A stretch of 64,000 nt of DNA, taken from assembly GCF_901538265.1 (NCBI RefSeq), contig NZ_LR593886.1, forward strand, positions 992,001 to 1,056,000. Direction: 5' to 3'. Below are positions 1 to 64,000 of this stretch, in pieces; the stretch's first letter is position 1; each line of letters starts with the position of its first letter. The stretch comes from Gemmata massiliana. Its GTDB lineage: Bacteria; Planctomycetota; Planctomycetia; Gemmatales; Gemmataceae. The notes beneath the pieces were generated by a model. The model had not been told where the DNA came from and made no database searches. It saw nothing but the letters and a program-made list of their open reading frames with translations. The translations under genes were made by a program, and so were the position numbers.

Positions 1-22
1 CCCTCTCCGTTTAGGGGAGGGG
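1..22. repeat. Pyrimidine/purine stem at window edge
   Basis: A C/T-rich arm (1-8) faces a G/A-rich arm (14-22) across a short TTTA-like loop. It could form an imperfect hairpin and may be the terminator of a gene lying before the window. The G-rich run continues to about position 34. The call rests on base pairing by eye only. Confidence 0.35.
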
Positions 23-111
23 TTGGGGAGGGGTTTCCGACAGGATCTCTCCCCACCGAAGGGCTTTCAGTACTGCTCACGTTTCCGCTCCTCGATGCGG
101 CGGCTGCCGTC

Positions 112-1548
112 GTGGTGCGCACGGCGCGGCGCGAGGAACCGGAGCGAGACACTCGCGCGAAGCCCGCGCGCAAAGTGGCCGTGTTTACGGGAAGTTTCGA
201 CCCGCCCACGACCTACCACCGCCGGGTCGCGACGCTCCTGCGCGGGCGCGGGTTCGACGAGGTCGTCGTGCGCCCCACCGGTCCGCGGTGCGACACGCCG
301 GAAACCGAGCACGCGAAGCCGGTCCACCGTGCGGTAATGGCAGACCTGGCATTTCGCGACCTCCCTGGGGTTACGGTCGACCTGTCCGACCTCGACGACG
401 CGGTGTTCACCCCGCACTACTCGTTCAACGATCTGCTCGCGGACCGCGGCGAGGTGTGGCACGTGATCCCCGCGGAGTTCGTTGTGGGCGGGCGCGCCGG
501 GGAATCCGCCATCCACACGAAATGGGAACTGGGGGTGGACGCCTGGACCAGTCACCGGTTCGTCGTGCTGCACTCGCCCGAGTCGCCGCCCGACGCGGCC
601 GACCTGCCGCCGGTGTGCCGGCTCATCGCGGTCGACGGGCATGTCGCTACAGAAGACATTCGGCTCCGCGTGTTTCAGGGCGGTTCGCCGCGCCCCGACG
701 TGACCGACGATGTGGAGGAGTACATCCGGCGCTACCGCCTGTTCACCGGTATGTCAGCCCCGCGCGAGACTCGTGTGCGGCTCGGGGCGCCGCGGTTGAA
801 GATCGTCACGGCCGATAAGAGCGAAAAAGCGCTGCGGGCCGCGGAGCCGTTCCGCAAGCTCGAATCGAGCGACCCGACGCACATTCTCGTGCTCGGGGGC
901 GACGGCACGATGCTCCAGGCGATCCGCGACTACTGGCGATTGCGGCTCCCGTTCCTGGGGCTGAACGCGGGCACGCTCGGATTCCTGATGAACGAGTCGC
1001 TGCCGCCGGACCCGGACGGCGCCGAGATCGTACTGTACCGGATGCCGATGATCCGCGTGGACGCCGAACTGCCGGACGGCAAGCGCGTGCAGTCGCTCGC
1101 GTTCGCGGACGCCTGGGTGGAACGCGACAGTGGGCAGGCCGCGTGGCTGAAGATCGAAGTGGATGGCAAAACGCAGGTGCCGCGCGTGGTCGGTGACGGG
1201 TTACTCGTGGCGACGCCCGCCGGGTCGAGTGCCTACGCACGGGCGATGGGCGCGACTTCGGTTCCGCTGACCGCACCAGTGTTCACGCTGGCCGGATCGA
1301 ACGTGTTCCGCCCGCGCTTCTGGAAACCGGTCGCGCTCCCGGAAACGACGTCGGTCGGGTTCACGAGCCTAGACCACAACGGCAAGCGCCCGATCCGCGG
1401 GTTCATCGACGGGCACCTGATCGGCGCCGTGAAATCGATGCACGTCCGCGTGAGCACGGTCGCGATGGTCGAACTCGGTTTCACGCCCGAGTTCGACCTC
1501 TCCGCTCGTTTGCTGCGCTCGATGTTCCCGCCCTCGGACACGTTGTGA
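112..1548 (+). CDS. NadD-like nucleotidyltransferase / NAD kinase fusion
   Basis: The protein has 478 aa and starts at GTG 112. Residues about 20-215 resemble nicotinate mononucleotide adenylyltransferase: GSFDPPTTYH matches the GxFDPxHxGH nucleotide-binding motif, and TEDIRLRVFQGG followed by EEYIRRYRLF matches the C-terminal SSTxIR...YIxxxxLY region, although the SST triplet is changed. Residues about 220-478 are an ATP-NAD kinase, with GGDGTMLQAIR, NAGTLGFL and VGDGLLVATPAGSSAYA in the right order. NadD and NadK normally act at two different steps of NAD(P) synthesis, adenylation of NaMN and phosphorylation of NAD. Fusion would couple NAD formation to NADP formation in the cytoplasm. The kinase half looks intact. 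The NadD half is divergent, so its activity is less certain. Each half has roughly the usual length of its own family. Confidence 0.85.
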   Translation: MVRTARREEPERDTRAKPARKVAVFTGSFDPPTTYHRRVATLLRGRGFDEVVVRPTGPRCDTPETEHAKPVHRAVMADLAFRDLPGVTVDLSDLDDAVFTPHYSFNDLLADRGEVWHVIPAEFVVGGRAGESAIHTKWELGVDAWTSHRFVVLHSPESPPDAADLPPVCRLIAVDGHVATEDIRLRVFQGGSPRPDVTDDVEEYIRRYRLFTGMSAPRETRVRLGAPRLKIVTADKSEKALRAAEPFRKLESSDPTHILVLGGDGTMLQAIRDYWRLRLPFLGLNAGTLGFLMNESLPPDPDGAEIVLYRMPMIRVDAELPDGKRVQSLAFADAWVERDSGQAAWLKIEVDGKTQVPRVVGDGLLVATPAGSSAYARAMGATSVPLTAPVFTLAGSNVFRPRFWKPVALPETTSVGFTSLDHNGKRPIRGFIDGHLIGAVKSMHVRVSTVAMVELGFTPEFDLSARLLRSMFPPSDTL

Positions 1549-1620
1549 GAGCGCGGTAGCCGCGTAGTCGATAACCACATTCACAGAACCGAGTCGATCG
1601 GCTTCGTATGAGCCGATCGC

Positions 1621-2489
1621 TCACGCTACCAGCCCGTTTCCAAATCGCGCGGCGAGTGCCGCCAGCCCGTCTCCACCGATGCGATTGCTTGTCAAATCGA
1701 TGCGTGTCACGTTGCGCAAGTGCGGCGATCGTGCCAGGGCAATCGCGCCCGTGTTGCTGATGCGGTTGTGCGCGAGTGACAGGCGTTCGACGCGCGCGAG
1801 TCGCGGGTTTTGAGCCAGATCGCACACTTCTGGGTCGCCGAACCCGTTGTGTGACAGATTCAGCACCCGTATGCCACTGAGAAACGGCGATTGTGACAGC
1901 CAGGGTACGAGCGGCGTCCCTGTACGGCCGGGGGATAGTCCCGCAAGTGTCACCTCCGACGCAGAAGCCATAACAGGCGCCGAAAGCAGTGCCGCGAAGA
2001 ATGCGTCCTGGCTCGCACGGTTGGGGCTCCACAAGCGCGTAACCTTCACGGCTACCGGGCGCGGGAACGGAAGCAGCGTCCGCGCGGCCGTCGCACGCTC
2101 CGGTCGGGCAACACCGACCTCGAACAGCACTTCCGTGATTGGTTCGCACACGAACAATTGCCGGAGCGGAATCACTCCGGCCAAACTCTGGGAGTGGAGC
2201 CGGAGCTGCGTGACGAACCCGCGCTCGAAGCTCGGGATCGCGGTCGCCGCGCCCAACGTCCACTTATCGGGCGCGGCGCTCAATCCGGTCCACTGCCACG
2301 CATACGCGGTGAACAGTTCGAGCGCCTCCGTGTGCGCGCCGGCACACTGGGCGCGAATGAATTCGGCCCGAGGTCGCGTCGAGATAACAGCCGGACTCGT
2401 TAAAGGCAATCTGCGAGCGCGAGGCGCGGGAGATCGTCCGCCGGATTCGCGAGCACGGCGCGGAGTAACAGATCGCGATCGGTCAGCAT
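1621..2489 (-). pseudogene. LRR protein with TIGR02996-type N-terminus, frameshifted
   Basis: The long frame (1621-2409) encodes leucine-rich repeats of the ribonuclease-inhibitor type, for example LNLSHNGFGDPEVCDLAQ, LSLAHNRISNTGAIALA and IDLTSNRIGGDGLAALA at the C-terminus, with RAEFIRAQ near its start. Upstream, ATG at 2489 opens a different frame reading MLTDRDLLLRAVLANPADD then LPRLALADCL and TAA at about 2402. NESG follows in the next frame and RAEFIRAQ in the third. Together these rebuild the TIGR02996 repeat-companion domain that Gemmata LRR proteins carry at the N-terminus, so two single-base shifts break the gene. They are either real decay or base-call errors. TIGR02996 and LRR pairing is known in this lineage; its function is not. 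Confidence 0.75.
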
Positions 2490-2800
2490 CGGTACGTCCC
2501 CGCGATTGAGTTGCTCACTCAGAGACGCCCGGCCCAACCGGGAGGTTCACTTTGCTCATCAACGGAGTCGCGCCACTTGTAGCGACGTTTTCTTGTCTTG
2601 CGCGAATTTGTTTGCGGATCTTCAATTCGGGGAACTGATTCTGTCCTTCAGTTACTCCGGCCGAACCCGTCGCGGTTGGCAAGAGACGAATCGAATACCA
2701 TAATTCGGTTGATGTATATCCTTTTCATAGTTCCACCGTCGCGCCCGCAGTAGTCGGGTGGAGGAGCTAAAGCCCGATTTACCCCCGTTCGTGCTAAAAC
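2490..2800. other. Intergenic region upstream of the nine-PAS kinase
   Basis: I see no convincing gene. The stretch from about 2695 to 2735 is AT-richer than its surroundings and is a plausible promoter region for the kinase at 2801 or for the divergent LRR gene. No clear operator was found. Confidence 0.4.
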
Positions 2801-5800
2801 TTGAACCCTCTCTCTCCCTCGCTGGCAACTTCTGCGCCCACTGACACTTATCGTCTGTTGGTCGAAGCCACCACGGACCTCGCGTTGTTCGCGCTCGATT
2901 CTGCCGGGCACGTCGTCACGTGGAACACAGGAGCCGAGCGGCTGACCGGGTACCCGCGCGAGGAAGTGGTTGGTCGCTCGTTTGCCGTTCTTTACTCCGC
3001 CAGTGCCAGCGCTGAACGATTGGAGCAGGTGCTCCGCACCGCATTGGAACACGGCCGCGTTGAACGGTTCGGGGCGTGGGCGGGAAGGGGTGGGGCAGCG
3101 TTCACCGCACGCACGGTAATTACGGCGCTATTCGACGAGGGCCACCACGTCGGGTTCGCGGTTGCACTTCGGGCCGAGAGCCCGCCCCAGGCACCACCCA
3201 AGCGGTCGGAACTCGAAGCCGAACTCCGCCGCCTCCGTGCGATCGTGGATCATACGGTTGACGGCGTGGTCGTTGCAGACACGGCGGGCAACCTTCTGGA
3301 ATGGAACCCTGCCGCCCTCCGAATGCACGGGTTCGCCGATCTCGATTCGGTTCGCCGCCACTTCTCGACGTTCGCTGACACGTTCGTCCTTTCTCCGCTC
3401 GGCGGGGAACCGTTGCCGTGTACCGAATGGCCGGTGTCCCGGCTGATTCGGGGTGAGAGCGTCGGCTGTGAGCTTCACGTTCGGCGGACGGACGTCGGGC
3501 GCGAGTGGATCATCCGGTACGACGGGACCGTGGTCCCGGACCCCGCCGGGGGGCCGGGGCTCGTCGTTCTCACGCTGCACGACGTGACCGAACAGCGCCG
3601 GGCCGAAGCGGACTCGCGCCGGTCTGCGGACCTGCTCCGGGCGGTGGCCGATGGTACGACCGACGCGGTGTTCGTGAAGGACCGGGACGGCAAGTACCTG
3701 TTGTGCAACGAGGCCGGTGCGCGCTGTGTCGGCAAAACAGTTGTGGAGGTACTCGGAACAGACGACGCCGCTCTGTTCGATCCCGAAAGTGCTCGGCAGA
3801 TCGCGGAGCGGGATCGGCGGGTCATGGAGTCGGGGCGCGCTGAAACGAGCGAGGAAGTTCTGACCGCGGCCGGTGTTACCCGCGCGTATCAAGCGACGAA
3901 GGCCCCGTACCGGGACGCGACCGGGGCCGTTATCGGTATCGTCGGCATTTCTCGCGACGTCACGGACCGGAAGCGGGCCGAAGAATCGCTCATCCTATTC
4001 CGGGCGCTCGTCGATCGAACGACGGACGGGATCGAGGTGATCGACCCGGAAACGGGCCGGTTCTTCGACGTGAACGAGAAGGCGTGTCTGATCCACGGGT
4101 ACACTCGGGCCGAGTACCTGACACTTGCCGTGACCGATGTCGACCCGCCCGGTGCGGCGCGCTCGGGGGCAGGGACCGCGGGCTCGAACGAAACGGGGAC
4201 TTTCGGGGGGCAGCGCCGTCGAAAGGACGGTTCGCTGTTCCCGGTCGAGGTCCGCGTGAACCGCGTCCGGTTGGACCGTGATTACTTGGTGGCGGTAGTC
4301 CGGGACGTGACCAAGCGGAAACGAGCTGAGGAGTCGCTGGAGCGGGCGCACGCGCTCCTGCGGACGTTAGTCGACGCGCTGCCCGATGCGATCTGGACCA
4401 AGGACGCGGACGGGCAGTTCGTCACCAGCAACCGGGCGCACAACGAGATGGTCGGGGCGCGGGCCGAATCGGACGTCATCGGGAAGACGGGGTTCGACTT
4501 CCACCCGCTGAAACTGGCACAGCAGTACCACGCGGACGACATGCGGGTTCTGCATTACGGCGAAACGGTGTTCAATAAGGAGGAACTGGTTCGGTGCCAG
4601 GGGCGGGACCGGTGGCACCTGGTTGTCAAAACGCCCCTGCGCGATCGGACCGGGGCCGTTACCGGTCTCGTCGGGATCAGCCGGAACATTCAGGATCTCA
4701 AGGACACCGAGGAGACGCTGCGAGCGAGTGAGGCCCGAACTAAGGCGGTGATCCAGACGGCCCTGGACTGCATCGTCGTGATCGATGCTCAGGGGCGCGT
4801 TCTGGAGTTCAACCCCGCGGCGGAGCGGGTCTTCGGGTACACCCGGGCGGAGGTGCTGGGGACCGAGATGGCGGAGCTGATTATCCCACCCGAGTACCGA
4901 GACGCGCACCGCGCCGGGATGATCCGCTACCTGACCACCGGGGAGGGGCCGGCTCTTGGGCGCCGGCTCGAATTGCCCGCGCTCCGCAAGGGCGGCGAGC
5001 GGTTTATTGCGGAACTGAGTATCGGGCGCAACCCGGGCGAACCGCCGACCTTTACCGGCTTCCTCCGGGACATCACCGATCGGAAGCGGGACGAAGAGGC
5101 ACTGCTCCTGGAGCGAGACCGCTTCGCTCGCCTCGCGGCCGTTTCGCCCGGCGTGGTCCACTCGCTCCGTGCGCGGCCGGACGGCACGCTCTGTTTCCCC
5201 TACGCCAGCCCTGGGATCGTGGACATTTACGGTGTTCCGCCGGAAGTGCTGGCCGAGGACGCATCGGTCATTCGCGCGTTGCTGTACCCGGAAGACGTCG
5301 AGCGCCTGGGGGCGATCCTGGCCGAGTCCGCTCGCACCATGTCGCTCTGGCACGTCGAGCACCGGGTCCGTCACCCGGTCAAGGGCGAGATCTGGGTCGA
5401 GGGGTGGTCCGCACCGGCCCGTGAACCGGACGGCGGTATTCTGTGGCACGGGGTGCTCACCGACGTCACCGAGCGGAAACGCGCCCAGGTCGAATTGGAC
5501 CGGCGGCGCGCGGAGCTGGAACTGATCCTCGACACGGTACCGGCCATTATTTTCTTCAAGGACCGCGCCCATCGATTGGTCCGCGTGAACCGAGAACTGG
5601 CCCGGCTCGTCGGCCGGCCCCGGGAGGAGCTTGAAGGGCGCACCGACGAGGAACTCGGGTCTCCGCACGCCGCCCGGTACCACCGGGACGAAGACGTGAT
5701 CATGGCCAGCGGGCAGCCGTTGTTAGGCGTGATCGAGCCGCTGTCCACCGTGACCGGAACCCGGTGGCTGCAAACGGACAAGGTGCCGTACCGCGACGAA

Positions 5801-7393
5801 GCCGGGCGGATCGCCGGGGTCGTCGGGTTCGCGGTGGACGTCACCGATCGGCGCGTCGCGGAGGAGGCGCTGCGGCGCGCCCAGGAGCGGCTCCGTCACG
5901 TCATTTCGTCCAGCCCCGCGGTCCTTTTCACCCTCACGGTCGAAGGCGGCCGGGTCGGTGGGATCGCGTGGATGAGCGAGAACGTTCGCGGGATGCTGGG
6001 ATACGCCCCGGAGGAGGTGTCCGAGCGCGCGTGGTGGGCAATCAACATGCACCCGGAGGACCGGGAGCGTGTGGCGGCGGACACGGGTGTGGACCTGTTC
6101 ACGAACGGGCGCGTGACCGACGAATACCGCTTCCGGCACCGGAACGGCCAGTACCGCTGGGTTCAGGCCGAGCTGCGCCTCGTGCGCGCTTCGACGGGGG
6201 AACCGGTCGAGGTGGTCGGGTCGTGGTCGGACGTGACCGAGCGCAAACAGGTCGAAGAACAGTTCCGCCAAGCGCAGAAAATGGAAGCCGTCGGACGCTT
6301 GGCCGGCGGCGTGGCACACGACTTCAACAATCTGCTCACCATCATCAACGGGTACGCCGATCTCCTGGTCGGGAGCACGCCCGTCGTCGATCCGAATTAC
6401 AAGGCGGTGACGGCGATCGCGGCTGCGGGGGAACGGGCGGCAGGCCTGACCGCGCAACTGTTGGCGTTCAGCCGTAAGGCGATCATCGAGCCGAAGATCC
6501 TCGACCTGAACGAACTCGTGTCTCAGTCGGCGCGGCTGCTCGCACGGCTGATCGGGGAGGACGTCACCTTGTCGGCGGTACTGGCCCCCGGTCTGGCGCG
6601 GGTGAAAGTAGACCCTGGGCAGATCGAACAAGCGGTCATGAACCTGGTGGTAAACGCCCGGGACGCGATGCCCAAGGGCGGGCGCCTTACGATCGAGACG
6701 CGCGGGCTGACGGTGGCATCGGGGGATGGCGCGTACCCGGACCTGGAGCCGGGCCACTACGTGCAGTTGGCCGTTTCGGACACTGGCACGGGGATGACGG
6801 ATGAGGTGAAGTCCCAAATCTTCGAGCCGTTCTTTACGACCAAGGAGCAGGGCAAGGGCACCGGGCTGGGCTTGGCCACGGTGTACGGCATCGTCAAGAC
6901 TTACGGCGGTCACATCGACGTCCACAGCGAGGTCGGGCTCGGGACGACCTTCAAACTGTTCTTCCCCGCGGCTCCCCAAGATACAGCACGACCGGCAACG
7001 AGCGCGCTGGCCGCGGTTCCACGGGGTTCCGAGACGGTGCTTTTGGTGGAAGACGACGCGGGCGTGCGCGGGGTCGCGAAGCTCGCACTTCGGATGTATG
7101 GGTATGAGATTCTGGAAGCAGATTGCGGGGCGGAAGCGATTCGTACTCTGGCGCGGCACTCTGGACCGATTCACCTGTTGGTGACAGATGTCGTGATGCC
7201 CGGAGTAGGGGGGCGGGAGGTCGCGGAAGCGGTGCGGGCACGGCACCCGGGAATCAAGGTCGTGTACATGAGCGGGTACACGGACGACGCGATGGTGCGC
7301 AACGGGATCGTTGAAGCGACCGATGCGTTCCTCCAGAAGCCGTTCACTCCCATGTCTCTGGCGCGGAAGGTGCGAGAAGTGCTGGACGGATAA
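2801..7393 (+). CDS. Hybrid sensor histidine kinase with nine PAS domains and a receiver
   Basis: The protein has 1530 aa and a TTG start. Nine PAS-like units follow one another at about residues 16-125, 137-265, 275-390, 396-510, 516-640, 646-765, 770-890, 906-1020 and 1026-1145, each recognisable by a sensor strand followed by D-x-G-x-hxxxN and most closed by DVTxRKRAE-type linkers. The HisKA H-box [19 protein letters not shown] lies near residue 1170. A HATPase_c domain follows, with N-box [17 protein letters not shown] and [14 protein letters not shown]-terminal receiver (about 1411-1530) has acidic residues in LLVEDD, a phospho-acceptor Asp in LLVTDVVMP and a Lys in FLQKPFTP. No membrane segment is visible, so it is probably cytoplasmic. 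It should autophosphorylate and pass phosphate to its own receiver. The ligands are unknown and no output regulator lies next to it. Confidence 0.93.
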
Positions 7394-7479
7394 TCAGACT
7401 CGGTCCCGATTGCGTTCTAGGATTTGACAGACGGAACAGAATTTTTTTGGGACGAGGGCGGAATTCGCGCCCTGAACGA

Positions 7480-8334
7480 ATGGGGTGGGGCGTGGGGGCG
7501 GAAGAATCGGTTGATCGCGTGCGGCTCACGGGTGAATTTGAGTCGGCGGAGTTGGAACAAGCCTACCGGTGCCGGCATCTCTCGCACGATCTGGCTCTTG
7601 GTCGGGTAATTCTGTGTACGTCCCCGATCGCGGTTCTCGGACTCGGGGCGATCGACTATCAATTGTTCCCCAGCGGTCCGGAACTGATCGGGTTGTGGGG
7701 CGCCCGCATCGCGTTCGTTGTGAGTTCCGTGCTGGCACTTTTCCTTTTGCGCTCCCCGTGTGGTCCGGGCACGTTCGCTCGTATCTTCGGCAGTTGGTAC
7801 ACGCTGACCGTTGCCCTGCACGTGTACGTCGGCTCGGTGTGGCCTGCCGGTCACATCGAGATGCGAATGACGGCCGCGCTCTCGGTTCTCATGTCCTATT
7901 GCATCATGCCGCTCCCGCTCCGGATGCAGGTCGCAGGGGCGCTGCTGCACACCACCGGGGCGATTTGGGTGGCCGGGTGGCTGAACCCGCCCGGGGACAT
8001 CAGTTCGTTCGTCGGAGATATGTGCTGGTTATTGATCGTTAACGTCCTCGGAGCGGTCCTCGCGTTCCGCCTGCACGCCCGGCAGCGCCTGTTGTTCGCG
8101 GCGCTGCTCCGACAATCCGAATTGTCGTCGAGCTTGGGGCAGGCGCTGGCCGAAGTGCGGACCCTGCGCGGACTGATCCGGGTGTGCGCTTGGTGTCACA
8201 AGGTTCACGCCGAGAGCGGGTGGCAGCAACTCGAAGCTTACGTCCGGGACCACAGTCACGCCGAGTTCACCCACGGCATTTGTCCGATATGCCTCGCCGC
8301 CGCGCAAGCCGAAGTCGTGAGCGAGGCCGGGTGA
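7480..8334 (+). CDS. Membrane protein with Cys-pair (zinc-ribbon-like) tail
   Basis: I chose ATG 7480 over the more distal TTG 7447 because upstream residues are unlike protein. After about 35 polar residues the protein has about six hydrophobic segments, a MASE-like sensory membrane layout. A helix with RQSELSSSLGQALAEVRTL follows, then a C-terminal module RVCAWCHKVHAESGWQQLE ... EFTHGICPICL. That CxWCxK ... HGxCPxCL tail is known from the ends of many response regulators and histidine kinases, where its role is not established. Here it hangs on a membrane domain with no kinase. It lies 86 bp after the nine-PAS kinase on the same strand and could be a partner. Function unknown. Confidence 0.75.
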   Translation: MGWGVGAEESVDRVRLTGEFESAELEQAYRCRHLSHDLALGRVILCTSPIAVLGLGAIDYQLFPSGPELIGLWGARIAFVVSSVLALFLLRSPCGPGTFARIFGSWYTLTVALHVYVGSVWPAGHIEMRMTAALSVLMSYCIMPLPLRMQVAGALLHTTGAIWVAGWLNPPGDISSFVGDMCWLLIVNVLGAVLAFRLHARQRLLFAALLRQSELSSSLGQALAEVRTLRGLIRVCAWCHKVHAESGWQQLEAYVRDHSHAEFTHGICPICLAAAQAEVVSEAG

Positions 8335-8448
8335 TCGACGATTGAGACGACGCCATTTCCTTTGTTCGCTGTTCGTTTCGTCCTCTGGTGGCGGTATTCT
8401 GGGAGCGCGTTTCGCTCACCGGAACGGATCGCTAAGAGGAGAAGCTTC

Positions 8449-9363
8449 GTGAGAACGTCATTTGCAATAGTGTTGTTACTCCCTTCCGTCGCGTTCGCGC
8501 AGCCGACCGCGACACAGAAGCAGGAGACGGTGAAGTGGGTGACGGACCTGCAAGACCCCAACGGCGGGTTCTATCCCAATCCGCAAGATCCCAACCCCGA
8601 CGCGGCCCCGCGCCCCAGCCTGCGCGCGACGAGCAGCGCCGCCCGGGCGCTGAAGTATCTCGGGGCCGATGTTCCCAATAAAGACAAGCACGCGGCGTTC
8701 GTGCTGAAGTGCTACGACCCGAAGACAGGCGGGTTCGCGGAACCGGGCGGTAAGCCGGACGTAGTGCTCACCAGTATCGGTGTCATGGCTGCCGCCGAGT
8801 TCGGTATCCCGCACGAGAAGTACGCGAAGGCTCTGGATTACCTGAAGGAGAACGCGAAGACGTTCGAGGACGTGCGTATTGGCGCCGCGGGCGTCGAGGC
8901 GTGGGGGGTGAAAGACTGTCCGTTCAAGTTGGACCCGTGGTTCGAGATCGCGGCGACCTACGGGCGCGATACGTTCAAAGGGGCGCCCGGGGCAGAGCAG
9001 GCGCGCGAGGCAGGCTCGCTGCTCGCGTTCAATCTGCGGCTGAAGGCCGACGAGAAGCTCGAACCGGGGAATCAGGCGGTCGTTGCGGCCCCACTGTTGA
9101 CCGGCCAACGACCCGACGGCGGGTGGGGTAAAAAGGGCGAAAAAGCATCGGATATCGAAACGACGTACCGCGTGATGCGGGCCTTGATGCTGCTCAAAGA
9201 GAAGCCGAAGGACGTGAAAGAACTGCGTGCGTTCATCAACGCGCACCGCAACAAGGACGGTGGGTTCGCGACCAAGCCCGGGGACAAATCGAGTATGGGC
9301 GGTGTGTACTACTGCACCGTGATCTCGAAGTGGCTCGACGAGATGGACGCAGCGAAGAAATGA
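8449..9363 (+). CDS. Secreted prenyltransferase/squalene-oxidase-repeat protein
   Basis: I chose the GTG start at 8449 because AAGAGGAGAAG lies just upstream and the new N-terminus is a clean signal peptide (MRTSFAIVLLLPSVAFAQ). The mature part carries alpha/alpha-toroid repeats typical of prenyltransferase beta-subunit-like proteins: WVTDLQDPNGGFYPNP, CYDPKTGGFAEPGGKPD, TGQRPDGGWGKKGEK and NAHRNKDGGFATKPGDKSS, the last ending near MGGVYYCTVISKW. The repeats are a fold signature. No catalytic zinc site of a true prenyltransferase is obvious, so an enzymatic role is not claimed. About 304 aa. An ambidirectional hairpin follows the stop. Confidence 0.8.
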   Translation: MRTSFAIVLLLPSVAFAQPTATQKQETVKWVTDLQDPNGGFYPNPQDPNPDAAPRPSLRATSSAARALKYLGADVPNKDKHAAFVLKCYDPKTGGFAEPGGKPDVVLTSIGVMAAAEFGIPHEKYAKALDYLKENAKTFEDVRIGAAGVEAWGVKDCPFKLDPWFEIAATYGRDTFKGAPGAEQAREAGSLLAFNLRLKADEKLEPGNQAVVAAPLLTGQRPDGGWGKKGEKASDIETTYRVMRALMLLKEKPKDVKELRAFINAHRNKDGGFATKPGDKSSMGGVYYCTVISKWLDEMDAAKK

Positions 9364-9371
9364 CGGACACC

Positions 9372-9410
9372 AACGAAACGGCCCTGGTCACTGACCGGGG
9401 CCGTTTCGTT
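9372..9410. terminator. Hairpin between convergent genes
   Basis: AACGAAACGGCCC (9372-9384) pairs with GGGGCCGTTTCGTT (9397-9410) across a 12-base loop, with A and T tracts at the outer ends. It lies between the stops of the convergent genes ending at 9363 and 9416, as a bidirectional rho-independent terminator should. Confidence 0.85.
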
Positions 9411-9415
9411 TCGCG

Positions 9416-9829
9416 TTACACCGCGGTCGCGCTGGTGGCCCCGCTCGCTTCCTTGGCTTTGCGGACCTTCCGCGCCTGAATGAACGAGTTCACACACAGC
9501 CCCACGAACACCACACACACCACGATCATCAGCTCGCCCGCGATCGCGGACTTCTTCGTCGGGTCGAATTCCCCGGTTTTGCTGATCTGGCGAATCAGCG
9601 GCATGAACCCGCCGAGCGCGCCGAGCAACCCGACCATCGCCGCGAGGTGCATGACGTGCTTGCGGAACTTGTCGTTGAACGCGAGCGCGCCGCACACGAT
9701 AAGCGCCGCACCGAAGAACGCGGGAATCAGCGCGGTGACGGGGGGCGGTTGAACTTCCGAGGTGCCGTAGCCCACGATCCCGACCAGAACCAACAGGGCG
9801 CCGCAAATGAGCGTCGGCCAAGCCATCAT
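9416..9829 (-). CDS. Small integral membrane protein, function unknown
   Basis: The protein has 137 aa and about four hydrophobic helices: TLICGALLVLVGIVGYG, ALIPAFFGAALIVCGALAF, LAAMVGLLGALGGFMPLI and ELMIVVCVVFVGLCVNSFI. A basic and Ala/Ser-rich tail (ARKVRKAKEASGATSA) follows. Two ATG codons stand side by side at the start. The layout resembles small planctomycete membrane proteins of unknown role. The next gene on the strand (9863-10105) lies 33 bp upstream, and the two could be co-transcribed. Confidence 0.7.
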   Translation of the reverse strand: MMAWPTLICGALLVLVGIVGYGTSEVQPPPVTALIPAFFGAALIVCGALAFNDKFRKHVMHLAAMVGLLGALGGFMPLIRQISKTGEFDPTKKSAIAGELMIVVCVVFVGLCVNSFIQARKVRKAKEASGATSATAV

Positions 9830-9862
9830 CGGTGCGTCTCCGGTAGTGAGTGAATGCGCGGT

Positions 9863-10105
9863 TTAACCGTGATCTCGTCCGGAGATTAACTGTAGGACTT
9901 GCTGCACCAGTTGGTCCGGTCCGGCGACGTCCACGAGCCACGCATCGACGAACACGGACAGTTCGCCCTCCGGGAAATGGAAGCGGTGCAGGCCCACGCC
10001 GAGCGATTCCCATTCGCCTTCGTGTACCCCACCGAGCGTGCGAATCGCAGCGGCGAGGCGGTCGCGCGTGTCGTAATCGTCGGACGAGCAGATGTCGGCA
10101 CGCAT
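9863..10105 (-). CDS. Small hypothetical protein
   Basis: The frame is open from 10117; I prefer ATG 10105 (MRADICSSDDYDTRDRLAAA). The 80-aa product is acidic, soluble-looking and rich in short hydrophobic strands (GLHRFHFPEGELSVFVDAWL). I do not recognise a family. It lies between the caspase-like gene and the small membrane protein on the same strand, 36 bp downstream of the former. Confidence 0.5.
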   Translation of the reverse strand: MRADICSSDDYDTRDRLAAAIRTLGGVHEGEWESLGVGLHRFHFPEGELSVFVDAWLVDVAGPDQLVQQVLQLISGRDHG

Positions 10106-10141
10106 AGTTCGGCCCACCCCAGCATTCTGGAGATTTGTCGC

Positions 10142-11602
10142 TTATCCCCCGCTCGGTAGCGCCTTGGGTTCTCCCAGGGCGCCGAACTTGCGCAGGAACA
10201 CGAGGAACTGTTCCATCAGGCTCGACGGGTTTCCGGCTTGGCCCTCGATCGTGACCGCGTCGCGAGTGACGTTTACCCGGCCCGCGAACCCCGTCAGTGC
10301 GATCACCGCGGCGCCCGAGTCGCTCGCCACGCTCACCTTTACGCCCTCCGGCGGCGCGTCTTCGATGCGGTCCACGAAGTCGGCTACGTCCACCGGCACC
10401 GCGAACTCGAATACGAGCTTGTCGAACATCGTGCCGAACACGTTGCGGAAGCCCTCGCCGCGCACGAAATCGGGACCGGACAGCCGGCTCACTTCGCGCC
10501 GCCAGATCACCTCGGACGGGTCGTCTTCGTTCACACTCAGCGCTACCGTGTACTCGAAATCTGGCGTGCGGATGAAGCCTAGCCCGTCGCGCTCGGCCGA
10601 AACGTCCAAGTCCTTGCGCTTGTAGCCGAACGTCTCGCGCACCATGTCGAACGTGTTGTCGAGATCGGCCTTGATGTCGGCCGTCGCGATGCGGTTGACG
10701 TACTTTTGCGCCCACTCGTTCGCGCGGTCCGGGATCGGCTGACCCTTGCGGTACCCCGTGAGGTTCTTGATCTCCCCGCGGCTCTCGGAGCGGAACACGA
10801 CGCGCTTCATGCGAGTCGGGTCGAGCAGATCGCCGCCCGGCCCGAGCAACTTCACCAGTTCCGCGACCACCACCGCGCCGTTCGCTTCGCCATAAAGGGT
10901 CGGCGTTTGTTCTTGGGCCGTTTCGTAGGTGCGGCGGAGTGTGCGCGGGACCGCGTCCGCGAGGAAGTCGTGGAGGGCCGCGGCGGTCAGCGCGCCGTCC
11001 TTGCCGACGCCGCTCCGCGTCTTGCCGGTGAACGCTTCGATGAGGTGGTGCCGCCAGATCCCGTGTCGGAGTTGAGCTGATTCAAACGAGCGCTCGCCCT
11101 CCGCGCACGCGAGCAACCCCACGCACTTCGGCGACTTGTCGAGCAGTGCCGCGAGTTCCGCGTCGTCGAGGCCCGGGTGAAGCAGCTTGCTTTCCGCGAT
11201 AGTGAGGGGGTCAATGTCGAGAAGAACCGTGATTTCTTTCGCCTTCACTTTGCTGAGTTGCGCGAAGAGGTCGGCGACGGGAAGGGCCGTTTCGAGCGGG
11301 TCGGGCACGATCGTATCCGCGCACGCGATGTACCCGCGCCCCTTCACGTTGAACCCGCGTGACGCGACCAGCACGAGCAACGATTCCGCGTCGCCCACGA
11401 TCTTGGGCAGGCGCTTCAGTGTGGCTTCGATGACGGCCTTGGTCGTGCGGTGCGCGGCCAGGAGCGTGCAGCGCTCTGGGGCGTAGCCGACGGCGGGTAA
11501 CGCGCGGAACAGTTCGGCGCAATCGGCCGCCGCGTACTGCACGATCGGCCCGGCCTCGAAGAACGTTTCCACCGCGATCAGCAGGGCGGCACGGTCGGGC
11601 AC
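10142..11602 (-). CDS. Caspase-fold protein lacking the catalytic His/Cys (pseudo-caspase)
   Basis: The protein has 486 aa, a GTG start and a good AAGGGGGT ribosome site. Residues 1-235 follow the bacterial caspase (peptidase C14) plan: RAALLIAVE, an AAADCAELFRAL helix, ESLLVLVASRGF, GYIACADT, then KEITVLLDIDP. In active members the loop reads S/AGHG and the later strand ends in LDxCHSG. Here Arg82 stands where the His should be, and the Cys position reads Asp (about 131). It is therefore probably not a protease. Residues about 250-486 form an alpha/beta region I do not recognise, with segments KRVVFRSESRGEIKNLTGY and GFIRTPDFEYTVALSVNED. It may be a regulatory decoy or a scaffold. Confidence 0.7.
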   Translation of the reverse strand: MPDRAALLIAVETFFEAGPIVQYAAADCAELFRALPAVGYAPERCTLLAAHRTTKAVIEATLKRLPKIVGDAESLLVLVASRGFNVKGRGYIACADTIVPDPLETALPVADLFAQLSKVKAKEITVLLDIDPLTIAESKLLHPGLDDAELAALLDKSPKCVGLLACAEGERSFESAQLRHGIWRHHLIEAFTGKTRSGVGKDGALTAAALHDFLADAVPRTLRRTYETAQEQTPTLYGEANGAVVVAELVKLLGPGGDLLDPTRMKRVVFRSESRGEIKNLTGYRKGQPIPDRANEWAQKYVNRIATADIKADLDNTFDMVRETFGYKRKDLDVSAERDGLGFIRTPDFEYTVALSVNEDDPSEVIWRREVSRLSGPDFVRGEGFRNVFGTMFDKLVFEFAVPVDVADFVDRIEDAPPEGVKVSVASDSGAAVIALTGFAGRVNVTRDAVTIEGQAGNPSSLMEQFLVFLRKFGALGEPKALPSGG

Positions 11603-11681
11603 ATCAACCCCCTTTGGAGAGTGAATGAACGGGGAGATTCTACGCCAAAGGGAGCACCTGATACGAGGTGAGTGGGGCGGG

Positions 11682-12197
11682 TCAGATATCGATTTTCACC
11701 AGCGAGCAACTCTTCGCGTGGCCGAGTCCGCGCTTCAGGATGGGGAACGTCTGGCACAGCGTGATTGCGAGTGCGAGTTCTACCATTGCTTCTTCGCCGA
11801 ACACCGAGCGGAGCCGGTCGCGGTACTCGGTTTCGTTGCCGTCATTTACGGCGATTGCTTCGGCGAACCGGTACACGTCGCGTAGCGATTCTGGCAGTGC
11901 GTCCACGTTCCCGAGGTACGCGGCCTTCAGGATGGCGGGTTCGACGCCGTCGGCTTTGGCGAGGTTGATGACCGTTTGCACGCACGGACCGCAGTCCTGG
12001 TGTCGCACCGCGACCACGCGCGCGACGTGGAACGGTGCCGCTGGGAGCTTGTTGCGGTACGCGGACGCCTGTGTAACTTTCGCGAACTTCCAGAACGCGC
12101 CCGGCGAGTGGTCGAACATCTGCCGTAGGTAGTCGAGCGGCTCGCCGAGTTTCTTCTCAGCGGAGCGGATCTTCCAACGCACCAGGAAACCGAGCAT
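11682..12197 (-). CDS. AhpD-like/carboxymuconolactone decarboxylase-family protein
   Basis: I chose ATG 12197 because GGAGG lies just upstream and residues before it look non-coding. The 171-aa product is helical, with the VARVVAVRHQDCGPCVQTVI segment carrying a redox-type CGPC. AhpD-fold proteins use such a Cys pair for peroxidase or disulfide chemistry. It starts 14 bp after the homogentisate dioxygenase stop, so it is very likely co-transcribed with that gene. It may protect against oxidants or act on ring-cleavage products; that role is inferred from context only. Confidence 0.7.
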   Translation of the reverse strand: MLGFLVRWKIRSAEKKLGEPLDYLRQMFDHSPGAFWKFAKVTQASAYRNKLPAAPFHVARVVAVRHQDCGPCVQTVINLAKADGVEPAILKAAYLGNVDALPESLRDVYRFAEAIAVNDGNETEYRDRLRSVFGEEAMVELALAITLCQTFPILKRGLGHAKSCSLVKIDI

Positions 12198-12211
12198 GCG
12201 GGCGCCTCCGT

Positions 12212-13381
12212 TCAGTCCAGCCACGAGTACGGATACTTCGGGTCGTCGAGTTCCAGCGACTGTTTCGTTACGAACAGCGGGCGGAACGTGTCCACCATCA
12301 CCGCGAGTTCGTCGGTCCACTTGACGTCACGACTGGCGACGATGGTGCCCGGGTGCGGCCCGTGCGGGATGCCGTGCGGGTGCAGCGTGAACGATGCCTC
12401 TTCCACCCCGCGCCGGCTCCCGAACTTCCCGCGCACGTAGTACAGCACCTCGTCGCTTTCCACGTTGCTGTGCGCGTAGGGAACTTTGATCGCGTCCGGG
12501 TGCGTGTCGAGCATTCGCGGCGCGAACGTGCAGAGCACGAACCCGGGCGTCTCGAACGTGAGGTGGATCGGCGGCGGTTGGTGGATCGTGCCTGTAATTG
12601 GCTCGAAGTCGTCCGCGTTGAACGTGAACGGGTACACCTGACCGTCCCACCCGATCACGTCAAATGGGTGATTCGCGAGCACATACCGCGACAGCTTGGC
12701 GCCGTCCTTGACGACCACGGACGTGTCCTTCTCCTCATCAAGAACGAACAGGTCTGTAGGGCCGTGGAGGTCGCGTTCTGCGTAGGGGGCGCCGAGCCGG
12801 AGCTGACCGTCGTGGTTGAGGTACTTCGCGGGGACGCTCACCTGGCCGGCCGATTCGACCACGAGGAGGTCGGACTGTGTGCCCGGGTCGAAATCGAGCT
12901 TGTACGTCGTGCAGCGCGGGATCACGACGTAATCGAAGGGTTTGAATGGCAGCACGCCGAACGCGGTGAGTAACCGGCCCGCCCCTTTGTGAACGAAGAT
13001 CACCTCGTCCGCGAGCGCGTTGCGGTACAGTTCCGCTTGCGACTGCGCCGGTCGGCACCGCCACATAGTGACGTCCGCGTTCGTGAACATCGGCACGCGG
13101 CCCGTCACGGGATCGCCCTTCGTGGGCATCGTCCCGCTTTTGAGGTGGTGGTGCCGCAGAACTGCTTGTTCGGCGACGTCAACCGCGATCGTGCCGGCTG
13201 GCTCGATGTGCTTCACGCGCGTCGGGGGCCGGAGGTGGTACGCGATCGAGTACGCGCGCGAGAAGCCCTGCGTGGTAATCACCTCTTCGTAGTAAATGCC
13301 CTCGTCTTTGAAGCCCGGCGACGTGCGGTGCGCCGTGTGGCGCTTCTTGGGGATGCTGCCGCGGGAGAGATAGTGTGGCAT
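12212..13381 (-). CDS. hmgA: Homogentisate 1,2-dioxygenase
   Basis: The protein has 389 aa, a usual length for the bacterial enzyme. It is a cupin-fold, Fe(II)-dependent enzyme that opens the ring of homogentisate to maleylacetoacetate. The N-terminus MPHYLSRGSIPKKRHT is characteristic, and the active-site region contains PYAHSNVESDEVLYYVRGKF and TLHPHGIPHGPHPG, which supply the His and Glu metal ligands and a ring-binding His. It sits in a minus-strand cluster with HPPD, an FAH-family hydrolase and phenylalanine hydroxylase, which supports the assignment. The AhpD-like gene follows at 14 bp. Confidence 0.95.
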   Translation of the reverse strand: MPHYLSRGSIPKKRHTAHRTSPGFKDEGIYYEEVITTQGFSRAYSIAYHLRPPTRVKHIEPAGTIAVDVAEQAVLRHHHLKSGTMPTKGDPVTGRVPMFTNADVTMWRCRPAQSQAELYRNALADEVIFVHKGAGRLLTAFGVLPFKPFDYVVIPRCTTYKLDFDPGTQSDLLVVESAGQVSVPAKYLNHDGQLRLGAPYAERDLHGPTDLFVLDEEKDTSVVVKDGAKLSRYVLANHPFDVIGWDGQVYPFTFNADDFEPITGTIHQPPPIHLTFETPGFVLCTFAPRMLDTHPDAIKVPYAHSNVESDEVLYYVRGKFGSRRGVEEASFTLHPHGIPHGPHPGTIVASRDVKWTDELAVMVDTFRPLFVTKQSLELDDPKYPYSWLD

Positions 13382-13399
13382 GATCGGTTCGCCTAATAA

Positions 13400-13688
13400 C
13401 GAGGGCGAAAAGAGCAGAGGTCAGAGGACAGAGGTCAGAACGCAGAAGACAGTAAGGCCGAGAGCATTGATTGAGCCTCGATCGGGGCTAAAAACTGTTC
13501 CCGATCTGATCCGCGTTATCTGCGTGATCCGCGGTTCTGCTCTCTGTCATCTGCTCTCTGTCCTCTGCCTTCTGATCTCTGTCCTCTGATCTTTTTGTGC
13601 CCTTTGTGCTTTCTTGTGGCCAATCTGCTTTCTTCTTTGCGTAATCCGTGTTCTCGGTGTTCGTCCGTGGTGGCTTTGTTTTATCCGT
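13400..13688. repeat. Low-complexity inverted repeat array
   Basis: The left part (about 13408-13453) repeats CAGAGGTCAGAGGACAGA-type units. The right part (about 13537-13592) repeats the complementary TCTGTCCTCTG/TCTGATC-type units, so the two form a large imperfect inverted repeat. Between and after them come near-repeats of ATCCGCGTTATCTGCGTG and TTTGTGCCCTTTGTGCTTTC. No gene is visible in it. It separates hmgA from the interrupted gene at 13689-14060. Confidence 0.6.
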
Positions 13689-14060
13689 TCAGGTCTTTGC
13701 CAGTGTTGCTGCGTGGCCCAGAATCGTCGGCCCCGCCTTGAGCAATGAGCACGTCGGCTTCCAGCCCAGTTCGACACGTCGGGCGAGCAGTTCGTCCGCA
13801 CTCGGGCGGTGATCCCAGACGGCGACCGCCGCCAGTTCACCGAATCACGACACGCCGAAGACGAGCCAGCGCGAATCCGGGAGCGGGAGGTACAGGTCGT
13901 AGCTGTACTCGTCCTGTTGCACGAGGTCGATGCCCGCGAACGGGATACCGACACCGGGCGCCCACTTCAGAATCGCTTCGAGGTTCCGGAGCGGTGCGAC
14001 CTGTTTGCCGAGCGCGGAGTCGCGGTTCACGAGCGCGGCGAGCTGTTCGGGGTACGTCAT
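13689..14060 (-). pseudogene. Hypothetical gene with internal in-frame TGA
   Basis: ATG 14060 overlaps the stop of the FAH-family gene (ATGA). The first 71 codons read MTYPEQLAALVNRDSALGKQ ... WLVFGVS, then TGA at 13847-13845. The same frame continues without another stop as FGELAAVAVWDHRPSADELL ... LGHAATLAKT to TGA at 13689. Both halves look like protein, so the intact product would be 123 aa with one codon changed to a stop. The family is not recognised. Operon position suggests a role linked to tyrosine breakdown, but nothing in the sequence proves it. Nonsense mutation or base-call error is likelier than recoding. Confidence 0.6.
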
Positions 14061-14770
14061 GCCGGGCGCTCCACAACGGGGTTCCGCAAGGTGCCGAGGC
14101 GCTCGATCGTGAGTTCGACCGCGTCGCCGGGCGTCAGCCACCCGCCCACCGCTTCGGGCGTCAGTTCCAGAATGCACCCGGTGCCGACGGTTCCGCTGCC
14201 GATCACGTCGCCGGGCTTCAGTTCGGTGTCGCGGCTCGCGTGGGCGAGGATCTGCGGCCACGTCCAGTACATGCTACCGCCGTTGCCGCGCGAATACTCT
14301 TTACCGTTAACGGTCGCGGTCATCTCGACGTGGAGTCGGCCGTCGCGGTAGACATCTCGTAGTTCGGCAACGGGAACGAGGCGCGGACCGAGCGATGTCG
14401 CGAAATCCTTGCTCTTGGACGGGCCGAGACCAACGGCCATTTCCGCACGCTGAATGTCCCGTGCGCTCCAGTCGTTCATGATGGTGAACCCAGCCAGACA
14501 CTCTAGCGCGGAGTCATCGGCCGGTAGGTCGCGGGCCGGTTTCCCGACGACGCACGCGAGTTCCAGTTCGTAATCGAGTGCTGCGCTGCCTTTCGGCGCC
14601 CAGACCGGATCGCCGTTGCTGATGATCGCGACCGGGTTCGAGAAGTAGAAGACGGGCACCTGATACCACTGCGGCACCATGTCCAGCCCGCGGTGCCCGC
14701 GGCACGTCTTCACGTGCTGCTCGAAAGCGTAAAAGTCTCTCAGTGATGCGACGGAGAAGGGAGCCGGCAT
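14057..14770 (-). CDS. Fumarylacetoacetate hydrolase-family protein
   Basis: The protein has 237 aa. The FAH core is clear: DYELELACVVGKPARDL carries metal-binding acids, followed by GFTIMNDWSARDIQRAE, SKDFATSLGPRLVP and VIGSGTVGTG. Members cleave C-C bonds in beta-diketo acids. Between HPPD and hmgA the natural substrate is fumarylacetoacetate, giving fumarate and acetoacetate. The product starts at APFSVASLRDFYAFEQHV, a segment that in longer relatives is preceded by an N-terminal domain of roughly 70-80 residues. An in-frame TGA shortly before the ATG shows that domain is absent here. No maleylacetoacetate isomerase is seen nearby. Confidence 0.85.
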   Translation of the reverse strand: MPAPFSVASLRDFYAFEQHVKTCRGHRGLDMVPQWYQVPVFYFSNPVAIISNGDPVWAPKGSAALDYELELACVVGKPARDLPADDSALECLAGFTIMNDWSARDIQRAEMAVGLGPSKSKDFATSLGPRLVPVAELRDVYRDGRLHVEMTATVNGKEYSRGNGGSMYWTWPQILAHASRDTELKPGDVIGSGTVGTGCILELTPEAVGGWLTPGDAVELTIERLGTLRNPVVERPA

Positions 14771-14851
14771 AGGTGCTACTCAAAGATTTCGGCGTTTCGT
14801 TCTTCACCCCTTCAGGGTGAAAACCACATGTTCCATCGTGCCGCTTTGGTA

Positions 14852-15952
14852 TCACAAAGTTCCCCGTAACTCCTGTTCGCGCTCGATCGCCTCGAACAGC
14901 GCCTTGAAGTTGCCCTTACCGAAGCTCTTCGATCCGCGGCGCTGGATCACCTCGAAGAACAGCGTGGGGCGGTCCGCTACCGGCTTCGTGAAGATTTGCA
15001 GCATGTAGCCCTCGTCGTCCTTGTCGACGAGGATGCCGAGTTCCGCCAGTTCGTCCATGTCTTCTTTGATGTTGCCGACGCGGGCGGTGAGATCGTCGTA
15101 GTACGTGCGCGGGACGCGGAGGAACGACACGTCGTTCGCCCGCATCGCGCGGACCGTCTTCACGATGTCGCCCGTGATGAGCGCGATGTGTTGCACCCCG
15201 GGGCCGCCGTAATACTGGAGGTACTCGTCGATCTGGCTGCGGCGCTTCGCCTGGGCCGGCTCGTTGATCGGGAACTTCACGCGGCCCGTGCCGTTCTGCA
15301 CCACCTTCGACATGAGCGCCGAGTATTCCGTGCTGATGTCCTTGTCATCGAACGATACGAGTTGGTTGAAGCCGAGCACCTTGCGGTAGAACTCGACCCA
15401 CTCGTTCATCTTCCCCTCTTCGACGTTCGCGACGATGTGGTCGATGGCCGCGAACCCGACCGGGCGCGCGGTGCTCGGGCTGTAGCGCTCCGGGGCGATC
15501 GGGTGGAAGCCCGGCGCGAACACGCCGCGGTACCGGTCGCGGTTGATAAATGTGTGCGTGGTGTCGCCGTAAGCCTTGATCGTCGCGGTCTCGAACACAC
15601 CGTGCTCGTCTTCGAGTGCCGCCGGTGGCGCCACGCCTGCCGCGCCGCGCTTCAGGGCTTCCTCGTAGGCACTGCGGACGTCGGGCACGTCGAGCGCGAT
15701 GTCCATCACGCCGTCGCCGTGCTTGATGAGTCGGGCGCTTTCCGGGTGCTTTTCCGAGAGTGGCGAGGTCAGAACGAACGTGATTTCGCCCTGTTTCAGC
15801 ACGTACCCCGCTTCGTGCTTCACTTTCGTTTCGAGGCCCGCGTAGGCGAGCACGTCGAACCCGAATGCGTTGCGGTAGAAGAACGCGCTCTGGCGCGCGT
15901 TGCCGACGAAGAACCGCACGTGGTCGATCTTGCGAAGTGGGATGTCAGTCAT
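14852..15952 (-). CDS. hppD: 4-hydroxyphenylpyruvate dioxygenase
   Basis: The protein has 366 aa, normal for the family. It contains two vicinal-oxygen-chelate domains. The C-terminal one has the three iron ligands in IDHIVANVEEGKM (His), GVQHIALITGDI (His) and TLFFEVIQRRG (Glu), and the family-typical RSQIDEYLQYYGGPG. It converts 4-hydroxyphenylpyruvate to homogentisate. It lies between the phenylalanine hydroxylase gene and the FAH-family gene on the same strand. The 409-bp gap upstream carries a repeated motif (see 16117-16340), which suggests its own promoter. Confidence 0.96.
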   Translation of the reverse strand: MTDIPLRKIDHVRFFVGNARQSAFFYRNAFGFDVLAYAGLETKVKHEAGYVLKQGEITFVLTSPLSEKHPESARLIKHGDGVMDIALDVPDVRSAYEEALKRGAAGVAPPAALEDEHGVFETATIKAYGDTTHTFINRDRYRGVFAPGFHPIAPERYSPSTARPVGFAAIDHIVANVEEGKMNEWVEFYRKVLGFNQLVSFDDKDISTEYSALMSKVVQNGTGRVKFPINEPAQAKRRSQIDEYLQYYGGPGVQHIALITGDIVKTVRAMRANDVSFLRVPRTYYDDLTARVGNIKEDMDELAELGILVDKDDEGYMLQIFTKPVADRPTLFFEVIQRRGSKSFGKGNFKALFEAIEREQELRGTL

Positions 15953-16116
15953 GGGTGCTCTTCGTGTTGGGGGCGAACGGCCGGCGCGAACCGGCTGGAT
16001 ACTGTTAGAACGATGACCCGAAAACCCGACTCAATTTCAACCGTTTTGGGCGACCGGACGGCTAACATTTGTTAACGTTTTGATCCGTTTCGCGGGCGTT
16101 TTCCCGGTTAGCTGCG

Positions 16117-16340
16117 CCAAAATGTCCTTGTTTTCTCGCTAAATGACGAGGTCGCTCACAATTGCTGACATTTTTGGAACTCACACGATCGCCGGAGAGG
16201 GGAGAATTGCGGGCGATCTCTCGGTCGTTCGTGCGTTCTTCGTAATCGCTCTGAATTGCATCTCCAGTATCGGAAACACCACTTCGCCACCAAATGTCCC
16301 ATTATACGGAATTAGTGTACGGAAAATCAGTAAAATGTCC
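16117..16340. promoter_or_regulatory. Four copies of a CCAAAATGTCC-like motif upstream of hppD
   Basis: CCAAAATGTCC occurs at 16117-16127, its reverse complement GACATTTTTGG at 16167-16177, CCAAATGTCC at 16290-16299 and AAAATGTCC at 16332-16340. A weaker match (AACATTTGTTAACG) lies at about 16066-16079. All are in the AT-richer gap between phhA and hppD, which otherwise holds no gene. Repeated sites of this kind fit an operator array for a regulator of the aromatic pathway. The regulator is not in the window as far as I can tell. Confidence 0.45.
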
Positions 16341-16361
16341 GGAACGCGCCTTTTGAGCGCC

Positions 16362-17261
16362 TCACAGTACGGGGATATTGAACCGCCGCACGAGCGACTC
16401 TAGTTCCCGGCGCAGAAACGGGAGCGACGGGGCGATGAAGAAGTCTTTCTGCATTTGCGACGGGTCATAGTCCGTGGAAATTACGGTTTCCGTGACGAAC
16501 GGACGCCGGGTCGCGTTCGGGGAGAAGAGCGCGTGCGGGATCTCGCCCGTGCTCGAAAGGATACCGGCCCCGAACACCTTCGTTTCACCGCGCTCCTCGA
16601 TCAGCCCGAACTCGATGCTGAACCAACTAAAGCGTTTCAGTGCGAGCACCTGATCGCCGTGCGGCGTGGCGGCCGCGGCCTTGCCGATGAGCGTGAGCAG
16701 TTCCGCATAGTCCTGGTTCATGAGCGGCGGGACGTGCCCCAAACAGTCGTGGATCATGTCCGGTTCCGGCGTGAACTCGGGGTGCGATCCGTGCCGGATG
16801 AACTGCGTGACCGGGAACCCACGCTGGGCGATGTACTCGTAGAACGTGCGGTACGGGAGCGCCCCCTCCGCGGGGACGAGGTGCATGTTCGTTTCGCTCT
16901 CCAGGCGCTCGCTCAGCGTTCGGAGTTGCGGAATCTCAATTTGCGTGATCGCGAGATCGTCCTTCGCGCGCAAATAGATTTCACAGGCGTACTTGCGGTG
17001 CAACTCGTCGAGCTTCGGCGACACCTCGCGCCAGATCCGCGTTTCTTCGGGCGTGTACGTCACGAACGGCGGCCCCAGCTTTTCGAGCCGGTGCTTGCGG
17101 GTGAGTGCGAACAGTTCTTTCCGTCGGGCGATGTATTCCGCATCGTGTTCGCCGGGATGTCCGGGTTCGAGTTCCAGTTCGGTAGTATCGGGTGGTTCGA
17201 CCATCTGGTGCGCGTCGATGACCGAGCCGTACTCGACGAGCGTGTTCGGTGATTCGTTCAT
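16362..17261 (-). CDS. phhA: Phenylalanine 4-monooxygenase (aromatic amino acid hydroxylase)
   Basis: The protein has 299 aa, the monodomain bacterial size. The Fe(II) site is visible: MIHDCLGHVPPLM gives the two His ligands and WFSIEFGLIEE the Glu. Other family signatures are HGSHPEFTPEPDMIHD and the pterin-side region GFPVTQFIR. It hydroxylates phenylalanine to tyrosine with tetrahydropterin and O2, feeding HPPD and hmgA downstream on the strand. About 60 N-terminal residues (rich in Glu and Pro) precede the catalytic core, and no ACT domain is evident. No tyrosine aminotransferase or pterin recycling gene is seen nearby. Confidence 0.95.
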   Translation of the reverse strand: MNESPNTLVEYGSVIDAHQMVEPPDTTELELEPGHPGEHDAEYIARRKELFALTRKHRLEKLGPPFVTYTPEETRIWREVSPKLDELHRKYACEIYLRAKDDLAITQIEIPQLRTLSERLESETNMHLVPAEGALPYRTFYEYIAQRGFPVTQFIRHGSHPEFTPEPDMIHDCLGHVPPLMNQDYAELLTLIGKAAAATPHGDQVLALKRFSWFSIEFGLIEERGETKVFGAGILSSTGEIPHALFSPNATRRPFVTETVISTDYDPSQMQKDFFIAPSLPFLRRELESLVRRFNIPVL

Positions 17262-17419
17262 TGCTACACCTTGCAGAGCGACGGGCCGAGTGGACGTGAA
17301 AGGGGCACCCGTGACCGGAGTGCCCCCCGGTTTTTATGCTATCGGAGCGCGGGGACTTCCGCGCCCCCAGCTTCTGCCAACGTCGGTACGCTCCTTCTCC
17401 CAAACAGACGGGCCGAACT

Positions 17420-18418
17420 ATGAAAGCCGCGTTCTTTGAAACGACCGGAACGCCCGAGGTGATTCGCGTGGGCGATCTGCCGACCCCGCAACCCAAGGAG
17501 AGCGAAATCCTGGTGCGGGTAACGGTCGCGGCGATCAATCCCCTCGACGCTTACATCCGCGGCGGGCTGGCACCGATGCCGTTCCCGAAGCCCGCGATCA
17601 CCGGTACCGACTTCGCTGGTGTCGTTGAGGCTGTGGGGTCGGGTGTCACGCGATTTAAAGCGGGCGCCCGCGTCTGGGGGAGCAATCAAGGAGTGTTGGG
17701 GCGCCAGGGGACTTGCGCGGAGTTCGTGTGTACGGACGAGAAGTGGGCGTATCCCACGGCGGAAGGTGTTTCGGACGAACAAGCTGCGGCCGCAGCACTC
17801 ACGGGAATCACCGCGCACCTGGGATTGTTTCACCGCACAAAGTTGCAAGCTAAGGAATTCGTTTTCGTCAACGGCGGAACCGGCGGGGTCGGGTCAATGG
17901 TGATTCAGATGGCCAAGGCGGTAGGGGCGCGGGTGATCTGCACCGTCGGAAGTGATGAGAAAATGGCGCTCGCGCGTGAACTCGGCGCCGACTGGGTCGT
18001 CAATTACAAGACGGAAGACGTGGGCGCACGCGTCAAGGACGCGACAGGGGGGGCCGGAGTCGACGTGTGGTTCGAGACTGTTCCGCCCACGGATCTCGAC
18101 AAAACGGTCGAGATTATGGCCCCACGCGGGCGCATCGTGGTGATGGCCGGGCGTGCCGCGCGTCCGGTCTTTCCGAACGGCCCGTTTTATGTGAAGGGGC
18201 TTTCTCTGTTCGGGTTCGCGATGTTCAACATGACCGCGGCAGAACAGCAGGTGTGCGCGGACGATATGGGGCGCTGGATGGCGAAAGGGGCTGTGAAAGC
18301 TCTGGTCGGGGCGCGGTTCCCGCTCGCCGAAACCGCTCAGGCACACCAATTGCAGGAGGACAACACGATTCGCAAGGCCGGGACGCTTTCGGGAAAAATT
18401 GTCATCTCGCCAACGTAA
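17420..18418 (+). CDS. Zinc-independent MDR oxidoreductase (NADPH:quinone reductase-like)
   Basis: The frame is open from 17336, but ATG 17420 gives the family N-terminus MKAAFFETTGTPEVIRVGDL. The GroES-like part ends near residue 120. The Rossmann motif NGGTGGVGSMVIQMAKAVGA binds NADPH, and GADWVVNYKTED follows as in quinone oxidoreductases. The zinc ligands of alcohol dehydrogenases are missing. Its likely role is two-electron reduction of quinones or enones, in the cytoplasm. It is divergent from phhA with 158 bp between them, so a shared control region is possible. A link to homogentisate-derived quinones is speculative. Confidence 0.85.
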   Translation: MKAAFFETTGTPEVIRVGDLPTPQPKESEILVRVTVAAINPLDAYIRGGLAPMPFPKPAITGTDFAGVVEAVGSGVTRFKAGARVWGSNQGVLGRQGTCAEFVCTDEKWAYPTAEGVSDEQAAAAALTGITAHLGLFHRTKLQAKEFVFVNGGTGGVGSMVIQMAKAVGARVICTVGSDEKMALARELGADWVVNYKTEDVGARVKDATGGAGVDVWFETVPPTDLDKTVEIMAPRGRIVVMAGRAARPVFPNGPFYVKGLSLFGFAMFNMTAAEQQVCADDMGRWMAKGAVKALVGARFPLAETAQAHQLQEDNTIRKAGTLSGKIVISPT

Positions 18419-18560
18419 CCCGAGATTGAATTGTTGTTGTGACACCGCGAAAATAAAACCAAAACACGAAGATTGTGTAAGGTTTGCCCCACTTAAACGA
18501 ATTACCGATAGCGTGCGTCGGAGCCGCCGCCTTACCCTCGGCTCAACGAATGGTGTTACC

Positions 18561-19673
18561 ATGACTCGGCTTACAGCTATTATCATCCTCGGCGGCGCGG
18601 GGTTCCTTCTCAGCCCCACCACAGCTTCTGCACAGTTCGGCCCTCGGGCCGGTTTGGGTGGCCCGGCGCCGATCATCGTGCCGTCGTTCAACCCGTTCTT
18701 CTACGTGCCGCAATACCGGTACCAGAGCACTACGTTTTTGCCAGGGCCGTTCTCGAACACGACCATTTGGACCACACGCTACTACTACAGCACGAACCCG
18801 ATCTGGTCGGTGTCGCCCGCGTATCCGGCTATCTATTCTCAGTCGCTGGGTTCCTCCTACAGCTCGATGGGTGTGCGCCCGAACCTCGCACTGGAAGCCC
18901 AACGCGACTTGATGCGTGCTCAGCGCAGCATGTCCACCCCACCGGCTTCGACCAGTGCGGTGGGGAGCAAACCGGCCGGAGCAGTAATCGAGAGCGTCCC
19001 CAGTTCGCCGATGCCCGAAGGGTTCGGCACGGCACTGGCACCGGCGGATCGGGCGAAGGTGCTGTCCGGTGAGTCGCTCAACGACCTGCTGACGGCGATC
19101 GTGAAGGCCGAGCCGAACGGTGGGTTGCGGGCGTCCGCGTTCGTGCCGAACATGCTGCTCAACGAAGTGCGCTTCGGTGGGTCTGATGCTGCCGAGGCCC
19201 TGAACCTCGCCCGGCGTGCGGGTAGCCTGGAATTCCCGGCCGCGTTCGATAACCCGGCCCTGAAGGAGGATCGCATTGCCCTGGCTCGCGATTTCGCCGC
19301 GGTCGCTGAGAGGCTGCAAGCGGGGAAGGCCGTGGACGCCAACAAGCGGGCACAGTTTGAAGTGACGCTTCAGAAGGCGGAAGCCGCGTTCGCTTCGATC
19401 AAGAAGGATCTGCCGGCCGACGACGCGACCGCCGCGAAGCGGTTCCTGGATCAGATGGCGACCGCACTGAAGGTGATGAAGACGGACGCCGCCACCGGCC
19501 TGATCGACCCGAAGTGGTCCTCCGAAGGGACGACGGTCGCGGACCTCGTGAAGCACATGACGCGGTACAAGTTGCAGTTCGCCGGTGCCCCGGCTGGGAA
19601 CGAGGAATCGTACCTGACGCTGCACCGCAACTTCGCCGGGTACCTGTTCCTTCTCACGCAGCCGAAGAAGTAA
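18561..19673 (+). CDS. Secreted protein of unknown function
   Basis: ATG 18561 gives a signal peptide (MTRLTAIIILGGAGFLLSP then TTASAQF). The early mature part is rich in aromatic residues and Ser (NPFFYVPQYRYQSTTFLPG, TRYYYSTNPIWSVSP). The rest is helical and charged, with LAPADRAKVLSGESLNDLL, EDRIALARDFAAVAERLQ and KKDLPADDATAAKRFLDQMA. The pattern is that of exported planctomycete proteins of unknown role. About 370 aa. It is followed by a large palindrome at 19691-19760. Confidence 0.75.
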   Translation: MTRLTAIIILGGAGFLLSPTTASAQFGPRAGLGGPAPIIVPSFNPFFYVPQYRYQSTTFLPGPFSNTTIWTTRYYYSTNPIWSVSPAYPAIYSQSLGSSYSSMGVRPNLALEAQRDLMRAQRSMSTPPASTSAVGSKPAGAVIESVPSSPMPEGFGTALAPADRAKVLSGESLNDLLTAIVKAEPNGGLRASAFVPNMLLNEVRFGGSDAAEALNLARRAGSLEFPAAFDNPALKEDRIALARDFAAVAERLQAGKAVDANKRAQFEVTLQKAEAAFASIKKDLPADDATAAKRFLDQMATALKVMKTDAATGLIDPKWSSEGTTVADLVKHMTRYKLQFAGAPAGNEESYLTLHRNFAGYLFLLTQPKK

Positions 19674-19690
19674 CGCCACACGAATCTGAA

Positions 19691-21057
<1,367 letters not shown>

Positions 21058-21135
21058 GAACGCGGGGCGCGGAGAACGAGTGCCGTCGACCGTTTTTCGG
21101 CCCCGGCACCGTGTTTTGCACCCCGCGGTTGTGAC

Positions 21136-22086
21136 ATGAGAATTCTTATCACCGGCATCACCGGGTTCGTCGGCGGGCATCTGGTGGAACACCTGATGTC
21201 GGCGGGCGGCCACGCCCTGTTCGGTGTGAGTCGGCGCGGGACGTGGCCGAGTACCGTGAGCCACCTGGCCCCGCACGCGAAGTTGTTTGCCGGTGATTTG
21301 TGCGACCCGGTTGAAACCGAGGCGATGATCCGCGAGGCGCGCCCGGAGTGGGTGATCCACCTCGCGGGGTACGCCAACACCGGCGGGTCGTTCCGTGACC
21401 CGGACCGGGCGTGGCGCGAGAACTTCACCGCGACACGTGCCCTGTACGACGCGATCGTGGCTTCGGGCCTGCGGCCCCGGGTTCTGTTCGTTTCGACGGG
21501 GCTCATTTACGGCGAACCCGACCGCCCCGATGCGCCGTGTGACGAGTTCACAACTCTCAAACCCGCAAGCCCTTACGCCGCGAGTAAGGCTGCCGCGGAC
21601 CTCATCAGCTATCAGTACACGCGCAGTCCGGGTTTAGACATTGTTCGCGTGCGGTTGTTCAACCAGATCGGCCCGCGGCAGAGTGCCGATTTCGCGGTCC
21701 CGAACTTCGCGCGACAAATCGCTGCGGCCGAAGCGGGAACTCAGACACCGGAAGTGCGTACCGGCGATCTCTCCGCGCAACGGGACATCGCCGACGTGCG
21801 CGACATCGTGGCCGCGTTCCCGCTCCTGCTGGAAAAAGGGGTGAGTGGCGAGGCGTACAACGCGGCCCGTGGGGACTCGTACCAGATCCAGGATCTGCTC
21901 GACCGGCTCGTGGCGATGTCGCGCGTGCCGATTAAGGTGACGCAGACACTCGAACCCGGGCGCAAGGCCGACACCGCGGTCACGAGCGCGGACGCCCGCA
22001 AGCTCCGCGTCGCCACCGGCTGGGAACCGCAAATCCCCCTCGAACGCACTTTGGCCGATGTACTCAACTACTGGCGGTCGATTTAG
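21136..22086 (+). CDS. rmd: GDP-4-keto-6-deoxy-D-mannose reductase-like SDR
   Basis: The protein has 316 aa and is an extended SDR: MRILITGITGFVGGHLVEHL, HLAGYANTGGSF, FVSTGLIYGEP and YAASKAAADL (YxxxK). RLFNQIGPRQS and TGDLSAQRDIADVRDIV match RMD-type reductases that act on the GMD product to give GDP-D-rhamnose. The neighbouring gmd supports this. A fucose-type epimerase/reductase is less likely because the RMD-like motifs fit better, but the product stereochemistry cannot be read from sequence alone. Confidence 0.85.
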   Translation: MRILITGITGFVGGHLVEHLMSAGGHALFGVSRRGTWPSTVSHLAPHAKLFAGDLCDPVETEAMIREARPEWVIHLAGYANTGGSFRDPDRAWRENFTATRALYDAIVASGLRPRVLFVSTGLIYGEPDRPDAPCDEFTTLKPASPYAASKAAADLISYQYTRSPGLDIVRVRLFNQIGPRQSADFAVPNFARQIAAAEAGTQTPEVRTGDLSAQRDIADVRDIVAAFPLLLEKGVSGEAYNAARGDSYQIQDLLDRLVAMSRVPIKVTQTLEPGRKADTAVTSADARKLRVATGWEPQIPLERTLADVLNYWRSI

Positions 22087-22232
22087 GGGCTGAGTCGAAG
22101 GTCACAAACCTTGTCCCGGGGCTTTCGGCCCCACGAAAGCATGTCCAACGCCAAGTCACGGCATCGCGAAGCACTCGCTTCATGGAAGGGCGTGCCGAAT
22201 CCGAACGCCTAGCAAACTCTCGTGAGACCTGC

Positions 22233-22251
22233 GCCTCAACAGCCTTGAGGC
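22233..22251. terminator. Short hairpin between convergent genes
   Basis: GCCTCAA pairs with TTGAGGC across five bases, followed by GTTT on the plus strand. It lies between rmd (plus) and the ankyrin gene (minus) and could serve both. Confidence 0.5.
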
Positions 22252-22270
22252 GTTTAATCGTTTGTCGGAA

Positions 22271-22795
22271 TCACACTTGATCCCACAGCCCCATCTGCTT
22301 CATATTCCGAATGCCGTCGACGGTCACTTCTTTATTGGGAATCGCGCCGATGGTAACCAAATACTTCACAATGACGTAGTCGCGAGCTGGGTTGTAAGCA
22401 AGATCGAGTGGTGTACTTCGGCGGCAGTCCTGTCGATTTAATTCGCTCCCCGCCACAACGAGCGTTTTGACGACATCCAGTGAGTCACTGTGGACGGCAT
22501 AGTGAAGCGGAATACCTTCTGGGCAATAGGCGTTTACATCGGCTCCCAGGTCCAATAGCAGCGTGACAAGATCAAGATAACCCTCTCCCGCTACCAAGTG
22601 CAAAAGAGTTATGTCCCATGACGCTTTGGCGATAGCGGGTTGCCGTCTGATTTCATTCGCCAAAAGTTGCGCGTTCACCTTCGAGGGCTCGACCAAAGCA
22701 ATCTTAAATTCGGTCAACTGACTCCAGTCCCATTCCTCGAACATTTCGCCGTGGAGTGCGGCGTCGGGGTTAAAGTTTGATTGAGGTCTTGTCAT
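22271..22795 (-). CDS. Ankyrin-repeat protein
   Basis: ATG 22795 was chosen because the upstream frame is not protein-like. The 174-aa product contains about three ankyrin repeats: ITLLHLVAGEGYLDLVTLLL with DLGADVNAY, GIPLHYAVHSDSLDVVKTLV with VAGSELNRQD, and STPLDLAYNPARDYVIVKYL. Ankyrin repeats bind other proteins. GC content is lower than in the neighbouring genes, which hints at recent acquisition. Partner unknown. Confidence 0.8.
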   Translation of the reverse strand: MTRPQSNFNPDAALHGEMFEEWDWSQLTEFKIALVEPSKVNAQLLANEIRRQPAIAKASWDITLLHLVAGEGYLDLVTLLLDLGADVNAYCPEGIPLHYAVHSDSLDVVKTLVVAGSELNRQDCRRSTPLDLAYNPARDYVIVKYLVTIGAIPNKEVTVDGIRNMKQMGLWDQV

Positions 22796-23002
22796 CGCTT
22801 GCTCCCCAACTGCCCTTGGTGGCATTGTGTTTGTTTGATTAATTAGCCCCGCGGCAACCACTGGGCGCTTTTCGCTGAACACGAGCGCTTTGACTTTACG
22901 GCTTTCGACCTTACGACTTGTGACGGTCTCTGGTATTCTCTCAAAACGAGCCTCGCGGTGGCACTGGATAGGCTCGTTAAACTCAACCACCGCACGTCAA
23001 GC

Positions 23003-24112
23003 ATGTCCGACGCCAAGTTGCGTCACGCGATCGCGTTTGAAGCCGCTCGACTGATGTACGAGCGCGTCGAGTCCGAGTACTTCACCGCCAAGCGCAAGGC
23101 CGCCAAGCGCCTGTGTCGCGGCAGCGTCAAACCGAGCGACCTGCCCAGCAACGCGGAGATCCGCGATCAGGTGCAGGCGTTCGCCCGCGTCCACGAGGGT
23201 GAGGCGCGCACCGCGAACCTGCGCGACATGCGGGTTCACGCGCTGCGCCTCATGCGCGTGCTGTGCCGGTTCCGGCCGCGACTCATCGGCAGCGTGATGA
23301 CCGGGCACACCCGCAAGGGCTCGGACATCGACCTGCACCTCTTCAGCGACCACCTCGAACCGGTCACCGCGGCGCTCGACGAAGAGGGACTGCAGTACGA
23401 CGTGGAGCACAAGCAGATTACGAAGCACGGCGAGACCCGCGTGTTCACCCACGTTCACGTCTTCGACGTGTTCAACTTCGAGCTGACGATCTACGCGGAG
23501 AACCTCGCGCACTACGTGTTCAAGTCGTCGATTACGGGCAAGGCCATCGAGCGCGCCAGCACGCGCGAGCTCGAAGAGCTGATCACCCGCGAGCACCCGG
23601 AAATCTCGATCGAGGACGCGATCGCGGAGCAGGAAGAAGCGATCGACCCGTACCAACTGTTCCGGCTGTTACTGTTGCCGCTGGAAAACGTGAAGCAGAA
23701 CCCGAAGTACCACCCCGAAGGCGACGTGCAGTTCCACTCGCTCCAGGTGTTCGAGCTGGCACGCGACGAGCGCCCGTGGGACGAGGAGTTTCTGCAAGCG
23801 GCGCTGCTGCACGACGTGGGGAAGGGCATCGACCCTTACGACCACGTCGCCGCCGGACTTCAGGCGCTTGAGGGGCTTATCACCCCGCGAACCGCGTGGC
23901 TGATCGAGAACCACATGCTCGCACTGGAGTACAAGGCGGGAACGCTCGGCCACCGGGCGCGGAAGAAGCTGGAAGAGTCCGACGAGTTCGAGGACTTGAT
24001 GATCCTCCGCGACCTCGACACCCGCGGTCGCGTACCCGGGGCACAGGTCTGCACCGTGGACGAAGCGCTCGACTACCTCAAAGAGTTGGACCGACAAAGC
24101 AAGTGGAAGTAG
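23003..24112 (+). CDS. Nucleotidyltransferase-like and HD-domain protein
   Basis: ATG 23003 gives MSDAKLRHAIAFEAARLMYE. After a helical lead, residues about 85-190 contain the NTase signature GSVMTGHTRKGSDIDLHLF with the two Asp of the metal site. Residues about 245-340 contain an HD phosphohydrolase core: FHSLQVFELA, AALLHDVGKGIDPYDH and WLIENHMLALEY. This order recalls tRNA-nucleotidyltransferase/HD or GlnD-type proteins, but the poly(A)-polymerase RNA-binding region is not evident. It could add and remove a nucleotide from a target, or use small nucleotides. 369 aa, no operon partner except the thioesterase 120 bp downstream beyond a palindrome. Confidence 0.8.
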   Translation: MSDAKLRHAIAFEAARLMYERVESEYFTAKRKAAKRLCRGSVKPSDLPSNAEIRDQVQAFARVHEGEARTANLRDMRVHALRLMRVLCRFRPRLIGSVMTGHTRKGSDIDLHLFSDHLEPVTAALDEEGLQYDVEHKQITKHGETRVFTHVHVFDVFNFELTIYAENLAHYVFKSSITGKAIERASTRELEELITREHPEISIEDAIAEQEEAIDPYQLFRLLLLPLENVKQNPKYHPEGDVQFHSLQVFELARDERPWDEEFLQAALLHDVGKGIDPYDHVAAGLQALEGLITPRTAWLIENHMLALEYKAGTLGHRARKKLEESDEFEDLMILRDLDTRGRVPGAQVCTVDEALDYLKELDRQSKWK

Positions 24113-24128
24113 CGCGGTACCGAACTCT

Positions 24129-24195
24129 CACCCGCTCGTTGACACTCGCGGTTCGCCTGAGCCTTGGGCGAACCGCGAGTGTCAACGAGCGGGTG
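24129..24195. repeat. Large palindrome, family copy 2 (possible terminator)
   Basis: CACCCGCTCGTTGACACTCG and the following CGGTTCGCC match perfectly the reverse complement on the right (GGCGAACCGCGAGTG then TCAACGAGCGGGTG) across about 9 bases. Perfect arms of about 29 bases exceed a normal terminator. The core is shared with 19691-19760. Confidence 0.75.
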
Positions 24196-24235
24196 GTTTC
24201 TCTTCACACCCGGGCTTTTTGATACGTATACGGTT

Positions 24236-24679
24236 ATGACGCACACGCACCCCGCCCTCGCGCCGTTCCCCGTCGTGATCGAGTTCGACATCGGCTGGAG
24301 CGACATGGACTCGTTCGACCACGTGAGCAATCTGGAGTATTTCCGGTATTTCCAGGACGCGCGGCTGAACTACATCTCGCGCACCGGTTGGCTCGACACG
24401 AAGCGCGAGCTCGGCCTCGGCCCCATTCTGAAGAGCACGTCCGCGACGTACCGCAAACCGCTGAAGTACCCGGACCACGTGTGGGTCGGCGTGCGCGCCG
24501 CGGAGGTGCAAGTGGACCGCGTGACGTTCGAGCACAAACTCGTGAGCCGGTCGTGGGACGCGGTCGCGTGCGAGGGGCTGGCGACCGTGGTGAGCTACGA
24601 CTACCGCAGTGAGTGCAAGACCGCGTTGCCGGAGCGCGTGCGGAAGGTGATCGAGGAACTGGAAGCGTTAATCAAATAA
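24236..24679 (+). CDS. Hotdog-fold acyl-CoA thioesterase
   Basis: ATG 24236 begins MTHTHPALAPFPVVIEFDIG. The 147-aa product has the 4-hydroxybenzoyl-CoA thioesterase pattern: WSDMDSFDHVSNLEYFRYFQ carries the active-site Asp and the xDxxxHVNNxxY-like helix start (here HVSN), then GLGPILKSTSATYRKPLKYP and DRVTFEHKLVSR strands. It would hydrolyse acyl-CoA esters in the cytoplasm. Substrate unknown. YbgC/FadM-type enzymes are the closest comparison by motif. Confidence 0.85.
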   Translation: MTHTHPALAPFPVVIEFDIGWSDMDSFDHVSNLEYFRYFQDARLNYISRTGWLDTKRELGLGPILKSTSATYRKPLKYPDHVWVGVRAAEVQVDRVTFEHKLVSRSWDAVACEGLATVVSYDYRSECKTALPERVRKVIEELEALIK

Positions 24680-24730
24680 CCCCAGGTGCGGTGAGCGCCC
24701 GGGGCACGAAGTCGATCGAATTTCCGCGAC

Positions 24731-25135
24731 TTAGCGGTTCAGGTCGAGCATGAAGAAGTCGCGCGGGCTGCGGCTGTAGGTGTGGTGCGGAAACACGAGC
24801 GTGCCCTGAGCCGGGCCGTAAGCGCCGGCCGGGTACCCGTTCGGGTTGTACGCGGGGCCGTTCTGGGTGTAACCCATTTGAGGGTATTGCGGCGCCGCGG
24901 GCACGCTGCTCGAACGCGACCCGAGGTGGAACAGCTTCCGGAGCCGCGGGTTCAGCCCGTACTTGTCCGGGGACACGCCGTTGTACGGCCCGCCCGCGCC
25001 TAGCAGAGTATTCGGGTCGGCCTGGACCGGAGCGCCCGCTTGCTGCCCGGTGGCCGAACGGGGGCCGCCCCAATCCGAGCGTGCCGCACTGGTGGTTAGT
25101 CCGACCGCCACAATCGCCAACAATAAACGCTTCAT
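24731..25135 (-). CDS. Small secreted protein, function unknown
   Basis: ATG 25135 gives a signal peptide (MKRLLLAIVAVGLTTSAARS). The 134-aa product has a Gly/Pro/Tyr/Asn-rich middle (PQMGYTQNGPAYNPNGYPAG) and ends FPHHTYSRSPRDFFMLDLNR. The tail with clustered aromatic and basic residues recurs in exported planctomycete proteins. No enzyme motif. Confidence 0.7.
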   Translation of the reverse strand: MKRLLLAIVAVGLTTSAARSDWGGPRSATGQQAGAPVQADPNTLLGAGGPYNGVSPDKYGLNPRLRKLFHLGSRSSSVPAAPQYPQMGYTQNGPAYNPNGYPAGAYGPAQGTLVFPHHTYSRSPRDFFMLDLNR

Positions 25136-25232
25136 GCGCGTGTCCTCGCGACCCCGGTCCGAACTCGGTCCGGTCGATACCACTTGTATCGGCGATTCAA
25201 CCGGCCCGACGCGAGTGTTCTTCGCGGATTGT

Positions 25233-25931
25233 TCAGCGGAGAAGGGACAGGCCGTAGAGGAGCAGCCCGAAGCAGCAGAGCACGACGGTCCCGCTCCCGA
25301 TCGCGGCGGACATCAGCCACCGGGAAACCGGGTTCTCGTCGCTCGGTTGGGTCGCGAGCGCGGTGCGGAGCAGCCGGGTGGTGTCCTCGAAGAGGCGCTG
25401 GTCGTTCGACACCCAACGCAGCGTGACCGTGTGCCCGCCCTCGAACGTGTCGAGTTCAAACAGGGGTGCTTCGGAGAGCCACAGGTTCCCGCGCCGCTCG
25501 ACGGGGCGCCCGAGTTGCTCGAACACTTCGGTGACCAGCACTTCAAACACGGCCGGTTCGACGTTGTAAACGACCAGAGACCGGCGCCGCGCTAGGAGCG
25601 CGAGGCCGATCCCGCTGAGCACGACCGTGAGGTAGAAGAACACGAGCAGCGACCACGTGACTTTTTCCTGGATCCACACAGCGCGGAGTTGCTCGAAGTT
25701 GCCGCGCATCCAGAAGCGGACGTTGGACTGGAGGAGCGAAAGGACCATCACGCCGCCGAACACGATGAACCCGGACAGCCCCAGCGCGACGCCAGTGAAG
25801 TCCCACGGCCCCGCGATCGGGGTGGGACGCTCGCGCCGCGTCACTTGGGAGAGCCAGAGCAGGTACAGAGCTAGCGGAATGAAGCACACGACACCCGCGA
25901 AGCAGATGACGAGGATGAACGGAACTATCAA
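25233..25931 (-). CDS. Membrane protein, function unknown
   Basis: The protein has 232 aa and a TTG start. Segments IVPFILVICFAGVVCFIPLA, TGVALGLSGFIVFGGVMVLS, SLLVFFYLTVVLSGIGLALL and a C-terminal GSGTVVLCCFGLLLYGLSLL look transmembrane. Between the third and fourth lies a soluble domain of about 90 residues (VEPAVFEVLVTEVFEQLGRP ... GHTVTLRWVSNDQRLFE). No known family recognised. Confidence 0.7.
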   Translation of the reverse strand: MIVPFILVICFAGVVCFIPLALYLLWLSQVTRRERPTPIAGPWDFTGVALGLSGFIVFGGVMVLSLLQSNVRFWMRGNFEQLRAVWIQEKVTWSLLVFFYLTVVLSGIGLALLARRRSLVVYNVEPAVFEVLVTEVFEQLGRPVERRGNLWLSEAPLFELDTFEGGHTVTLRWVSNDQRLFEDTTRLLRTALATQPSDENPVSRWLMSAAIGSGTVVLCCFGLLLYGLSLLR

Positions 25932-26104
25932 GTGACCGGTCCCCGTCGGGTATCGTCGGCGTGTGACGAGTGTGTTCGGTTCATATTAGGTGGAGCCGGC
26001 AAGGGGGTCAATTCAGTGGCCCGCGCCGGAACCGCACACTCGATCCAAAAACTCCCCTTTCCTTTTGCCTCCTTCGTGCATAAACTTCCCTCACGAAGAT
26101 AAGA

Positions 26105-26179
26105 CGCGGCGTGGAGCAGCCCGGTCAGCTCGCCAGGCTCATAACCTGGAGGTCGTAGGTTCAAATCCTACCGCCGCAA
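26105..26179 (+). tRNA. Initiator tRNA-fMet (CAT)
   Basis: The cloverleaf is complete: acceptor CGCGGCG pairs with CGCCGCA leaving the initiator-type C1:A72 mismatch. The D-arm is GAGCAGCCCGGTCAGCTC, the anticodon loop CTCATAA (CAT), and the T-arm GTAGG-TTCAAAT-CCTAC. The discriminator is A at 26179 and CCA is not encoded. The C1:A72 mismatch marks initiator rather than elongator Met. The accessory region begins right after it. Confidence 0.95.
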
Positions 26180-26183
26180 CTCC

Positions 26184-26232
26184 AAAACCCCGGAAAATAA
26201 GGCTCCTAATGAGCTGAGGTTTTCCGGGGTTT
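26184..26232 (+). terminator. Hairpin after tRNA-fMet
   Basis: AAAACCCCGGAAAA (26184-26197) pairs with TTTTCCGGGGTTT (26220-26232) across about 22 bases, with T residues continuing after. It is placed to end the tRNA transcript. Confidence 0.7.
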
Positions 26233-26258
26233 CCTCGTTTTCCGCCCATTCCGGGGTT

Positions 26259-26280
26259 TTAACTGCCACTTAACTGCCAC
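26259..26280. repeat. Tandem 11-mer TTAACTGCCAC x2
   Basis: Two exact adjacent copies of TTAACTGCCAC lie just beyond the fMet tRNA terminator. Short direct repeats beside a tRNA gene often belong to recombinase arm sites of integrated elements; that reading is inference. Confidence 0.5.
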
Positions 26281-26388
26281 GTCGTGCAGAACTGGCAATT
26301 TTCGCACTCCTCGGAATCGCTCTTTATGCCCAATCAAAGGACAATTAGCGGTACAAGGGATAAGGGATGCGAGTCCTTTTGGGTCGGT

Positions 26389-26619
26389 TTAGTGCATTAT
26401 TGCATTTGGGTAGTCCTTTGGGGTGAAATCTTCCGTGTCACGTGGAACTGGTGATTCCTGTCCGCGTGAACGGGCAAGGTCTCTGAGCAGTTTCTTGGGG
26501 CACGGCATGGCAGCGACCGCGCCGAGAAGGCCGAGTGCGACGGTGTTAAGAGACAGATGATCGAAGTGTTCTGGTCCTGCTTGTGTAAGTCTTGACGGAA
26601 TGAACAATTCCGGTCGCAT
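26389..26619 (-). CDS. Possible small hypothetical protein
   Basis: A 76-codon frame starts at ATG 26619 (MRPELFIPSRLTQAGPEHFD) and includes a hydrophobic stretch LSLNTVALGLLGAVAAMP. GC is lower than the genome average and no family is recognised. It lies in the junction zone between tRNA-fMet and the tRNA-Arg remnant. It may be a real small gene or a chance frame. Confidence 0.3.
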   Translation of the reverse strand: MRPELFIPSRLTQAGPEHFDHLSLNTVALGLLGAVAAMPCPKKLLRDLARSRGQESPVPRDTEDFTPKDYPNAIMH

Positions 26620-26679
26620 AAAAGCAGCTTCAATCACTTCGATAAACGGGAATTGCGAGATGTGGTTTAGGCCTTCGTT

Positions 26680-26722
26680 CTACGGAACCGAAGGTTGCAG
26701 GTTCGACTCCTGCTGGGTGTAC
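26680..26722 (+). pseudogene. 3' half of a tRNA-Arg gene (attachment-site scar)
   Basis: CTACGGAACCGAAGGTT matches an anticodon loop and the 3' side of the anticodon stem of tRNA-Arg. A perfect T-arm follows (GCAGG-TTCGACT-CCTGC), then a 3' acceptor strand TGGGTGT-A. The bases before 26680 do not form a D-arm or the 5' acceptor, so only the 3' half is present. A terminator hairpin follows, as after a real tRNA. Tyrosine recombinases use this half as attachment site. Confidence 0.75.
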
Positions 26723-26725
26723 TAG

Positions 26726-26753
26726 AAAAAGGCCTGGGAAACTGGGCCTTTTT
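26726..26753 (+). terminator. Rho-independent terminator after the tRNA-Arg remnant
   Basis: AAAAAGGCC pairs with GGCCTTTTT around TGGGAAACTG, with a T tract on the plus strand. It is a compact, strong hairpin in the position expected behind a tRNA gene. Confidence 0.8.
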
Positions 26754-27213
26754 CGTTTCTCGGCGACCTGTCAGAATCCGCTCCGTACCAAATTCCGTAC
26801 TAAACCCTGCCCTAAAAGTCCGGAGTTTGGTTCATTCCGGCACCACGTTCAGCCGGGCGAACTCCCAGGCCAGCGGGAGAATCGCGGCGTGTACCTGCGT
26901 GCGGCTTCGGGTTCGTCGGCGAAGTCGCTTTTGCTCTTCCAGTGACACGCCACCCACCGCTTCCCGTCACGCGAACCCCAGCCCTACATGAACCGTAACG
27001 TGCCAAGCCCGTCGCCAGCACTCTTCGATTCTGCGCGCTGGCGTCGAGACAGGAGTTGGTCCTGCGGCCGTTCAGAGTTGGTGCCGTAGAGGTGCGGCGG
27101 ATGACCTGAAAATCGTCCTTTCTTTCCCGGTTTTCTCCCATCTGACCTGCCCCGCACTTGACCCGTCGTATATCATCCTACCCCTCCCTTTCCACTCTTC
27201 CGGGGAGCAGACG
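26754..27213. other. Junction zone with a possible gene remnant
   Basis: There is no intact gene. On the minus strand about 26965-26832 a frame reads EAVGGVSLEEQKRLRRRTRS then HAAILPLAWEFARLNVVPE and TGA. It looks like the C-terminus of a lost protein, closed upstream by another stop. The promoter of the dGTPase gene should lie near 27150-27205, where GGGGAG at about 27202 can serve as ribosome site for ATG 27214. Confidence 0.4.
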
Positions 27214-28518
27214 ATGCCGATGGACTGGGACACCCTTCTTTGCGACCAGCGGTACCGCTGGATCGTGACGGGTAAGGTTCCGACGAGGAACCCGGAGGAG
27301 CTTCGTACGGAGTTCGAGAAGGACTACGACCGGGCGGTCTTCTCCACCCCGGTCAGGCGCCTTCAGGACAAGGCACAGGTCTTCCCGCTGGAGCCCTGCG
27401 ACGCGGTCCGCACTCGGTTGACCCACTCCCTCGAGGTCTCGACCGTCGCCCGCGACATGGCCAGGGCCGTGGCACGGTGGCTCGTTTACGAGAGGAAGGA
27501 AAAAATCACTGGAGCGGTTCCGAGCAAGGACCCAGTCCGCGACATCGAGACGATCGCCGCTACTTGCGGCCTCCTTCACGATCTGGGGAATCCGCCGTTC
27601 GGTCACTTCGGCGAAAGTGCCATTCAGGACTGGTTCGCCGCCCAAAAGGATGACATTTTTGAGGGCTGTGAGGGTGGCAAGGGGGGCGAGCTCGCGCAGG
27701 ATTTCCTCAAGTTCGAGGGAAACGCACAGACGCTTCGGCTGGTGTCAAAATTGCAGGTGCTGGCCGATGAGTACGGGCTGAACCTGACTTGCGGCACTTT
27801 GTCGGCCCTCTGCAAGTACACCGCATCGGCGATGCAGGCCGACAAGAAGTCGCCGAACCACGACTGGAGCAAGCCTGGGTATTTCGCATCGGAGCGGGAC
27901 TTGATCGAAACCGTGCGGAAGGCTACCGGGACGGGAGATGTCCGCAATCCGATCACCTTCCTCGTCGAAGCGTGCGACGACTTGGTCTACCGAACCGTAG
28001 ACCTCGAAGACGGTGTCAAGAAGGGTGCGGTGGACTGGCCGACTGCCGAAAAGATGCTCAGGGACCACGGCGGGGGAAAGGCGGACAACATCCTCAAGGG
28101 AACCTACGAGCAAGTCAGCAAAGTCGCAGGCAGCGTTGACACTCGGCAGTTCGGTGAAATCGCCGTCCAAGCGCTCCGCGTTCACACGATCGGAGCAGTT
28201 GTACCCGCGGTAATCAGGGCGTTCAAGGAGAGGTACACTGAGATCATGGAAGGGAAGTTCCGCGGCGACCTGACCGACGTCTGCGACCACAAGGAAGTTC
28301 TGGACGCCTTGGGAGATACCGTCAAGAAACATGTGCATACGACGCCCGACATCCTTCGACTGGAGCTGAGTGGCCGAAAGGTGATCCACGACCTGATGAC
28401 CCTGTTCTGGGACGGGGCGAAGAAGGGAGAAGAAGGGACTAAGAGCTACGAACAGAAGGCGTTTTCGCTGATTTCGAGCAACTATCGGCAGGCGTACAAG
28501 CACGCCCTTGAAAAAAAA
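27214..28518 (+). pseudogene. dgt: dGTP triphosphohydrolase-like HD protein, 3' end cut by an IS
   Basis: The gene encodes 435 of an original 469 residues before the insertion at 28519; the read-through frame ends as LGRQT at 28536. The HD signature is intact: RTRLTHSLEVSTVARDMA supplies the first His, CGLLHDLGNPPFGHFGE the HD pair and EACDDLVYRTVDLED the last Asp. Such enzymes split dNTPs to nucleosides and triphosphate, and some bacterial dGTPases protect against phage by draining dNTPs. The lost 34 residues resume at 30184, after the element. Its original stop overlapped the next gene, so the pair formed a tight operon. The truncated enzyme may still be active because the catalytic core is kept. 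Confidence 0.85.
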
Positions 28519-30183
28519 CTAGGCCGGCAAACGTAACTGGTTCATAAGTGGCCAATTTTGTAGGCTTTGGGTCACCGAACGGGGATGGCCCATGAAGACG
28601 GCGAAGACGGCCGAGCCGACGATCACTCACGACCTGACGCCCGAGCGGACGACGTGCCCGCGGTGCGCCCGGCCGATGACCGCCGACTACGCCAACCGCC
28701 GCACCCTTCACACCCTGACCGGTGTGACCCGCCTCAATCTGACCATCCGACGGTGCCACAACACCGCCTGCGTGGCCCACAAGAAGCCGTACCGGCCCGA
28801 GGCCGAGGGCTCGTTCGCGCTGCCGCGGCATGAGTTCGGGCTCGACGTGGTCGCTCTCATCGGGCGCCTGCGGTACGCCGAGCACCGGTCCGTCCCCGAG
28901 ATCCGCGCGCACCTCGTTGGGCGCAAGGTGACGGCGTCCGAGCGCACCGTCACCAACCTCCTGGACCGGTACGACGAGTTGCTTGCCACGTCCCTCACCG
29001 ACGACGGACGACTCAAGGCAGTGCTGGCCGCCCAGGGGAAGGTGATCCTGGCCATCGACGGATTACAGCCGGACGTCGGGCACGAGATCCTGTGGGTCAT
29101 CCGGGACGTGCTCAGCGGCGAGATCCTGCTGGCCAAAAGTCTGTTGTCCGCCCGCAACCAGGATCTCGCCGAACTGCTGTCGGCGGTGAAGACCGCGTGC
29201 GGGGTGCCGGTCACCGGCGTCATCTCCGACGGGCAGCACTCGATCCGCAAGGCGGTGGCCAAGGCGCTCCCCGGCGTGCCCTACCAGTTGTGCCAGTTCC
29301 ACTTCCTGCGCGAGGCCGCCGGGGCCATTTACGAGGCCGATCGGCACGCCAAGGTGGCACTGAAGAAGAAGGTGCGCGGGGTGCGCCAGATCGAGCGCAA
29401 GGTCGAGGGGCGAACCGATCCCGAGGCCGATGTCATTCGCGGGTACTGCTCGGCGGTGCGCAGCGCCATCACCGACGACGGGCGCCCGCCCCTGGAGGCG
29501 TCGGGGTTGAAACTCCACGCCCGGTTAAGCGCGGTGGTCGTGAGCCTGAGCCGGGTGAAGGCGAAGGGGGCGCGGCGCCCGAGTTGACGCGCCTGGAGGG
29601 GATCTTGTGCGACGCCTTTCGGACCGCCGGCGGCGCGTTCGCGCCGGTGTACCTGGCGTTCGGGTGGGTCCACCAGGCGGCCCACATCCTGGGGCGGATC
29701 GAGTTGACCGGTGCGGCGGTTCGGCGTCGGTTGAGCGGGTTGCTCGGAGCCATGACGCGGCACCGGGGCGTAGTCGGCGAGTTGAGCGGCGCGGTGGACC
29801 ACTTCGTGAAGGTGAGTCGGAGCTACTGGGGCGGGCTGTTCGGGTGCTACGACACGGCGGGGCTGCCGCGGACCAACAACGACCTGGAGCGGGCGTTCGG
29901 GAGCCACCGGTACCACGAGCGCCGGGCCACCGGGCGTAAAGGGGCATCGCCGTCACTGGTACTGCGGGGCGCGGCCAAGTTGGTGGCCGGGCTGGCGACG
30001 CGGCACCGGGAGGTCACGGCCGCCGAACTGGCGGGCGCGGATCGTGTGGCGTGGAAGCGGTTACGGGCCGAACTGGAGACGCGGCGTGAGCGACGGACCG
30101 AGCGGAGGCGGTTCCGACGCGATCCCGAGGGCTATCTGAAAGCCCTCGAAAACAAGCTCATCCAGTTACGTTTGCCGGCCTAG
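28519..30183 (+). mobile_element. Insertion sequence with 22-bp inverted repeats
   Basis: The left end CTAGGCCGGCAAACGTAACT (continuing GG) is the exact complement of the right end, which begins CCAGTTACGTTTGCCGGCC and ends at TAG. Both ends abut A tracts (8 A on the left, 7 A on the right), consistent with a target duplication of about 7-8 bp. Removing the element and one A tract restores the dGTPase frame. The element is 1665 bp and carries a single transposase split into two frames. The family is not certain from sequence alone. Confidence 0.9.
28592..30183 (+). CDS. DDE transposase read through a -1 frameshift
   Basis: Frame A (28592-29587) encodes a zinc-finger-like N-terminus (TTCPRCARPMT ... 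RRCHNTACVAHKKPY) and the first catalytic Asp residues in VILAIDGLQPD and VTGVISDGQHSIRKAV, followed by YQLCQFHFLREA. Frame B, shifted by -1 and open from 29092, carries the rest: LEGILCDAFRTAGGAFAPVY ... RTNNDLERAFGSHRYHERRA with the probable catalytic Glu, and ends inside the right inverted repeat. The join is best placed at the run AAGGGGGCG near 29567, giving about 530 aa. The architecture recalls MULE/IS256-like transposases. Programmed slippage or a simple mutation are both possible. Confidence 0.75.
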
Positions 30184-30295
30184 AAAAAAAGCTCTGCCAC
30201 CCCGGTATCACCAGTTGCAGCTCGTGACGGACTACATCTGCGGGATGACGGACTCCTTCGCCTGCGACCTACACAGGCAGCTCACCAATGGCTGA
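30184..30295 (+). pseudogene. dgt: C-terminal remnant of the interrupted dGTPase
   Basis: After the IS, a frame starting with the A tract reads ALPPRYHQLQLVTDYICGMT then DSFACDLHRQLTNG and TGA at 30293. LQLVTDYICGMTDSFA is a typical dGTPase C-terminal helix. Joined to residue 435 it completes the protein. The stop overlaps the ATG at 30288 (AATGGCTGA). Confidence 0.85.
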
Positions 30296-31112
30296 GGCAG
30301 CGGTCGAGAAGCTGAACGCATTACTCTGGGAGCGCATCGACGCGTTCTTGGCTCGCAGCCGCACGTCGCACGGCCTCTACGGTGATGTCGTTCACAGGCT
30401 GGCGCTTCGCCGCCGGACCGCAGTGCTGTTCGGAGGGGCGCTGCGAGACCTCATGGCGTCCGGGGAGAAGGCCGAACCGCGTGACCTCGATCTCGTCCTC
30501 GACTCTCCGCTCGGAGACGACCTCCCAGGGGCGGGGGTCGAGAACCGTTTCAACCGCTTCGGCGGGCGTCGGCTGAAGGACGGCGAGTACGAGATTGACC
30601 TATGGCCACTCGCCCGGACATGGGCGTTCCACGCCCTCGGAATTGGGTCGCGGGACTTCACCGATCTCCCGCGGACGACGTTCCTGAACGTCGAGGCTTT
30701 GGCCGTTCGCCTGGGGGCGTCGGCGAGGCGACTGGGTCCGTGGGACGAGGCCTTCTTCCGCGGTTTCCTCGACCGGATGGTTGAGGTGAACCTCGAAGAC
30801 AACCCGAATCCCTTGGGCTGCGTCGTTCGCTCACTGGTGACTACCCACAAACTCGGCTTCTCGATGGGGCCGAAGCTCGTTTCCTATATCCACCGGCATA
30901 CGCGAGGGAGGGATCTCGAAGAGTTGGTCAACTTCCAAACGTTGCACTATGGACGCGTCATCCTGCCTCTCGGGCAGCTCGCGGTGATCCGGACGGCGGT
31001 GCGAGACCACCTGCGGACGTGCCGCTCTGCCCCGTTCAGGTATTTCGCGGCCCACGGGACTCATCGACGAGTGTCAGCGGTTCGTGAAGAGTGGTGGCGT
31101 CGGCTGGTCTGA
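30288..31112 (+). CDS. Pol-beta-fold nucleotidyltransferase
   Basis: The protein has 274 aa. The NTase signature is complete: AVLFGGALRDLMASGEKAEP, RDLDLVLDSP (two metal-binding Asp) and a third acid in YEIDLWPLA. The remainder is helical (FFRGFLDRMVEVNLEDNPNP, GCVVRSLVTTHKLGFSM), like the core of CCA-adding/poly(A) polymerases but shorter. It overlaps the dGTPase stop by 8 bases, so the two were translated together. It could modify tRNA ends or a protein, or make a nucleotide signal; the sequence does not say which. The last 77 bases overlap a convergent Cys-rich gene. Confidence 0.8.
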   Translation: MAEAAVEKLNALLWERIDAFLARSRTSHGLYGDVVHRLALRRRTAVLFGGALRDLMASGEKAEPRDLDLVLDSPLGDDLPGAGVENRFNRFGGRRLKDGEYEIDLWPLARTWAFHALGIGSRDFTDLPRTTFLNVEALAVRLGASARRLGPWDEAFFRGFLDRMVEVNLEDNPNPLGCVVRSLVTTHKLGFSMGPKLVSYIHRHTRGRDLEELVNFQTLHYGRVILPLGQLAVIRTAVRDHLRTCRSAPFRYFAAHGTHRRVSAVREEWWRRLV

Positions 31113-31260
31113 TCCCGTCTGGGCGGGCCACCCGGATCGGCACCGGTTCACACCCGCAGCACGCCTCGCACAGCAGGCAACGGTTACAGTACTCTGTCAT
31201 GCACCCGCACGGAACGAGCGAGTGGCCGAGGCGGCGTTCGCAGCAGTGGCAGCGGATCAT
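31036..31260 (-). CDS. Cys-rich mini-protein (probable zinc binder)
   Basis: The protein has 74 aa. GGGAGG lies about 8 bases before ATG 31260. The first 38 residues hold eleven Cys: MIRCHCCERRLGHSLVPCGC, then EYCNRCLLCEACCGCEP. The spacing of paired Cys suggests two treble-clef or ribbon zinc sites. The tail is polar. It begins 49 bp after the end of the methylase gene on the same strand and may be its co-transcribed partner. It overlaps the 3' end of the convergent NTase gene. No family recognised. Confidence 0.6.
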   Translation of the reverse strand: MIRCHCCERRLGHSLVPCGCMTEYCNRCLLCEACCGCEPVPIRVARPDGIRPADATTLHEPLTLVDESRGPRNT

Positions 31261-31309
31261 TGGTTGGCCTCCCGGCTTTTCACTCCGCTACTCTGCTACC
31301 GCCTGTACC

Positions 31310-34300
31310 TCACGCAAACAGGTTGAGCAGGGGCAGCCGGTCAGCGCGTCGGTTGCCACGCCACAGATCGTAAAGGACGCCGTCGGGGGTGCCGACATCC
31401 ACCTCTTGGTAGAAGATCGTCTTCACCGGGGAACGGCCGGCGAGCAGGACCGAAGGAACCAGCGAGCCTCCCCCGGTTTCACAGAGGTAGTGGGCTTGGT
31501 ACTTGAGGTTGTCGGCCCAGCCGGTGAAGACCTTGTCGTCGTTCGAGCGGATCAGGTAGACGCCAGGGCGTTCGGGTAGCCTGGCCTCGGCCTGCGTTGC
31601 CGGAATCGGGTTGTCGAACAGGCTCGGCGGGGCCTGCCCCTTCTCGCCGGCGCGCTTGCGGAGCGTCATTGCCGTCCACCGATAGTCAAGGACGGAGAAC
31701 TGGTACTCGGCCTTTTTCATCAACTCGCCGATCAGGTCGTCAAACCTCTGACGCCATTCCGGGATGCAGAGGATTCGCTCAAGGGTCGTCGCCTTGCGTT
31801 GCCCCGTTTCTTCCCGCACCTGGTCGATGATGTGCCGGTACGCCCACTCGACAACGAACTCGTAGCGCCGGATCTTCGAGTCCGGCGTGTACGTTTTGCT
31901 CTTCGGAAGGTGGGCGAGTTGGCCATCGCGACGGGCGTTCCACAGCTCTCGATTCGCGATCTCCTCCGTGACGCCGGGGACCAGCGTCTCTGCCTGGCGG
32001 AGGTAACGAGCGTTGGCGTCGGGTGAGCACACGACGTATTCGGACGACCAGCCGGCCCGCGTCTCGACGAACGCCTGGATGAGGCGCTCCCTACGGGACG
32101 GCACCACGGGGAGGCCGAACAGATCCTTCGGCATCGGGACGCCGGGCGGCGGGTCGAGTTGCGAAGCGAACACGGTCTGCCCGGTCTGGTCAGCGACGGC
32201 CTCCTGCATCTCCTGGTAGCAGCGGAGAATCATCTCCTTCGTGCGGTAGGTGCCGAAGCGTTCTTCGTCCTTCTGCCGCACGATGGGGAAGGTGTCCAGG
32301 ATGTAGTCGGCGTCGGCCTCGCTGATGCCGTATAGATGGAAGAAGGCGGCATCGAGTTCGGCCCGGATCACTGCCCTACGGGCGTCGTCCCAAAAAAAGG
32401 GATCTCCAGGGTAGCCGCAATCTTCGGCGAACGGCTTCAAGTCGTGTGCGGTGTACGTCACCTCCAGGACACGAGGCTTGATCCACTCGCCGAGCGTTTT
32501 CGAGCGATCCCAGAAACATGGCTGCTGGTAATGGCTGGGTGGAAAGGCCGGCAACTGTTTCATGATGAAAAAACTGAAACTCGCTCCGCCAAGCTTTTGT
32601 CGCACAACGTAGTCAAAGACGAACGAGTTTAGGTTGGCTAAAAGCAGTGCCTGTTGCCCAGGTGAGGCTTCGAATGGCAGTATTAATGGAGCCTTGTTGC
32701 TGACGCCGGATTTCGGAAGGACGGCATGCATAGCAGTGCGGATGTCAGTCGCACGTGCGATCTCTCGGAAAATGATGAAGAATCCCTGGCCCCATTCAAC
32801 CCGTTCAAGTCGCTCCTTCACTGCATCCTCGGGAACCCAGTACCTGGGCAACACCAAGAAATGAGGATCCTGATGCTCTTCCAGCGTTGTGGACTGAGCT
32901 GGAATGCCGCTCAATTCGGCAACGTCTTCTGAACCCACGATGCTTCCGTACCGGTGGTCGAAGATGCTCGTCATCTTCGCTTCGTAGAGGGGGAGATATT
33001 TTGCGTCATCTTTGCAGTATTGATTGCCCTTGAGCTGCCAGCCGTCCAATTCCAAGTCCGCGCCAACACGGAACAATCCAGAGTCATTGGCCATGTGAAA
33101 CATCGCCCTCAGGCGAATCGCCCAGGGATTCACTTCAGGCGGCCCTTCGTTTAGTAGCACCGGCACTTGTTGGTAGATGGCTTTGGTTAGCTTCGCATCA
33201 CGTGCTGTCCGAAACACAGGGCAAGTGCGAGTGTTCGGGTTCAACAGAATAAGATCATTCGGGGTCAGAGTGAATCGCTTGGTCGGCTCGGCTAGCTCCT
33301 CGACAGAGCGTGCGTCGAAAACGAACTCGGAAACAGCTACCCTTCTCATATCACCAACAAGAGTAAGCAAGCAGAATGGATCCCGGCTATCCGTGGCCGG
33401 AAAGACGAGTCGGATCTCGAAGAAGCTGAAAAGGCTTACCAGAGACTGCCTTGTTACCAGATCTTCAAAGAATAATTTCGTTGTGTCAGTTGTGGCGATT
33501 CCGCTCGGGACGATACAGCCGACACGTCCCGTTGGTCGGAGCAGGTTGCGGTTCAATTCGGCGAACAGGCTGTAGGTGTTCACATCTCCGCGACCGCAGA
33601 GCGGGAATAACCCTCGCCGTTCGTTGCTATCCTCATCGATGCCGGAACTGTCCCGGACGAGGTGGCTTTCGCCCTCGGCCTTGCGGCGGTCGTCGAGGAA
33701 CGCTCGGTACAAGGCCGCGTCTTTCGTCTCCAATTCCCTGATGAGCTTACCACGGATCGACGCTGTGCGAGCCCCGGCGATATCCGGTCGTCCGTGAGCA
33801 GCGAACCACTCTTGTTCTTGTAGCTTGATCCGCTCCCACGGCGGGTTGCCGAGCACTGCGTCAAATCCGCCGCACCAGCCGGTCAACTCGTTGTCGGGGG
33901 CTTCACCCTTTGCCGGGTAGCGGAACACCGCGGGGAAGGCCAGCAGCCAGTGGAAGAACTGGTACTGCCCGGCGAGTCGACGGACCTCGGCGAACTCCTG
34001 CGGCACGATGTCGTGCGGGTTCATTTCGATCCGCCGGAACCGGGCGTGCGTCATCGGCAGCAGGTTGTCGTCTTTAACCTTCTTCCACACGAAAGCGGCA
34101 CACCATGCATCGGCAAGGAACCGGCCCGACGTGCGGTAGGCGTCGTCCGATCTCACCAGGTCAGCGTACCGGCGTTCTTTTTCGCGGATGCTTTCGACGG
34201 TATCATCCGGCAGCCCTTCGAGTTTTGCCATTGCGGCGGTCAAGTCGCCGAGCTGTCTTCTCTCTTCGATCTCGTCGAATAAGCCTTCCTGCCCTCGGCG

Positions 34301-34492
34301 TTCGTCCTTATTCTGCCGCTTCAGCCCCGAGCAGACCTTCTTGTCGTCGCCCTCGATCGGCTCGAACGCCTCGTCCGGGATACCTTTCGCCAGTAGAGCC
34401 GGAGTGGTGCCGAGCAAGCTATTGCCGCACTGGATGTGGTGTTCAAGGAACGAAAGCGGCTTTCCAATTAGCTGTTCGACCCGCCGCGCCAT
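31310..34492 (-). pseudogene. Truncated Eco57I/PglX-like N6-adenine DNA methyltransferase
   Basis: The open frame runs to 34651, but homology begins near GKPLSFLEHHIQCGNSLLGT (codon about 34465), so ATG 34492 is a plausible start. GGFDAVLGNPPWERIKLQEQ is methylase motif IV (NPPW). RVGCIVPSGIATTDTTKLFF and SLFSFFEIRLVFPATDSRDP are family-typical, and a long target-recognition part follows. The region that should precede, with the AdoMet motif I, is missing, so it cannot methylate as it stands. The C-terminus (RPGVYLIRSNDDKVFTGW) resembles the start of a GIY-YIG domain. Full relatives belong to type IIG, BREX or DISARM-like systems. The 5' break lies where the divergent GIY-YIG gene begins. Confidence 0.75.
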
Positions 34493-34619
34493 CCGGGGCT
34501 GCGCGAACGTCAGGCGGACTCGGCCACGATGGCGCGCATTACTTCCTTTTCCGCGATTGCGGTCACTGGTGGGCTGAGCGATAATCCCTCCCCAACTTCC
34601 CCGCGGCGGTAACAGCAGA

Positions 34620-35498
34620 ATGAGCCTCACTGCCCAACGCCCATTCTCCATTCACATATTCCTTCCTGATGGCACGCCCGACGGGGTCCGGGTCGTCGAG
34701 AAGGACAACTGGCTGGGCGTGGGGTTGGTATGCCCGCGCGCCCGGTTTCCGGACGCCAAATCACGGCCCGAGTTCAACAGGCCGGGGGTGTACGCACTCA
34801 TCGGCCCGTCCGAAGAGAGCGACCTACCTAAGGTGTACATCGGCCAGGGGGATACCGCACTCCCGCGCCTCGAACAGCACTTTTCCAAGAAGGACTTTTG
34901 GACCTCGCTGATTCTGTTCGTGAGCCAGACCGACTTTCTCGACAAGACCCGCATCGAGTACCTCGAATCGCGCCTCTGTGCTCTGGCGGGCGAGGCCAAG
35001 CGGTGCGTGTTGGACAACAAGCAGGCTCCGCAACTCCCGACTCTCTCAGAAGCGGCGCAAGCCGCCGTAAACGGGTTCCTCGAAGAGATGCTGCCCATTT
35101 ATCCGCTGCTCGGTGTCACGGCGTTCGAGAAGCCGCAGGTGATGCGTGTGGAGGTGACCCACTACGTCCTGCGGGCAAGGGGCATCGAAGCCCGCGGCTA
35201 CGAGGAAGGAAGCGGCTTTGTCGTACTGGCAGGGTCGCAGGTGGCGAATGATTTCGTGCCATCGGCTGCGACTTACCTCCAAACACTTCGCGCTGCGTTA
35301 CAAGAACAAGGAGTCATCGCCGACCGCGGAGACGGACTGAAGCTGACTCAAGACTACACGTTCGACTCTCCTTCGACCGCAGCCGGGGTGGTAATCGGAC
35401 GCACTGTAAACGGCCGTGAGACATGGCGCGATGAAGCCGGGAAAACGCTGAAAGAGAACCAGAGCCACGGCACAGAGGGCAACGGAGAGACCGTGTAA
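34620..35498 (+). CDS. GIY-YIG nuclease-family protein with DUF4357
   Basis: The protein has 292 aa. Residues about 58-110 carry the GIY-YIG core: RPGVYALIGPSEESDLPKVY with IGQGD following, and a conserved Arg in LPRLEQHFSKKDFW, then acidic ESRLCALA. The C-terminus DYTFDSPSTAAGVVIGRTVN then GRETWRDEAGKTL matches DUF4357, often found with GIY-YIG in accessory regions. Members are probably nucleases whose targets are not known. It diverges from the truncated methylase and may have replaced its 5' part. The central region (VEVTHYVLRARGIEARGYEE) is also present in such two-domain proteins. Confidence 0.85.
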   Translation: MSLTAQRPFSIHIFLPDGTPDGVRVVEKDNWLGVGLVCPRARFPDAKSRPEFNRPGVYALIGPSEESDLPKVYIGQGDTALPRLEQHFSKKDFWTSLILFVSQTDFLDKTRIEYLESRLCALAGEAKRCVLDNKQAPQLPTLSEAAQAAVNGFLEEMLPIYPLLGVTAFEKPQVMRVEVTHYVLRARGIEARGYEEGSGFVVLAGSQVANDFVPSAATYLQTLRAALQEQGVIADRGDGLKLTQDYTFDSPSTAAGVVIGRTVNGRETWRDEAGKTLKENQSHGTEGNGETV

Positions 35499-35544
35499 AA
35501 GAGAAAGCGCTCGCCCACCCAACGACCATACGCTCAACGAACAC

Positions 35545-36429
35545 ATGAATGCGTTTTGTCCAACCGCGAAAGCCGTGGAGTCACAGATGCACACGCCCGT
35601 TGACCTGACGCGTGGTGGGTACAAAGGCGATACCACCGAAGAGGCGTTCAAGTCCGACACATCAAAGGCTCTCAGCTACTGGTGGCACTTCCGCGAGGTC
35701 CTGCGCGCGTCGCATACCCGCAACCCGAATTGGGTCCGTCTCGATGGGACTCCGCTCGATGACGAGGGGCAGCAAAAACTCGTGGCCTTGAGCCTGTTGA
35801 ATTACGCAGCCTATACCGGCTTTGCCGGGGCAATCGCTGCACGGGATGGCCTCGTCTCCATGCTCAACGGGCCGCGAGAATCGCACCTTCGCCTTCCATT
35901 CGAGTTGCGGCGGCGATGGAAGGAGGCGTATGGCAGTCTCTACTCCTCCTTCGCTGCACTCCTCAATCTCGTCTGCATTCTATCAGAGCCGTCGCAGCCA
36001 CTTATAAAGGGTGACAAAGTCACAACCTACAACTTCGACGACCGGGTGAAGAACTCGTTGACCACGAAGGGCGGAGGCTTGGCTCGTGCGCGAATCGCTC
36101 TTGAACAAGTTCACGCCTGTCTGGAGATTCGCACCCAGCTCGACCACTACTGGTTAATTTGGACGGAGCTGCGCCCCGAAGGACTCTTTATGGACGGGAG
36201 TTTCGGGAAGAAGGGGCACATCCCACTCGACGGGCCTTCGTCGTGCAATGTCAACGTCGTCGCGAGATTGTCCCAGGATATCAACGCGACCGCCGGAAAC
36301 TTCGACTCGGTCTACCGAGAACTCGCCGTCACAGACGGTTACTTGGACCAGCTCTTCACGAAGAACAACTGGCAGGTCAGGTACGACGACTACGGTCTGC
36401 CTCATAACGGCGCGCGCCCCCGGCCGTGA
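35545..36429 (+). CDS. Hypothetical protein of the accessory region
   Basis: ATG 35545 opens 294 aa; ATG 35587 (MHTPVDLTRGGYKGDTTEEA) is an equally good start. The product is soluble, alpha-helical and rich in aromatic residues: SKALSYWWHFREVLRASHTR, LLNYAAYTGFAGAIAARDGL, RWKEAYGSLYSSFAALLNLV. No motif is recognised. It lies 46 bp behind the GIY-YIG/DUF4357 gene, in the same direction, so the two may act together. Confidence 0.6.
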   Translation: MNAFCPTAKAVESQMHTPVDLTRGGYKGDTTEEAFKSDTSKALSYWWHFREVLRASHTRNPNWVRLDGTPLDDEGQQKLVALSLLNYAAYTGFAGAIAARDGLVSMLNGPRESHLRLPFELRRRWKEAYGSLYSSFAALLNLVCILSEPSQPLIKGDKVTTYNFDDRVKNSLTTKGGGLARARIALEQVHACLEIRTQLDHYWLIWTELRPEGLFMDGSFGKKGHIPLDGPSSCNVNVVARLSQDINATAGNFDSVYRELAVTDGYLDQLFTKNNWQVRYDDYGLPHNGARPRP

Positions 36430-36447
36430 TGTCGCCATGCCAACACC

Positions 36448-36717
36448 CACATCTTCGCGGTCCACGGTTGCTCGCGAGCCGGCTTCTCGGTCATCCGGGT
36501 GGATGTGCTCGAACCCGTCGGTCCCGTCGAGTTCCGCGGGCTCGTACCCTAGGAGCCGGGCTCCCGACCGGGTCGCGCCTCGTACCGTTCCGCCGGAGTC
36601 GAAAAAGAGAGCGGCACCGAGGCACTTCTCGATGACGGCCCGGAACCGGGTCTCGGCACTGAACGCTCCCGCGCCGGGTTCGTAGCTCCGGTACACGGGA
36701 CGAGAAGAGGCGGCCAT
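36448..36717 (-). pseudogene. PAS-domain remnant of a sensor kinase
   Basis: ATG 36717 opens MAASSRPVYRSYEPGAGAFS, then a PAS unit: RFRAVIEKCLGAALFFDSGG, RLLGYEPAELDGTDGFEHIH and PDDREA. It is similar in layout to the first PAS of the intact kinase at 38180-40870 (RFLGYEPAGIFGTDGLSYVH). After HPDDREA the frame degenerates and no kinase follows. It is a decayed copy or a fragment brought by rearrangement. Confidence 0.65.
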
Positions 36718-37046
36718 GTTTGATTGACCTGAGTTGACGGTCGGCGAACCATCAAGGCAATTGCCCCCCGGGCGCTCATTACAAGCAGAATCGTGCAATC
36801 TCCTTCCTTGCAGTAACGACGTGAGAAACCGAGATTCTTGTACGCGCCGCACGGTCGGTCACGGATAAAGGACGAAGGGACCGTGCGCCGTCGCGAACGA
36901 GACATCGCTCGACCAGGGACACGCATCAGACGGTTGCCCGCCCTCGACCGTGTTTCAGCCGAACCAAAAGAGCGGGTTCGGGCTCTCGAATCATGGGAGC
37001 GTCGCGCCGGAAATCGGCGCTTTTTATTTTCAGTTGCGAGGGGAGC
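36718..37046. other. Intergenic region with an inverted repeat
   Basis: No gene is visible. GCACGGTC (36849-36856) pairs with GACCGTGC (36879-36886) across 22 bases, a possible weak terminator or protein site. AGGGGAGC near 37036-37043 is the ribosome site of the next gene. Confidence 0.4.
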
Positions 37047-37496
37047 ATGAGTCTGCACGACGAACTGAAGAATCGCGTCACCGCCGCTGTGAAGGGCGGG
37101 GACACGTTGACCCGGGACGCGTTGCGAACGGTGCTCGGGGAGGCACAGGCCGAAGCCGTTCGGCGCAAGACCGAAGCCACGGACGAAGTCGTCCTCGCCG
37201 TCGTGAAGAAAACGGTCGCCGGGCTGAAGGAGACGATTCCCCTGGCGAAGCAAGCGGGCCGTGACACCACCCAGCAGGAAGCAGAACTGGCTCTACTAGA
37301 ATTGCTTTTGCCCAAGTCCTGGGACCAAGAGACCATCGCCGCCGCGCTCGCCCCGCACCGGGACGAACTGCGCGCGGCCAAAAACGACGGGCAGGCAATG
37401 GGGGTGGCGATGAAGATACTCAAATCAAAGGGAGCGGTCACCAACCCGGAAGATGTCAAAGTAGCGGTTGCAGCGACGCGGTCTGAACATCCCTGA
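37047..37496 (+). CDS. GatB/YqeY-family protein
   Basis: The protein has 149 aa; ATG 37047 follows GAGGGGAGC. MSLHDELKNRVTAAVKGGDT, TLRTVLGEAQ-like helix, VVLAVVKKTVAGLKETIPLA, LLELLLPKSWDQETI and AMKILKSKGAVTNPEDVKVA follow the YqeY plan (helical lead plus a tail domain like that of GatB). GatB tail domains bind tRNA in the amidotransferase. Free YqeY proteins have no settled role. It is a core-type gene inside the accessory region. Confidence 0.8.
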   Translation: MSLHDELKNRVTAAVKGGDTLTRDALRTVLGEAQAEAVRRKTEATDEVVLAVVKKTVAGLKETIPLAKQAGRDTTQQEAELALLELLLPKSWDQETIAAALAPHRDELRAAKNDGQAMGVAMKILKSKGAVTNPEDVKVAVAATRSEHP

Positions 37497-37633
37497 TGCG
37501 GAGCTACTCATTTGTCAAGTTGAGAGAGCTCACTTTGGCCAAATGAATGGCATCAATGGCATCTTGTAGTTCGTCCGGGCGGCGACTTTCCCGGTCGACG
37601 CCTCAAACACGGTTCTGGTGTGAGATTCCCTGC

Positions 37634-38071
37634 TCAGGCGGCTTCGATAGAACTCGGAGCCGTTCCCTTCGACCTCTCTGGCCGGAGCCAACCGCGAACG
37701 CGTGCTAGCAGCGCGGTCAGTTGGGCCGGGTCCGCGGGCTTAGTGAGGTGCAGGTCGATACCCGCGTCCGCCGAGCACACCCGGTCCCGGTCCGTACCGT
37801 ATCCGGTAACCGCAACGACCACCGGTTGCTTGCCCGTCGACTGCGCGCGGAGCCGGCGTGCGACATCCCATCCGCTCATTCCCGGCAGCCCGATGTCCAG
37901 CAGAACGACGTCCGGCGCCTCCAAACGGGCCGCGTAGAGCGCGTCGGTGCCGCACGACGCGGTGCGCACCTTGTGCCCGCACACGGTCAGCAAATCGGCG
38001 ACCGACTCGGCCACGTCCGGGAGGTCATCGACGACGAGAACGGAAAGGGGAGCACGCGGGGAATCACTCAT
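37634..38071 (-). CDS. Single-domain response regulator
   Basis: The protein has 145 aa. The receiver core is intact: LSVLVVDDLPDVAESVADLL (acid pair), VVLLDIGLPGMSGWDVARRL (phospho-Asp), VAVTGYGTDRD (Thr/Gly switch) and HLTKPADPAQL (Lys). There is no output domain. It starts about 105 bp beyond the 3' end of the hybrid kinase at 38180-40870 on the same strand and is a likely partner. Confidence 0.9.
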   Translation of the reverse strand: MSDSPRAPLSVLVVDDLPDVAESVADLLTVCGHKVRTASCGTDALYAARLEAPDVVLLDIGLPGMSGWDVARRLRAQSTGKQPVVVAVTGYGTDRDRVCSADAGIDLHLTKPADPAQLTALLARVRGWLRPERSKGTAPSSIEAA

Positions 38072-38179
38072 CAATAATCAGCCGGGCACGGCCCGGTCTC
38101 TGAGGAAAGGGCGACCTGCATTGTACACAAGAGGGTGAGTTATCAAGTCGGAATAGCGATTGAAGCGTGGCCGGCCCTG

Positions 38180-40870
38180 CTAACTCGTGTGTGGGGACCG
38201 CGAATCGAGAACCTCGCGCACCTTGCGGGCGAGCGAACTCGGGGTGAACGGTTTCTGAATGAAGTTGACACGCGCGGCCTCGACCCCGTGGCGCACCACC
38301 GCGTCGTCCGTGTACCCCGACATGTACAGCACTTGTAGCTGCGGGCGGGTGGTTAGGAGCCACTCGGCCAGCACGCGCCCGCCCGCCCCGGGCATCACCA
38401 CGTCGGTCACAAGCAAGTCTATCGGGCGCTCGCTCCCGGTCACGACGGCCTTGGCTTCTTCCGCACTGGCCGCGCTGAGAACCGTGTACCCCTGCTTGCG
38501 CAGGGCGAGTTCGGCCAGCCCCCGGACCCCGGGCTCGTCCTCGACCAGGAGCACGACCTCGGCACCCTTCGGGGCCGAACTCTCGCCCGGGCTCTGGCTC
38601 GCCGTCATCCCACCGATACCGGGCAAATAGACCCGGAACGTGGTCCCGTGACCGAGCACCGTTTCCACTTCGATGTGCCCGCCGGACTGCTTCACGATGC
38701 CGTACACGGTCGCGAGCCCGAGCCCGGTGCCCTTGCCCTGCTCCTTGGTAGTAAAGAACGGCTCAAAAATGTGGCGCCGCACGTCCTCAGTCATCCCGGT
38801 CCCGGTATCAGTTACCGAGAGCCGGACATACGGACCGGCACGCATCTCCGCTCCGTCCGGCGCGGTTCCCGCTTCGAGCACCTCGTTCCGGGTTTCGATG
38901 GTCAGAGTGCCCCCGGTCGGCATCGCGTCCCGAGCGTTCACCGCCAGGTTCATCAGCACCTGGTTCACTTGGCCCGGGTCCGCGCGGACCAGGAGCAACG
39001 GGTCGCCCGGGCGGGTCACCAGTTCGACGTCCTCCCCGATGAGCCGGCGCAGCATCTGTGCCGTTTCACCCACGACCGCGTTCAGGTCCAGCACCTGGGG
39101 CTGGAGCACCTGCTGGCGCCCGAACGCCAAGAGCTGCCGGGTCAGGTCTGCGGCCCGGTCCCCGGACCTCTTCACCGCCTCGACCATCGGGCGCGCCGGG
39201 TCGTGCGCGTGGAGCATGGTCAGGATGATGTCGCTGTACCCGTTGATGACGGTGAGCAGGTTGTTGAAGTCGTGGGCGACCCCGCCCGCGAGCTGCCCCA
39301 CCGCCTCCATCTTCTGGGCCTGCCGGTACTGTTCCTCCAAGCGCTTGCGGTCCGTCACGTCGGCCACGAACCCGACCACGCGCTCGGTCAGTCTCCCGTT
39401 CGGGTCCGGGACGAAGTGGCCCTGGTCGTACACGGTGATGTAGGTTCCGTCCTTGCGGCGCACCCGGTACTCCAGACGGAACGGGCTCCTGGCCGTCCCA
39501 CACCGCCTGATTTCGTCCCCGAACGCGCCCCGGTCGTCCGGGTGAATCAGCTCGGCCCAGCCCGCGAGGTCGGCCGGCAGTTCGGGTTCCGGGTACCCGA
39601 GGGTGGCCTCCGAGTTCCCGCCCCACGACAACCGGTTGGTCCCCGCGTCCCAGTCGTAGAGCACCTGGCCGGTGGCCCGGACCGCGGCCTCGTATCGGGC
39701 CTTCCACGCCCGGACCTCGTTCTCGGCGCGCTGGCGGTCGGTGACGTCGTGGGCCAGGACCAGGCGCCCGGGGCGCCCGTCGTATTCCAAGTTGTGCCCG
39801 GTGACCTCGACCAGGCGCACGGTCCCGTCCTTCCACCGGTGGCGCCACACCCGGGAGCGGACCGGGGCCTGTAGGTCCGCAACCAGCGCCGGGATTTCTT
39901 CCACGGGGCGGATGTCTTTAATGGTCATGTGCGCGAACTCGTCGCGCGTGTACCCGTACCGGGCCACGGCCGCGTCATTGACCGCCAGGAACCCGAGGGT
40001 TCCCGTGTCGAACACCCACATCGGGTGCGGGCTCGCCTCGAACAGGCGCCGGTACTGCTCCTCGCTGCGGCGCAGCGCGCCCTCGTCGTTCTTCCGCGCG
40101 GTCACATCGCGGGTGGTGATGACGACCCCGTCCCCGGCCCGCACCACCTGATGGTGCAGCCACAGCGCGCGCCCGTCGTCGGTCGTAATCGGGAACTCTT
40201 CTTCCAGGGGCTCGCCCGTTTCGACCACCCGCACGTACCGGTCGAAGTAGCCCCCGGTGCGGTTCACCGGGAGCACCTTGCACAGGCGCCGGCCGACCAC
40301 GTGGTCCCGGTCCATCGCGATGAGCCGCTCCCCGTTCGCGTTCACATCGGTGATGACGAAATCGGTGACGCACCCGTTCGCGTCCCGGTCACTGGCCAGC
40401 ACGAACACCGCGTCCAGGCTCCCCTGCATCGCGGCCCGGAGCGCGTCCTCGACGTTGCGCTCGCGCGTCATGTCCCTGTAGCTCGTGACCACGGACCCGA
40501 TACCGGGTTCGGCCAGCAGGTTCACACTCCGGGCTTCGAGCCAGTTCCACGACCCGCTCTTTTGGCGCACCCGGTACATCTCGGTGAACGCGGTCCCGGG
40601 GCGAGCCGAACCGGCCACGAACGCGGTTCGGACGCGGTCCCGGTCGTCCGGGTGGACGTAACTGAGCCCATCGGTCCCGAAAATCCCGGCGGGCTCGTAG
40701 CCCAGGAACCGAGCACAGGACGGGTTCGCGTACCGAATGGCCCCGTTCGGGTCGAACAGCATGACCATGTCGGGACTGTTCTCCAAAAAGGCCCGGAACG
40801 TACCTGAAGGTACGGAACGACCTGATTCGTGATTTTGCAAACCTTCTGGTCTGTGGGCACTTGACATCAT
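38180..40870 (-). CDS. Hybrid sensor histidine kinase with four PAS domains and a receiver
   Basis: ATG 40870 was chosen over 40969 because upstream residues are not conserved-looking. The 896-aa protein has PAS units at about 22-135, 140-262, 265-385 and 390-515, the HisKA H-box [20 protein letters not shown], HATPase_c with [17 protein letters not shown] and [13 protein letters not shown], and a receiver ([47 protein letters not shown]). Its kinase-receiver half is closely alike to that of the nine-PAS kinase at 2801-7393, so the two are paralogs. No membrane helix. It precedes a response regulator on the same strand. Confidence 0.93.
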   Translation of the reverse strand: MMSSAHRPEGLQNHESGRSVPSGTFRAFLENSPDMVMLFDPNGAIRYANPSCARFLGYEPAGIFGTDGLSYVHPDDRDRVRTAFVAGSARPGTAFTEMYRVRQKSGSWNWLEARSVNLLAEPGIGSVVTSYRDMTRERNVEDALRAAMQGSLDAVFVLASDRDANGCVTDFVITDVNANGERLIAMDRDHVVGRRLCKVLPVNRTGGYFDRYVRVVETGEPLEEEFPITTDDGRALWLHHQVVRAGDGVVITTRDVTARKNDEGALRRSEEQYRRLFEASPHPMWVFDTGTLGFLAVNDAAVARYGYTRDEFAHMTIKDIRPVEEIPALVADLQAPVRSRVWRHRWKDGTVRLVEVTGHNLEYDGRPGRLVLAHDVTDRQRAENEVRAWKARYEAAVRATGQVLYDWDAGTNRLSWGGNSEATLGYPEPELPADLAGWAELIHPDDRGAFGDEIRRCGTARSPFRLEYRVRRKDGTYITVYDQGHFVPDPNGRLTERVVGFVADVTDRKRLEEQYRQAQKMEAVGQLAGGVAHDFNNLLTVINGYSDIILTMLHAHDPARPMVEAVKRSGDRAADLTRQLLAFGRQQVLQPQVLDLNAVVGETAQMLRRLIGEDVELVTRPGDPLLLVRADPGQVNQVLMNLAVNARDAMPTGGTLTIETRNEVLEAGTAPDGAEMRAGPYVRLSVTDTGTGMTEDVRRHIFEPFFTTKEQGKGTGLGLATVYGIVKQSGGHIEVETVLGHGTTFRVYLPGIGGMTASQSPGESSAPKGAEVVLLVEDEPGVRGLAELALRKQGYTVLSAASAEEAKAVVTGSERPIDLLVTDVVMPGAGGRVLAEWLLTTRPQLQVLYMSGYTDDAVVRHGVEAARVNFIQKPFTPSSLARKVREVLDSRSPHTS

Positions 40871-41204
40871 GAGCAGAGCGGACGTCGAAGTTGTCCGACG
40901 GTCTGGGAATACGAGCCTCAAGTGCGGAACGTCTCGGGCTGTATGCGGGCACGGAATGATACGGTCCATTTCTCGTAGGAGCGTAACTCTCTGCTAAAAT
41001 TTAACGAGCGCCTGAGCGTTTTCGGAAGTTACGATGGGAACTGGCTTTGCGGCAGATGTCAGGGCGTACAATTCGCACGGCCGAATGGAATTTCGGGCCG
41101 TAACACCTCATAGGGCTTGCTCTTAGCGGCCGAGAGAAATTGAACAATTGAAATGCTCACCCCGCCCCTTCACGTGATACCGTTTCACTAACGAGGGTAC
41201 TCGA
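40871..41204. other. Divergent promoter region
   Basis: No gene is seen. It separates the minus-strand kinase from the plus-strand gene at 41205. The part around 40980-41010 is AT-richer and may carry promoter elements. Confidence 0.4.
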
Positions 41205-41639
41205 ATGGCAGCTCCGGTGATGAGTTCTGTTGTTCGTTCCATCCTGTCGGAGAACCTCGACCTGTCGGCCGATGAGGTGATTCGCAAGGCGCGGCTGTAC
41301 AGGGTGACGGCCCCGGAGAAGTCCATCCGCACGACCGCCCACAACATCAAGAGCGAGCTTAAGAAGCGGGCGGAAAAGAAAGCCGAACCCGAACCGGTGG
41401 CGAGTTCGCTCCCGACGGGCAAGAATCCAGAGCCCGTCACCGTTCTGACACACACGGGCGGAGGCGTTCCCGTTCCGGCGTTGTCTTCAGTTTCGGACCT
41501 TTCTGCTGTGCTCGCGAACGTCGCGTTGGTGAACTCGGTGGTCAAAGAAAGTGGGGGCCAGAAACGGTTCGACGGGTGGCAGAAGCCGTTCGGGCGTGTG
41601 GAAGTGTTGAGGCGTTTTTACAACACCTCAACGTCGTGA
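41205..41639 (+). CDS. Hypothetical charged protein
   Basis: The protein has 144 aa, starting MAAPVMSSVVRSILSENLDL. The first 60 residues look like a small helical domain (LSADEVIRKARLYRVTAPEK, then NIKSELKKRAEKKA). A Pro/Val-rich linker follows and a Ser/Val-rich helix LSSVSDLSAVLANVALVNSV ends it. It may bind DNA or RNA through the N-terminal helices, but no known fold is recognised. Confidence 0.6.
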   Translation: MAAPVMSSVVRSILSENLDLSADEVIRKARLYRVTAPEKSIRTTAHNIKSELKKRAEKKAEPEPVASSLPTGKNPEPVTVLTHTGGGVPVPALSSVSDLSAVLANVALVNSVVKESGGQKRFDGWQKPFGRVEVLRRFYNTSTS

Positions 41640-42072
41640 CCAGCATCCGTGATACGCCCACGTAAGACACGTAAATCTTGAGCACGAGGGCTGTTCGGAC
41701 AGTCCACGTTCATTTGGTCACCGACTTGGATGCTCTCTGCTTATTTCTCGGGGCGAACAGTCCCGAAGTACACGGTACCGCGCCCCCGGTGTTGTCCGGC
41801 ACACCCGCAAAGTCACTCACCACCCCAAACTGGCCGTCGCGAAGGCCGGCCGCACGGTATAGCCCTGTCGTGCGTGTCAGGTTTTTACGTATTCGTCGTT
41901 GAAGTGCTCTTTCAGGTATGCCGGGCCTCTGTTCCGCCCGTACTCTTCAAGTCGAGCTGCCTCAAATGCCAGAACCCATCGTTGAGCACCTCGCTCTAAT
42001 CTGGCGAGCACAACCTGCCGGGCTGGGCCGTGCTCGTGGCGTCCGGTCGCTCTCCCACCGAAGAAAAGGCTA
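41640..42072. other. Intergenic region with a possible small ORF
   Basis: On the minus strand 42011-41877 a GTG-started frame of 44 aa reads MLARLERGAQRWVLAFEAAR then LEEYGRNRGPAYLKEHFNDE and YVKT. It looks more protein-like than its surroundings and could be a small gene or the tail of a lost one. The rest shows nothing. AAGAAAAGG just before 42073 is the ribosome site of the next kinase. Confidence 0.3.
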
Positions 42073-43992
42073 ATGTTGCAACTCGGGGCGCGCGGGGAAC
42101 GGGTCAACATCCTGGTGGTCGACGACGAGCCCGCGAACGTACTCGCTCTCGAAGCGGTGCTCGCGGACCTGAACCAGAACGTGGTCCGGGCCGGGTCCGG
42201 GGACGAAGCATTACACCGGGTCCTGGAAACGGACTTCGCGGTCATCCTCATGGACCTGCGGATGCCCGGGCTGAGCGGGTTCGAGGCCGCTCGACTCATC
42301 CGTTCGCGTTCCCGGTCCCGGTCAACGCCAATTATCTTCCTCACGGCCGCGGACGGGGACGGGTTCTCGGCCGCTGAAGCGTACGCGCTCGGGGCCGTCG
42401 ATTACCTGACCAAGCCGTTCGTCCCGACGGTTCTGCGGGCCAAGGTCGCGGTGTTCGTCGAGCTGTACCAGAAGACCGAGGCGCTGAAAGCGGCCGAGCG
42501 CGAGCGGGCGAGTGCGGCCGTGCGCGAGAGCGAGGAGCGCCTCAAGCTGGCGGTGGGTATCGCCCGACTGGGCACGTTCGATGTGGACCTGCTGACCGGT
42601 ACGGTAGTGGTGAACGAGCCCGGTCAGCGGGTATTCGGGGCAGGCAACACGCACACCACGTTCGAGCGGGCCCAGGAGCACTTCCACCCGGACGACCGGG
42701 ACGAGGTGATGGGCCGGGTCCGAGCGGCGTTCGACCCGTCCGGGCCGGGCGAGTTCGAGGTCGAGCACCGGGTCGTGCGCCCCGACGGGGAGGAGCGCTG
42801 GCTCCGAACCCGGGGGCGCGCGTTCTTTGCGGGCGAGGGGGCCGAGCGGAAGGCGGTCCGGTGCCTGGGCACGTACCTGGACGTGACCGAGGCGAAGCGG
42901 GCCGAGGAGGCCCTGCGTGCGAGCGAGGAGGAGTTCCGCACCACGTTCGAGCGCGCCGGGGTCGGGAAGGTGCACGCGGACCCGCACACCGGGCGCATCG
43001 TGCGCGTGAACCCGGCGTTCTGTGCGCTCGTGGGGTACACGGCCGACGAGCTGGTAGGCCGGACCGTCGGAGACGTGTCGCACCCGGACGAGCGGGACGC
43101 GAGCGACGAGCGGTTCGGGGCCCTGGTGCGCGGGGACATCCCGCAGTACGCGGTCGAGAAGCGGTACGTGCGCAAGGACGGGTCGGTGCTCTGGGGGCGC
43201 GTGACGGCGACCGTGGTGCGGACCCCGAACGGAACCCCGGTCCGGGTGTGCGCCATCGTCGAGGACATTACGGCCCGCAAGTGCGCCGAGGCGGCTCTGG
43301 CAGACGAGAGCCGGCGCAAGGACGAGTTCCTGGCGACCCTGGCCCACGAGTTGCGGAACCCGTTGGCCCCCATTAGCAGCGGCTTGGAACTCTTAAAACT
43401 GTGCCCGGCCGATAGCCCGGGAGCCGAAAAGGCGCGTAGTCGGATGGAGCGCCAGTTGGCCCACCTGATTCGGCTCATCGACGACCTGATGGACGTGTCC
43501 CGAATCACCCGGGGCAAGCTCGAGCTGCGCCGGGCGGCGGTGACCGTCGGGGACGTAATCGAGAGCGCCGTGGACACGAGCGCGCCGGCGCTGGGCGCGG
43601 CCAGACATACTCTTGATGTGCGGGTGCCGGCCGAGCCCCTGGCGCTCCACGCGGACGCGGTCCGGCTCACGCAGGTGGTGTCGAACCTGTTGAACAATGC
43701 GGCCAAGTACACGCCCCCGGGCGGGCGCGTCATAGTGAGTGCCGAGCGTGCCGGGAGCCACGCGGTCATCCGGGTATCGGACACGGGCGTGGGCATCGAG
43801 CCCGAGATGCTGCCCCGGGTGTTCGAGATGTTCACCCAGGTGGGCAAGACCCTGGACCGCGCGCAGGGCGGGCTCGGCATCGGATTGGCCTTGGTCCGGC
43901 GCCTGGTCGAGATGCACGGGGGCACAGTCACGGCCCAGAGCCAGGGGGCCGGGCACGGGAGCACGTTCACCGTGCGCCTGCCACTCTTGTAG
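42073..43992 (+). CDS. Receiver-PAS-PAS-histidine kinase
   Basis: The protein has 639 aa. An N-terminal receiver (about 13-125) holds ILVVDDEPANVLALEAVLAD, VILMDLRMPGLSGFEAARLI and YLTKPFVPTVLRAKV. Two PAS units follow (about 150-270 and 278-395), then HisKA with DEFLATLAHELRNPLAPISS (about 415) and HATPase_c with NLLNNAAKYTPPGGRVIVSA, DTGVGIEPEMLPRVFEMF and GGLGIGLALVRRLVEMHGG. No membrane helix is present. A receiver placed first suggests that it is driven by another kinase. The H-box type (HELRNPL) differs from the HDFNNLL of the two hybrid kinases nearby, so it is a separate lineage. Confidence 0.93.
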   Translation: MLQLGARGERVNILVVDDEPANVLALEAVLADLNQNVVRAGSGDEALHRVLETDFAVILMDLRMPGLSGFEAARLIRSRSRSRSTPIIFLTAADGDGFSAAEAYALGAVDYLTKPFVPTVLRAKVAVFVELYQKTEALKAAERERASAAVRESEERLKLAVGIARLGTFDVDLLTGTVVVNEPGQRVFGAGNTHTTFERAQEHFHPDDRDEVMGRVRAAFDPSGPGEFEVEHRVVRPDGEERWLRTRGRAFFAGEGAERKAVRCLGTYLDVTEAKRAEEALRASEEEFRTTFERAGVGKVHADPHTGRIVRVNPAFCALVGYTADELVGRTVGDVSHPDERDASDERFGALVRGDIPQYAVEKRYVRKDGSVLWGRVTATVVRTPNGTPVRVCAIVEDITARKCAEAALADESRRKDEFLATLAHELRNPLAPISSGLELLKLCPADSPGAEKARSRMERQLAHLIRLIDDLMDVSRITRGKLELRRAAVTVGDVIESAVDTSAPALGAARHTLDVRVPAEPLALHADAVRLTQVVSNLLNNAAKYTPPGGRVIVSAERAGSHAVIRVSDTGVGIEPEMLPRVFEMFTQVGKTLDRAQGGLGIGLALVRRLVEMHGGTVTAQSQGAGHGSTFTVRLPLL

Positions 43993-44145
43993 TGTGCGAA
44001 GGGCGCCCGCGACTGTACTCGGCCTCGCCTTTTCCGGCGCTACCGAACATCGTTTCTAGTATCAACGTCATACCGAGTCGTCGGATTTGATGCCCTGCGC
44101 CCGCACGACCCACCCCGGTGAACATTGAGAAGCTTTTCATTGCGG

Positions 44146-44787
44146 CTATGAGTTTTTGATTTTCCAGACCGGCGCGCGCGGACCGGCATTGGGCTTCGTG
44201 TTCTCGTAGTATTCACCCGAACCCATCCTATGCAGGTCGAGCGCAGCGTAACCGGACCAGACAAGAAGCGTCTGAACGACATTCCGTGCATCAGCGATTA
44301 CTTCAGTTGCTCGTGTTTCGTTTAAGAAAGGTTGTAACCAGTCAGGGAGGATGTGTTCCTGTCCGGCGCCCGTGTCAAGGAAACACTGCTCGGCTACCCA
44401 AGTTTTCCCGTGCGCCATCTTATCTCGGAATTTAAAAGCTTCGTCAATTGTTTTAAACGGCGCAGTCGAGAAGTCTGGCGTGTGGCCATTGAGTGCAGCC
44501 ACTGCATCAAGCTTCTTCCGCCATCCACCCAGTTTCCGACCGTTGTCATCCACTGCCCAATTAGCGATTTTGTCTAGTCCGATGTGGTTCACTACCGCTT
44601 CAACAGCAAAGGCCGAGAACAGCACAGCGGTGGCGTAGTGAAAATTCCTCCCTCGCGCCCCAGGCGTGCTCTCGAACAGCTGAGCTGCTTCAATGGCAGT
44701 GTCGGCCCCCATAAGCATGTAACAATATGGGTAGAACTCGGTAAATCCTTCCCTCAGAATAGGGTCGCGTCGAATAGGCATCTTCAT
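44146..44787 (-). CDS. HEPN-like helical protein
   Basis: The protein has 213 aa, all helical. YATAVLFSAFAVEAVVNHIG resembles the helix that packs in HEPN/Apea-type proteins, and FKFRDKMAHGKTW contains an R-x4-H motif as in HEPN RNases. ALDLHRMGSGEYYENT closes the helix bundle. HEPN proteins are often RNases in toxin-antitoxin or antiviral systems. No antitoxin-like NTase is adjacent. The assignment is by motif only, and a non-catalytic helical protein cannot be excluded. GC is lower than in the neighbouring kinase gene. Confidence 0.5.
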   Translation of the reverse strand: MKMPIRRDPILREGFTEFYPYCYMLMGADTAIEAAQLFESTPGARGRNFHYATAVLFSAFAVEAVVNHIGLDKIANWAVDDNGRKLGGWRKKLDAVAALNGHTPDFSTAPFKTIDEAFKFRDKMAHGKTWVAEQCFLDTGAGQEHILPDWLQPFLNETRATEVIADARNVVQTLLVWSGYAALDLHRMGSGEYYENTKPNAGPRAPVWKIKNS

Positions 44788-45183
44788 GGGCGCACTTCCA
44801 ACTTGCGAAATATTAGGGCGATTTTGGTATTAGACACGAACAGGCAGGAAAAGGTTCAGGATTTCCACGGCACCTTGTCGTGTCGAAAAACGATTTTCAC
44901 TCCATCTCGGCTACCGTTCCACCATCCGTGAGAATGCGTAAAGAGACTGAATCTGCTTATACATTTGAAGCCCAAATACTGCTCCCAACTGCAATTTCCT
45001 TCTGTGACAACGGACATTGCAATCGCCCGCACCTTTGTTGCATAATGCCGAATTATTTATACGCGGGTGTCTGAACTGCTAAGAGAACCGGCAAAGCCCT
45101 GAAAACGGTCTCAATCGGAAGTTTTGCCGATGCCTTAAATTAAAGCGAATTTGCAAGCAGCCTTGCGCAAATCAGGAGGCGAC
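44788..45183. other. AT-rich intergenic region
   Basis: No gene is seen. GC is clearly lower than in the flanking kinase gene. It separates a minus-strand and a plus-strand gene and should hold both promoters. AGGAGG at about 45175-45180 is a strong ribosome site for GTG 45184. Confidence 0.5.
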
Positions 45184-46038
45184 GTGTCTGATATAAATGT
45201 TCGTTTGTTCCGCGAGATGTCTGAAGAGTTGGTCCCGATATTCCGCCAATCTGTCATTCCGCTCGGAGTGTATGGTGATAATGGAAACGAAGCGCGCCCT
45301 ATCGGTACTGGCACACTATTTGAGGTTGCAGACCGAAAATTTATCGTATCCGCAGGACATGTTGTTGAGGCGATTGATAATCTTCGCGGAGTGGCTTGCG
45401 CGTTCCTCCCTGGAATAGTCGAACATGACCGTACTCGCCTTACACCTGTGCCTGTAGTAGGCCGTGCTTACCGGCTCGAAGACCCAGCTGATGTTGCTGT
45501 CCTCGCTCTCGCCCAAGAAGCTGTCGCCACTTTCTCCGGAGTTCGATTTCTCCGAATGGTTGATGTTGAACTTCGAGCTGAACCGTTAGGCTGTGGCTGG
45601 GCGTGTGGTTTCCCGAACGAGTACATTCGCGACCTAGATGCCCATTCTCGTGGCGTGGCGCCTTTAACCCTCGCCTCGACGATTCTGAGGCACGATGGCG
45701 ATGGCCTCAGCAATTTCGACCCATTCACTCATTTTCTTCTAGAAGCTAATCGTGCAAATTTTGGTTGGGCTGATGGAAGTGGAGCGGCCCCTTTACCGGA
45801 GAGGCTTAACGGAATTAGCGGATGTGCCGTTTGGCAAACGTGGTGGCCGTCTCGTGGCCGAATCGATGAACGTCGTGCTCGCAACATTAAAGTAGTAGGT
45901 GTCCAGACCGGCCACTATCGCAATCGCGGCTTCATTAAAGCTACACACTGGGGAGTTGTGGCTGAATTAATTCGTCAATCATTCCCGGAGCTTCGACCAG
46001 TCCTTGGAATGTACTTCGGACCGGGATTTGCTCAATAG
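45184..46038 (+). CDS. Trypsin-like serine protease-fold protein 1
   Basis: I chose GTG 45184 over TTG 45151 because AGGAGG lies four bases before it. The 284-aa product has the chymotrypsin triad in order: FIVSAGHVVEAIDN (His), EDPADVAVLALA (Asp) and LNGISGCAVWQTWW (Ser in GxSG). GTGTLFEVADRKF is the usual first strand pair. No signal peptide, so it acts in the cytoplasm. It stands 23 bp before a paralog. Codon use and lower GC than the neighbours suggest horizontal transfer. A self-cleaving or target-cleaving role in defence is inference from context. Confidence 0.75.
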   Translation: MSDINVRLFREMSEELVPIFRQSVIPLGVYGDNGNEARPIGTGTLFEVADRKFIVSAGHVVEAIDNLRGVACAFLPGIVEHDRTRLTPVPVVGRAYRLEDPADVAVLALAQEAVATFSGVRFLRMVDVELRAEPLGCGWACGFPNEYIRDLDAHSRGVAPLTLASTILRHDGDGLSNFDPFTHFLLEANRANFGWADGSGAAPLPERLNGISGCAVWQTWWPSRGRIDERRARNIKVVGVQTGHYRNRGFIKATHWGVVAELIRQSFPELRPVLGMYFGPGFAQ

Positions 46039-46061
46039 AAGGCGCTAACGACGGAGTTAGA

Positions 46062-46934
46062 ATGTTTCCACTCGAAGAGCGGGTCTATTTGGAGATGTTC
46101 AATGCGCTGTTACCACGTATTCAAGAATCGGTGACGCCAATAGGTCTTTGTACTACCGATGGGATTCGGCAACACGGAACTGGAACACTCGTTGCAGTTG
46201 GTGAAGTCCATTTTTTGGTATCCGCGGCGCATGTTCTCGATAGCGCTCGTGACGCCAAGTTGCCATTGTTTTGCTACGCTTACGGTGAAAAAACAGACCA
46301 GGGTCGCACCATAGTACCCGTGCCGCTAGAAGGCACTCGCTTCAGTTGGCCAGACCCTTTGGATGTGGGGGTCGTCAAGTTGACCGACGCCACAGTTTCT
46401 CGCCTCACCGGTCGTAAGTTCCTTCGCCTGTGCGACGTAGCTCTTCGTCCAGCGGCTCCCGGCTGGGGTTGGGTGAGCGGCTTTCCTCTTGGAATGGTTC
46501 AACCAGTAGGAGATACGTCTGAAGCATATAACCCTCTGAACTGGGGGTCGGTCATTTCAACAGCAGAGCCCACCAACGTCAGCAATTTCGATACGCGTTT
46601 TCATTTCGTCTTGGAACACGACCCGCAAGAGGCTGCGCAATTAACTGGCGACCCGTTCAAGTTACCGGCGAGCTTCGGTGGCATTAGCGGATGCGCTGTT
46701 TGGCAGACGTGGTGGCCAATCGAGGAGCAAGGCGCTGAATGGCGGTCGCGCAAAATTAGAATAGTTGGAGTGCAAACTGGTTGCTACCGAAAGCGCACCA
46801 TTAAAGCTACAAACTGGGCCGCAGTCGCCGTTCTTTTGGCCGCAGCTGCACCCGAACTTCAGCCAGTGCTTCAGCTTCATTTTCCGGGCTGGGACGCCCG
46901 AGACCAAATCTACCGCTTGGCGAAGTCTGGATGA
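46062..46934 (+). CDS. Trypsin-like serine protease-fold protein 2 (tandem paralog)
   Basis: The protein has 290 aa and is clearly homologous to the gene before it: GTGTLVAVGEVHFLVSAAHV (His), WPDPLDVGVVKLTDA (Asp), GGISGCAVWQTWWPIEEQGA (Ser) and RKIRIVGVQTGCYRKRTIKA near the C-terminus, where the paralog has ARNIKVVGVQTGHYRNRGFI. All three catalytic residues are kept in both copies, so both may be active. No signal peptide. The tandem arrangement with lower GC suggests duplication after or before transfer as a unit. Confidence 0.75.
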   Translation: MFPLEERVYLEMFNALLPRIQESVTPIGLCTTDGIRQHGTGTLVAVGEVHFLVSAAHVLDSARDAKLPLFCYAYGEKTDQGRTIVPVPLEGTRFSWPDPLDVGVVKLTDATVSRLTGRKFLRLCDVALRPAAPGWGWVSGFPLGMVQPVGDTSEAYNPLNWGSVISTAEPTNVSNFDTRFHFVLEHDPQEAAQLTGDPFKLPASFGGISGCAVWQTWWPIEEQGAEWRSRKIRIVGVQTGCYRKRTIKATNWAAVAVLLAAAAPELQPVLQLHFPGWDARDQIYRLAKSG

Positions 46935-46959
46935 AGAAGCGAGACCTACCACGGGGCAC

Positions 46960-47412
46960 TCAAATTACTTCACCAATGAGTAGTGGCATCCACTCGCTTC
47001 GCGTCATCACTTGGTAGTACCGCGTGGAGGGTTGACAGATGAGGAATACGACCGGAGCGCCTTTGCGGTCGTGAACGACCAACCCCCGCACTCCCTGCTT
47101 AAGTTTGAACCACACCCCGTTCGCGAGACCGTAAGTCGCCGGTACGACGACCGGCCCGGGAGCCAACTCGGACCACTTACCCGCGGCGATGGAATCTTCC
47201 CAGGTCCAACCGGTCGGGGGCAACTTGCGCTCGGCTCGGTCCTTATTGCCCCAACGAACGATTTGCAGCCGGCCGTTCCACCACACCGGGAGCAGGGTCG
47301 GAGTCGCCTGCCAGTAGAACCGCACTTCTTTCTCACCGCCCCGGTCGTGGATTCGTTCGTCGAGGCCATTCTGTTCCATGAGCAGGAGATGGCGTTCGCT
47401 GTACGCAAGCAC
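46960..47412 (-). CDS. Hypothetical protein
   Basis: GTG 47412 has AGGGG seven bases upstream and is preferred; the frame is open to 47508 and ATG 47379 is the first Met. The 150-aa product is rich in Trp and Arg: MEQNGLDERIHDRGGEKEVR, LLPVWWNGRLQIVRWGNKDR, PTGWTWEDSIAAGKW. It ends QPSTRYYQVMTRSEWMPLLI. The look is that of a compact beta-rich enzyme or binding domain, but I do not know the family. It lies 47 bp after a secreted-protein gene on the same strand. Confidence 0.6.
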   Translation of the reverse strand: MLAYSERHLLLMEQNGLDERIHDRGGEKEVRFYWQATPTLLPVWWNGRLQIVRWGNKDRAERKLPPTGWTWEDSIAAGKWSELAPGPVVVPATYGLANGVWFKLKQGVRGLVVHDRKGAPVVFLICQPSTRYYQVMTRSEWMPLLIGEVI

Positions 47413-47459
47413 CGTGTGTCCCCTGCTCAGGTTCCTTGTCTTCCAACGACCCGGTTCGT

Positions 47460-47930
47460 CTACGGCTTCTTGTCGCGGTCCGTCACCAAGAGGTAGCGGA
47501 TACTCCACTTGCCCCCGTCCTTTTCTCGGGCCACCCGCATTGTGAACTCGGCGGCGACCCGTTCACCTCTCGCGTTCTTGCCGGACAGCTTGCCGCGGAG
47601 CACCACCTCGGACCGGTCAGGGGCCAGTTCCTGGGCGCTGTTCGACGCCGTCACTTCCGGCCCGCTCACACCCGGCAGCGTGTTGAACGTTGGCCACTTC
47701 GGAAGCGGGCCGTTCGCGAACAGTGGTTCACGGTTGAGAAGGGATTGGGCTAGTTCGGGGCTGAGGAGAGCCGCCGCCTGTTCGCCTTGACCGGCCCGCA
47801 GTGCTCGCCAATAGTCCTCAGCGATGCCCTTGGCCCATTTCTCTTCGGCCGTAGGGTCGGCACCGAGCGCAGGGTTGGGGATACAAAACGTCGCCAGCAC
47901 CCAGAGGAATGTAAACTGTGCCGTTCGCAT
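47460..47930 (-). CDS. Small secreted protein
   Basis: The protein has 156 aa. The signal peptide is MRTAQFTFLWVLATFCIPNP then ALGADPT. The mature part (EDYWRALRAGQGEQAAALLS, SEVVLRGKLSGKNARGERVA, WSIRYLLVTDRDKKP) has the outline of an NTF2/DUF4440-like or lumazine-binding-like fold, that is an alpha helix followed by strands, but the match is weak. Role unknown. Confidence 0.65.
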   Translation of the reverse strand: MRTAQFTFLWVLATFCIPNPALGADPTAEEKWAKGIAEDYWRALRAGQGEQAAALLSPELAQSLLNREPLFANGPLPKWPTFNTLPGVSGPEVTASNSAQELAPDRSEVVLRGKLSGKNARGERVAAEFTMRVAREKDGGKWSIRYLLVTDRDKKP

Positions 47931-48106
47931 GTTATCCTCCTTGACCGCTCGCGTCCGAGCCTACCCTTCACACCGACCCGTGACAAGTCGAAGCCGCCTG
48001 CACGGTAGACGGCATCGGTAGTACCGCAAGGTCATGGGTGTTATCACTTTCCTGCTCAAGTCCGAAGCTGTTGAATTGCGGTGTCTTCCAGTGTCGAGTG
48101 CCGGAA

Positions 48107-48352
48107 GTGAGCGACAGGCCGCGCAACGAGTGCCGGACTGATATCCTCGCGGTCGTGACGGCAGGGCAGGCGCGACCGCGGAAGGAAATCGTTCGGGAAC
48201 TCAAATTAGCAGCGAAGGTTCATTGTCCGGGCACGGTAGTCAAGGCTCTGGCCGATTTGACGACGTCGGGGGTGCTTGTGAACCCAAGGGACAAGAAGGG
48301 CTACCGGTTGGCCGAGTGGCGCCGAAACAAGACCTCGAGCTTGTTCGGCTGA
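48107..48352 (+). CDS. Small winged-helix-like protein
   Basis: GTG 48107 gives MSDRPRNECRTDILAVVTAG. The 81-aa product fits a winged helix: ILAVVTAGQARPRKEIVREL, CPGTVVKALADLTTSGVLVN, then PRDKKGYRLAEWRRNKTSSL as the wing. It probably binds DNA as a small regulator. The longer frame upstream looks non-coding. No neighbour gives a target. Confidence 0.55.
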   Translation: MSDRPRNECRTDILAVVTAGQARPRKEIVRELKLAAKVHCPGTVVKALADLTTSGVLVNPRDKKGYRLAEWRRNKTSSLFG

Positions 48353-48925
48353 GCGACGATGTTCAGCACCGATACGCGGTTCTCCGCGTGGGATTGCACG
48401 CGCGCTGAGCACGCGCCGAACAACGAGAGCGGTTCGGGGCGACAATCAAGGACGAAAAAGCGGCTGAGAAACGATGGCCGGAGCGCGATTCTGGATGGTC
48501 CCGCGGGATTGGCCCCGGGTGTGCTTGGGGACGGTCGGCTCCGAGTTGAGACGGTTCGTCGTGCGGGGCGAGGGAGAGGCGCTCCGCACGGCGCGCCGTT
48601 TTCACGAACTGTAACACGCGTTGTGGTCATGCAACCACCCGGGCGGGCGCCAGTCGTTAAGGCTGGCACACGTCCGGGTGGCGCACTTTTGTGGGTCGAT
48701 GAGCGTACCGGCTTGCCCGATTCGACTCCCCGCGCCCCACAGGAGGGGGCACTGGAGCGAGATTGTGGCCGTTATCATTTCTTCCCGACGCACCCATACG
48801 CCCGGCGTGCATTTTCAGGACCGTTTCTTCTTTCGGAACGTTTCGGCCGGTGTGTCCCAACGGAGTTCACGCCCCCTCACCGGGACGGATAAGATGGGTA
48901 TTCGCTCGCCACCGCCGGATTCGCC
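48353..48925. other. Intergenic region without a convincing gene
   Basis: Open frames on both strands here have no protein character. No terminator, tRNA or repeat is clear. The region may be worn coding DNA. Confidence 0.4.
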
Positions 48926-49669
48926 GTGAACGACCCGCAGAACTACCGCACCGCCCTGGACAACCTGCCCAACCTCGTGTTCGGTGCCGCCCCCGACGGG
49001 ACCGTCGAGTACATGAACACCCGGTACGTGGAGTACACGGGCCTGCCCCTGGACGACCTGCTCGGGTGGAACTGGGGCTGGGTCGTCCACCCGGCCGACC
49101 TCCCGAACTCGCTCGACGTGTGGGCCGCGACCGTGCGCACCGGGACCCCGCGCGAGGTGTCGCAGCGGATGCGCCGGAGCGATGGTGAGTACCGGTGGTT
49201 CCTGGCCCGGGCCGAGCCCGTGCGGGACGAGGACGGGCGCGTGGTCCGGTGGTTCGGCACGTGCACCGACATCGACGAGTCGAAACGCCTCACGGACCAA
49301 CTCCGGGGCACCCGGATGCTGTTCCGCTCTTTGGTCGAGCGGAGCCCGGACGGGGAGGTGCTGGTCGGGTCCGACGGGACCGTGCGGTACGCGAACCCGA
49401 GCGCGGCCCGGCTCCTCGGGTTCACGGTCGAAGAACTCTCGGGCACGGACCTGTGGGGCTCGGTGCACCCGGACGACCGGGAGGCCGTGAGCGCGTGGCT
49501 GGAGCGGGTCATGCTGGCCCCGGGCGAGCACCTCACGCTGGTCGTCCGGTTCGTACTTCGGGACGGGTCCGTGTTCGTGGCCGACGTGCTGGGCACAAAT
49601 CTGCTGCCGGACCCGGACGTGCGGGCCCTGGCGATTCAATTCCGCCGGGATGAGGCCCCGGCCCAGTAG
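48926..49669 (+). CDS. PAS-PAS protein without an output domain
   Basis: The protein has 247 aa and a GTG start. Two PAS units: residues about 5-120 (LPNLVFGAAPDGTVEYMNTR, WNWGWVVHPADLPNSLDVWA, WFGTCTDIDESKRLTDQL) and 128-240 (LVERSPDGEVLVGSDGTVRY then ANPSAARLLGFTVEELSGTD). They are similar to the PAS units of the hybrid kinases upstream. No kinase, cyclase or DNA-binding part is present, so it may sense and dimerise, or it may be a piece of a larger kinase. Confidence 0.8.
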   Translation: MNDPQNYRTALDNLPNLVFGAAPDGTVEYMNTRYVEYTGLPLDDLLGWNWGWVVHPADLPNSLDVWAATVRTGTPREVSQRMRRSDGEYRWFLARAEPVRDEDGRVVRWFGTCTDIDESKRLTDQLRGTRMLFRSLVERSPDGEVLVGSDGTVRYANPSAARLLGFTVEELSGTDLWGSVHPDDREAVSAWLERVMLAPGEHLTLVVRFVLRDGSVFVADVLGTNLLPDPDVRALAIQFRRDEAPAQ

Positions 49670-49709
49670 CACATGTACACGGAGAGACTTGAGCCGAGGA
49701 GGAGCGTCG

Positions 49710-50357
49710 GTGGCTTCATTCGACATCGTGTTGCGGACCCAAGGGAGCTTGCACCCGGGCAGCGAACCGACCGAGTTCGTCTCGGAATACGTGGGCCTCA
49801 TTCGGTGCACGGACGACGAGACCGGGGTGGTGACCAACGTGGGGCGCGTGGCCGCGCGCCGGGTTCACGCCGAACGGGCGTGCGACGCCGGGGAGTGGCT
49901 GTACGACGTGTGCGACGCGCACTCGGCCGAACTGCGCGACCTGCATGCGCTCGTGTACGAGCCGGACGGGTACGACTTCAAGGCCCCGCTGGTGCGCCGG
50001 TTCGAGACGACCGGGTGCGACCTGCTGGTGCTCGACTACGTCATCCTGAGCCCGAAGTGGCGCGGGCTCCGGTTGGGCCTGTTGGCCGCGCGGAAGCTCG
50101 TGGACCTGATTGGGGGCGGGTGCGGATTCGTGGTAAGCGAGGTTGCCCCGCTCTTGGCCGAAGGGTACGAGGCGCTCCGGGTGCCCGCGACGTGGCTCCC
50201 GCCGCTTCCCTCGGACGAGGTCATCCGGGATGCTACCGTGCGGCTGCGCCGGTACTACCGGTGCATGGGGTTCCGGCGCCTGGGGCGAACGCCGTATTAC
50301 GCGCTGCCACTGAACCAGGTCACCCCGACTGCGCAAGAACTACTCGGACCCACGTAG
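49710..50357 (+). CDS. GNAT-like acetyltransferase-fold protein
   Basis: The frame is open from 49650, but GTG 49710 has GAGGAG upstream. The 215-aa product contains LLVLDYVILSPKWRGLRLGL then LAARKLVDLIGGGCGFVVSE, like the RGxGxG-type acetyl-CoA loop and helix of GNAT enzymes, here RGLRLG. The C-terminal RYYRCMGFRRLGRTPYYALP resembles the closing YxxxGF strand. It follows the PAS-only gene by 40 bp. Substrate unknown. Confidence 0.6.
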   Translation: MASFDIVLRTQGSLHPGSEPTEFVSEYVGLIRCTDDETGVVTNVGRVAARRVHAERACDAGEWLYDVCDAHSAELRDLHALVYEPDGYDFKAPLVRRFETTGCDLLVLDYVILSPKWRGLRLGLLAARKLVDLIGGGCGFVVSEVAPLLAEGYEALRVPATWLPPLPSDEVIRDATVRLRRYYRCMGFRRLGRTPYYALPLNQVTPTAQELLGPT

Positions 50358-50516
50358 CCTTCGTTCGCTCTCAGCACATCGGCCCTCGCACACTGGCCAA
50401 TCTTCCCTGCTCACGCCGGTGGCGCTCGTCACAGCCGAGCGCTTCGTGTGTTTCAAAAATCTCGTGGACGCGCCGGGCCGTCGGTGGCCAATGTACTACG
50501 TCCGGGAGAACACAGG

Positions 50517-51941
50517 ATGACCGAGCTGGCAAGGCTGAGGCGACTGACCGCAACGAGCGACACCACGCCCGATGCCGATTTACTCGACCGGTTCATCACC
50601 GACCGAGACGGGCTCGCGTTCGCGACCCTGGTGTGCCGTCACGGGCCGATGGTACTGGCCGTGTGTCGGCGCGTGCTCCGGCACCGCCAGGACGCTGAGG
50701 ACGCATTCCAAGCGACGTTCCTAGTTCTGGCCCGGCGGGCCGGCGCAGTCGAGCCCCGGTCGCTGCTGGTGAACTGGCTCTATGGCGTCGCGTTCCGCAC
50801 GGCGCTCAGCGCGCGGCGGATGGCGTCCCGTCGGCGGACCCGCGAGGCGCGCGCGGCCCTGGGCCCCGAAGTGGCGTGTACCGAAGAAACGGGGCTCGCG
50901 CCCGAGCTGTTGGCAGCTCTCGACCGGGAGTTGGCGGCCCTGCCGAACGTGTATCGCGCGGCGGTTGTGGTGTGCGATTTGGAGGGGTTACCCCGGCGCG
51001 AAGCGGCAAATCGGCTCGGGTGGACCGAGGGCACCTTATCGAGCCGGCTGGCCCGCGCGCGGTCTCTGCTCGCCCGACGCCTGTCCCGGTACGGTCTCGT
51101 GGTGCCCGCGGCGGGGTTGGTCTCAGTAACGAATCCGTCAGTCCTCGCAACTGAACTAGCCGATTCGACGATTCGATTGAGCAAATTGGTCGCGACCGGG
51201 GGCGCCGTAGGCACCGCCCCGGTCGCCATACTGATGGAGGGGACGATGAAGGCGATGTTGTTGACCAAGTTCAAGACCGCGGTCACCACGGCCGTGGTCG
51301 TCTGCGCGGTTGCGGCCATAACCACAGCCGGGTGGTGGGCCAACACGGCCGTCGCGGATGCCCCCAAAGTGGCCGACGCCCCGAAGACCGAGGAGCCGAA
51401 GCGAGGGGCGCCGAATCTCGACAAGGAGCGGATTGCCGAACTGGAGCGCGAGCGGAACCGATTCGTGCAGAGAATCGCCGAACTTCATGACCGACTGGTT
51501 GGCGCTGAGCAACACCAGCGTGCGACCGCGTTGGCGTGGAAAGAGGCTACTACCGCGCTCTTAAAAAAGAACGAAGTTCTTCCGGAGGCACTGATGCCTG
51601 GTCCGAACTCGCCGCTTCCGAAACCGGGCCCGACGGGCATTGGCGGCATGGAGCCGGGGCCGAAACTGCACAAGGAACCGGCTCCAAATCAGTCCAAACC
51701 GGGACATATTGGGGTACGGGTATACCCGGTCGGTGATTTAGCCAAAGACCAGAAAGAAGGTGAAGCTCTAGCTAAGGTGCTCCGAGCCACCGTGGAGCCC
51801 AAGTCCTGGGGTACGGATACCGGGTCCATCGAGTTTCTTGCGAGCCGCTCGGCGCTCGTGGTGTGCCAGACGGAGAAGGGGCACCACGAGGTCGCCGAGT
51901 TGCTCAAGTTGCTTCAGTCGCAGAGGTCGGGTAAGAAATAG
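50517..51941 (+). CDS. ECF sigma factor fused to a membrane segment and C-terminal domain
   Basis: ATG 50517 was chosen. Residues 1-185 are an ECF sigma factor: LLDRFITDRDGLAFATLVCR (region 2.1), DAEDAFQATFLVLARRAG (2.2) and LPNVYRAAVVVCDLEGLPRR with TEGTLSSRLARARSLLARRL (region 4). Residues about 262-284 (TAVTTAVVVCAVAAITTAGW) form one transmembrane helix, and a coiled-coil (RIAELERERNRFVQRIAELH) and a C-terminal domain follow (HIGVRVYPVGDLAKDQ ... HHEVAELLKLLQSQR). Membrane-tethered ECF factors of this design are known in Planctomycetes. The tail may sense envelope state and release or hold the sigma domain. No anti-sigma gene is adjacent. Confidence 0.85.
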   Translation: MTELARLRRLTATSDTTPDADLLDRFITDRDGLAFATLVCRHGPMVLAVCRRVLRHRQDAEDAFQATFLVLARRAGAVEPRSLLVNWLYGVAFRTALSARRMASRRRTREARAALGPEVACTEETGLAPELLAALDRELAALPNVYRAAVVVCDLEGLPRREAANRLGWTEGTLSSRLARARSLLARRLSRYGLVVPAAGLVSVTNPSVLATELADSTIRLSKLVATGGAVGTAPVAILMEGTMKAMLLTKFKTAVTTAVVVCAVAAITTAGWWANTAVADAPKVADAPKTEEPKRGAPNLDKERIAELERERNRFVQRIAELHDRLVGAEQHQRATALAWKEATTALLKKNEVLPEALMPGPNSPLPKPGPTGIGGMEPGPKLHKEPAPNQSKPGHIGVRVYPVGDLAKDQKEGEALAKVLRATVEPKSWGTDTGSIEFLASRSALVVCQTEKGHHEVAELLKLLQSQRSGKK

Positions 51942-51998
51942 CGTGGTGATGGTGCCGTCGGACGACCGAATCAGGCTCGATGCGTTTACGGGGGCGGT

Positions 51999-52628
51999 TC
52001 ATTCTTTCCCGAGCACCAAGTCCACAACCCAACACCCGCGGACGTGCGGACCTGTTCCTCGGCAATGACCGAGGATGTCCTCGTTCTCGCACCCGGCGTC
52101 TTGAAGCGCGTCCGCGAGAATCGGCATAACGTCGAAGGTGCGCGATTCATACATCCGGTCCGCGAGGGCAAGGGCCGGGGGCGTGCGCCACGACGGAGAG
52201 AAGGCCACGGGGCGAAACGGGTTCCCGAAGATGTCTCGAAGGAGCGTGGCTTGTTCCGCTGACTCGACAGAATCAGCTGCTCGCCACGTTTCTAAATCGG
52301 CACGGGGGGAGCTGCCTAATGTTCCGGTGGCGACGACAGCAGCGGCAACCGTAGCCGTGCGGAGAGCCGCGCTCGTAGCAAACGGGCTGCAAACCGAGCA
52401 GAGCAGCCGGTCGTGTTGGAAGGCATTAACACGCGGGATGAGACCGAGCCCGTGGGCATGTTGCTCCAAGGCGGTAATGATACTCACATCCGGAGTCTCG
52501 CACCACGGCCAAGCCCGGCGACAACACGCGACTGCGAACAGGCGCAACTTCCGGTCGCTCGACTTGGCTTGAAGGAACTGCACCATTGGCGCTGGGTCGG
52601 TAGCAGCCGACCATTCGATTCCGGTCAT
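51999..52628 (-). CDS. Gemmata-type paralog family protein, copy 1
   Basis: ATG 52628 gives MTGIEWSAATDPAPMVQFLQ. The 209-aa product has the family hallmarks: SSDRKLRLFAVACCRRAWPW near the N-terminus and LLRDIFGNPFRPVAFSPSWR, YESRTFDVMPILADALQDAG and CRGTGPHVRGCWVVDLVLGK at the end. From memory, proteins with this plan are abundant in Gemmataceae genomes and have no known function. It is arranged in tandem with copy 2. Confidence 0.75.
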   Translation of the reverse strand: MTGIEWSAATDPAPMVQFLQAKSSDRKLRLFAVACCRRAWPWCETPDVSIITALEQHAHGLGLIPRVNAFQHDRLLCSVCSPFATSAALRTATVAAAVVATGTLGSSPRADLETWRAADSVESAEQATLLRDIFGNPFRPVAFSPSWRTPPALALADRMYESRTFDVMPILADALQDAGCENEDILGHCRGTGPHVRGCWVVDLVLGKE

Positions 52629-52676
52629 AACTCGCCCTCTAACATCGCCCACCGCACGAAACGTTTCGCCTGCTCG

Positions 52677-53237
52677 CTACTCCTTCCCGAGCACCAAATC
52701 GGCAACCCAACACCCGCGCACGTGAACCTGCTTCGGGTCACGGCAGTGGTCGAGGATGTCGTCGCTGTTGCACCCGGCATCCTGAAGTGCGTCAGCGAGA
52801 ATCGGCATCGCATCGAAGGTGCGCGATTCGTACATCTGGGATGCGAGTGCGACCGACGTGGAAGTTCGCCAGCCGGATGGGAAGTCGACGGGACGGAACG
52901 GATTACCAAACACCTCAAGCACGAACGAACGAATTTTGTCCGGGTGGTGGCCCGCATGTCTAACTGCCATGTAGTTAGCGAAGCCCCAGAGAGTGCCATC
53001 AAACTCCCAGTAACCTGCGAATTGTTCGGCGGCAACCCGCAGAGCAGGCCCGGGAGCATTCGACAATAAAGCTTGCTCGAACGCTTTGTAGACTTCTAAG
53101 TCGCCGCTTGTAATCGGGCAGAGCACCCACTGACAAAGGACCGAGAAGAAACCCAGTTTTCGGTCTGATGCCGTTTCCCGAACCGGACCGAGCATCGCCG
53201 TCGGGTTGTCGCACGCAAGCCACTCCGCTTCGTTCAT
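52677..53237 (-). CDS. Gemmata-type paralog family protein, copy 2
   Basis: The protein has 186 aa: MNEAEWLACDNPTAMLGPVR, ASDRKLGFFSVLCQWVLCPI, VLEVFGNPFRPVDFPSGWRT and HVRGCWVADLVLGKE. It shares the tail of copy 1 but differs in the middle, where the CCRR helix is lost. The duplication is therefore old, or the middle evolves fast. The function of the family is unknown. Confidence 0.75.
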   Translation of the reverse strand: MNEAEWLACDNPTAMLGPVRETASDRKLGFFSVLCQWVLCPITSGDLEVYKAFEQALLSNAPGPALRVAAEQFAGYWEFDGTLWGFANYMAVRHAGHHPDKIRSFVLEVFGNPFRPVDFPSGWRTSTSVALASQMYESRTFDAMPILADALQDAGCNSDDILDHCRDPKQVHVRGCWVADLVLGKE

Positions 53238-53540
53238 CGCTCGCCCTCGGGAACCTCCTGCTGACCGGTACTACTTGCCCGTCGCACTGCAATTCATTGC
53301 GCAGGCGCGATTAGCAGAGAATGAAGTGCGGATTACCAACGAGATGACTGCAAGCTAACCCGTGGCTGGGGGTTCTACAAGAGCGTCGTGCCGTCCGGCT
53401 CCGCATCAGCTCCCGTCACTTCGGGAGTTCGTCTTCAACAAGCGACCGAATCGGCTGAACCTCGACAGGCGCCTCCCGACGCGGTACGATACCGCCTCAC
53501 CGTTTGGCCCAACTCGGGCGATAACTCCGGGGAGCATTTG
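53238..53540. other. Intergenic region, nothing clear
   Basis: Open frames here lack protein character. The 3' end should carry the promoter and leader of the small zinc protein; GGGGAGCATTTG just before 53541 holds its ribosome site. Confidence 0.4.
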
Positions 53541-53909
53541 ATGCAGTGCTTCGCGCATCACGCGTCCGCAGCAGTTGGCCTGTGCAAATCGTGTGGCAAA
53601 GGCGTGTGCTCGGGCTGTGTGAACGATACCGGAGTGGGGCTCGCATGCCGCGATGAGCTTTGCGGCGAACGGGTGCTTGTCCTCGACCGCATCGTGGCCA
53701 ACAACGCGCGGGTCATGCGGACGGCGAACGCTCAGACTCGGTCCTCCGCGCTGTTCCTCATCCTAATGGGGTTGGTGCTCTCGGCCCTCGGCGCGTGGGG
53801 GTACGTCTCGAACAACTGGGGCCTGCTGCCGTTCCTCGTAATGGGGGCGCTGTTCTTGGTGTTCGGGTTTATTCGGTTGATTGCAGAGCGATATCCATCC
53901 GGAAACTGA
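53541..53909 (+). CDS. Small B-box-like zinc membrane protein
   Basis: ATG 53541 gives MQCFAHHASAAVGLCKSCGK. The 122-aa product starts with a zinc site of the B-box type (CxxHHxxxAVGxCKxCGKGVC then CVND, C...LCGERV). A basic linker follows and then two transmembrane helices (SALFLILMGLVLSALGAWGY and LLPFLVMGALFLVFGFIRLI). Such proteins are frequent in bacteria and their role is unknown. Confidence 0.75.
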   Translation: MQCFAHHASAAVGLCKSCGKGVCSGCVNDTGVGLACRDELCGERVLVLDRIVANNARVMRTANAQTRSSALFLILMGLVLSALGAWGYVSNNWGLLPFLVMGALFLVFGFIRLIAERYPSGN

Positions 53910-53930
53910 GCCCAATCAGCAAACGAGAAC

Positions 53931-53994
53931 CGCCCCAGAATCGCCCCAGAATCGGGGTAACAGGCGGTAAATGACGGTAGCCAGCGGTAAACGG
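53931..53994. repeat. Short tandem repeats before the tRNA-Arg scar
   Basis: CGCCCCAGAAT occurs twice in tandem (53931-53941 and 53942-53952), and GCGGTAAA occurs twice (about 53964-53971 and 53984-53991). Short direct repeats next to a recombinase gene and tRNA scar could be arm-type binding sites. No gene covers 53910-54237. Confidence 0.45.
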
Positions 53995-54079
53995 GACTTG
54001 TCTCGAAAGGCTGGGATTTCAAGTGTTTTCGCGTTTTCGCCAGGGAAAATGCACCTTGCGTAAAACCCGTCCCATCGAA

Positions 54080-54122
54080 CTACGGAACCGAAGGTTAGAG
54101 GTTCGACTCCTCCTAGGTGTAC
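54080..54122 (+). pseudogene. 3' half of a tRNA-Arg gene, second copy (attachment-site scar)
   Basis: Compared with 26680-26722, 40 of 44 aligned bases are the same when one extra base on the right is counted: CTACGGAACCGAAGGTT is exact, then the T-arm AGAGG-TTCGACT-CCTCC (now with a mismatch) and TAGGTGT-ACT. No 5' half precedes it. It lies 116 bp before a recombinase start codon, the usual place of attL. Confidence 0.75.
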
Positions 54123-54237
54123 TCGACTTAAATCCTTTCGCCGAATCAGTTTCTGCTTACCTCAGCATGTGCTGGGCGCGGCTTCCAAACGACGGGTTTC
54201 GTGGAACGTTCCATGAAACTCCCGAGGAACCGCAGCA

Positions 54238-54750
54238 ATGCCACGTCCCCGTAAACTTGCTCCGCGCTATCTGAAACATTCCAAAAGTGGCAAAGGTCGC
54301 TTGGTTTGGACGGATGCCGTCGGCGTCCGGTACGAGAGGTTACTTCCCGGTCCCTTCGGTTCACCCGAATCACTCGCAGCAAAAGCGCGTCTGGAACTGG
54401 AGTTAGCTACTTCACCAACCAACACCCCTGCCGCTCCAGATCGCATCACTGTCGCTGAAGTAATTCTGGCCTTCCACAACTTCGCCGTCCGCCACTACCT
54501 CGATCTCGATGGGCTGCCGACCAAAGAACTGCTTGTGATCCGGTACGCGCTGCGCCCACTGCGCGAACTGTATGGCACCTCTCGGGCGACCGAGTCCGGC
54601 CCGTTGAAGCTGAAGACGGTGCGCCAACGCATGATCGATACGAAACTGTCGAGGGCTTTAATCAACCGCCGCGTCTCCGTGTTCAAGTGGGCTGCGAGTG
54701 AGGAACTCATTCCCGCGAGTGTTTACGACGGGTTGCGGACCGTGTCCCGA
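54238..54750 (+). pseudogene. Tyrosine recombinase (integrase), N-terminal fragment
   Basis: ATG 54238 opens MPRPRKLAPRYLKHSKSGKG RL. The part up to about residue 170 fits the arm-binding and SAM-like core-binding domains of phage-type integrases: RITVAEVILAFHNFAVRHYL, RYALRPLRELYGTSRATESG, and LINRRVSVFKWAASEELIPA with VYDGL. The catalytic domain with R...HxxR...Y is absent; after TVSRS the frame runs into the 3' end of the opposite kinase gene (stop at 54808). The integrase was cut by the incoming sigma/kinase block or by deletion. Confidence 0.8.
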
Positions 54751-54807
54751 TCGAATTCCTCGTGGGCAGACGGCCACGGACTCGGGCCGCTTCGTCCCGA
54801 CGTTGCG

Positions 54808-57800
54808 TTACCGTGGCTTCGAAGCCGACTCGAGTACGGCACCCGCGTCGGCCCACAGCTTCCGGCAGTCCGCCTGTTCGCCAATTGGTAAGTTCTTCAA
54901 CTCGGCCGGGCCGCGGATGCCGGCGAATTCCGGTTCTGTCTGCCACGCGGCGATCGCCTGTCGCACCCCGTCACGGTGCTTGTGGAAATCGCGGTCGAGT
55001 GCCCCGGCCGACGCGGAAAGCTCGTCGCGCAGCCATGCCCGTGCCTGGGCACGCCACTTCTCCCGCACGGCCTCCGACTGACCGACGGCGTCGATACCGC
55101 GACCGCAACCGGCCTGGGCCGCGACCCGCGCCGCGGCGAGGCGGTGCTTTTCCGCCAACTTCGGATCGGCCAGAAACGCCTCGGTGTAGATGCGGGCGAG
55201 TGCGGCGAATCGGTTCTCGAACCGGTAGGCCCCGATCAGGGCGAGGCGCTCGTCGTTGTCCCGCGGTTGACGCCGGCCCTCCAGAAGGGCCTTCTGGTCC
55301 GGAAAGATCAACCCCTCGGCCTCGCGGCGGAGGGCGTGTTCGACCCAGCCGTCCTGCCCCTTGACTTGGCTCGCCCGCCAGTCGTGGCTCACGACGGCCG
55401 CGGCGAGCGCCTTGCGGGCCTCGGCCTCCCGCCCGTCCCGGTGGAGGGCCATCGCCAACACGAGCTGTGGTGTCGGACCGGGCCGGCGGCCGGCGTCCCC
55501 CCGCAAGGTGGCAATCGCCGGCCCGAACCTCCCCTGGCGGTACTCCGCCAGCCCGCGGACGAACTGGTAGTACGGGTACTCCCACGTCAGCTTCCCGCGG
55601 TCCACGCCGGCGGCCGTCATGGCCAGGGCGACGGCCCGCTCCAGCTCGGGCCCGGCCGCCGGGGCGAGCAGTGCGGCCCGTGCGGTCCGCTCCGCGATGC
55701 CCGGGTCGGTCGTCCGGCCGAACCTGGCGAGGAGTGCGGTCCGGGCCCGGCGATAGTCGTCGTCGCGGCCGAGGAACAGGCAGAACTCCGCGTACCCGTA
55801 CCAGACGTCGTGCTGGGGCGGGTCGGCGGCGGTCGCGGCGGCCCACGCGGCGCGGGCCTCCTCGTGCCGGCCCGCGTCGAACAGGACGTGCCGGAGGGAG
55901 TCCAGGGCCAAGATGTTTCTGGGTTCGAGGAGGACCGCCTCGCGTAACGCCTGCACCGCCTCGTCGGGCCTGCCGAGCCCGTTCAGGCTGAGCCCGAGTG
56001 CGATGAGCAGTCTCGCCGTCTTCACGTCGTGGGCGAACGCCGCCCGGACCTCCCGCACGGCCTCGTCGTGCCGTCCCAGCCGGGACAGGTAGAAGGCCAG
56101 GTTGGTCCGGGCCATGCCGAACGCGGGGTCACACTCGACCGCCCGTCGGTACATGGCGACCGCCTCGTCCCGGCGGCCGGACGCTTCCAGCACGTAGCCG
56201 AAGTCGTTCATGACAACGGCCGCCCTGGGGCGGACGGCGAGGGCGGCCTGGTAAAACCGGGCGGCCTCGCGGGGGTCCGGCCGGGCGAGCGCCCGGCCCA
56301 GCCGAACGTTCGCCCAGAAGTCGCTCGGGAAGGCTTGCTGGATTCGCCGGAGAGACGGGACCGGGTCGGTGCCGACGGCGACCGTCCGCCGCTCGACCGC
56401 GAGGAGGAGCCAGAGGGACGGGTAGACGGCGGGGGCGGAGTCGATGAACCGGGTGACGGCCGCCTCGTCCGCCCACGTCGCCGGGTCGGCGGCCCTCGCC
56501 CGCCAGGCCACTCCGCCCGGGTCGGCCAGCCGCACCGTCTCGAGGAGCCAGGCCTTCCGGGCGGGGTCGTCGAGGCGGCAACTGGACCAGTGGTCGAGGG
56601 CGGCGACCAGCACCGGACCGACCGGCGACGCCGCGATCCGCTCGGCGGCGGCCGACGGTGTCTCCTCGAACGGACGGACGAGTCCGGCGCGGCGGAACGC
56701 CTCCTGGTACTCACCGTCCGACCGACGGAAGTCGAGCCCATCCGCCGCCAGGCTGTACCCGTCGAGCCGGATGGCGTCCAGACGGGCCACGAGTTCCAAC
56801 TCGCGGCCACCGCAGTCGAGGCGGGCACGAAGGTGGTTTGGGCCGCGGTCTCCGAACCGGCCCTTCGCCCGTTCCAGAGCGGCCCCCGCCGTGGCCCAGG
56901 AGGACTTTCGGAGTTCCGCGTCCATGTCGTCCAGGTCGGCGGTCGCGGCGCGCTCCGTGGCGGCGACGTCCGCTGCGGCCGCCCGCGCGTTCGCCGCCCG
57001 TTCGGAGATCGTCCACGCCACTCCGGCGATCAGGGAGACCGTGGAGAGTAAGGCGGCCGCGATGGCCGCCGCCAGCACGGGCCGCCGCCGGACCCGCCGG
57101 ACCAGTCGGGCCAACGGGCCTTCGGGCCGCACCGCGATGGCCTCCCCGTCTAGGAAACGGCGGAGATCGTCTCCCAACGCGGTCGCCGACGGGTACCGCG
57201 ATCGAGGTTCTTTACCCAGGCACTTCAGGCAGACGGTCTCCAAGTCCCGTGAGACTTTTTTGTTCAACCGCGACGGGGGAACCGGGTCCTGCGTGACCGC
57301 GCGGTAGATCGTCACCGCGGCGTTACCCGAGTGGAACGGCGGACGCCCCGTGAGCAGTTCGTACAGGATCGCCCCGAGCGAGTAGATGTCAGCGGGCGGG
57401 CCCGGCGCGGACTTGTCCTCTCCGGCTTGCTCGGGGGCCATGTAGCTCGGTGTGCCGACAGCGGTGCCGGTCCGGGTCAGTCCGGCCTCGCCGTCGAGCC
57501 GCCGCGCGAGCCCGAAATCGGCGACCTTGGGCGTCCCGTCGACGGTGAGCAGGACGTTGCCCGGCTTCAGGTCGCGGTGGACGATGCCGGCGACGTGGGC
57601 CGCTTCGACCGCCCCGGTCAGGGCCAGCACCAACCCTGCCGCCTCCCGGATCGGGAGGGGCTTGCCGTCTAGTCGCTGGGCCAGGCTGCCCCCCTCCACG
57701 TATTCCATCGTGAAGAACAGCCGGCCGTCGGCGTCGCCGACGTCGTGAACCTGCACGACGTTCGGGTGCCGCAGGGCCGCGGCCGCCTCGGCCTCCCGCC

Positions 57801-58152
57801 GGAACCGCTCGCGCTCCCGCCGCCCGCTGGCCTGAACCATCTTGAGGGCGACCACCCGGTTGAGCCGGACGTGCCTGGCCCGGTAAACGACCCCCATACC
57901 CCCGCGGCCCAACTCCGCCTCGACCTCGTAGCCCGGGACCGCCGGCAAGCCCGCCGCGTCCGGTTGTTCCGCGCCCGACCCGTCCTCGGGGGGGAACAGC
58001 GCGTCGATGTCCTCCCGCGCCCGGCACATCTGCCGCCACCGGTCGCGGACCACGGGTAGCAGTTCGACGCACGACCCGCACACCTCCTCGGGCGTGGCGT
58101 CGGACTCGGAGAGGCGGTCCAGTAACTCCTGAACGCGTGGGTCGTCGGCCAT
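54808..58152 (-). CDS. Transmembrane Ser/Thr protein kinase with TPR region
   Basis: The protein has 1114 aa. After a short helical lead the Hanks kinase domain (about 72-340) has LGRGGMGVVYRARHVRLNRV (P-loop), VALKMVQ (Lys), IVHRDLKPGNVLLTVDGTPK (catalytic loop), DFGLARRLDGE (metal) and GTPSYMAPEQAG (activation). A helix near 360-385 (VLAAAIAAALLSTVSLIAGV) crosses the membrane. The rest is helical TPR-like repeats (AVVMNDFGYVLEASGRRDEA, MARTNLAFYLSRLGRHDEAV, RLLIALGLSLNGLGRPDEAV). It lies 53 bp behind an ECF sigma gene on the same strand. In planctomycetes this pairing suggests phosphorylation-controlled sigma activity. Confidence 0.93.
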   Translation of the reverse strand: MADDPRVQELLDRLSESDATPEEVCGSCVELLPVVRDRWRQMCRAREDIDALFPPEDGSGAEQPDAAGLPAVPGYEVEAELGRGGMGVVYRARHVRLNRVVALKMVQASGRRERERFRREAEAAAALRHPNVVQVHDVGDADGRLFFTMEYVEGGSLAQRLDGKPLPIREAAGLVLALTGAVEAAHVAGIVHRDLKPGNVLLTVDGTPKVADFGLARRLDGEAGLTRTGTAVGTPSYMAPEQAGEDKSAPGPPADIYSLGAILYELLTGRPPFHSGNAAVTIYRAVTQDPVPPSRLNKKVSRDLETVCLKCLGKEPRSRYPSATALGDDLRRFLDGEAIAVRPEGPLARLVRRVRRRPVLAAAIAAALLSTVSLIAGVAWTISERAANARAAAADVAATERAATADLDDMDAELRKSSWATAGAALERAKGRFGDRGPNHLRARLDCGGRELELVARLDAIRLDGYSLAADGLDFRRSDGEYQEAFRRAGLVRPFEETPSAAAERIAASPVGPVLVAALDHWSSCRLDDPARKAWLLETVRLADPGGVAWRARAADPATWADEAAVTRFIDSAPAVYPSLWLLLAVERRTVAVGTDPVPSLRRIQQAFPSDFWANVRLGRALARPDPREAARFYQAALAVRPRAAVVMNDFGYVLEASGRRDEAVAMYRRAVECDPAFGMARTNLAFYLSRLGRHDEAVREVRAAFAHDVKTARLLIALGLSLNGLGRPDEAVQALREAVLLEPRNILALDSLRHVLFDAGRHEEARAAWAAATAADPPQHDVWYGYAEFCLFLGRDDDYRRARTALLARFGRTTDPGIAERTARAALLAPAAGPELERAVALAMTAAGVDRGKLTWEYPYYQFVRGLAEYRQGRFGPAIATLRGDAGRRPGPTPQLVLAMALHRDGREAEARKALAAAVVSHDWRASQVKGQDGWVEHALRREAEGLIFPDQKALLEGRRQPRDNDERLALIGAYRFENRFAALARIYTEAFLADPKLAEKHRLAAARVAAQAGCGRGIDAVGQSEAVREKWRAQARAWLRDELSASAGALDRDFHKHRDGVRQAIAAWQTEPEFAGIRGPAELKNLPIGEQADCRKLWADAGAVLESASKPR

Positions 58153-58204
58153 GGCGTCCTCCAGTGGTCGTGGGCCGCGGTTTCGGCCCGCTGCGGGGCC
58201 GGCC

Positions 58205-58822
58205 TCACGACGGGTCCCGTTCCGCGGCGTCCGGACGGAGGTCGCCGAGACGCTCCGTCAGCAGTCGCAGCCCCCGGTCGAGCCGCCGCTTCACCGTCTT
58301 GACCGCGACGCCGAGCACCTCGGCGGCCTCGACCTGCGTCAACCCCTGCACCCGGACCAGGTCGAACGCCTCCCGCTCGTCGGCCGGGAGGGCCTCGATC
58401 GACTCGATGATCCGCCGGCAGTCCGGGGACAGGCCGGACGCGCTGTCGGCCGGGGCCGGGATCAGGTCGTCGGCCACGTCCCCGGCGCGGGGCTCTCCAT
58501 CCAAGCGGCGGGCCAGGTCATTCAGTTCCCACCGGGTGTGCTGGGCGGCGAGGCTGAAGAACTGCCGCACCGAGGTCGGTCGGGCTTCCCGAAGGGCCTT
58601 GAGCAGGCGCTCGACGACCGCCCCGAGCATCTCCTCGGACTGGACGTTGAGCGGCGGCCGTGCCAGCCGCGGGTAGCCGCGGTGCAGGACGGACGCGCAC
58701 AGGCGGTGGAGCCGGCGGGCGGCCCGGTCGAGTAAGGCGCGGACGATCGCGTCCGCCGGCCCGCCGCCGGCCAGGTCGTCCAGGTACCGCTGCACCGCGA
58801 AGCTGGTGCGGTCGTCGGTCAT
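58205..58822 (-). CDS. ECF-type RNA polymerase sigma factor (partner of the kinase)
   Basis: ATG 58822 was preferred because the open frame to 58972 has no sigma-like residues. The 205-aa product: FAVQRYLDDLAGGGPADAIV, RRLHRLCASVLHRGYPRLAR, LNVQSEEMLGAVVERLLKAL with RQFFSLAAQHTRWELNDLAR (region 2), and DEREAFDLVRVQGLTQVEAA then EVLGVAVKTVKRRLDRG (region 4 helix-turn-helix). It belongs to the sigma factors that pair with PEGA/STK kinases in planctomycetes and Acidobacteria. It would transcribe its own operon and stress genes after kinase input. Confidence 0.9.
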   Translation of the reverse strand: MTDDRTSFAVQRYLDDLAGGGPADAIVRALLDRAARRLHRLCASVLHRGYPRLARPPLNVQSEEMLGAVVERLLKALREARPTSVRQFFSLAAQHTRWELNDLARRLDGEPRAGDVADDLIPAPADSASGLSPDCRRIIESIEALPADEREAFDLVRVQGLTQVEAAEVLGVAVKTVKRRLDRGLRLLTERLGDLRPDAAERDPS

Positions 58823-59255
58823 CGGAACCTCACGGTGAGGACGAGGGTTGAGATGCGTCCGGTGATCGTAACCGGATTGGTGTCCGCCCGCCACGCTTGG
58901 CGGAGCGAACCAGAAAACTCGTGCGGGAAAGCGGCGGGGCACTGGGCTGGACCGGAGCAGGCAGCTTTCCACGACGGATCAGGAGAAACGGATGAGCGGA
59001 GCGGCATCCACGGCGACCGGGAAGTCCGCATTCGACCCGTTGCAGCAAGCCTCGGAAGGGTCTTTCCCGGCCGGTGACCTGCCGGCCGGGACGGTCACCA
59101 ACGGCGGCGGGATGTCGAGCCGCGAGTGCAACCGCGATGGAAGGGATGACTTTCCGACCCTGAAAGAGCAATCGCCCGAATCCCGCCCGTTGCGCCCCGC
59201 AGAGCGTGACAGCCGATCGTCAGGCCGTTCACCCCAACACAGGAGAACCACTCGG
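58823..59255. other. Divergent promoter region of the sigma/kinase operon
   Basis: No gene is seen. GGTGACC (59074-59080) and GGTCACC (59094-59100) form an inverted repeat that could bind a dimeric regulator. AGGAGAACC just before 59256 is the ribosome site of the MBL gene. Confidence 0.45.
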
Positions 59256-60215
59256 ATGAAAACCCTGAACAACGCGAACCGCCGGGAGGCGGGCGAGGAG
59301 CGACACGTGCTGGAGGACCTGGCCTACCTTCGCACGGTGATGGTCAACCTGTACTTCGTCGGCCGCCCCGGCGCGGGGGACCGGCAGTGGGCACTGATCG
59401 ACGCCGGTATGCCCGGCTCGGCCGATCTCATTGCACGAACGGCTGAGGCGCGGTTCGGCCCGGGATCCCGCCCGGCCGCCGTCATCCTGACCCACGGCCA
59501 CTTCGACCACGTGGGGGCTCTCGCCGCCCTCGCGCAGAGGTGGGACGCGCCCGTCTACGCCCACCCGATGGAATTGCCCTACCTGACGGGCCGGTCCTCG
59601 TACCCGCCGCCCGACCCGACCGTCGGGGGCGGCCTGATCTCCGCCCTGTCCTGGAGTTATCCAAGGGGGCCGATCGACCTCGGCGACCGGGTCAAGCCGC
59701 TACCGCAGGACGGATCGGTCCCAGGCATGCCGGGTTGGCGGTGGGTCCACACTCCGGGGCACACGCCGGGGCACGTCGTCCTGTTCCGTGACACCGACCG
59801 GACCCTTCTCGCGGGGGATGCGGTCGTGACCACCAGACAGGAGTCGGCCCTGGCCGTGATGGCCGAAAGGCGCGAGTTGCACGGGCCGCCCATGTACTTC
59901 ACCCCGGACTGGGAGAGAGCCGCCCGCTCCGTCGCAGCGATCGCCGCTCTCGAACCCGAGGTCGTCGCCACCGGCCACGGTGAACCGCTGATGGGTCCCG
60001 CGATGAGGGCCGACCTCGCCGACCTGGCCCGCGACTTTCACCACCGGGCCGTTCCCCGCCGCGGCCGGTACGTGGCCCACCCTGCGGAGACGGACGGGAA
60101 CGGCATCGTCTCTCTCCCTCCCGACTCGACGGAACTCTTGCCCGCCCTGCTGCTCGGGGGCGAGGCGGCCGAGTTCGTGCGACAGTTCCTCGGTGAGGAT
60201 GTCGCCGAATCGTAA
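59256..60215 (+). CDS. MBL-fold metallo-hydrolase
   Basis: The frame is open from 58992, but ATG 59256 follows AGGAGAACC. The 319-aa product has the metallo-beta-lactamase signature ILTHGHFDHVGALAALAQRW (HxHxDH), VHTPGHTPGHVVLF (His), LLAGDAVVTTRQ (Asp) and ATGHGEPLMGP (His). It binds two metal ions and hydrolyses an ester, lactone or thioester. The long C-terminus (RRGRYVAHPAETDGNGIVSL) is not standard. It is first in a plus-strand run of small metabolic genes. Confidence 0.88.
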   Translation: MKTLNNANRREAGEERHVLEDLAYLRTVMVNLYFVGRPGAGDRQWALIDAGMPGSADLIARTAEARFGPGSRPAAVILTHGHFDHVGALAALAQRWDAPVYAHPMELPYLTGRSSYPPPDPTVGGGLISALSWSYPRGPIDLGDRVKPLPQDGSVPGMPGWRWVHTPGHTPGHVVLFRDTDRTLLAGDAVVTTRQESALAVMAERRELHGPPMYFTPDWERAARSVAAIAALEPEVVATGHGEPLMGPAMRADLADLARDFHHRAVPRRGRYVAHPAETDGNGIVSLPPDSTELLPALLLGGEAAEFVRQFLGEDVAES

Positions 60216-60420
60216 GCGGCTGCCCGACCGGAGGGTTGTGTGCTCAAAACAGCCGCGACCGCCTGTGGTCGAGGGGACCCGGCAAGGTCGGGCGATTCTG
60301 TTCGCCGTCGCGGCGTGGAGGATGAACTGCCACCCGCACGGATCGCGGGGTTGGAAGCCGAAGTCGATGGACCGGGAACAACTATTCACTCTGGCAACTT
60401 TCCACAATCGGGGCACCGTC

Positions 60421-61068
60421 ATGAAGTTCAGCAAGACCGACACCGCACTGGTCGTGATCGACCCGCAGAACGACGCCTTGAGCGAGACCGGGCACGCCTG
60501 GGGTCTTGTCGGCGAGAGCGTTCGGGCGAACAACACGGTCGAGAATCTCACTCGCCTGTTCACCGCCGCGAAGGATAACGGTTTCGGGGTCTTCGTCTCT
60601 CCGCACTACATGTACCCCCACGACCAAAGGTGGCGGTTCAGTGGGATGCTCGAGAAGGTGACGTTGGACCAGAAAGTGTTCTTCCGCACGGGCGCCCTCA
60701 GCCTCGCCGACTTTGCGGGGTCCGGGGCCGACTGGCTGGACCGCTTCAAGGCGTACATCGAGGACGGGAAGACCGTGGTGGTAAGCCCGCACAAGGTGTG
60801 GGGGCCGCAGACCAACGACCTCGTCCTGCAACTTCGCAAGTGCGGGGTCAGCAAGGTGATCCTAGCCGGGATGCTGGCGAACCTGTGCGTCGAAAGCCAC
60901 CTGCGCGAGCTGGTCGAGCAGGGGTTCGAGGTGGCCGTGGTCAAGGACGCGACGGCCGGTCCCCGGCACCCCGAGATCGGCGACGGCTACGCGGCCGCGC
61001 TCGTCAACTACGGCTTCATCGCCAAGGCCGTCCTCACGACCGACGCCGCCGTGAAGGCCATGCGGTAG
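60421..61068 (+). CDS. Isochorismatase-family cysteine hydrolase
   Basis: ATG 60421 gives MKFSKTDTALVVIDPQNDAL. The 215-aa product has the triad of the family: Asp in VVIDPQNDA, Lys in VVVSPHKVWGPQTNDLVLQL and Cys in GMLANLCVESHLRELVEQGF. The cis-peptide region VILAGMLAN precedes it. Members hydrolyse isochorismate, nicotinamide, ureido- or carbamoyl substrates. The substrate cannot be told from sequence. It is 206 bp behind the MBL gene. Confidence 0.88.
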   Translation: MKFSKTDTALVVIDPQNDALSETGHAWGLVGESVRANNTVENLTRLFTAAKDNGFGVFVSPHYMYPHDQRWRFSGMLEKVTLDQKVFFRTGALSLADFAGSGADWLDRFKAYIEDGKTVVVSPHKVWGPQTNDLVLQLRKCGVSKVILAGMLANLCVESHLRELVEQGFEVAVVKDATAGPRHPEIGDGYAAALVNYGFIAKAVLTTDAAVKAMR

Positions 61069-61145
61069 CAGCCGCGATTCCGTTCTGTCGCCCGATCCGC
61101 GCGGCACCAAACAAGGGCCGCAAGCCGGTGACCGAGGAACAGCAC

Positions 61146-61424
61146 ATGCCGACTCAAGTCCGCTGCCGCTGCCAAGGAAACGCGGAGTGCAAACTCTGCC
61201 TCGGCAAAACGTTCTACGCGTACCAACCGGGTCCCCGGGGATGGATGCCGTTCACGTGCCCGACGTGTGAAGGGGGCGGCGTCCTCCCGTCCGGCGGGGC
61301 GCCGGTGCGGACCTGTTTCACCTGCGCCGGGGCCGGTACGGTGGACCCGGCGAGCCCGCCTTACGCCCCGGGCCTGCGCGGCGCGTTGCGGATCGGTTGG
61401 AAGATCTTCTTCGGCGGCGGGTGA
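61146..61424 (+). CDS. Small DnaJ-zinc-finger-like protein
   Basis: The protein has 92 aa. Cys pairs lie in CRCQGNAECKLCLGKTF, FTCPTCEGGGVLPSG and CFTCAGAGTVD, which resembles the CxxCxGxG repeats of DnaJ. These bind zinc. The tail is short and aromatic (LRIGWKIFFGGG). It follows the isochorismatase gene by 77 bp on the same strand. It may be a chaperone-like or redox mini-protein. Confidence 0.65.
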   Translation: MPTQVRCRCQGNAECKLCLGKTFYAYQPGPRGWMPFTCPTCEGGGVLPSGGAPVRTCFTCAGAGTVDPASPPYAPGLRGALRIGWKIFFGGG

Positions 61425-61504
61425 CGGCACCGGTACGCAGGGCCGTGGTGGTCGCCAGAAGCCGTAGGCCGGTCGTTCATACGTAACAAACGGGAGTACC
61501 GATC

Positions 61505-62260
61505 ATGGCTCAGAAACTGGCGGGGAAAATTGCCCTCGTCACCGGCGGCACCAGCGGGCTCGGCCTCGCGACCGCGAAGCGTTTCATCGACGAAGGGGCC
61601 AAGGTGGTCATCACCGGCCGCCGAGCGGCCGCGCTCGATGCGGCGGTCAAAGGCCTCGGCGCGGGCGCGACTGGCGTCCGGGGCGACGTGTCCGTGCCGG
61701 CCGACCTCGACCGCCTCTACGAGACGATTCGAGAGACTCACGGGCGGCTCGACGTCCTGTTCGCCAACGCCGGCGGCGGCGCGTTCGTACCCCTCGAAGA
61801 AGTTACCGAGGCGCATTTCGACAAGTACTTCGGCATCAACGTCAGGGGCACCCTGTTCACCGTACAGAAGGCGCTACCGCTCATGTGCGCGGGCGGCTCT
61901 ATTGTCCTGAACGGCTCGATGGTGTCGGTCAAGGGCGTGCCCGGGTTCAGCGTGTACGCGGCGACCAAGGCCGCGCTCCGGTCGTTCGTCCGGACCTGGG
62001 CGGTCGAACTGAAAGGGCGGAACGTCCGCGTGAACGTGGTCAGCCCCGGCACCGTCGTCACCCCCGGGTACAAGAATGAACTCGGGATGACCGACGAGCA
62101 GATCACGGGGCTCGTGGCGCAAGCGGCGGCGGTAACCCCCCTCGGTCGCGCCGGCACGCCGGACGAAATTGGGAAAGCCGTCGTGTTCCTCGCGTCGGAC
62201 GACAGCAGCTTCGTGACCGGGGCCGAACTGTTTGTGGACGGCGGGGCCGCACAGATTTGA
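61505..62260 (+). CDS. SDR-family oxidoreductase
   Basis: The protein has 251 aa, a classical [23 protein letters not shown] (NAD(P)-binding TGxxxGxG), [42 protein letters not shown] with the [11 protein letters not shown] pair (YxxxK), and [14 protein letters not shown]. It reduces or oxidises a carbonyl or alcohol with NAD(P)H. It precedes an alpha/beta hydrolase gene by 40 bp, in the same direction. Confidence 0.9.
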
Positions 62261-62300
62261 CGGCGTCGGAATCACCACCTCAACAACAGGACCCGAAGCG

Positions 62301-63131
62301 ATGAACTTCGTGACCACCGGCGACGGTACCCACATCTTCTACAAGGACTGGGGACCCAAGACCGAGCAGCCGATCGTGTTCCACCACGGCTGGCCGCTGA
62401 GTTCCGACGACTGGGACGCCCAGATGCTGTTCTTCGTCAACAACGGCTATCGCGTCGTCGCCCACGACCGTCGGGGCCACGGGCGCTCGGCCCAGGTCAG
62501 CGACGGACACGACATGGATCACTACGCCGCCGACGCGGCCGCCGTCGTCGAACACCTCGACCTGCGAGGCGCGGTCCACGTCGGTCACTCGACCGGGGGC
62601 GGCGAGGCCGCCCGGTACGTCGCCCGTCACGGCACGGGCCGGGTGGCGAAACTGGTGCTCATCAGCGCGGTGCCTCCGATCATGGTGAAGAGCGCGACCA
62701 ACCCGGGGGGCACCCCGATCGAGGCGTTCGACGACCTCCGCAAACAACTCGCGTCCAACCGCACCGAGTTCTACCGCGCCTTCGCCAGCGCCCCGTTCTA
62801 CGGCTACAACCGGGCGGGCGCAACGGCGTCCGAGGCAGTGGTCGAGAACTGGTGGCGCCAGGGCATGACGGGCGGGGCGAAGGCGCACTACGACGGCATC
62901 AAGGCGTTCTCCGAAACAGACTTCACCGATGACCTGAAGGCCATCAACGTACCGACACTCGTTTTGCACGGAGACGACGACCAGGTGGTGCCGATCGCCG
63001 ACTCCGCCCCGTTGACGGTGAAGCTGTTGAAGAACGGCACCCTGAAGGTGTACAAGGGCTACCCGCACGGCATGTGTACCACGCACGCCGACGTCATCAA
63101 CGCAGATTTGCTTGCGTTCATCAAGGCGTAA
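62301..63131 (+). CDS. Alpha/beta hydrolase (non-haem chloroperoxidase-like)
   Basis: ATG 62301 gives [20 protein letters not shown]. The 276-aa product matches non-haem haloperoxidase-type hydrolases: [20 protein letters not shown] (oxyanion region), [32 protein letters not shown] with nucleophile Ser in [23 protein letters not shown] with Asp, and [14 protein letters not shown] with His. These act as esterases or perhydrolases. It lies behind the SDR gene. Confidence 0.9.
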
Positions 63132-63171
63132 CGTCAATCCCCACAGGTGAGGGCGCACGATACCGGCCCCG

Positions 63172-63324
63172 GTGCACTTCGCCCTCGTCGTGCTGGGCAG
63201 CGGCGAGGCCGGCAAGTACCTCGCCTGGGCGCTCGCGTCGCAGGGGAAAAGGGTGCCGGATGAAGCGAGACGTATCGCAGCCGCTTTGTCCACGAATTTC
63301 AGGAGCGCAGGCTTGGGCAGATGA
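63172..63324 (+). pseudogene. N-terminal fragment of an FAD-dependent disulfide oxidoreductase
   Basis: A GTG-started frame reads MHFALVVLGSGEAGKYLAWA then LASQGKRV, the FAD-binding GxGxAG fold of mercuric-reductase/lipoamide-dehydrogenase-type enzymes. After KRV (about 63252) the homology stops and the frame ends at TGA 63322. The gene was cut just before the tRNA-Pro scar and second integrase start. Confidence 0.7.
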
Positions 63325-63448
63325 ATTCATGGAATCCGTGTGCGACCGGCCTGTCCCCGGCTGAAATGCGTGTAAACTGTGTGAGGTGTGGAATCCGTAT
63401 TCGCTGGAAACAGCCACTCTTTCGTTGCACGGGTCCTTGAAGCGACTG

Positions 63449-63492
63449 CTTCGGGACCAAGAGGGCGTAGGTTTAAATCCTATCAGCCCGAC
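63449..63492 (+). pseudogene. 3' half of a tRNA-Pro gene (attachment-site scar)
   Basis: CTTCGGGACCAAG fits an anticodon loop (CGG) and stem of tRNA-Pro. A T-arm follows (GTAGG-TTTAAAT-CCTAT, nearly perfect), then a 3' acceptor CAGCCCG-A-C. No matching 5' stem or D-arm precedes it. It lies 116 bp before an integrase-like start, just as at 54080. Confidence 0.65.
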
Positions 63493-63607
63493 TGGATAGA
63501 AGTCCTTATCGACGAATCAGTTAACTTACCGCCGGGGGTTCCGGCGTGCGACACGAAGACTCAGGGTTTAGGCGTAGTCATACGCCAAAACATGGAGTGC
63601 CGCACGC

Positions 63608-63751
63608 ATGCCACGTCCCAAGAACGCAATTCCTGGCTACAAACTCCACAACCTTAAGTGCGTTCCCACAGAGTCAGATCCTACCGCCTTACGGCTTGAA
63701 GAGGTGGACCTCGAACGCTCTCTTCAACTCGCGCCATCGTCCGGGTGCTGA
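63608..63751 (+). pseudogene. Integrase N-terminal fragment 2
   Basis: ATG 63608 opens MPRPKNAIPGYKLHNLKCVP, matching the N-terminal arm-binding start seen at 54238 (MPRPRKLAPRYLKH). The frame ends at TGA 63749 after 47 codons without any core domain. It is a decayed recombinase start next to the tRNA-Pro scar. Confidence 0.55.
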
Positions 63752-63983
63752 TAGGGCGCAACATGCAGCTGTTAAACCGCAAAGAATCGTTGTGGATAAC
63801 CATCAAAATAAAAGAATCGGGGTTGTGAATCCGTTCCGACACCTTTCGCGAAGCCATGCGGTCGAACGGAGTGTGGCGATGCAACATGCTTGTGAGGCAC
63901 GAGCTGTTCGCAGCCGCTGCGTTCCGTTCGGCGACCGGCGTGTTTACGCCGGTGCGAACCCTTCATCGCCCGTGGAGCACCCT
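63752..63983. other. Worn DNA after the second integrase fragment
   Basis: No gene is recognised. The stretch has mixed GC and small spurious frames. Confidence 0.35.
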
Positions 63984-64000
63984 GATGAAGACCAAGTTAA
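63984..64000 (+). CDS. Possible start of a gene cut by the window edge
   Basis: ATG 63984 follows GTGGAGCACCCT, with GGAG at about the right distance. Only MKTKL is visible before the window ends. Nothing can be said of its product. Confidence 0.3.

What the first reader, a model, noticed from the sequence alone, without database searches (positions are those of the whole stretch)
27214..31112. dGTPase-nucleotidyltransferase operon, a candidate nucleotide-based defence pair, interrupted by an IS
Seen: an HD dGTPase-like gene whose original stop overlaps (AATGGCTGA) the start of an intact Pol-beta-fold NTase. They lie next to a DNA methylase, a GIY-YIG protein and tRNA att scars. Known: bacterial dGTPases can block phage by depleting dNTPs. 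Inference: the NTase might modify a tRNA or make a signal linked to the dGTPase. I know of no described two-gene system of this composition.
Basis: partly seen in the sequence, partly recalled or inferred. Interest (0 to 1): 0.72.

Follow-up and report, generated by a model that had tools for sequence, protein, structure and literature searches.

The report
IS-broken Clover anti-phage defence pair
The two genes look like a distant copy of Clover, a recently described bacterial defence in which one enzyme starves phages of a DNA building block and its partner holds it in check; in this genome a jumping gene has cut the tail off the first enzyme.

Summary
An HD dGTPase (27214-28536) is cut near its 3' end by a 1,665-bp IS (28519-30183). 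Its severed C-terminal piece (30185-30295) overlaps the start of an intact 274-aa nucleotidyltransferase (30288-31112) by 8 nt. The remark that no such system is described is out of date: the pair matches Clover (CloA dGTPase + CloB NTase; bioRxiv July 2025, PMC12265719).

Evidence: the dGTPase's best solved-structure match is CloA. The NTase is homologous to the protein beside E. coli cloA (32% identity, E 3e-22). Of 10 other records with a strong NTase match, 10 have a dGTPase directly upstream; of 12 control dGTPases, 0 have the NTase. An intact copy in the same genus lies between an Argonaute pair and type I-G cas genes.

Most likely the NTase made a dinucleotide (p3diT or a relative) that held the dGTPase off until phage infection raised dTTP. 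This allele has lost C-terminal dTTP-site residues and is probably dead. New here, as far as searched: copies in planctomycete-type and Cytophagales genomes, changed base-reading residues, and a probable second, unrelated IS in cloA of a family relative.

The parts
27214..28518 (+). cloA (dGTPase) main piece, native residues 1-435; catalytic HD/HE residues present
   Evidence: TIGR01353 284 bits; best PDB match 9p8t (CloA) E 1.8e-74, 254 bits, against 171 bits for the best non-CloA chain, 4x9e; catalytic residues 6 of 6
28519..30183 (.). insertion sequence, 1,665 bp, 22-bp perfect terminal inverted repeats, transposase split over two frames
   Evidence: only weak matches to transposase families (Transposase_mut 3.2e-4; IS256 1.5e-6, 27.5 bits against a cut-off of 150)
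28519..28540 (+). left terminal inverted repeat of the IS; the truncated dGTPase frame stops inside it (28534-28536)
   Evidence: ORF end
30162..30183 (-). right terminal inverted repeat of the IS
30185..30295 (+). severed C-terminal piece of cloA; holds the equivalents of the dTTP-site residues T449 and Y452 (here F)
   Evidence: family profile match at window 30188-30286, E 5.2e-6; frame read; residues
30288..31112 (+). cloB-like nucleotidyltransferase, intact, 274 aa; D66/D68 and D104 invariant among 9 rows
   Evidence: 32% identity over 182 residues, E 3e-22, to the E. coli CloB-type protein; hhalign of that protein to a 7-row alignment that includes this NTase, E 1e-32; invariant columns; fold
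31310..34651 (-). neighbour: Eco57I-type methylase / type IIG-like protein (context, not part of the pair)
   Evidence: Pfam PF07669 3.9e-9; PADLOC REase_MTase_IIG 1e-20
   Evidence: Pfam PF14267 1.3e-19; PADLOC 9.9e-93

Best explanation
The pair is a Clover (CloA-CloB) anti-phage system of a planctomycete-type lineage whose CloA gene has been cut by a recent IS. Inferred mechanism when intact, by homology to the published system: the NTase (CloB) joins two deoxynucleotides into a linear 5'-triphosphorylated dinucleotide (p3diT in Salmonella) that sits at the dGTPase dimer interface and keeps it off. A phage that raises dTTP overcomes this, and the dGTPase destroys dGTP, starving phage replication. 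Shown here: homology of both proteins, operon order, conservation of catalytic residues and of most allosteric-site residues, and the break. Inferred: the signal's identity, dTTP sensing, defence. In this genome the cut removes the C-terminal part with two dTTP-site residues, so CloA is probably inactive and CloB is left without a working target.
For: Published system: (PMC12265719). dGTPase: best PDB matches are the four CloA chains (9p8t E 1.8e-74, 254 bits; best other chain 171 bits). NTase: 32% identity, E 3e-22, to the 250-aa protein that overlaps E. coli cloA, whose CloA scores 635 bits against Salmonella CloA; hhalign E 1e-32 over 232 columns. Linkage: 10 of 10 other records with a strong NTase match have a dGTPase directly upstream (2 Phaeobacter plasmids with identical copies, Amylibacter, Cytophagales, 3 Planctomycetales, 3 genomes of the host's genus or family), against 0 of 12 control dGTPases. 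The same 8-nt overlap is in 7 of 7 Planctomycetales, Cytophagales and host-family records and in the window. Tree: the 11 NTase-linked dGTPases lie on one side of a branch (77/79); the window is in a 7-row set with 100/99 support. Residues: catalytic 6 of 6, p3diT site 7 of 10, pre-IS part of the dTTP site 6 of 6; the 12 controls score 3-6 of 10 and 2-5 of 6. An intact copy in the same genus lies between pAgo_II + Aga_Helical-REase and Cas8g/Cas3g/Cas56g/Cas7g.
Against: Support for a single NTase-linked side of the tree is only moderate (77/79, under the tool's own mark of 80). The p3diT-pocket score does not separate cleanly: two NTase-linked Planctomycetales rows score 6 of 10, as do two controls, and one control (L038) reaches 5 of 6 at the dTTP site. 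In the window N75 is T, T25 is P and R34 is K. The three Planctomycetales copies follow a topA gene, which is no obvious defence island. The published CloB sequences themselves were not compared. No experiment; this allele is broken.
Confidence: 0.87

Rival explanations
1. A Clover relative whose NTase makes a different dinucleotide or oligonucleotide from p3diT, read by a changed pocket in the planctomycete/Cytophagales branch.
For: Phosphate-contact positions R29, R34, R38 and N181 are kept in the rows of this branch that cover them (R34 is K in the window), while base-reading N75 is T, S or H in the planctomycete-type rows that cover it and Q311 is A or R in five of the seven planctomycete-type rows and N in the Cytophagales row.
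Against: The window and L021 keep Q311, and D37 is kept in every row of the branch that covers it; R29 and R38 are also common in controls. A distantly related Xanthomonas CloB makes the same p3diT (PMC12265719).
Confidence: 0.2
2. The NTase is a tRNA-modifying (CCA-adding-like) enzyme and the dGTPase is an unrelated housekeeping enzyme.
For: The modelled fold is closest to CCA-adding and related tRNA-processing enzymes (Z 13.9, 216 aligned, 4.3 A). A tRNA-Met lies about 1 kb upstream of the pair.
Against: A dGTPase partner in 10 of 10 other strong records; homology to the E. coli CloB-type protein; another dGTPase elsewhere in the genome.
Confidence: 0.04
3. A toxin-antitoxin pair used for maintenance rather than phage defence, with the dGTPase as toxin and the NTase as its keeper.
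For: In Clover, CloA without active CloB is toxic (PMC12265719). The NTase model has a weak fold match to MenT1 (Z 5.3-5.5).
Against: The MenT1 match is far below the CCA-enzyme match (Z 13.9); the homologous pairs tested in the preprint defend against phage.
Confidence: 0.05

Closest known systems
Clover anti-phage system (CloA/CloB), PMC12265719
   Same: Two genes in the order dGTPase then NTase; both proteins homologous; catalytic residues kept; most p3diT and dTTP pocket residues kept; an intact relative sits among defence genes.
   Different: 34% identity to Salmonella CloA; planctomycete-type and Cytophagales hosts, words not found in the preprint's main text; 8-nt gene overlap; some base-reading residues changed; cloA cut by an IS in this genome.
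Single-gene anti-phage dGTPase (Shewanella SpdGTPase type; PADLOC dGTPase, NF041026)
   Same: HD dGTPase family; PADLOC model PDLC02374 matches (E 1.4e-62).
   Different: An NTase partner is present; below the NF041026 cut-off (164 against 400 bits); 9p8w scores 74 bits against 254 for CloA (that 9p8w is SpdGTPase is my inference from the deposit series).
CCA-adding enzymes and related tRNA nucleotidyltransferases
   Same: Modelled fold of the NTase over about residues 6-240.
   Different: Shorter (274 aa against 342-517 for the CCA-adding and tRNA-processing chains among Foldseek's first 40); no Pfam match; found next to a dGTPase.

Membership tests
Clover (CloA/CloB) | CloA: HD-family dGTPase with HD metal site and HE dyad | tested here: met
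   H69, H117, D118, H126, E129, D242 all conserved; shared by the 12 control dGTPases too
Clover (CloA/CloB) | CloA-type rather than housekeeping or solo dGTPase | tested here: met
   Best PDB matches are CloA chains; on the NTase-linked side of the tree (77/79) and in a 7-row set with 100/99
Clover (CloA/CloB) | CloB: homologous Pol-beta NTase with [D/E]h[D/E]..h[D/E]h motif | tested here: met
   32% to the E. coli CloB-type protein, E 3e-22; RDLDLVL with D66/D68, and D104, invariant in 9 rows. The published Salmonella CloB sequence was not at hand
Clover (CloA/CloB) | adjacent two-gene operon, CloA first | tested here: met
   8-nt overlap with the severed piece; 10 of 10 other strong records paired
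Clover (CloA/CloB) | p3diT pocket of CloA | tested here: inconclusive
   7 of 10 residues identical; N75 to T, T25 to P, R34 to K; controls 3-6 of 10, NTase-linked rows that cover all ten 6-10 of 10
Clover (CloA/CloB) | dTTP-activation site of CloA | tested here: inconclusive
   Pre-IS part 6 of 6; in the severed piece T449 is kept and Y452 is F; F also in the NTase-linked Phaeobacter protein. Severed from the main ORF here
Clover (CloA/CloB) | octamer, dTTP activation, p3diT synthesis, phage defence | not testable with these tools
   needs protein and phage work
Single-gene anti-phage dGTPase (NF041026) | score over the curated cut-off | tested here: not met
   164 bits against 400
CCA-adding enzyme | nucleotidyltransferase head plus tRNA-binding parts (recalled) | tested here: inconclusive
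   Fold match over about model residues 6-240 only; no Pfam match at E 0.1

The most novel reading that the evidence does not exclude
The planctomycete/Cytophagales branch of Clover uses a different inhibitory dinucleotide from p3diT: its CloA pockets keep the phosphate-contact positions but change the thymine-reading ones (N75, Q311). In addition, cloA in this host family is repeatedly knocked out by unrelated insertion sequences while cloB stays intact, a natural record of CloA's cost.
Probability: 0.2. Interest if true: 0.55.

Novelty: new member of a known kind. Interest (0 to 1): 0.38.

Why it matters
It extends Clover to planctomycete-type and Cytophagales genomes. The CloB-like protein is missed by the Pfam, NCBIfam and PADLOC copies used here, so such pairs are easily under-annotated. 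It gives a divergent branch in which to test whether the inhibitory signal is always p3diT. Two IS disruptions of cloA with cloB intact, among three host-family copies that can be judged, fit the published toxicity of CloA without CloB and suggest that selection removes the effector; three copies are too few for proof.

Tried and rejected
Viral contigs: five scans (window NTase, Phaeobacter NTase, two NTase alignments, Salmonella CloA) found no relative. Phage records: no NTase match; 12 phage-collection records with a dGTPase match were not checked for a neighbour NTase. Plasmids: only the two Phaeobacter records. Genome contigs: 70 stretches matched a pattern, 5 were confirmed; the two strict peptide patterns must miss many relatives, so this is no census. 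Phylum sample with the single NTase sequence: 1 of 392 strong (own) plus one weak, G171. Class of the Amylibacter genome: 1 of 385 strong (itself) plus two weak. Relatives with the 9-row profile A4: 4 strong of 99, own included, plus one weak.

Rows dropped before the linkage count: the four weak hits (L002, L025, L026, L037). None has a dGTPase in the fetched flank; three lie in frames of 391-406 aa, and L002 gives no match to the profile. The E. coli copies (4 fetched of 111 genomes hit; each match covers 16-19% of the cloA query in the 20 rows listed) were found through cloA DNA and are not counted. Two of the nine rows of A4 are E. coli NTases found that way, so the three host-family records are not wholly independent of the dGTPase; the other seven records were found with NTase sequences alone. 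The ten plasmid-collection controls were picked by me from the 61 records other than Phaeobacter.

tRNA modification as the main function: judged unlikely (see rivals). Close att repeats round the pair: none of 18 nt or more with a 13-nt seed in 26000-37500, apart from a pair inside the IS. A sequence search for solved structures of the NTase found nothing up to E 1. Tree caveats: long branches of the own second dGTPase and of E. coli Dgt; the fragment L050 was left out.

Literature: PMC12265719 was read in part: outline, parts 1-3 of 8 of the text, Extended Data and figure legends, and one word find; its supplementary table was not read. PMC8649781: passages only (it lists dGTPase of type PRK05318 and CBASS NTases as separate Tn7 cargo). 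All other papers were seen only in search listings with the starts of their abstracts. That planctomycete or Cytophagales Clover is unreported rests only; of these only 107 and 124 used a planctomycete term.

Confidence in the best explanation was lowered from 0.88 to 0.87 because the pocket scores overlap with controls.
Full report
Observation. The dGTPase ORF runs 27214-28536 and the NTase ORF 30288-31112 on the + strand. The dGTPase belongs to TIGR01353 (284 bits against a cut-off of 152). It is cut by an IS of 1,665 bp at 28519-30183 with 22-bp perfect inverted repeats. Two other full copies in the genome differ from it by 0 and 2 bases, so the insertion is probably recent; each copy lies in an A or T run with a 7-bp direct repeat (flanks). 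The truncated frame keeps native residues 1-435 and runs five codons into the IS before it stops. The rest of the gene, 30185-30295, still matches the end of the family profile (E 5.2e-6) and overlaps the NTase start by 8 nt. The genome has at least one other dGTPase, at C1:1389645-1390724.

What it is. A literature search found a described system of this composition: Clover, a dGTPase (CloA) plus an NTase (CloB) (parts 1-3 of 8 of the text and the legends read). The window dGTPase's best solved-structure matches are 9p8s-9p8v (254 bits for 9p8t), above the best other chain, 4x9e (171 bits), which shares its sequence with 6oiy, the E. coli Dgt entry named in the paper. That 9p8s-9p8v are the CloA deposits is my inference. 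With an offset of two, 36 of the 37 residues named in the paper that I checked carry the named letter (the paper's Q377 is E in the chain), and 9p8v has alanine at both positions of the H126A/E129A mutant.

NTase homology to CloB. The NTase matches no Pfam, NCBIfam or PADLOC family. A blastn search with Amylibacter cloA DNA hit 111 of 5,426 E. coli genomes. In the four regions I fetched, a dgt gene lies between flhB and cheZ and is overlapped by a 250-aa 'hypothetical protein'. One of those dgt products scores 635 bits against Salmonella CloA. Its partner has a D61/D63 pair, one of the two numberings the paper gives for the catalytic CloB residues (D71/D73 in the text and Figure 1, D61/D63 in the Figure 3 legend). 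It aligns with the window NTase at 32% identity over 182 residues (E 3e-22) and with the 7-row NTase alignment at hhalign E 1e-32. I did not have the published CloB sequences themselves.

Linkage. Ten other records have a strong NTase match: two Phaeobacter plasmids with identical copies, five loci from Amylibacter, Cytophagales and three Planctomycetales, and three genomes of the host's own genus or family. In 10 of 10 a dGTPase ORF lies directly upstream; in L050 it is cut by the contig end and in L049 probably by an IS. The first seven were found with NTase sequences alone; the profile held two E. coli NTases found through cloA. In the seven Planctomycetales, Cytophagales and host-family records the genes overlap by 8 nt, as in the window; in Phaeobacter and Amylibacter there is a gap of 8 and 9 nt, and in E. 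coli an overlap of 32 nt. As a control, ten plasmid-collection dgt genes picked from 61 records, E. coli K-12 dgt and the genome's own second dGTPase have no NTase in the fetched flanks (0 of 12). Four weak NTase hits have no dGTPase and were dropped.

Tree and residues. Among 23 dGTPases, the 11 with an NTase lie on one side of a branch (support 77/79, moderate), and the window row sits in a 7-row set with 100/99 support. Catalytic residues are 6 of 6 in the window row, as in the controls. Of the ten p3diT-contact residues named in the paper, seven are identical (R29, D37, R38, F41, N181, Q311, R314); R34 is K, N75 is T and T25 is P. The 12 controls keep 3-6 of 10, but two NTase-linked Planctomycetales rows also keep only 6. 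Of the dTTP-site residues before the IS, 6 of 6 are kept, against 2-5 in controls. In the severed piece T449 is kept and Y452 is F; F is also found in the NTase-linked Phaeobacter protein. The paper reports that Y452A abolishes dTTP-driven hydrolysis and defence, so an allele without this part is probably dead; that is inference.

Fold. The AlphaFold model of the NTase (pLDDT 82.3, pTM 0.82) matches CCA-adding and related tRNA-processing enzymes best (Foldseek E 1.8e-7; Z 13.9 over 216 residues), with FAM46 chains lower (best Z 10.4). A shared fold shows a nucleotidyltransferase, not a tRNA function.

Context. In the window the neighbours are an Eco57I-type methylase and a DUF4357 protein that is the PADLOC candidate PDC-S14. 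In a genome of the same genus (L048) the intact pair lies between a pAgo_II with an Aga_Helical-REase and a run of Cas8g, Cas3g, Cas56g and Cas7g; a CRISPR array was not looked for. In Phaeobacter and Amylibacter a DUF5131 gene and a second gene (annotated TcmP in Phaeobacter; PADLOC candidate PDC-M30A in Amylibacter) precede the pair. Against a plain defence-island picture, the three Planctomycetales copies follow a DNA topoisomerase I gene (3 of 3); the gene after the pair in two of them has no Pfam match, and the third contig ends soon after the pair.

A second disruption. In L049 (same family, another genus) a seven-residue match to the cloA start lies at 4840-4860 (tblastn E only 1.0), the main part begins at about 5790, and an IS4/5-type transposase (4883-5728) lies between. 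I read this as a second IS in cloA; the short match alone would not prove it. Of three host-family copies that can be judged (window, L048, L049), two thus have cloA cut by unrelated ISs with cloB intact. This fits the published toxicity of CloA without CloB, but three copies prove nothing.

Mechanism and confidence. The best reading is Clover: CloB's dinucleotide holds CloA off, phage-raised dTTP turns it on, dGTP is destroyed. Homology, order and residues are shown; the signal, the sensing and the defence are inferred. I call it a new member of a known kind. The preprint's text names proteobacteria, Bacillus, Clostridia and Myxococcia, and its main text does not hold the words Planctomyc-, Gemmata, Bacteroidota or Cytophag-; its supplementary table was not seen.

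Noticed in passing
window 26680-26723 and 54080-54123: A 44-nt tRNA 3'-half (by eye) occurs twice, 40 of 44 identical, 27 kb apart; the right copy lies just before an ORF (54238-54891) that has no Pfam match. Possibly remnants of integration sites.
   Followed up: partly
window 28519-30183; L006, L008: The IS has two further full copies that differ by 0 and 2 bases, each in a run of A or T with a 7-bp direct repeat, and the transposase is split over two frames in the same way in all three; its family is unclear.
   Followed up: partly
L049:4840-7147: cloA of a family relative looks split near its start by an IS4/5-type element, with cloB intact.
   Followed up: partly
L003:2367-5866 and L019:2402-5991: A DUF5131 (Gp37/Gp68) gene and a TcmP-type gene directly precede the pair on the Phaeobacter plasmids and in Amylibacter; in Amylibacter both match PADLOC candidates PDC-M30/M41. 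Possibly a four-gene unit.
   Followed up: partly
E. coli, between flhB and cheZ (L027-L030): A Clover-like pair sits at the same chromosomal site in four of four regions fetched, of 111 genomes hit among 5,426.
   Followed up: partly
L021-L023: In three Planctomycetales genomes the pair follows a DNA topoisomerase I gene, a stable place unlike a defence island.
   Followed up: partly
window 22958-24109: A 384-aa protein with an HD match and a weak NTP_transf_2 match, that is, NTase and HD in one chain, 3 kb upstream of the pair.
   Followed up: no
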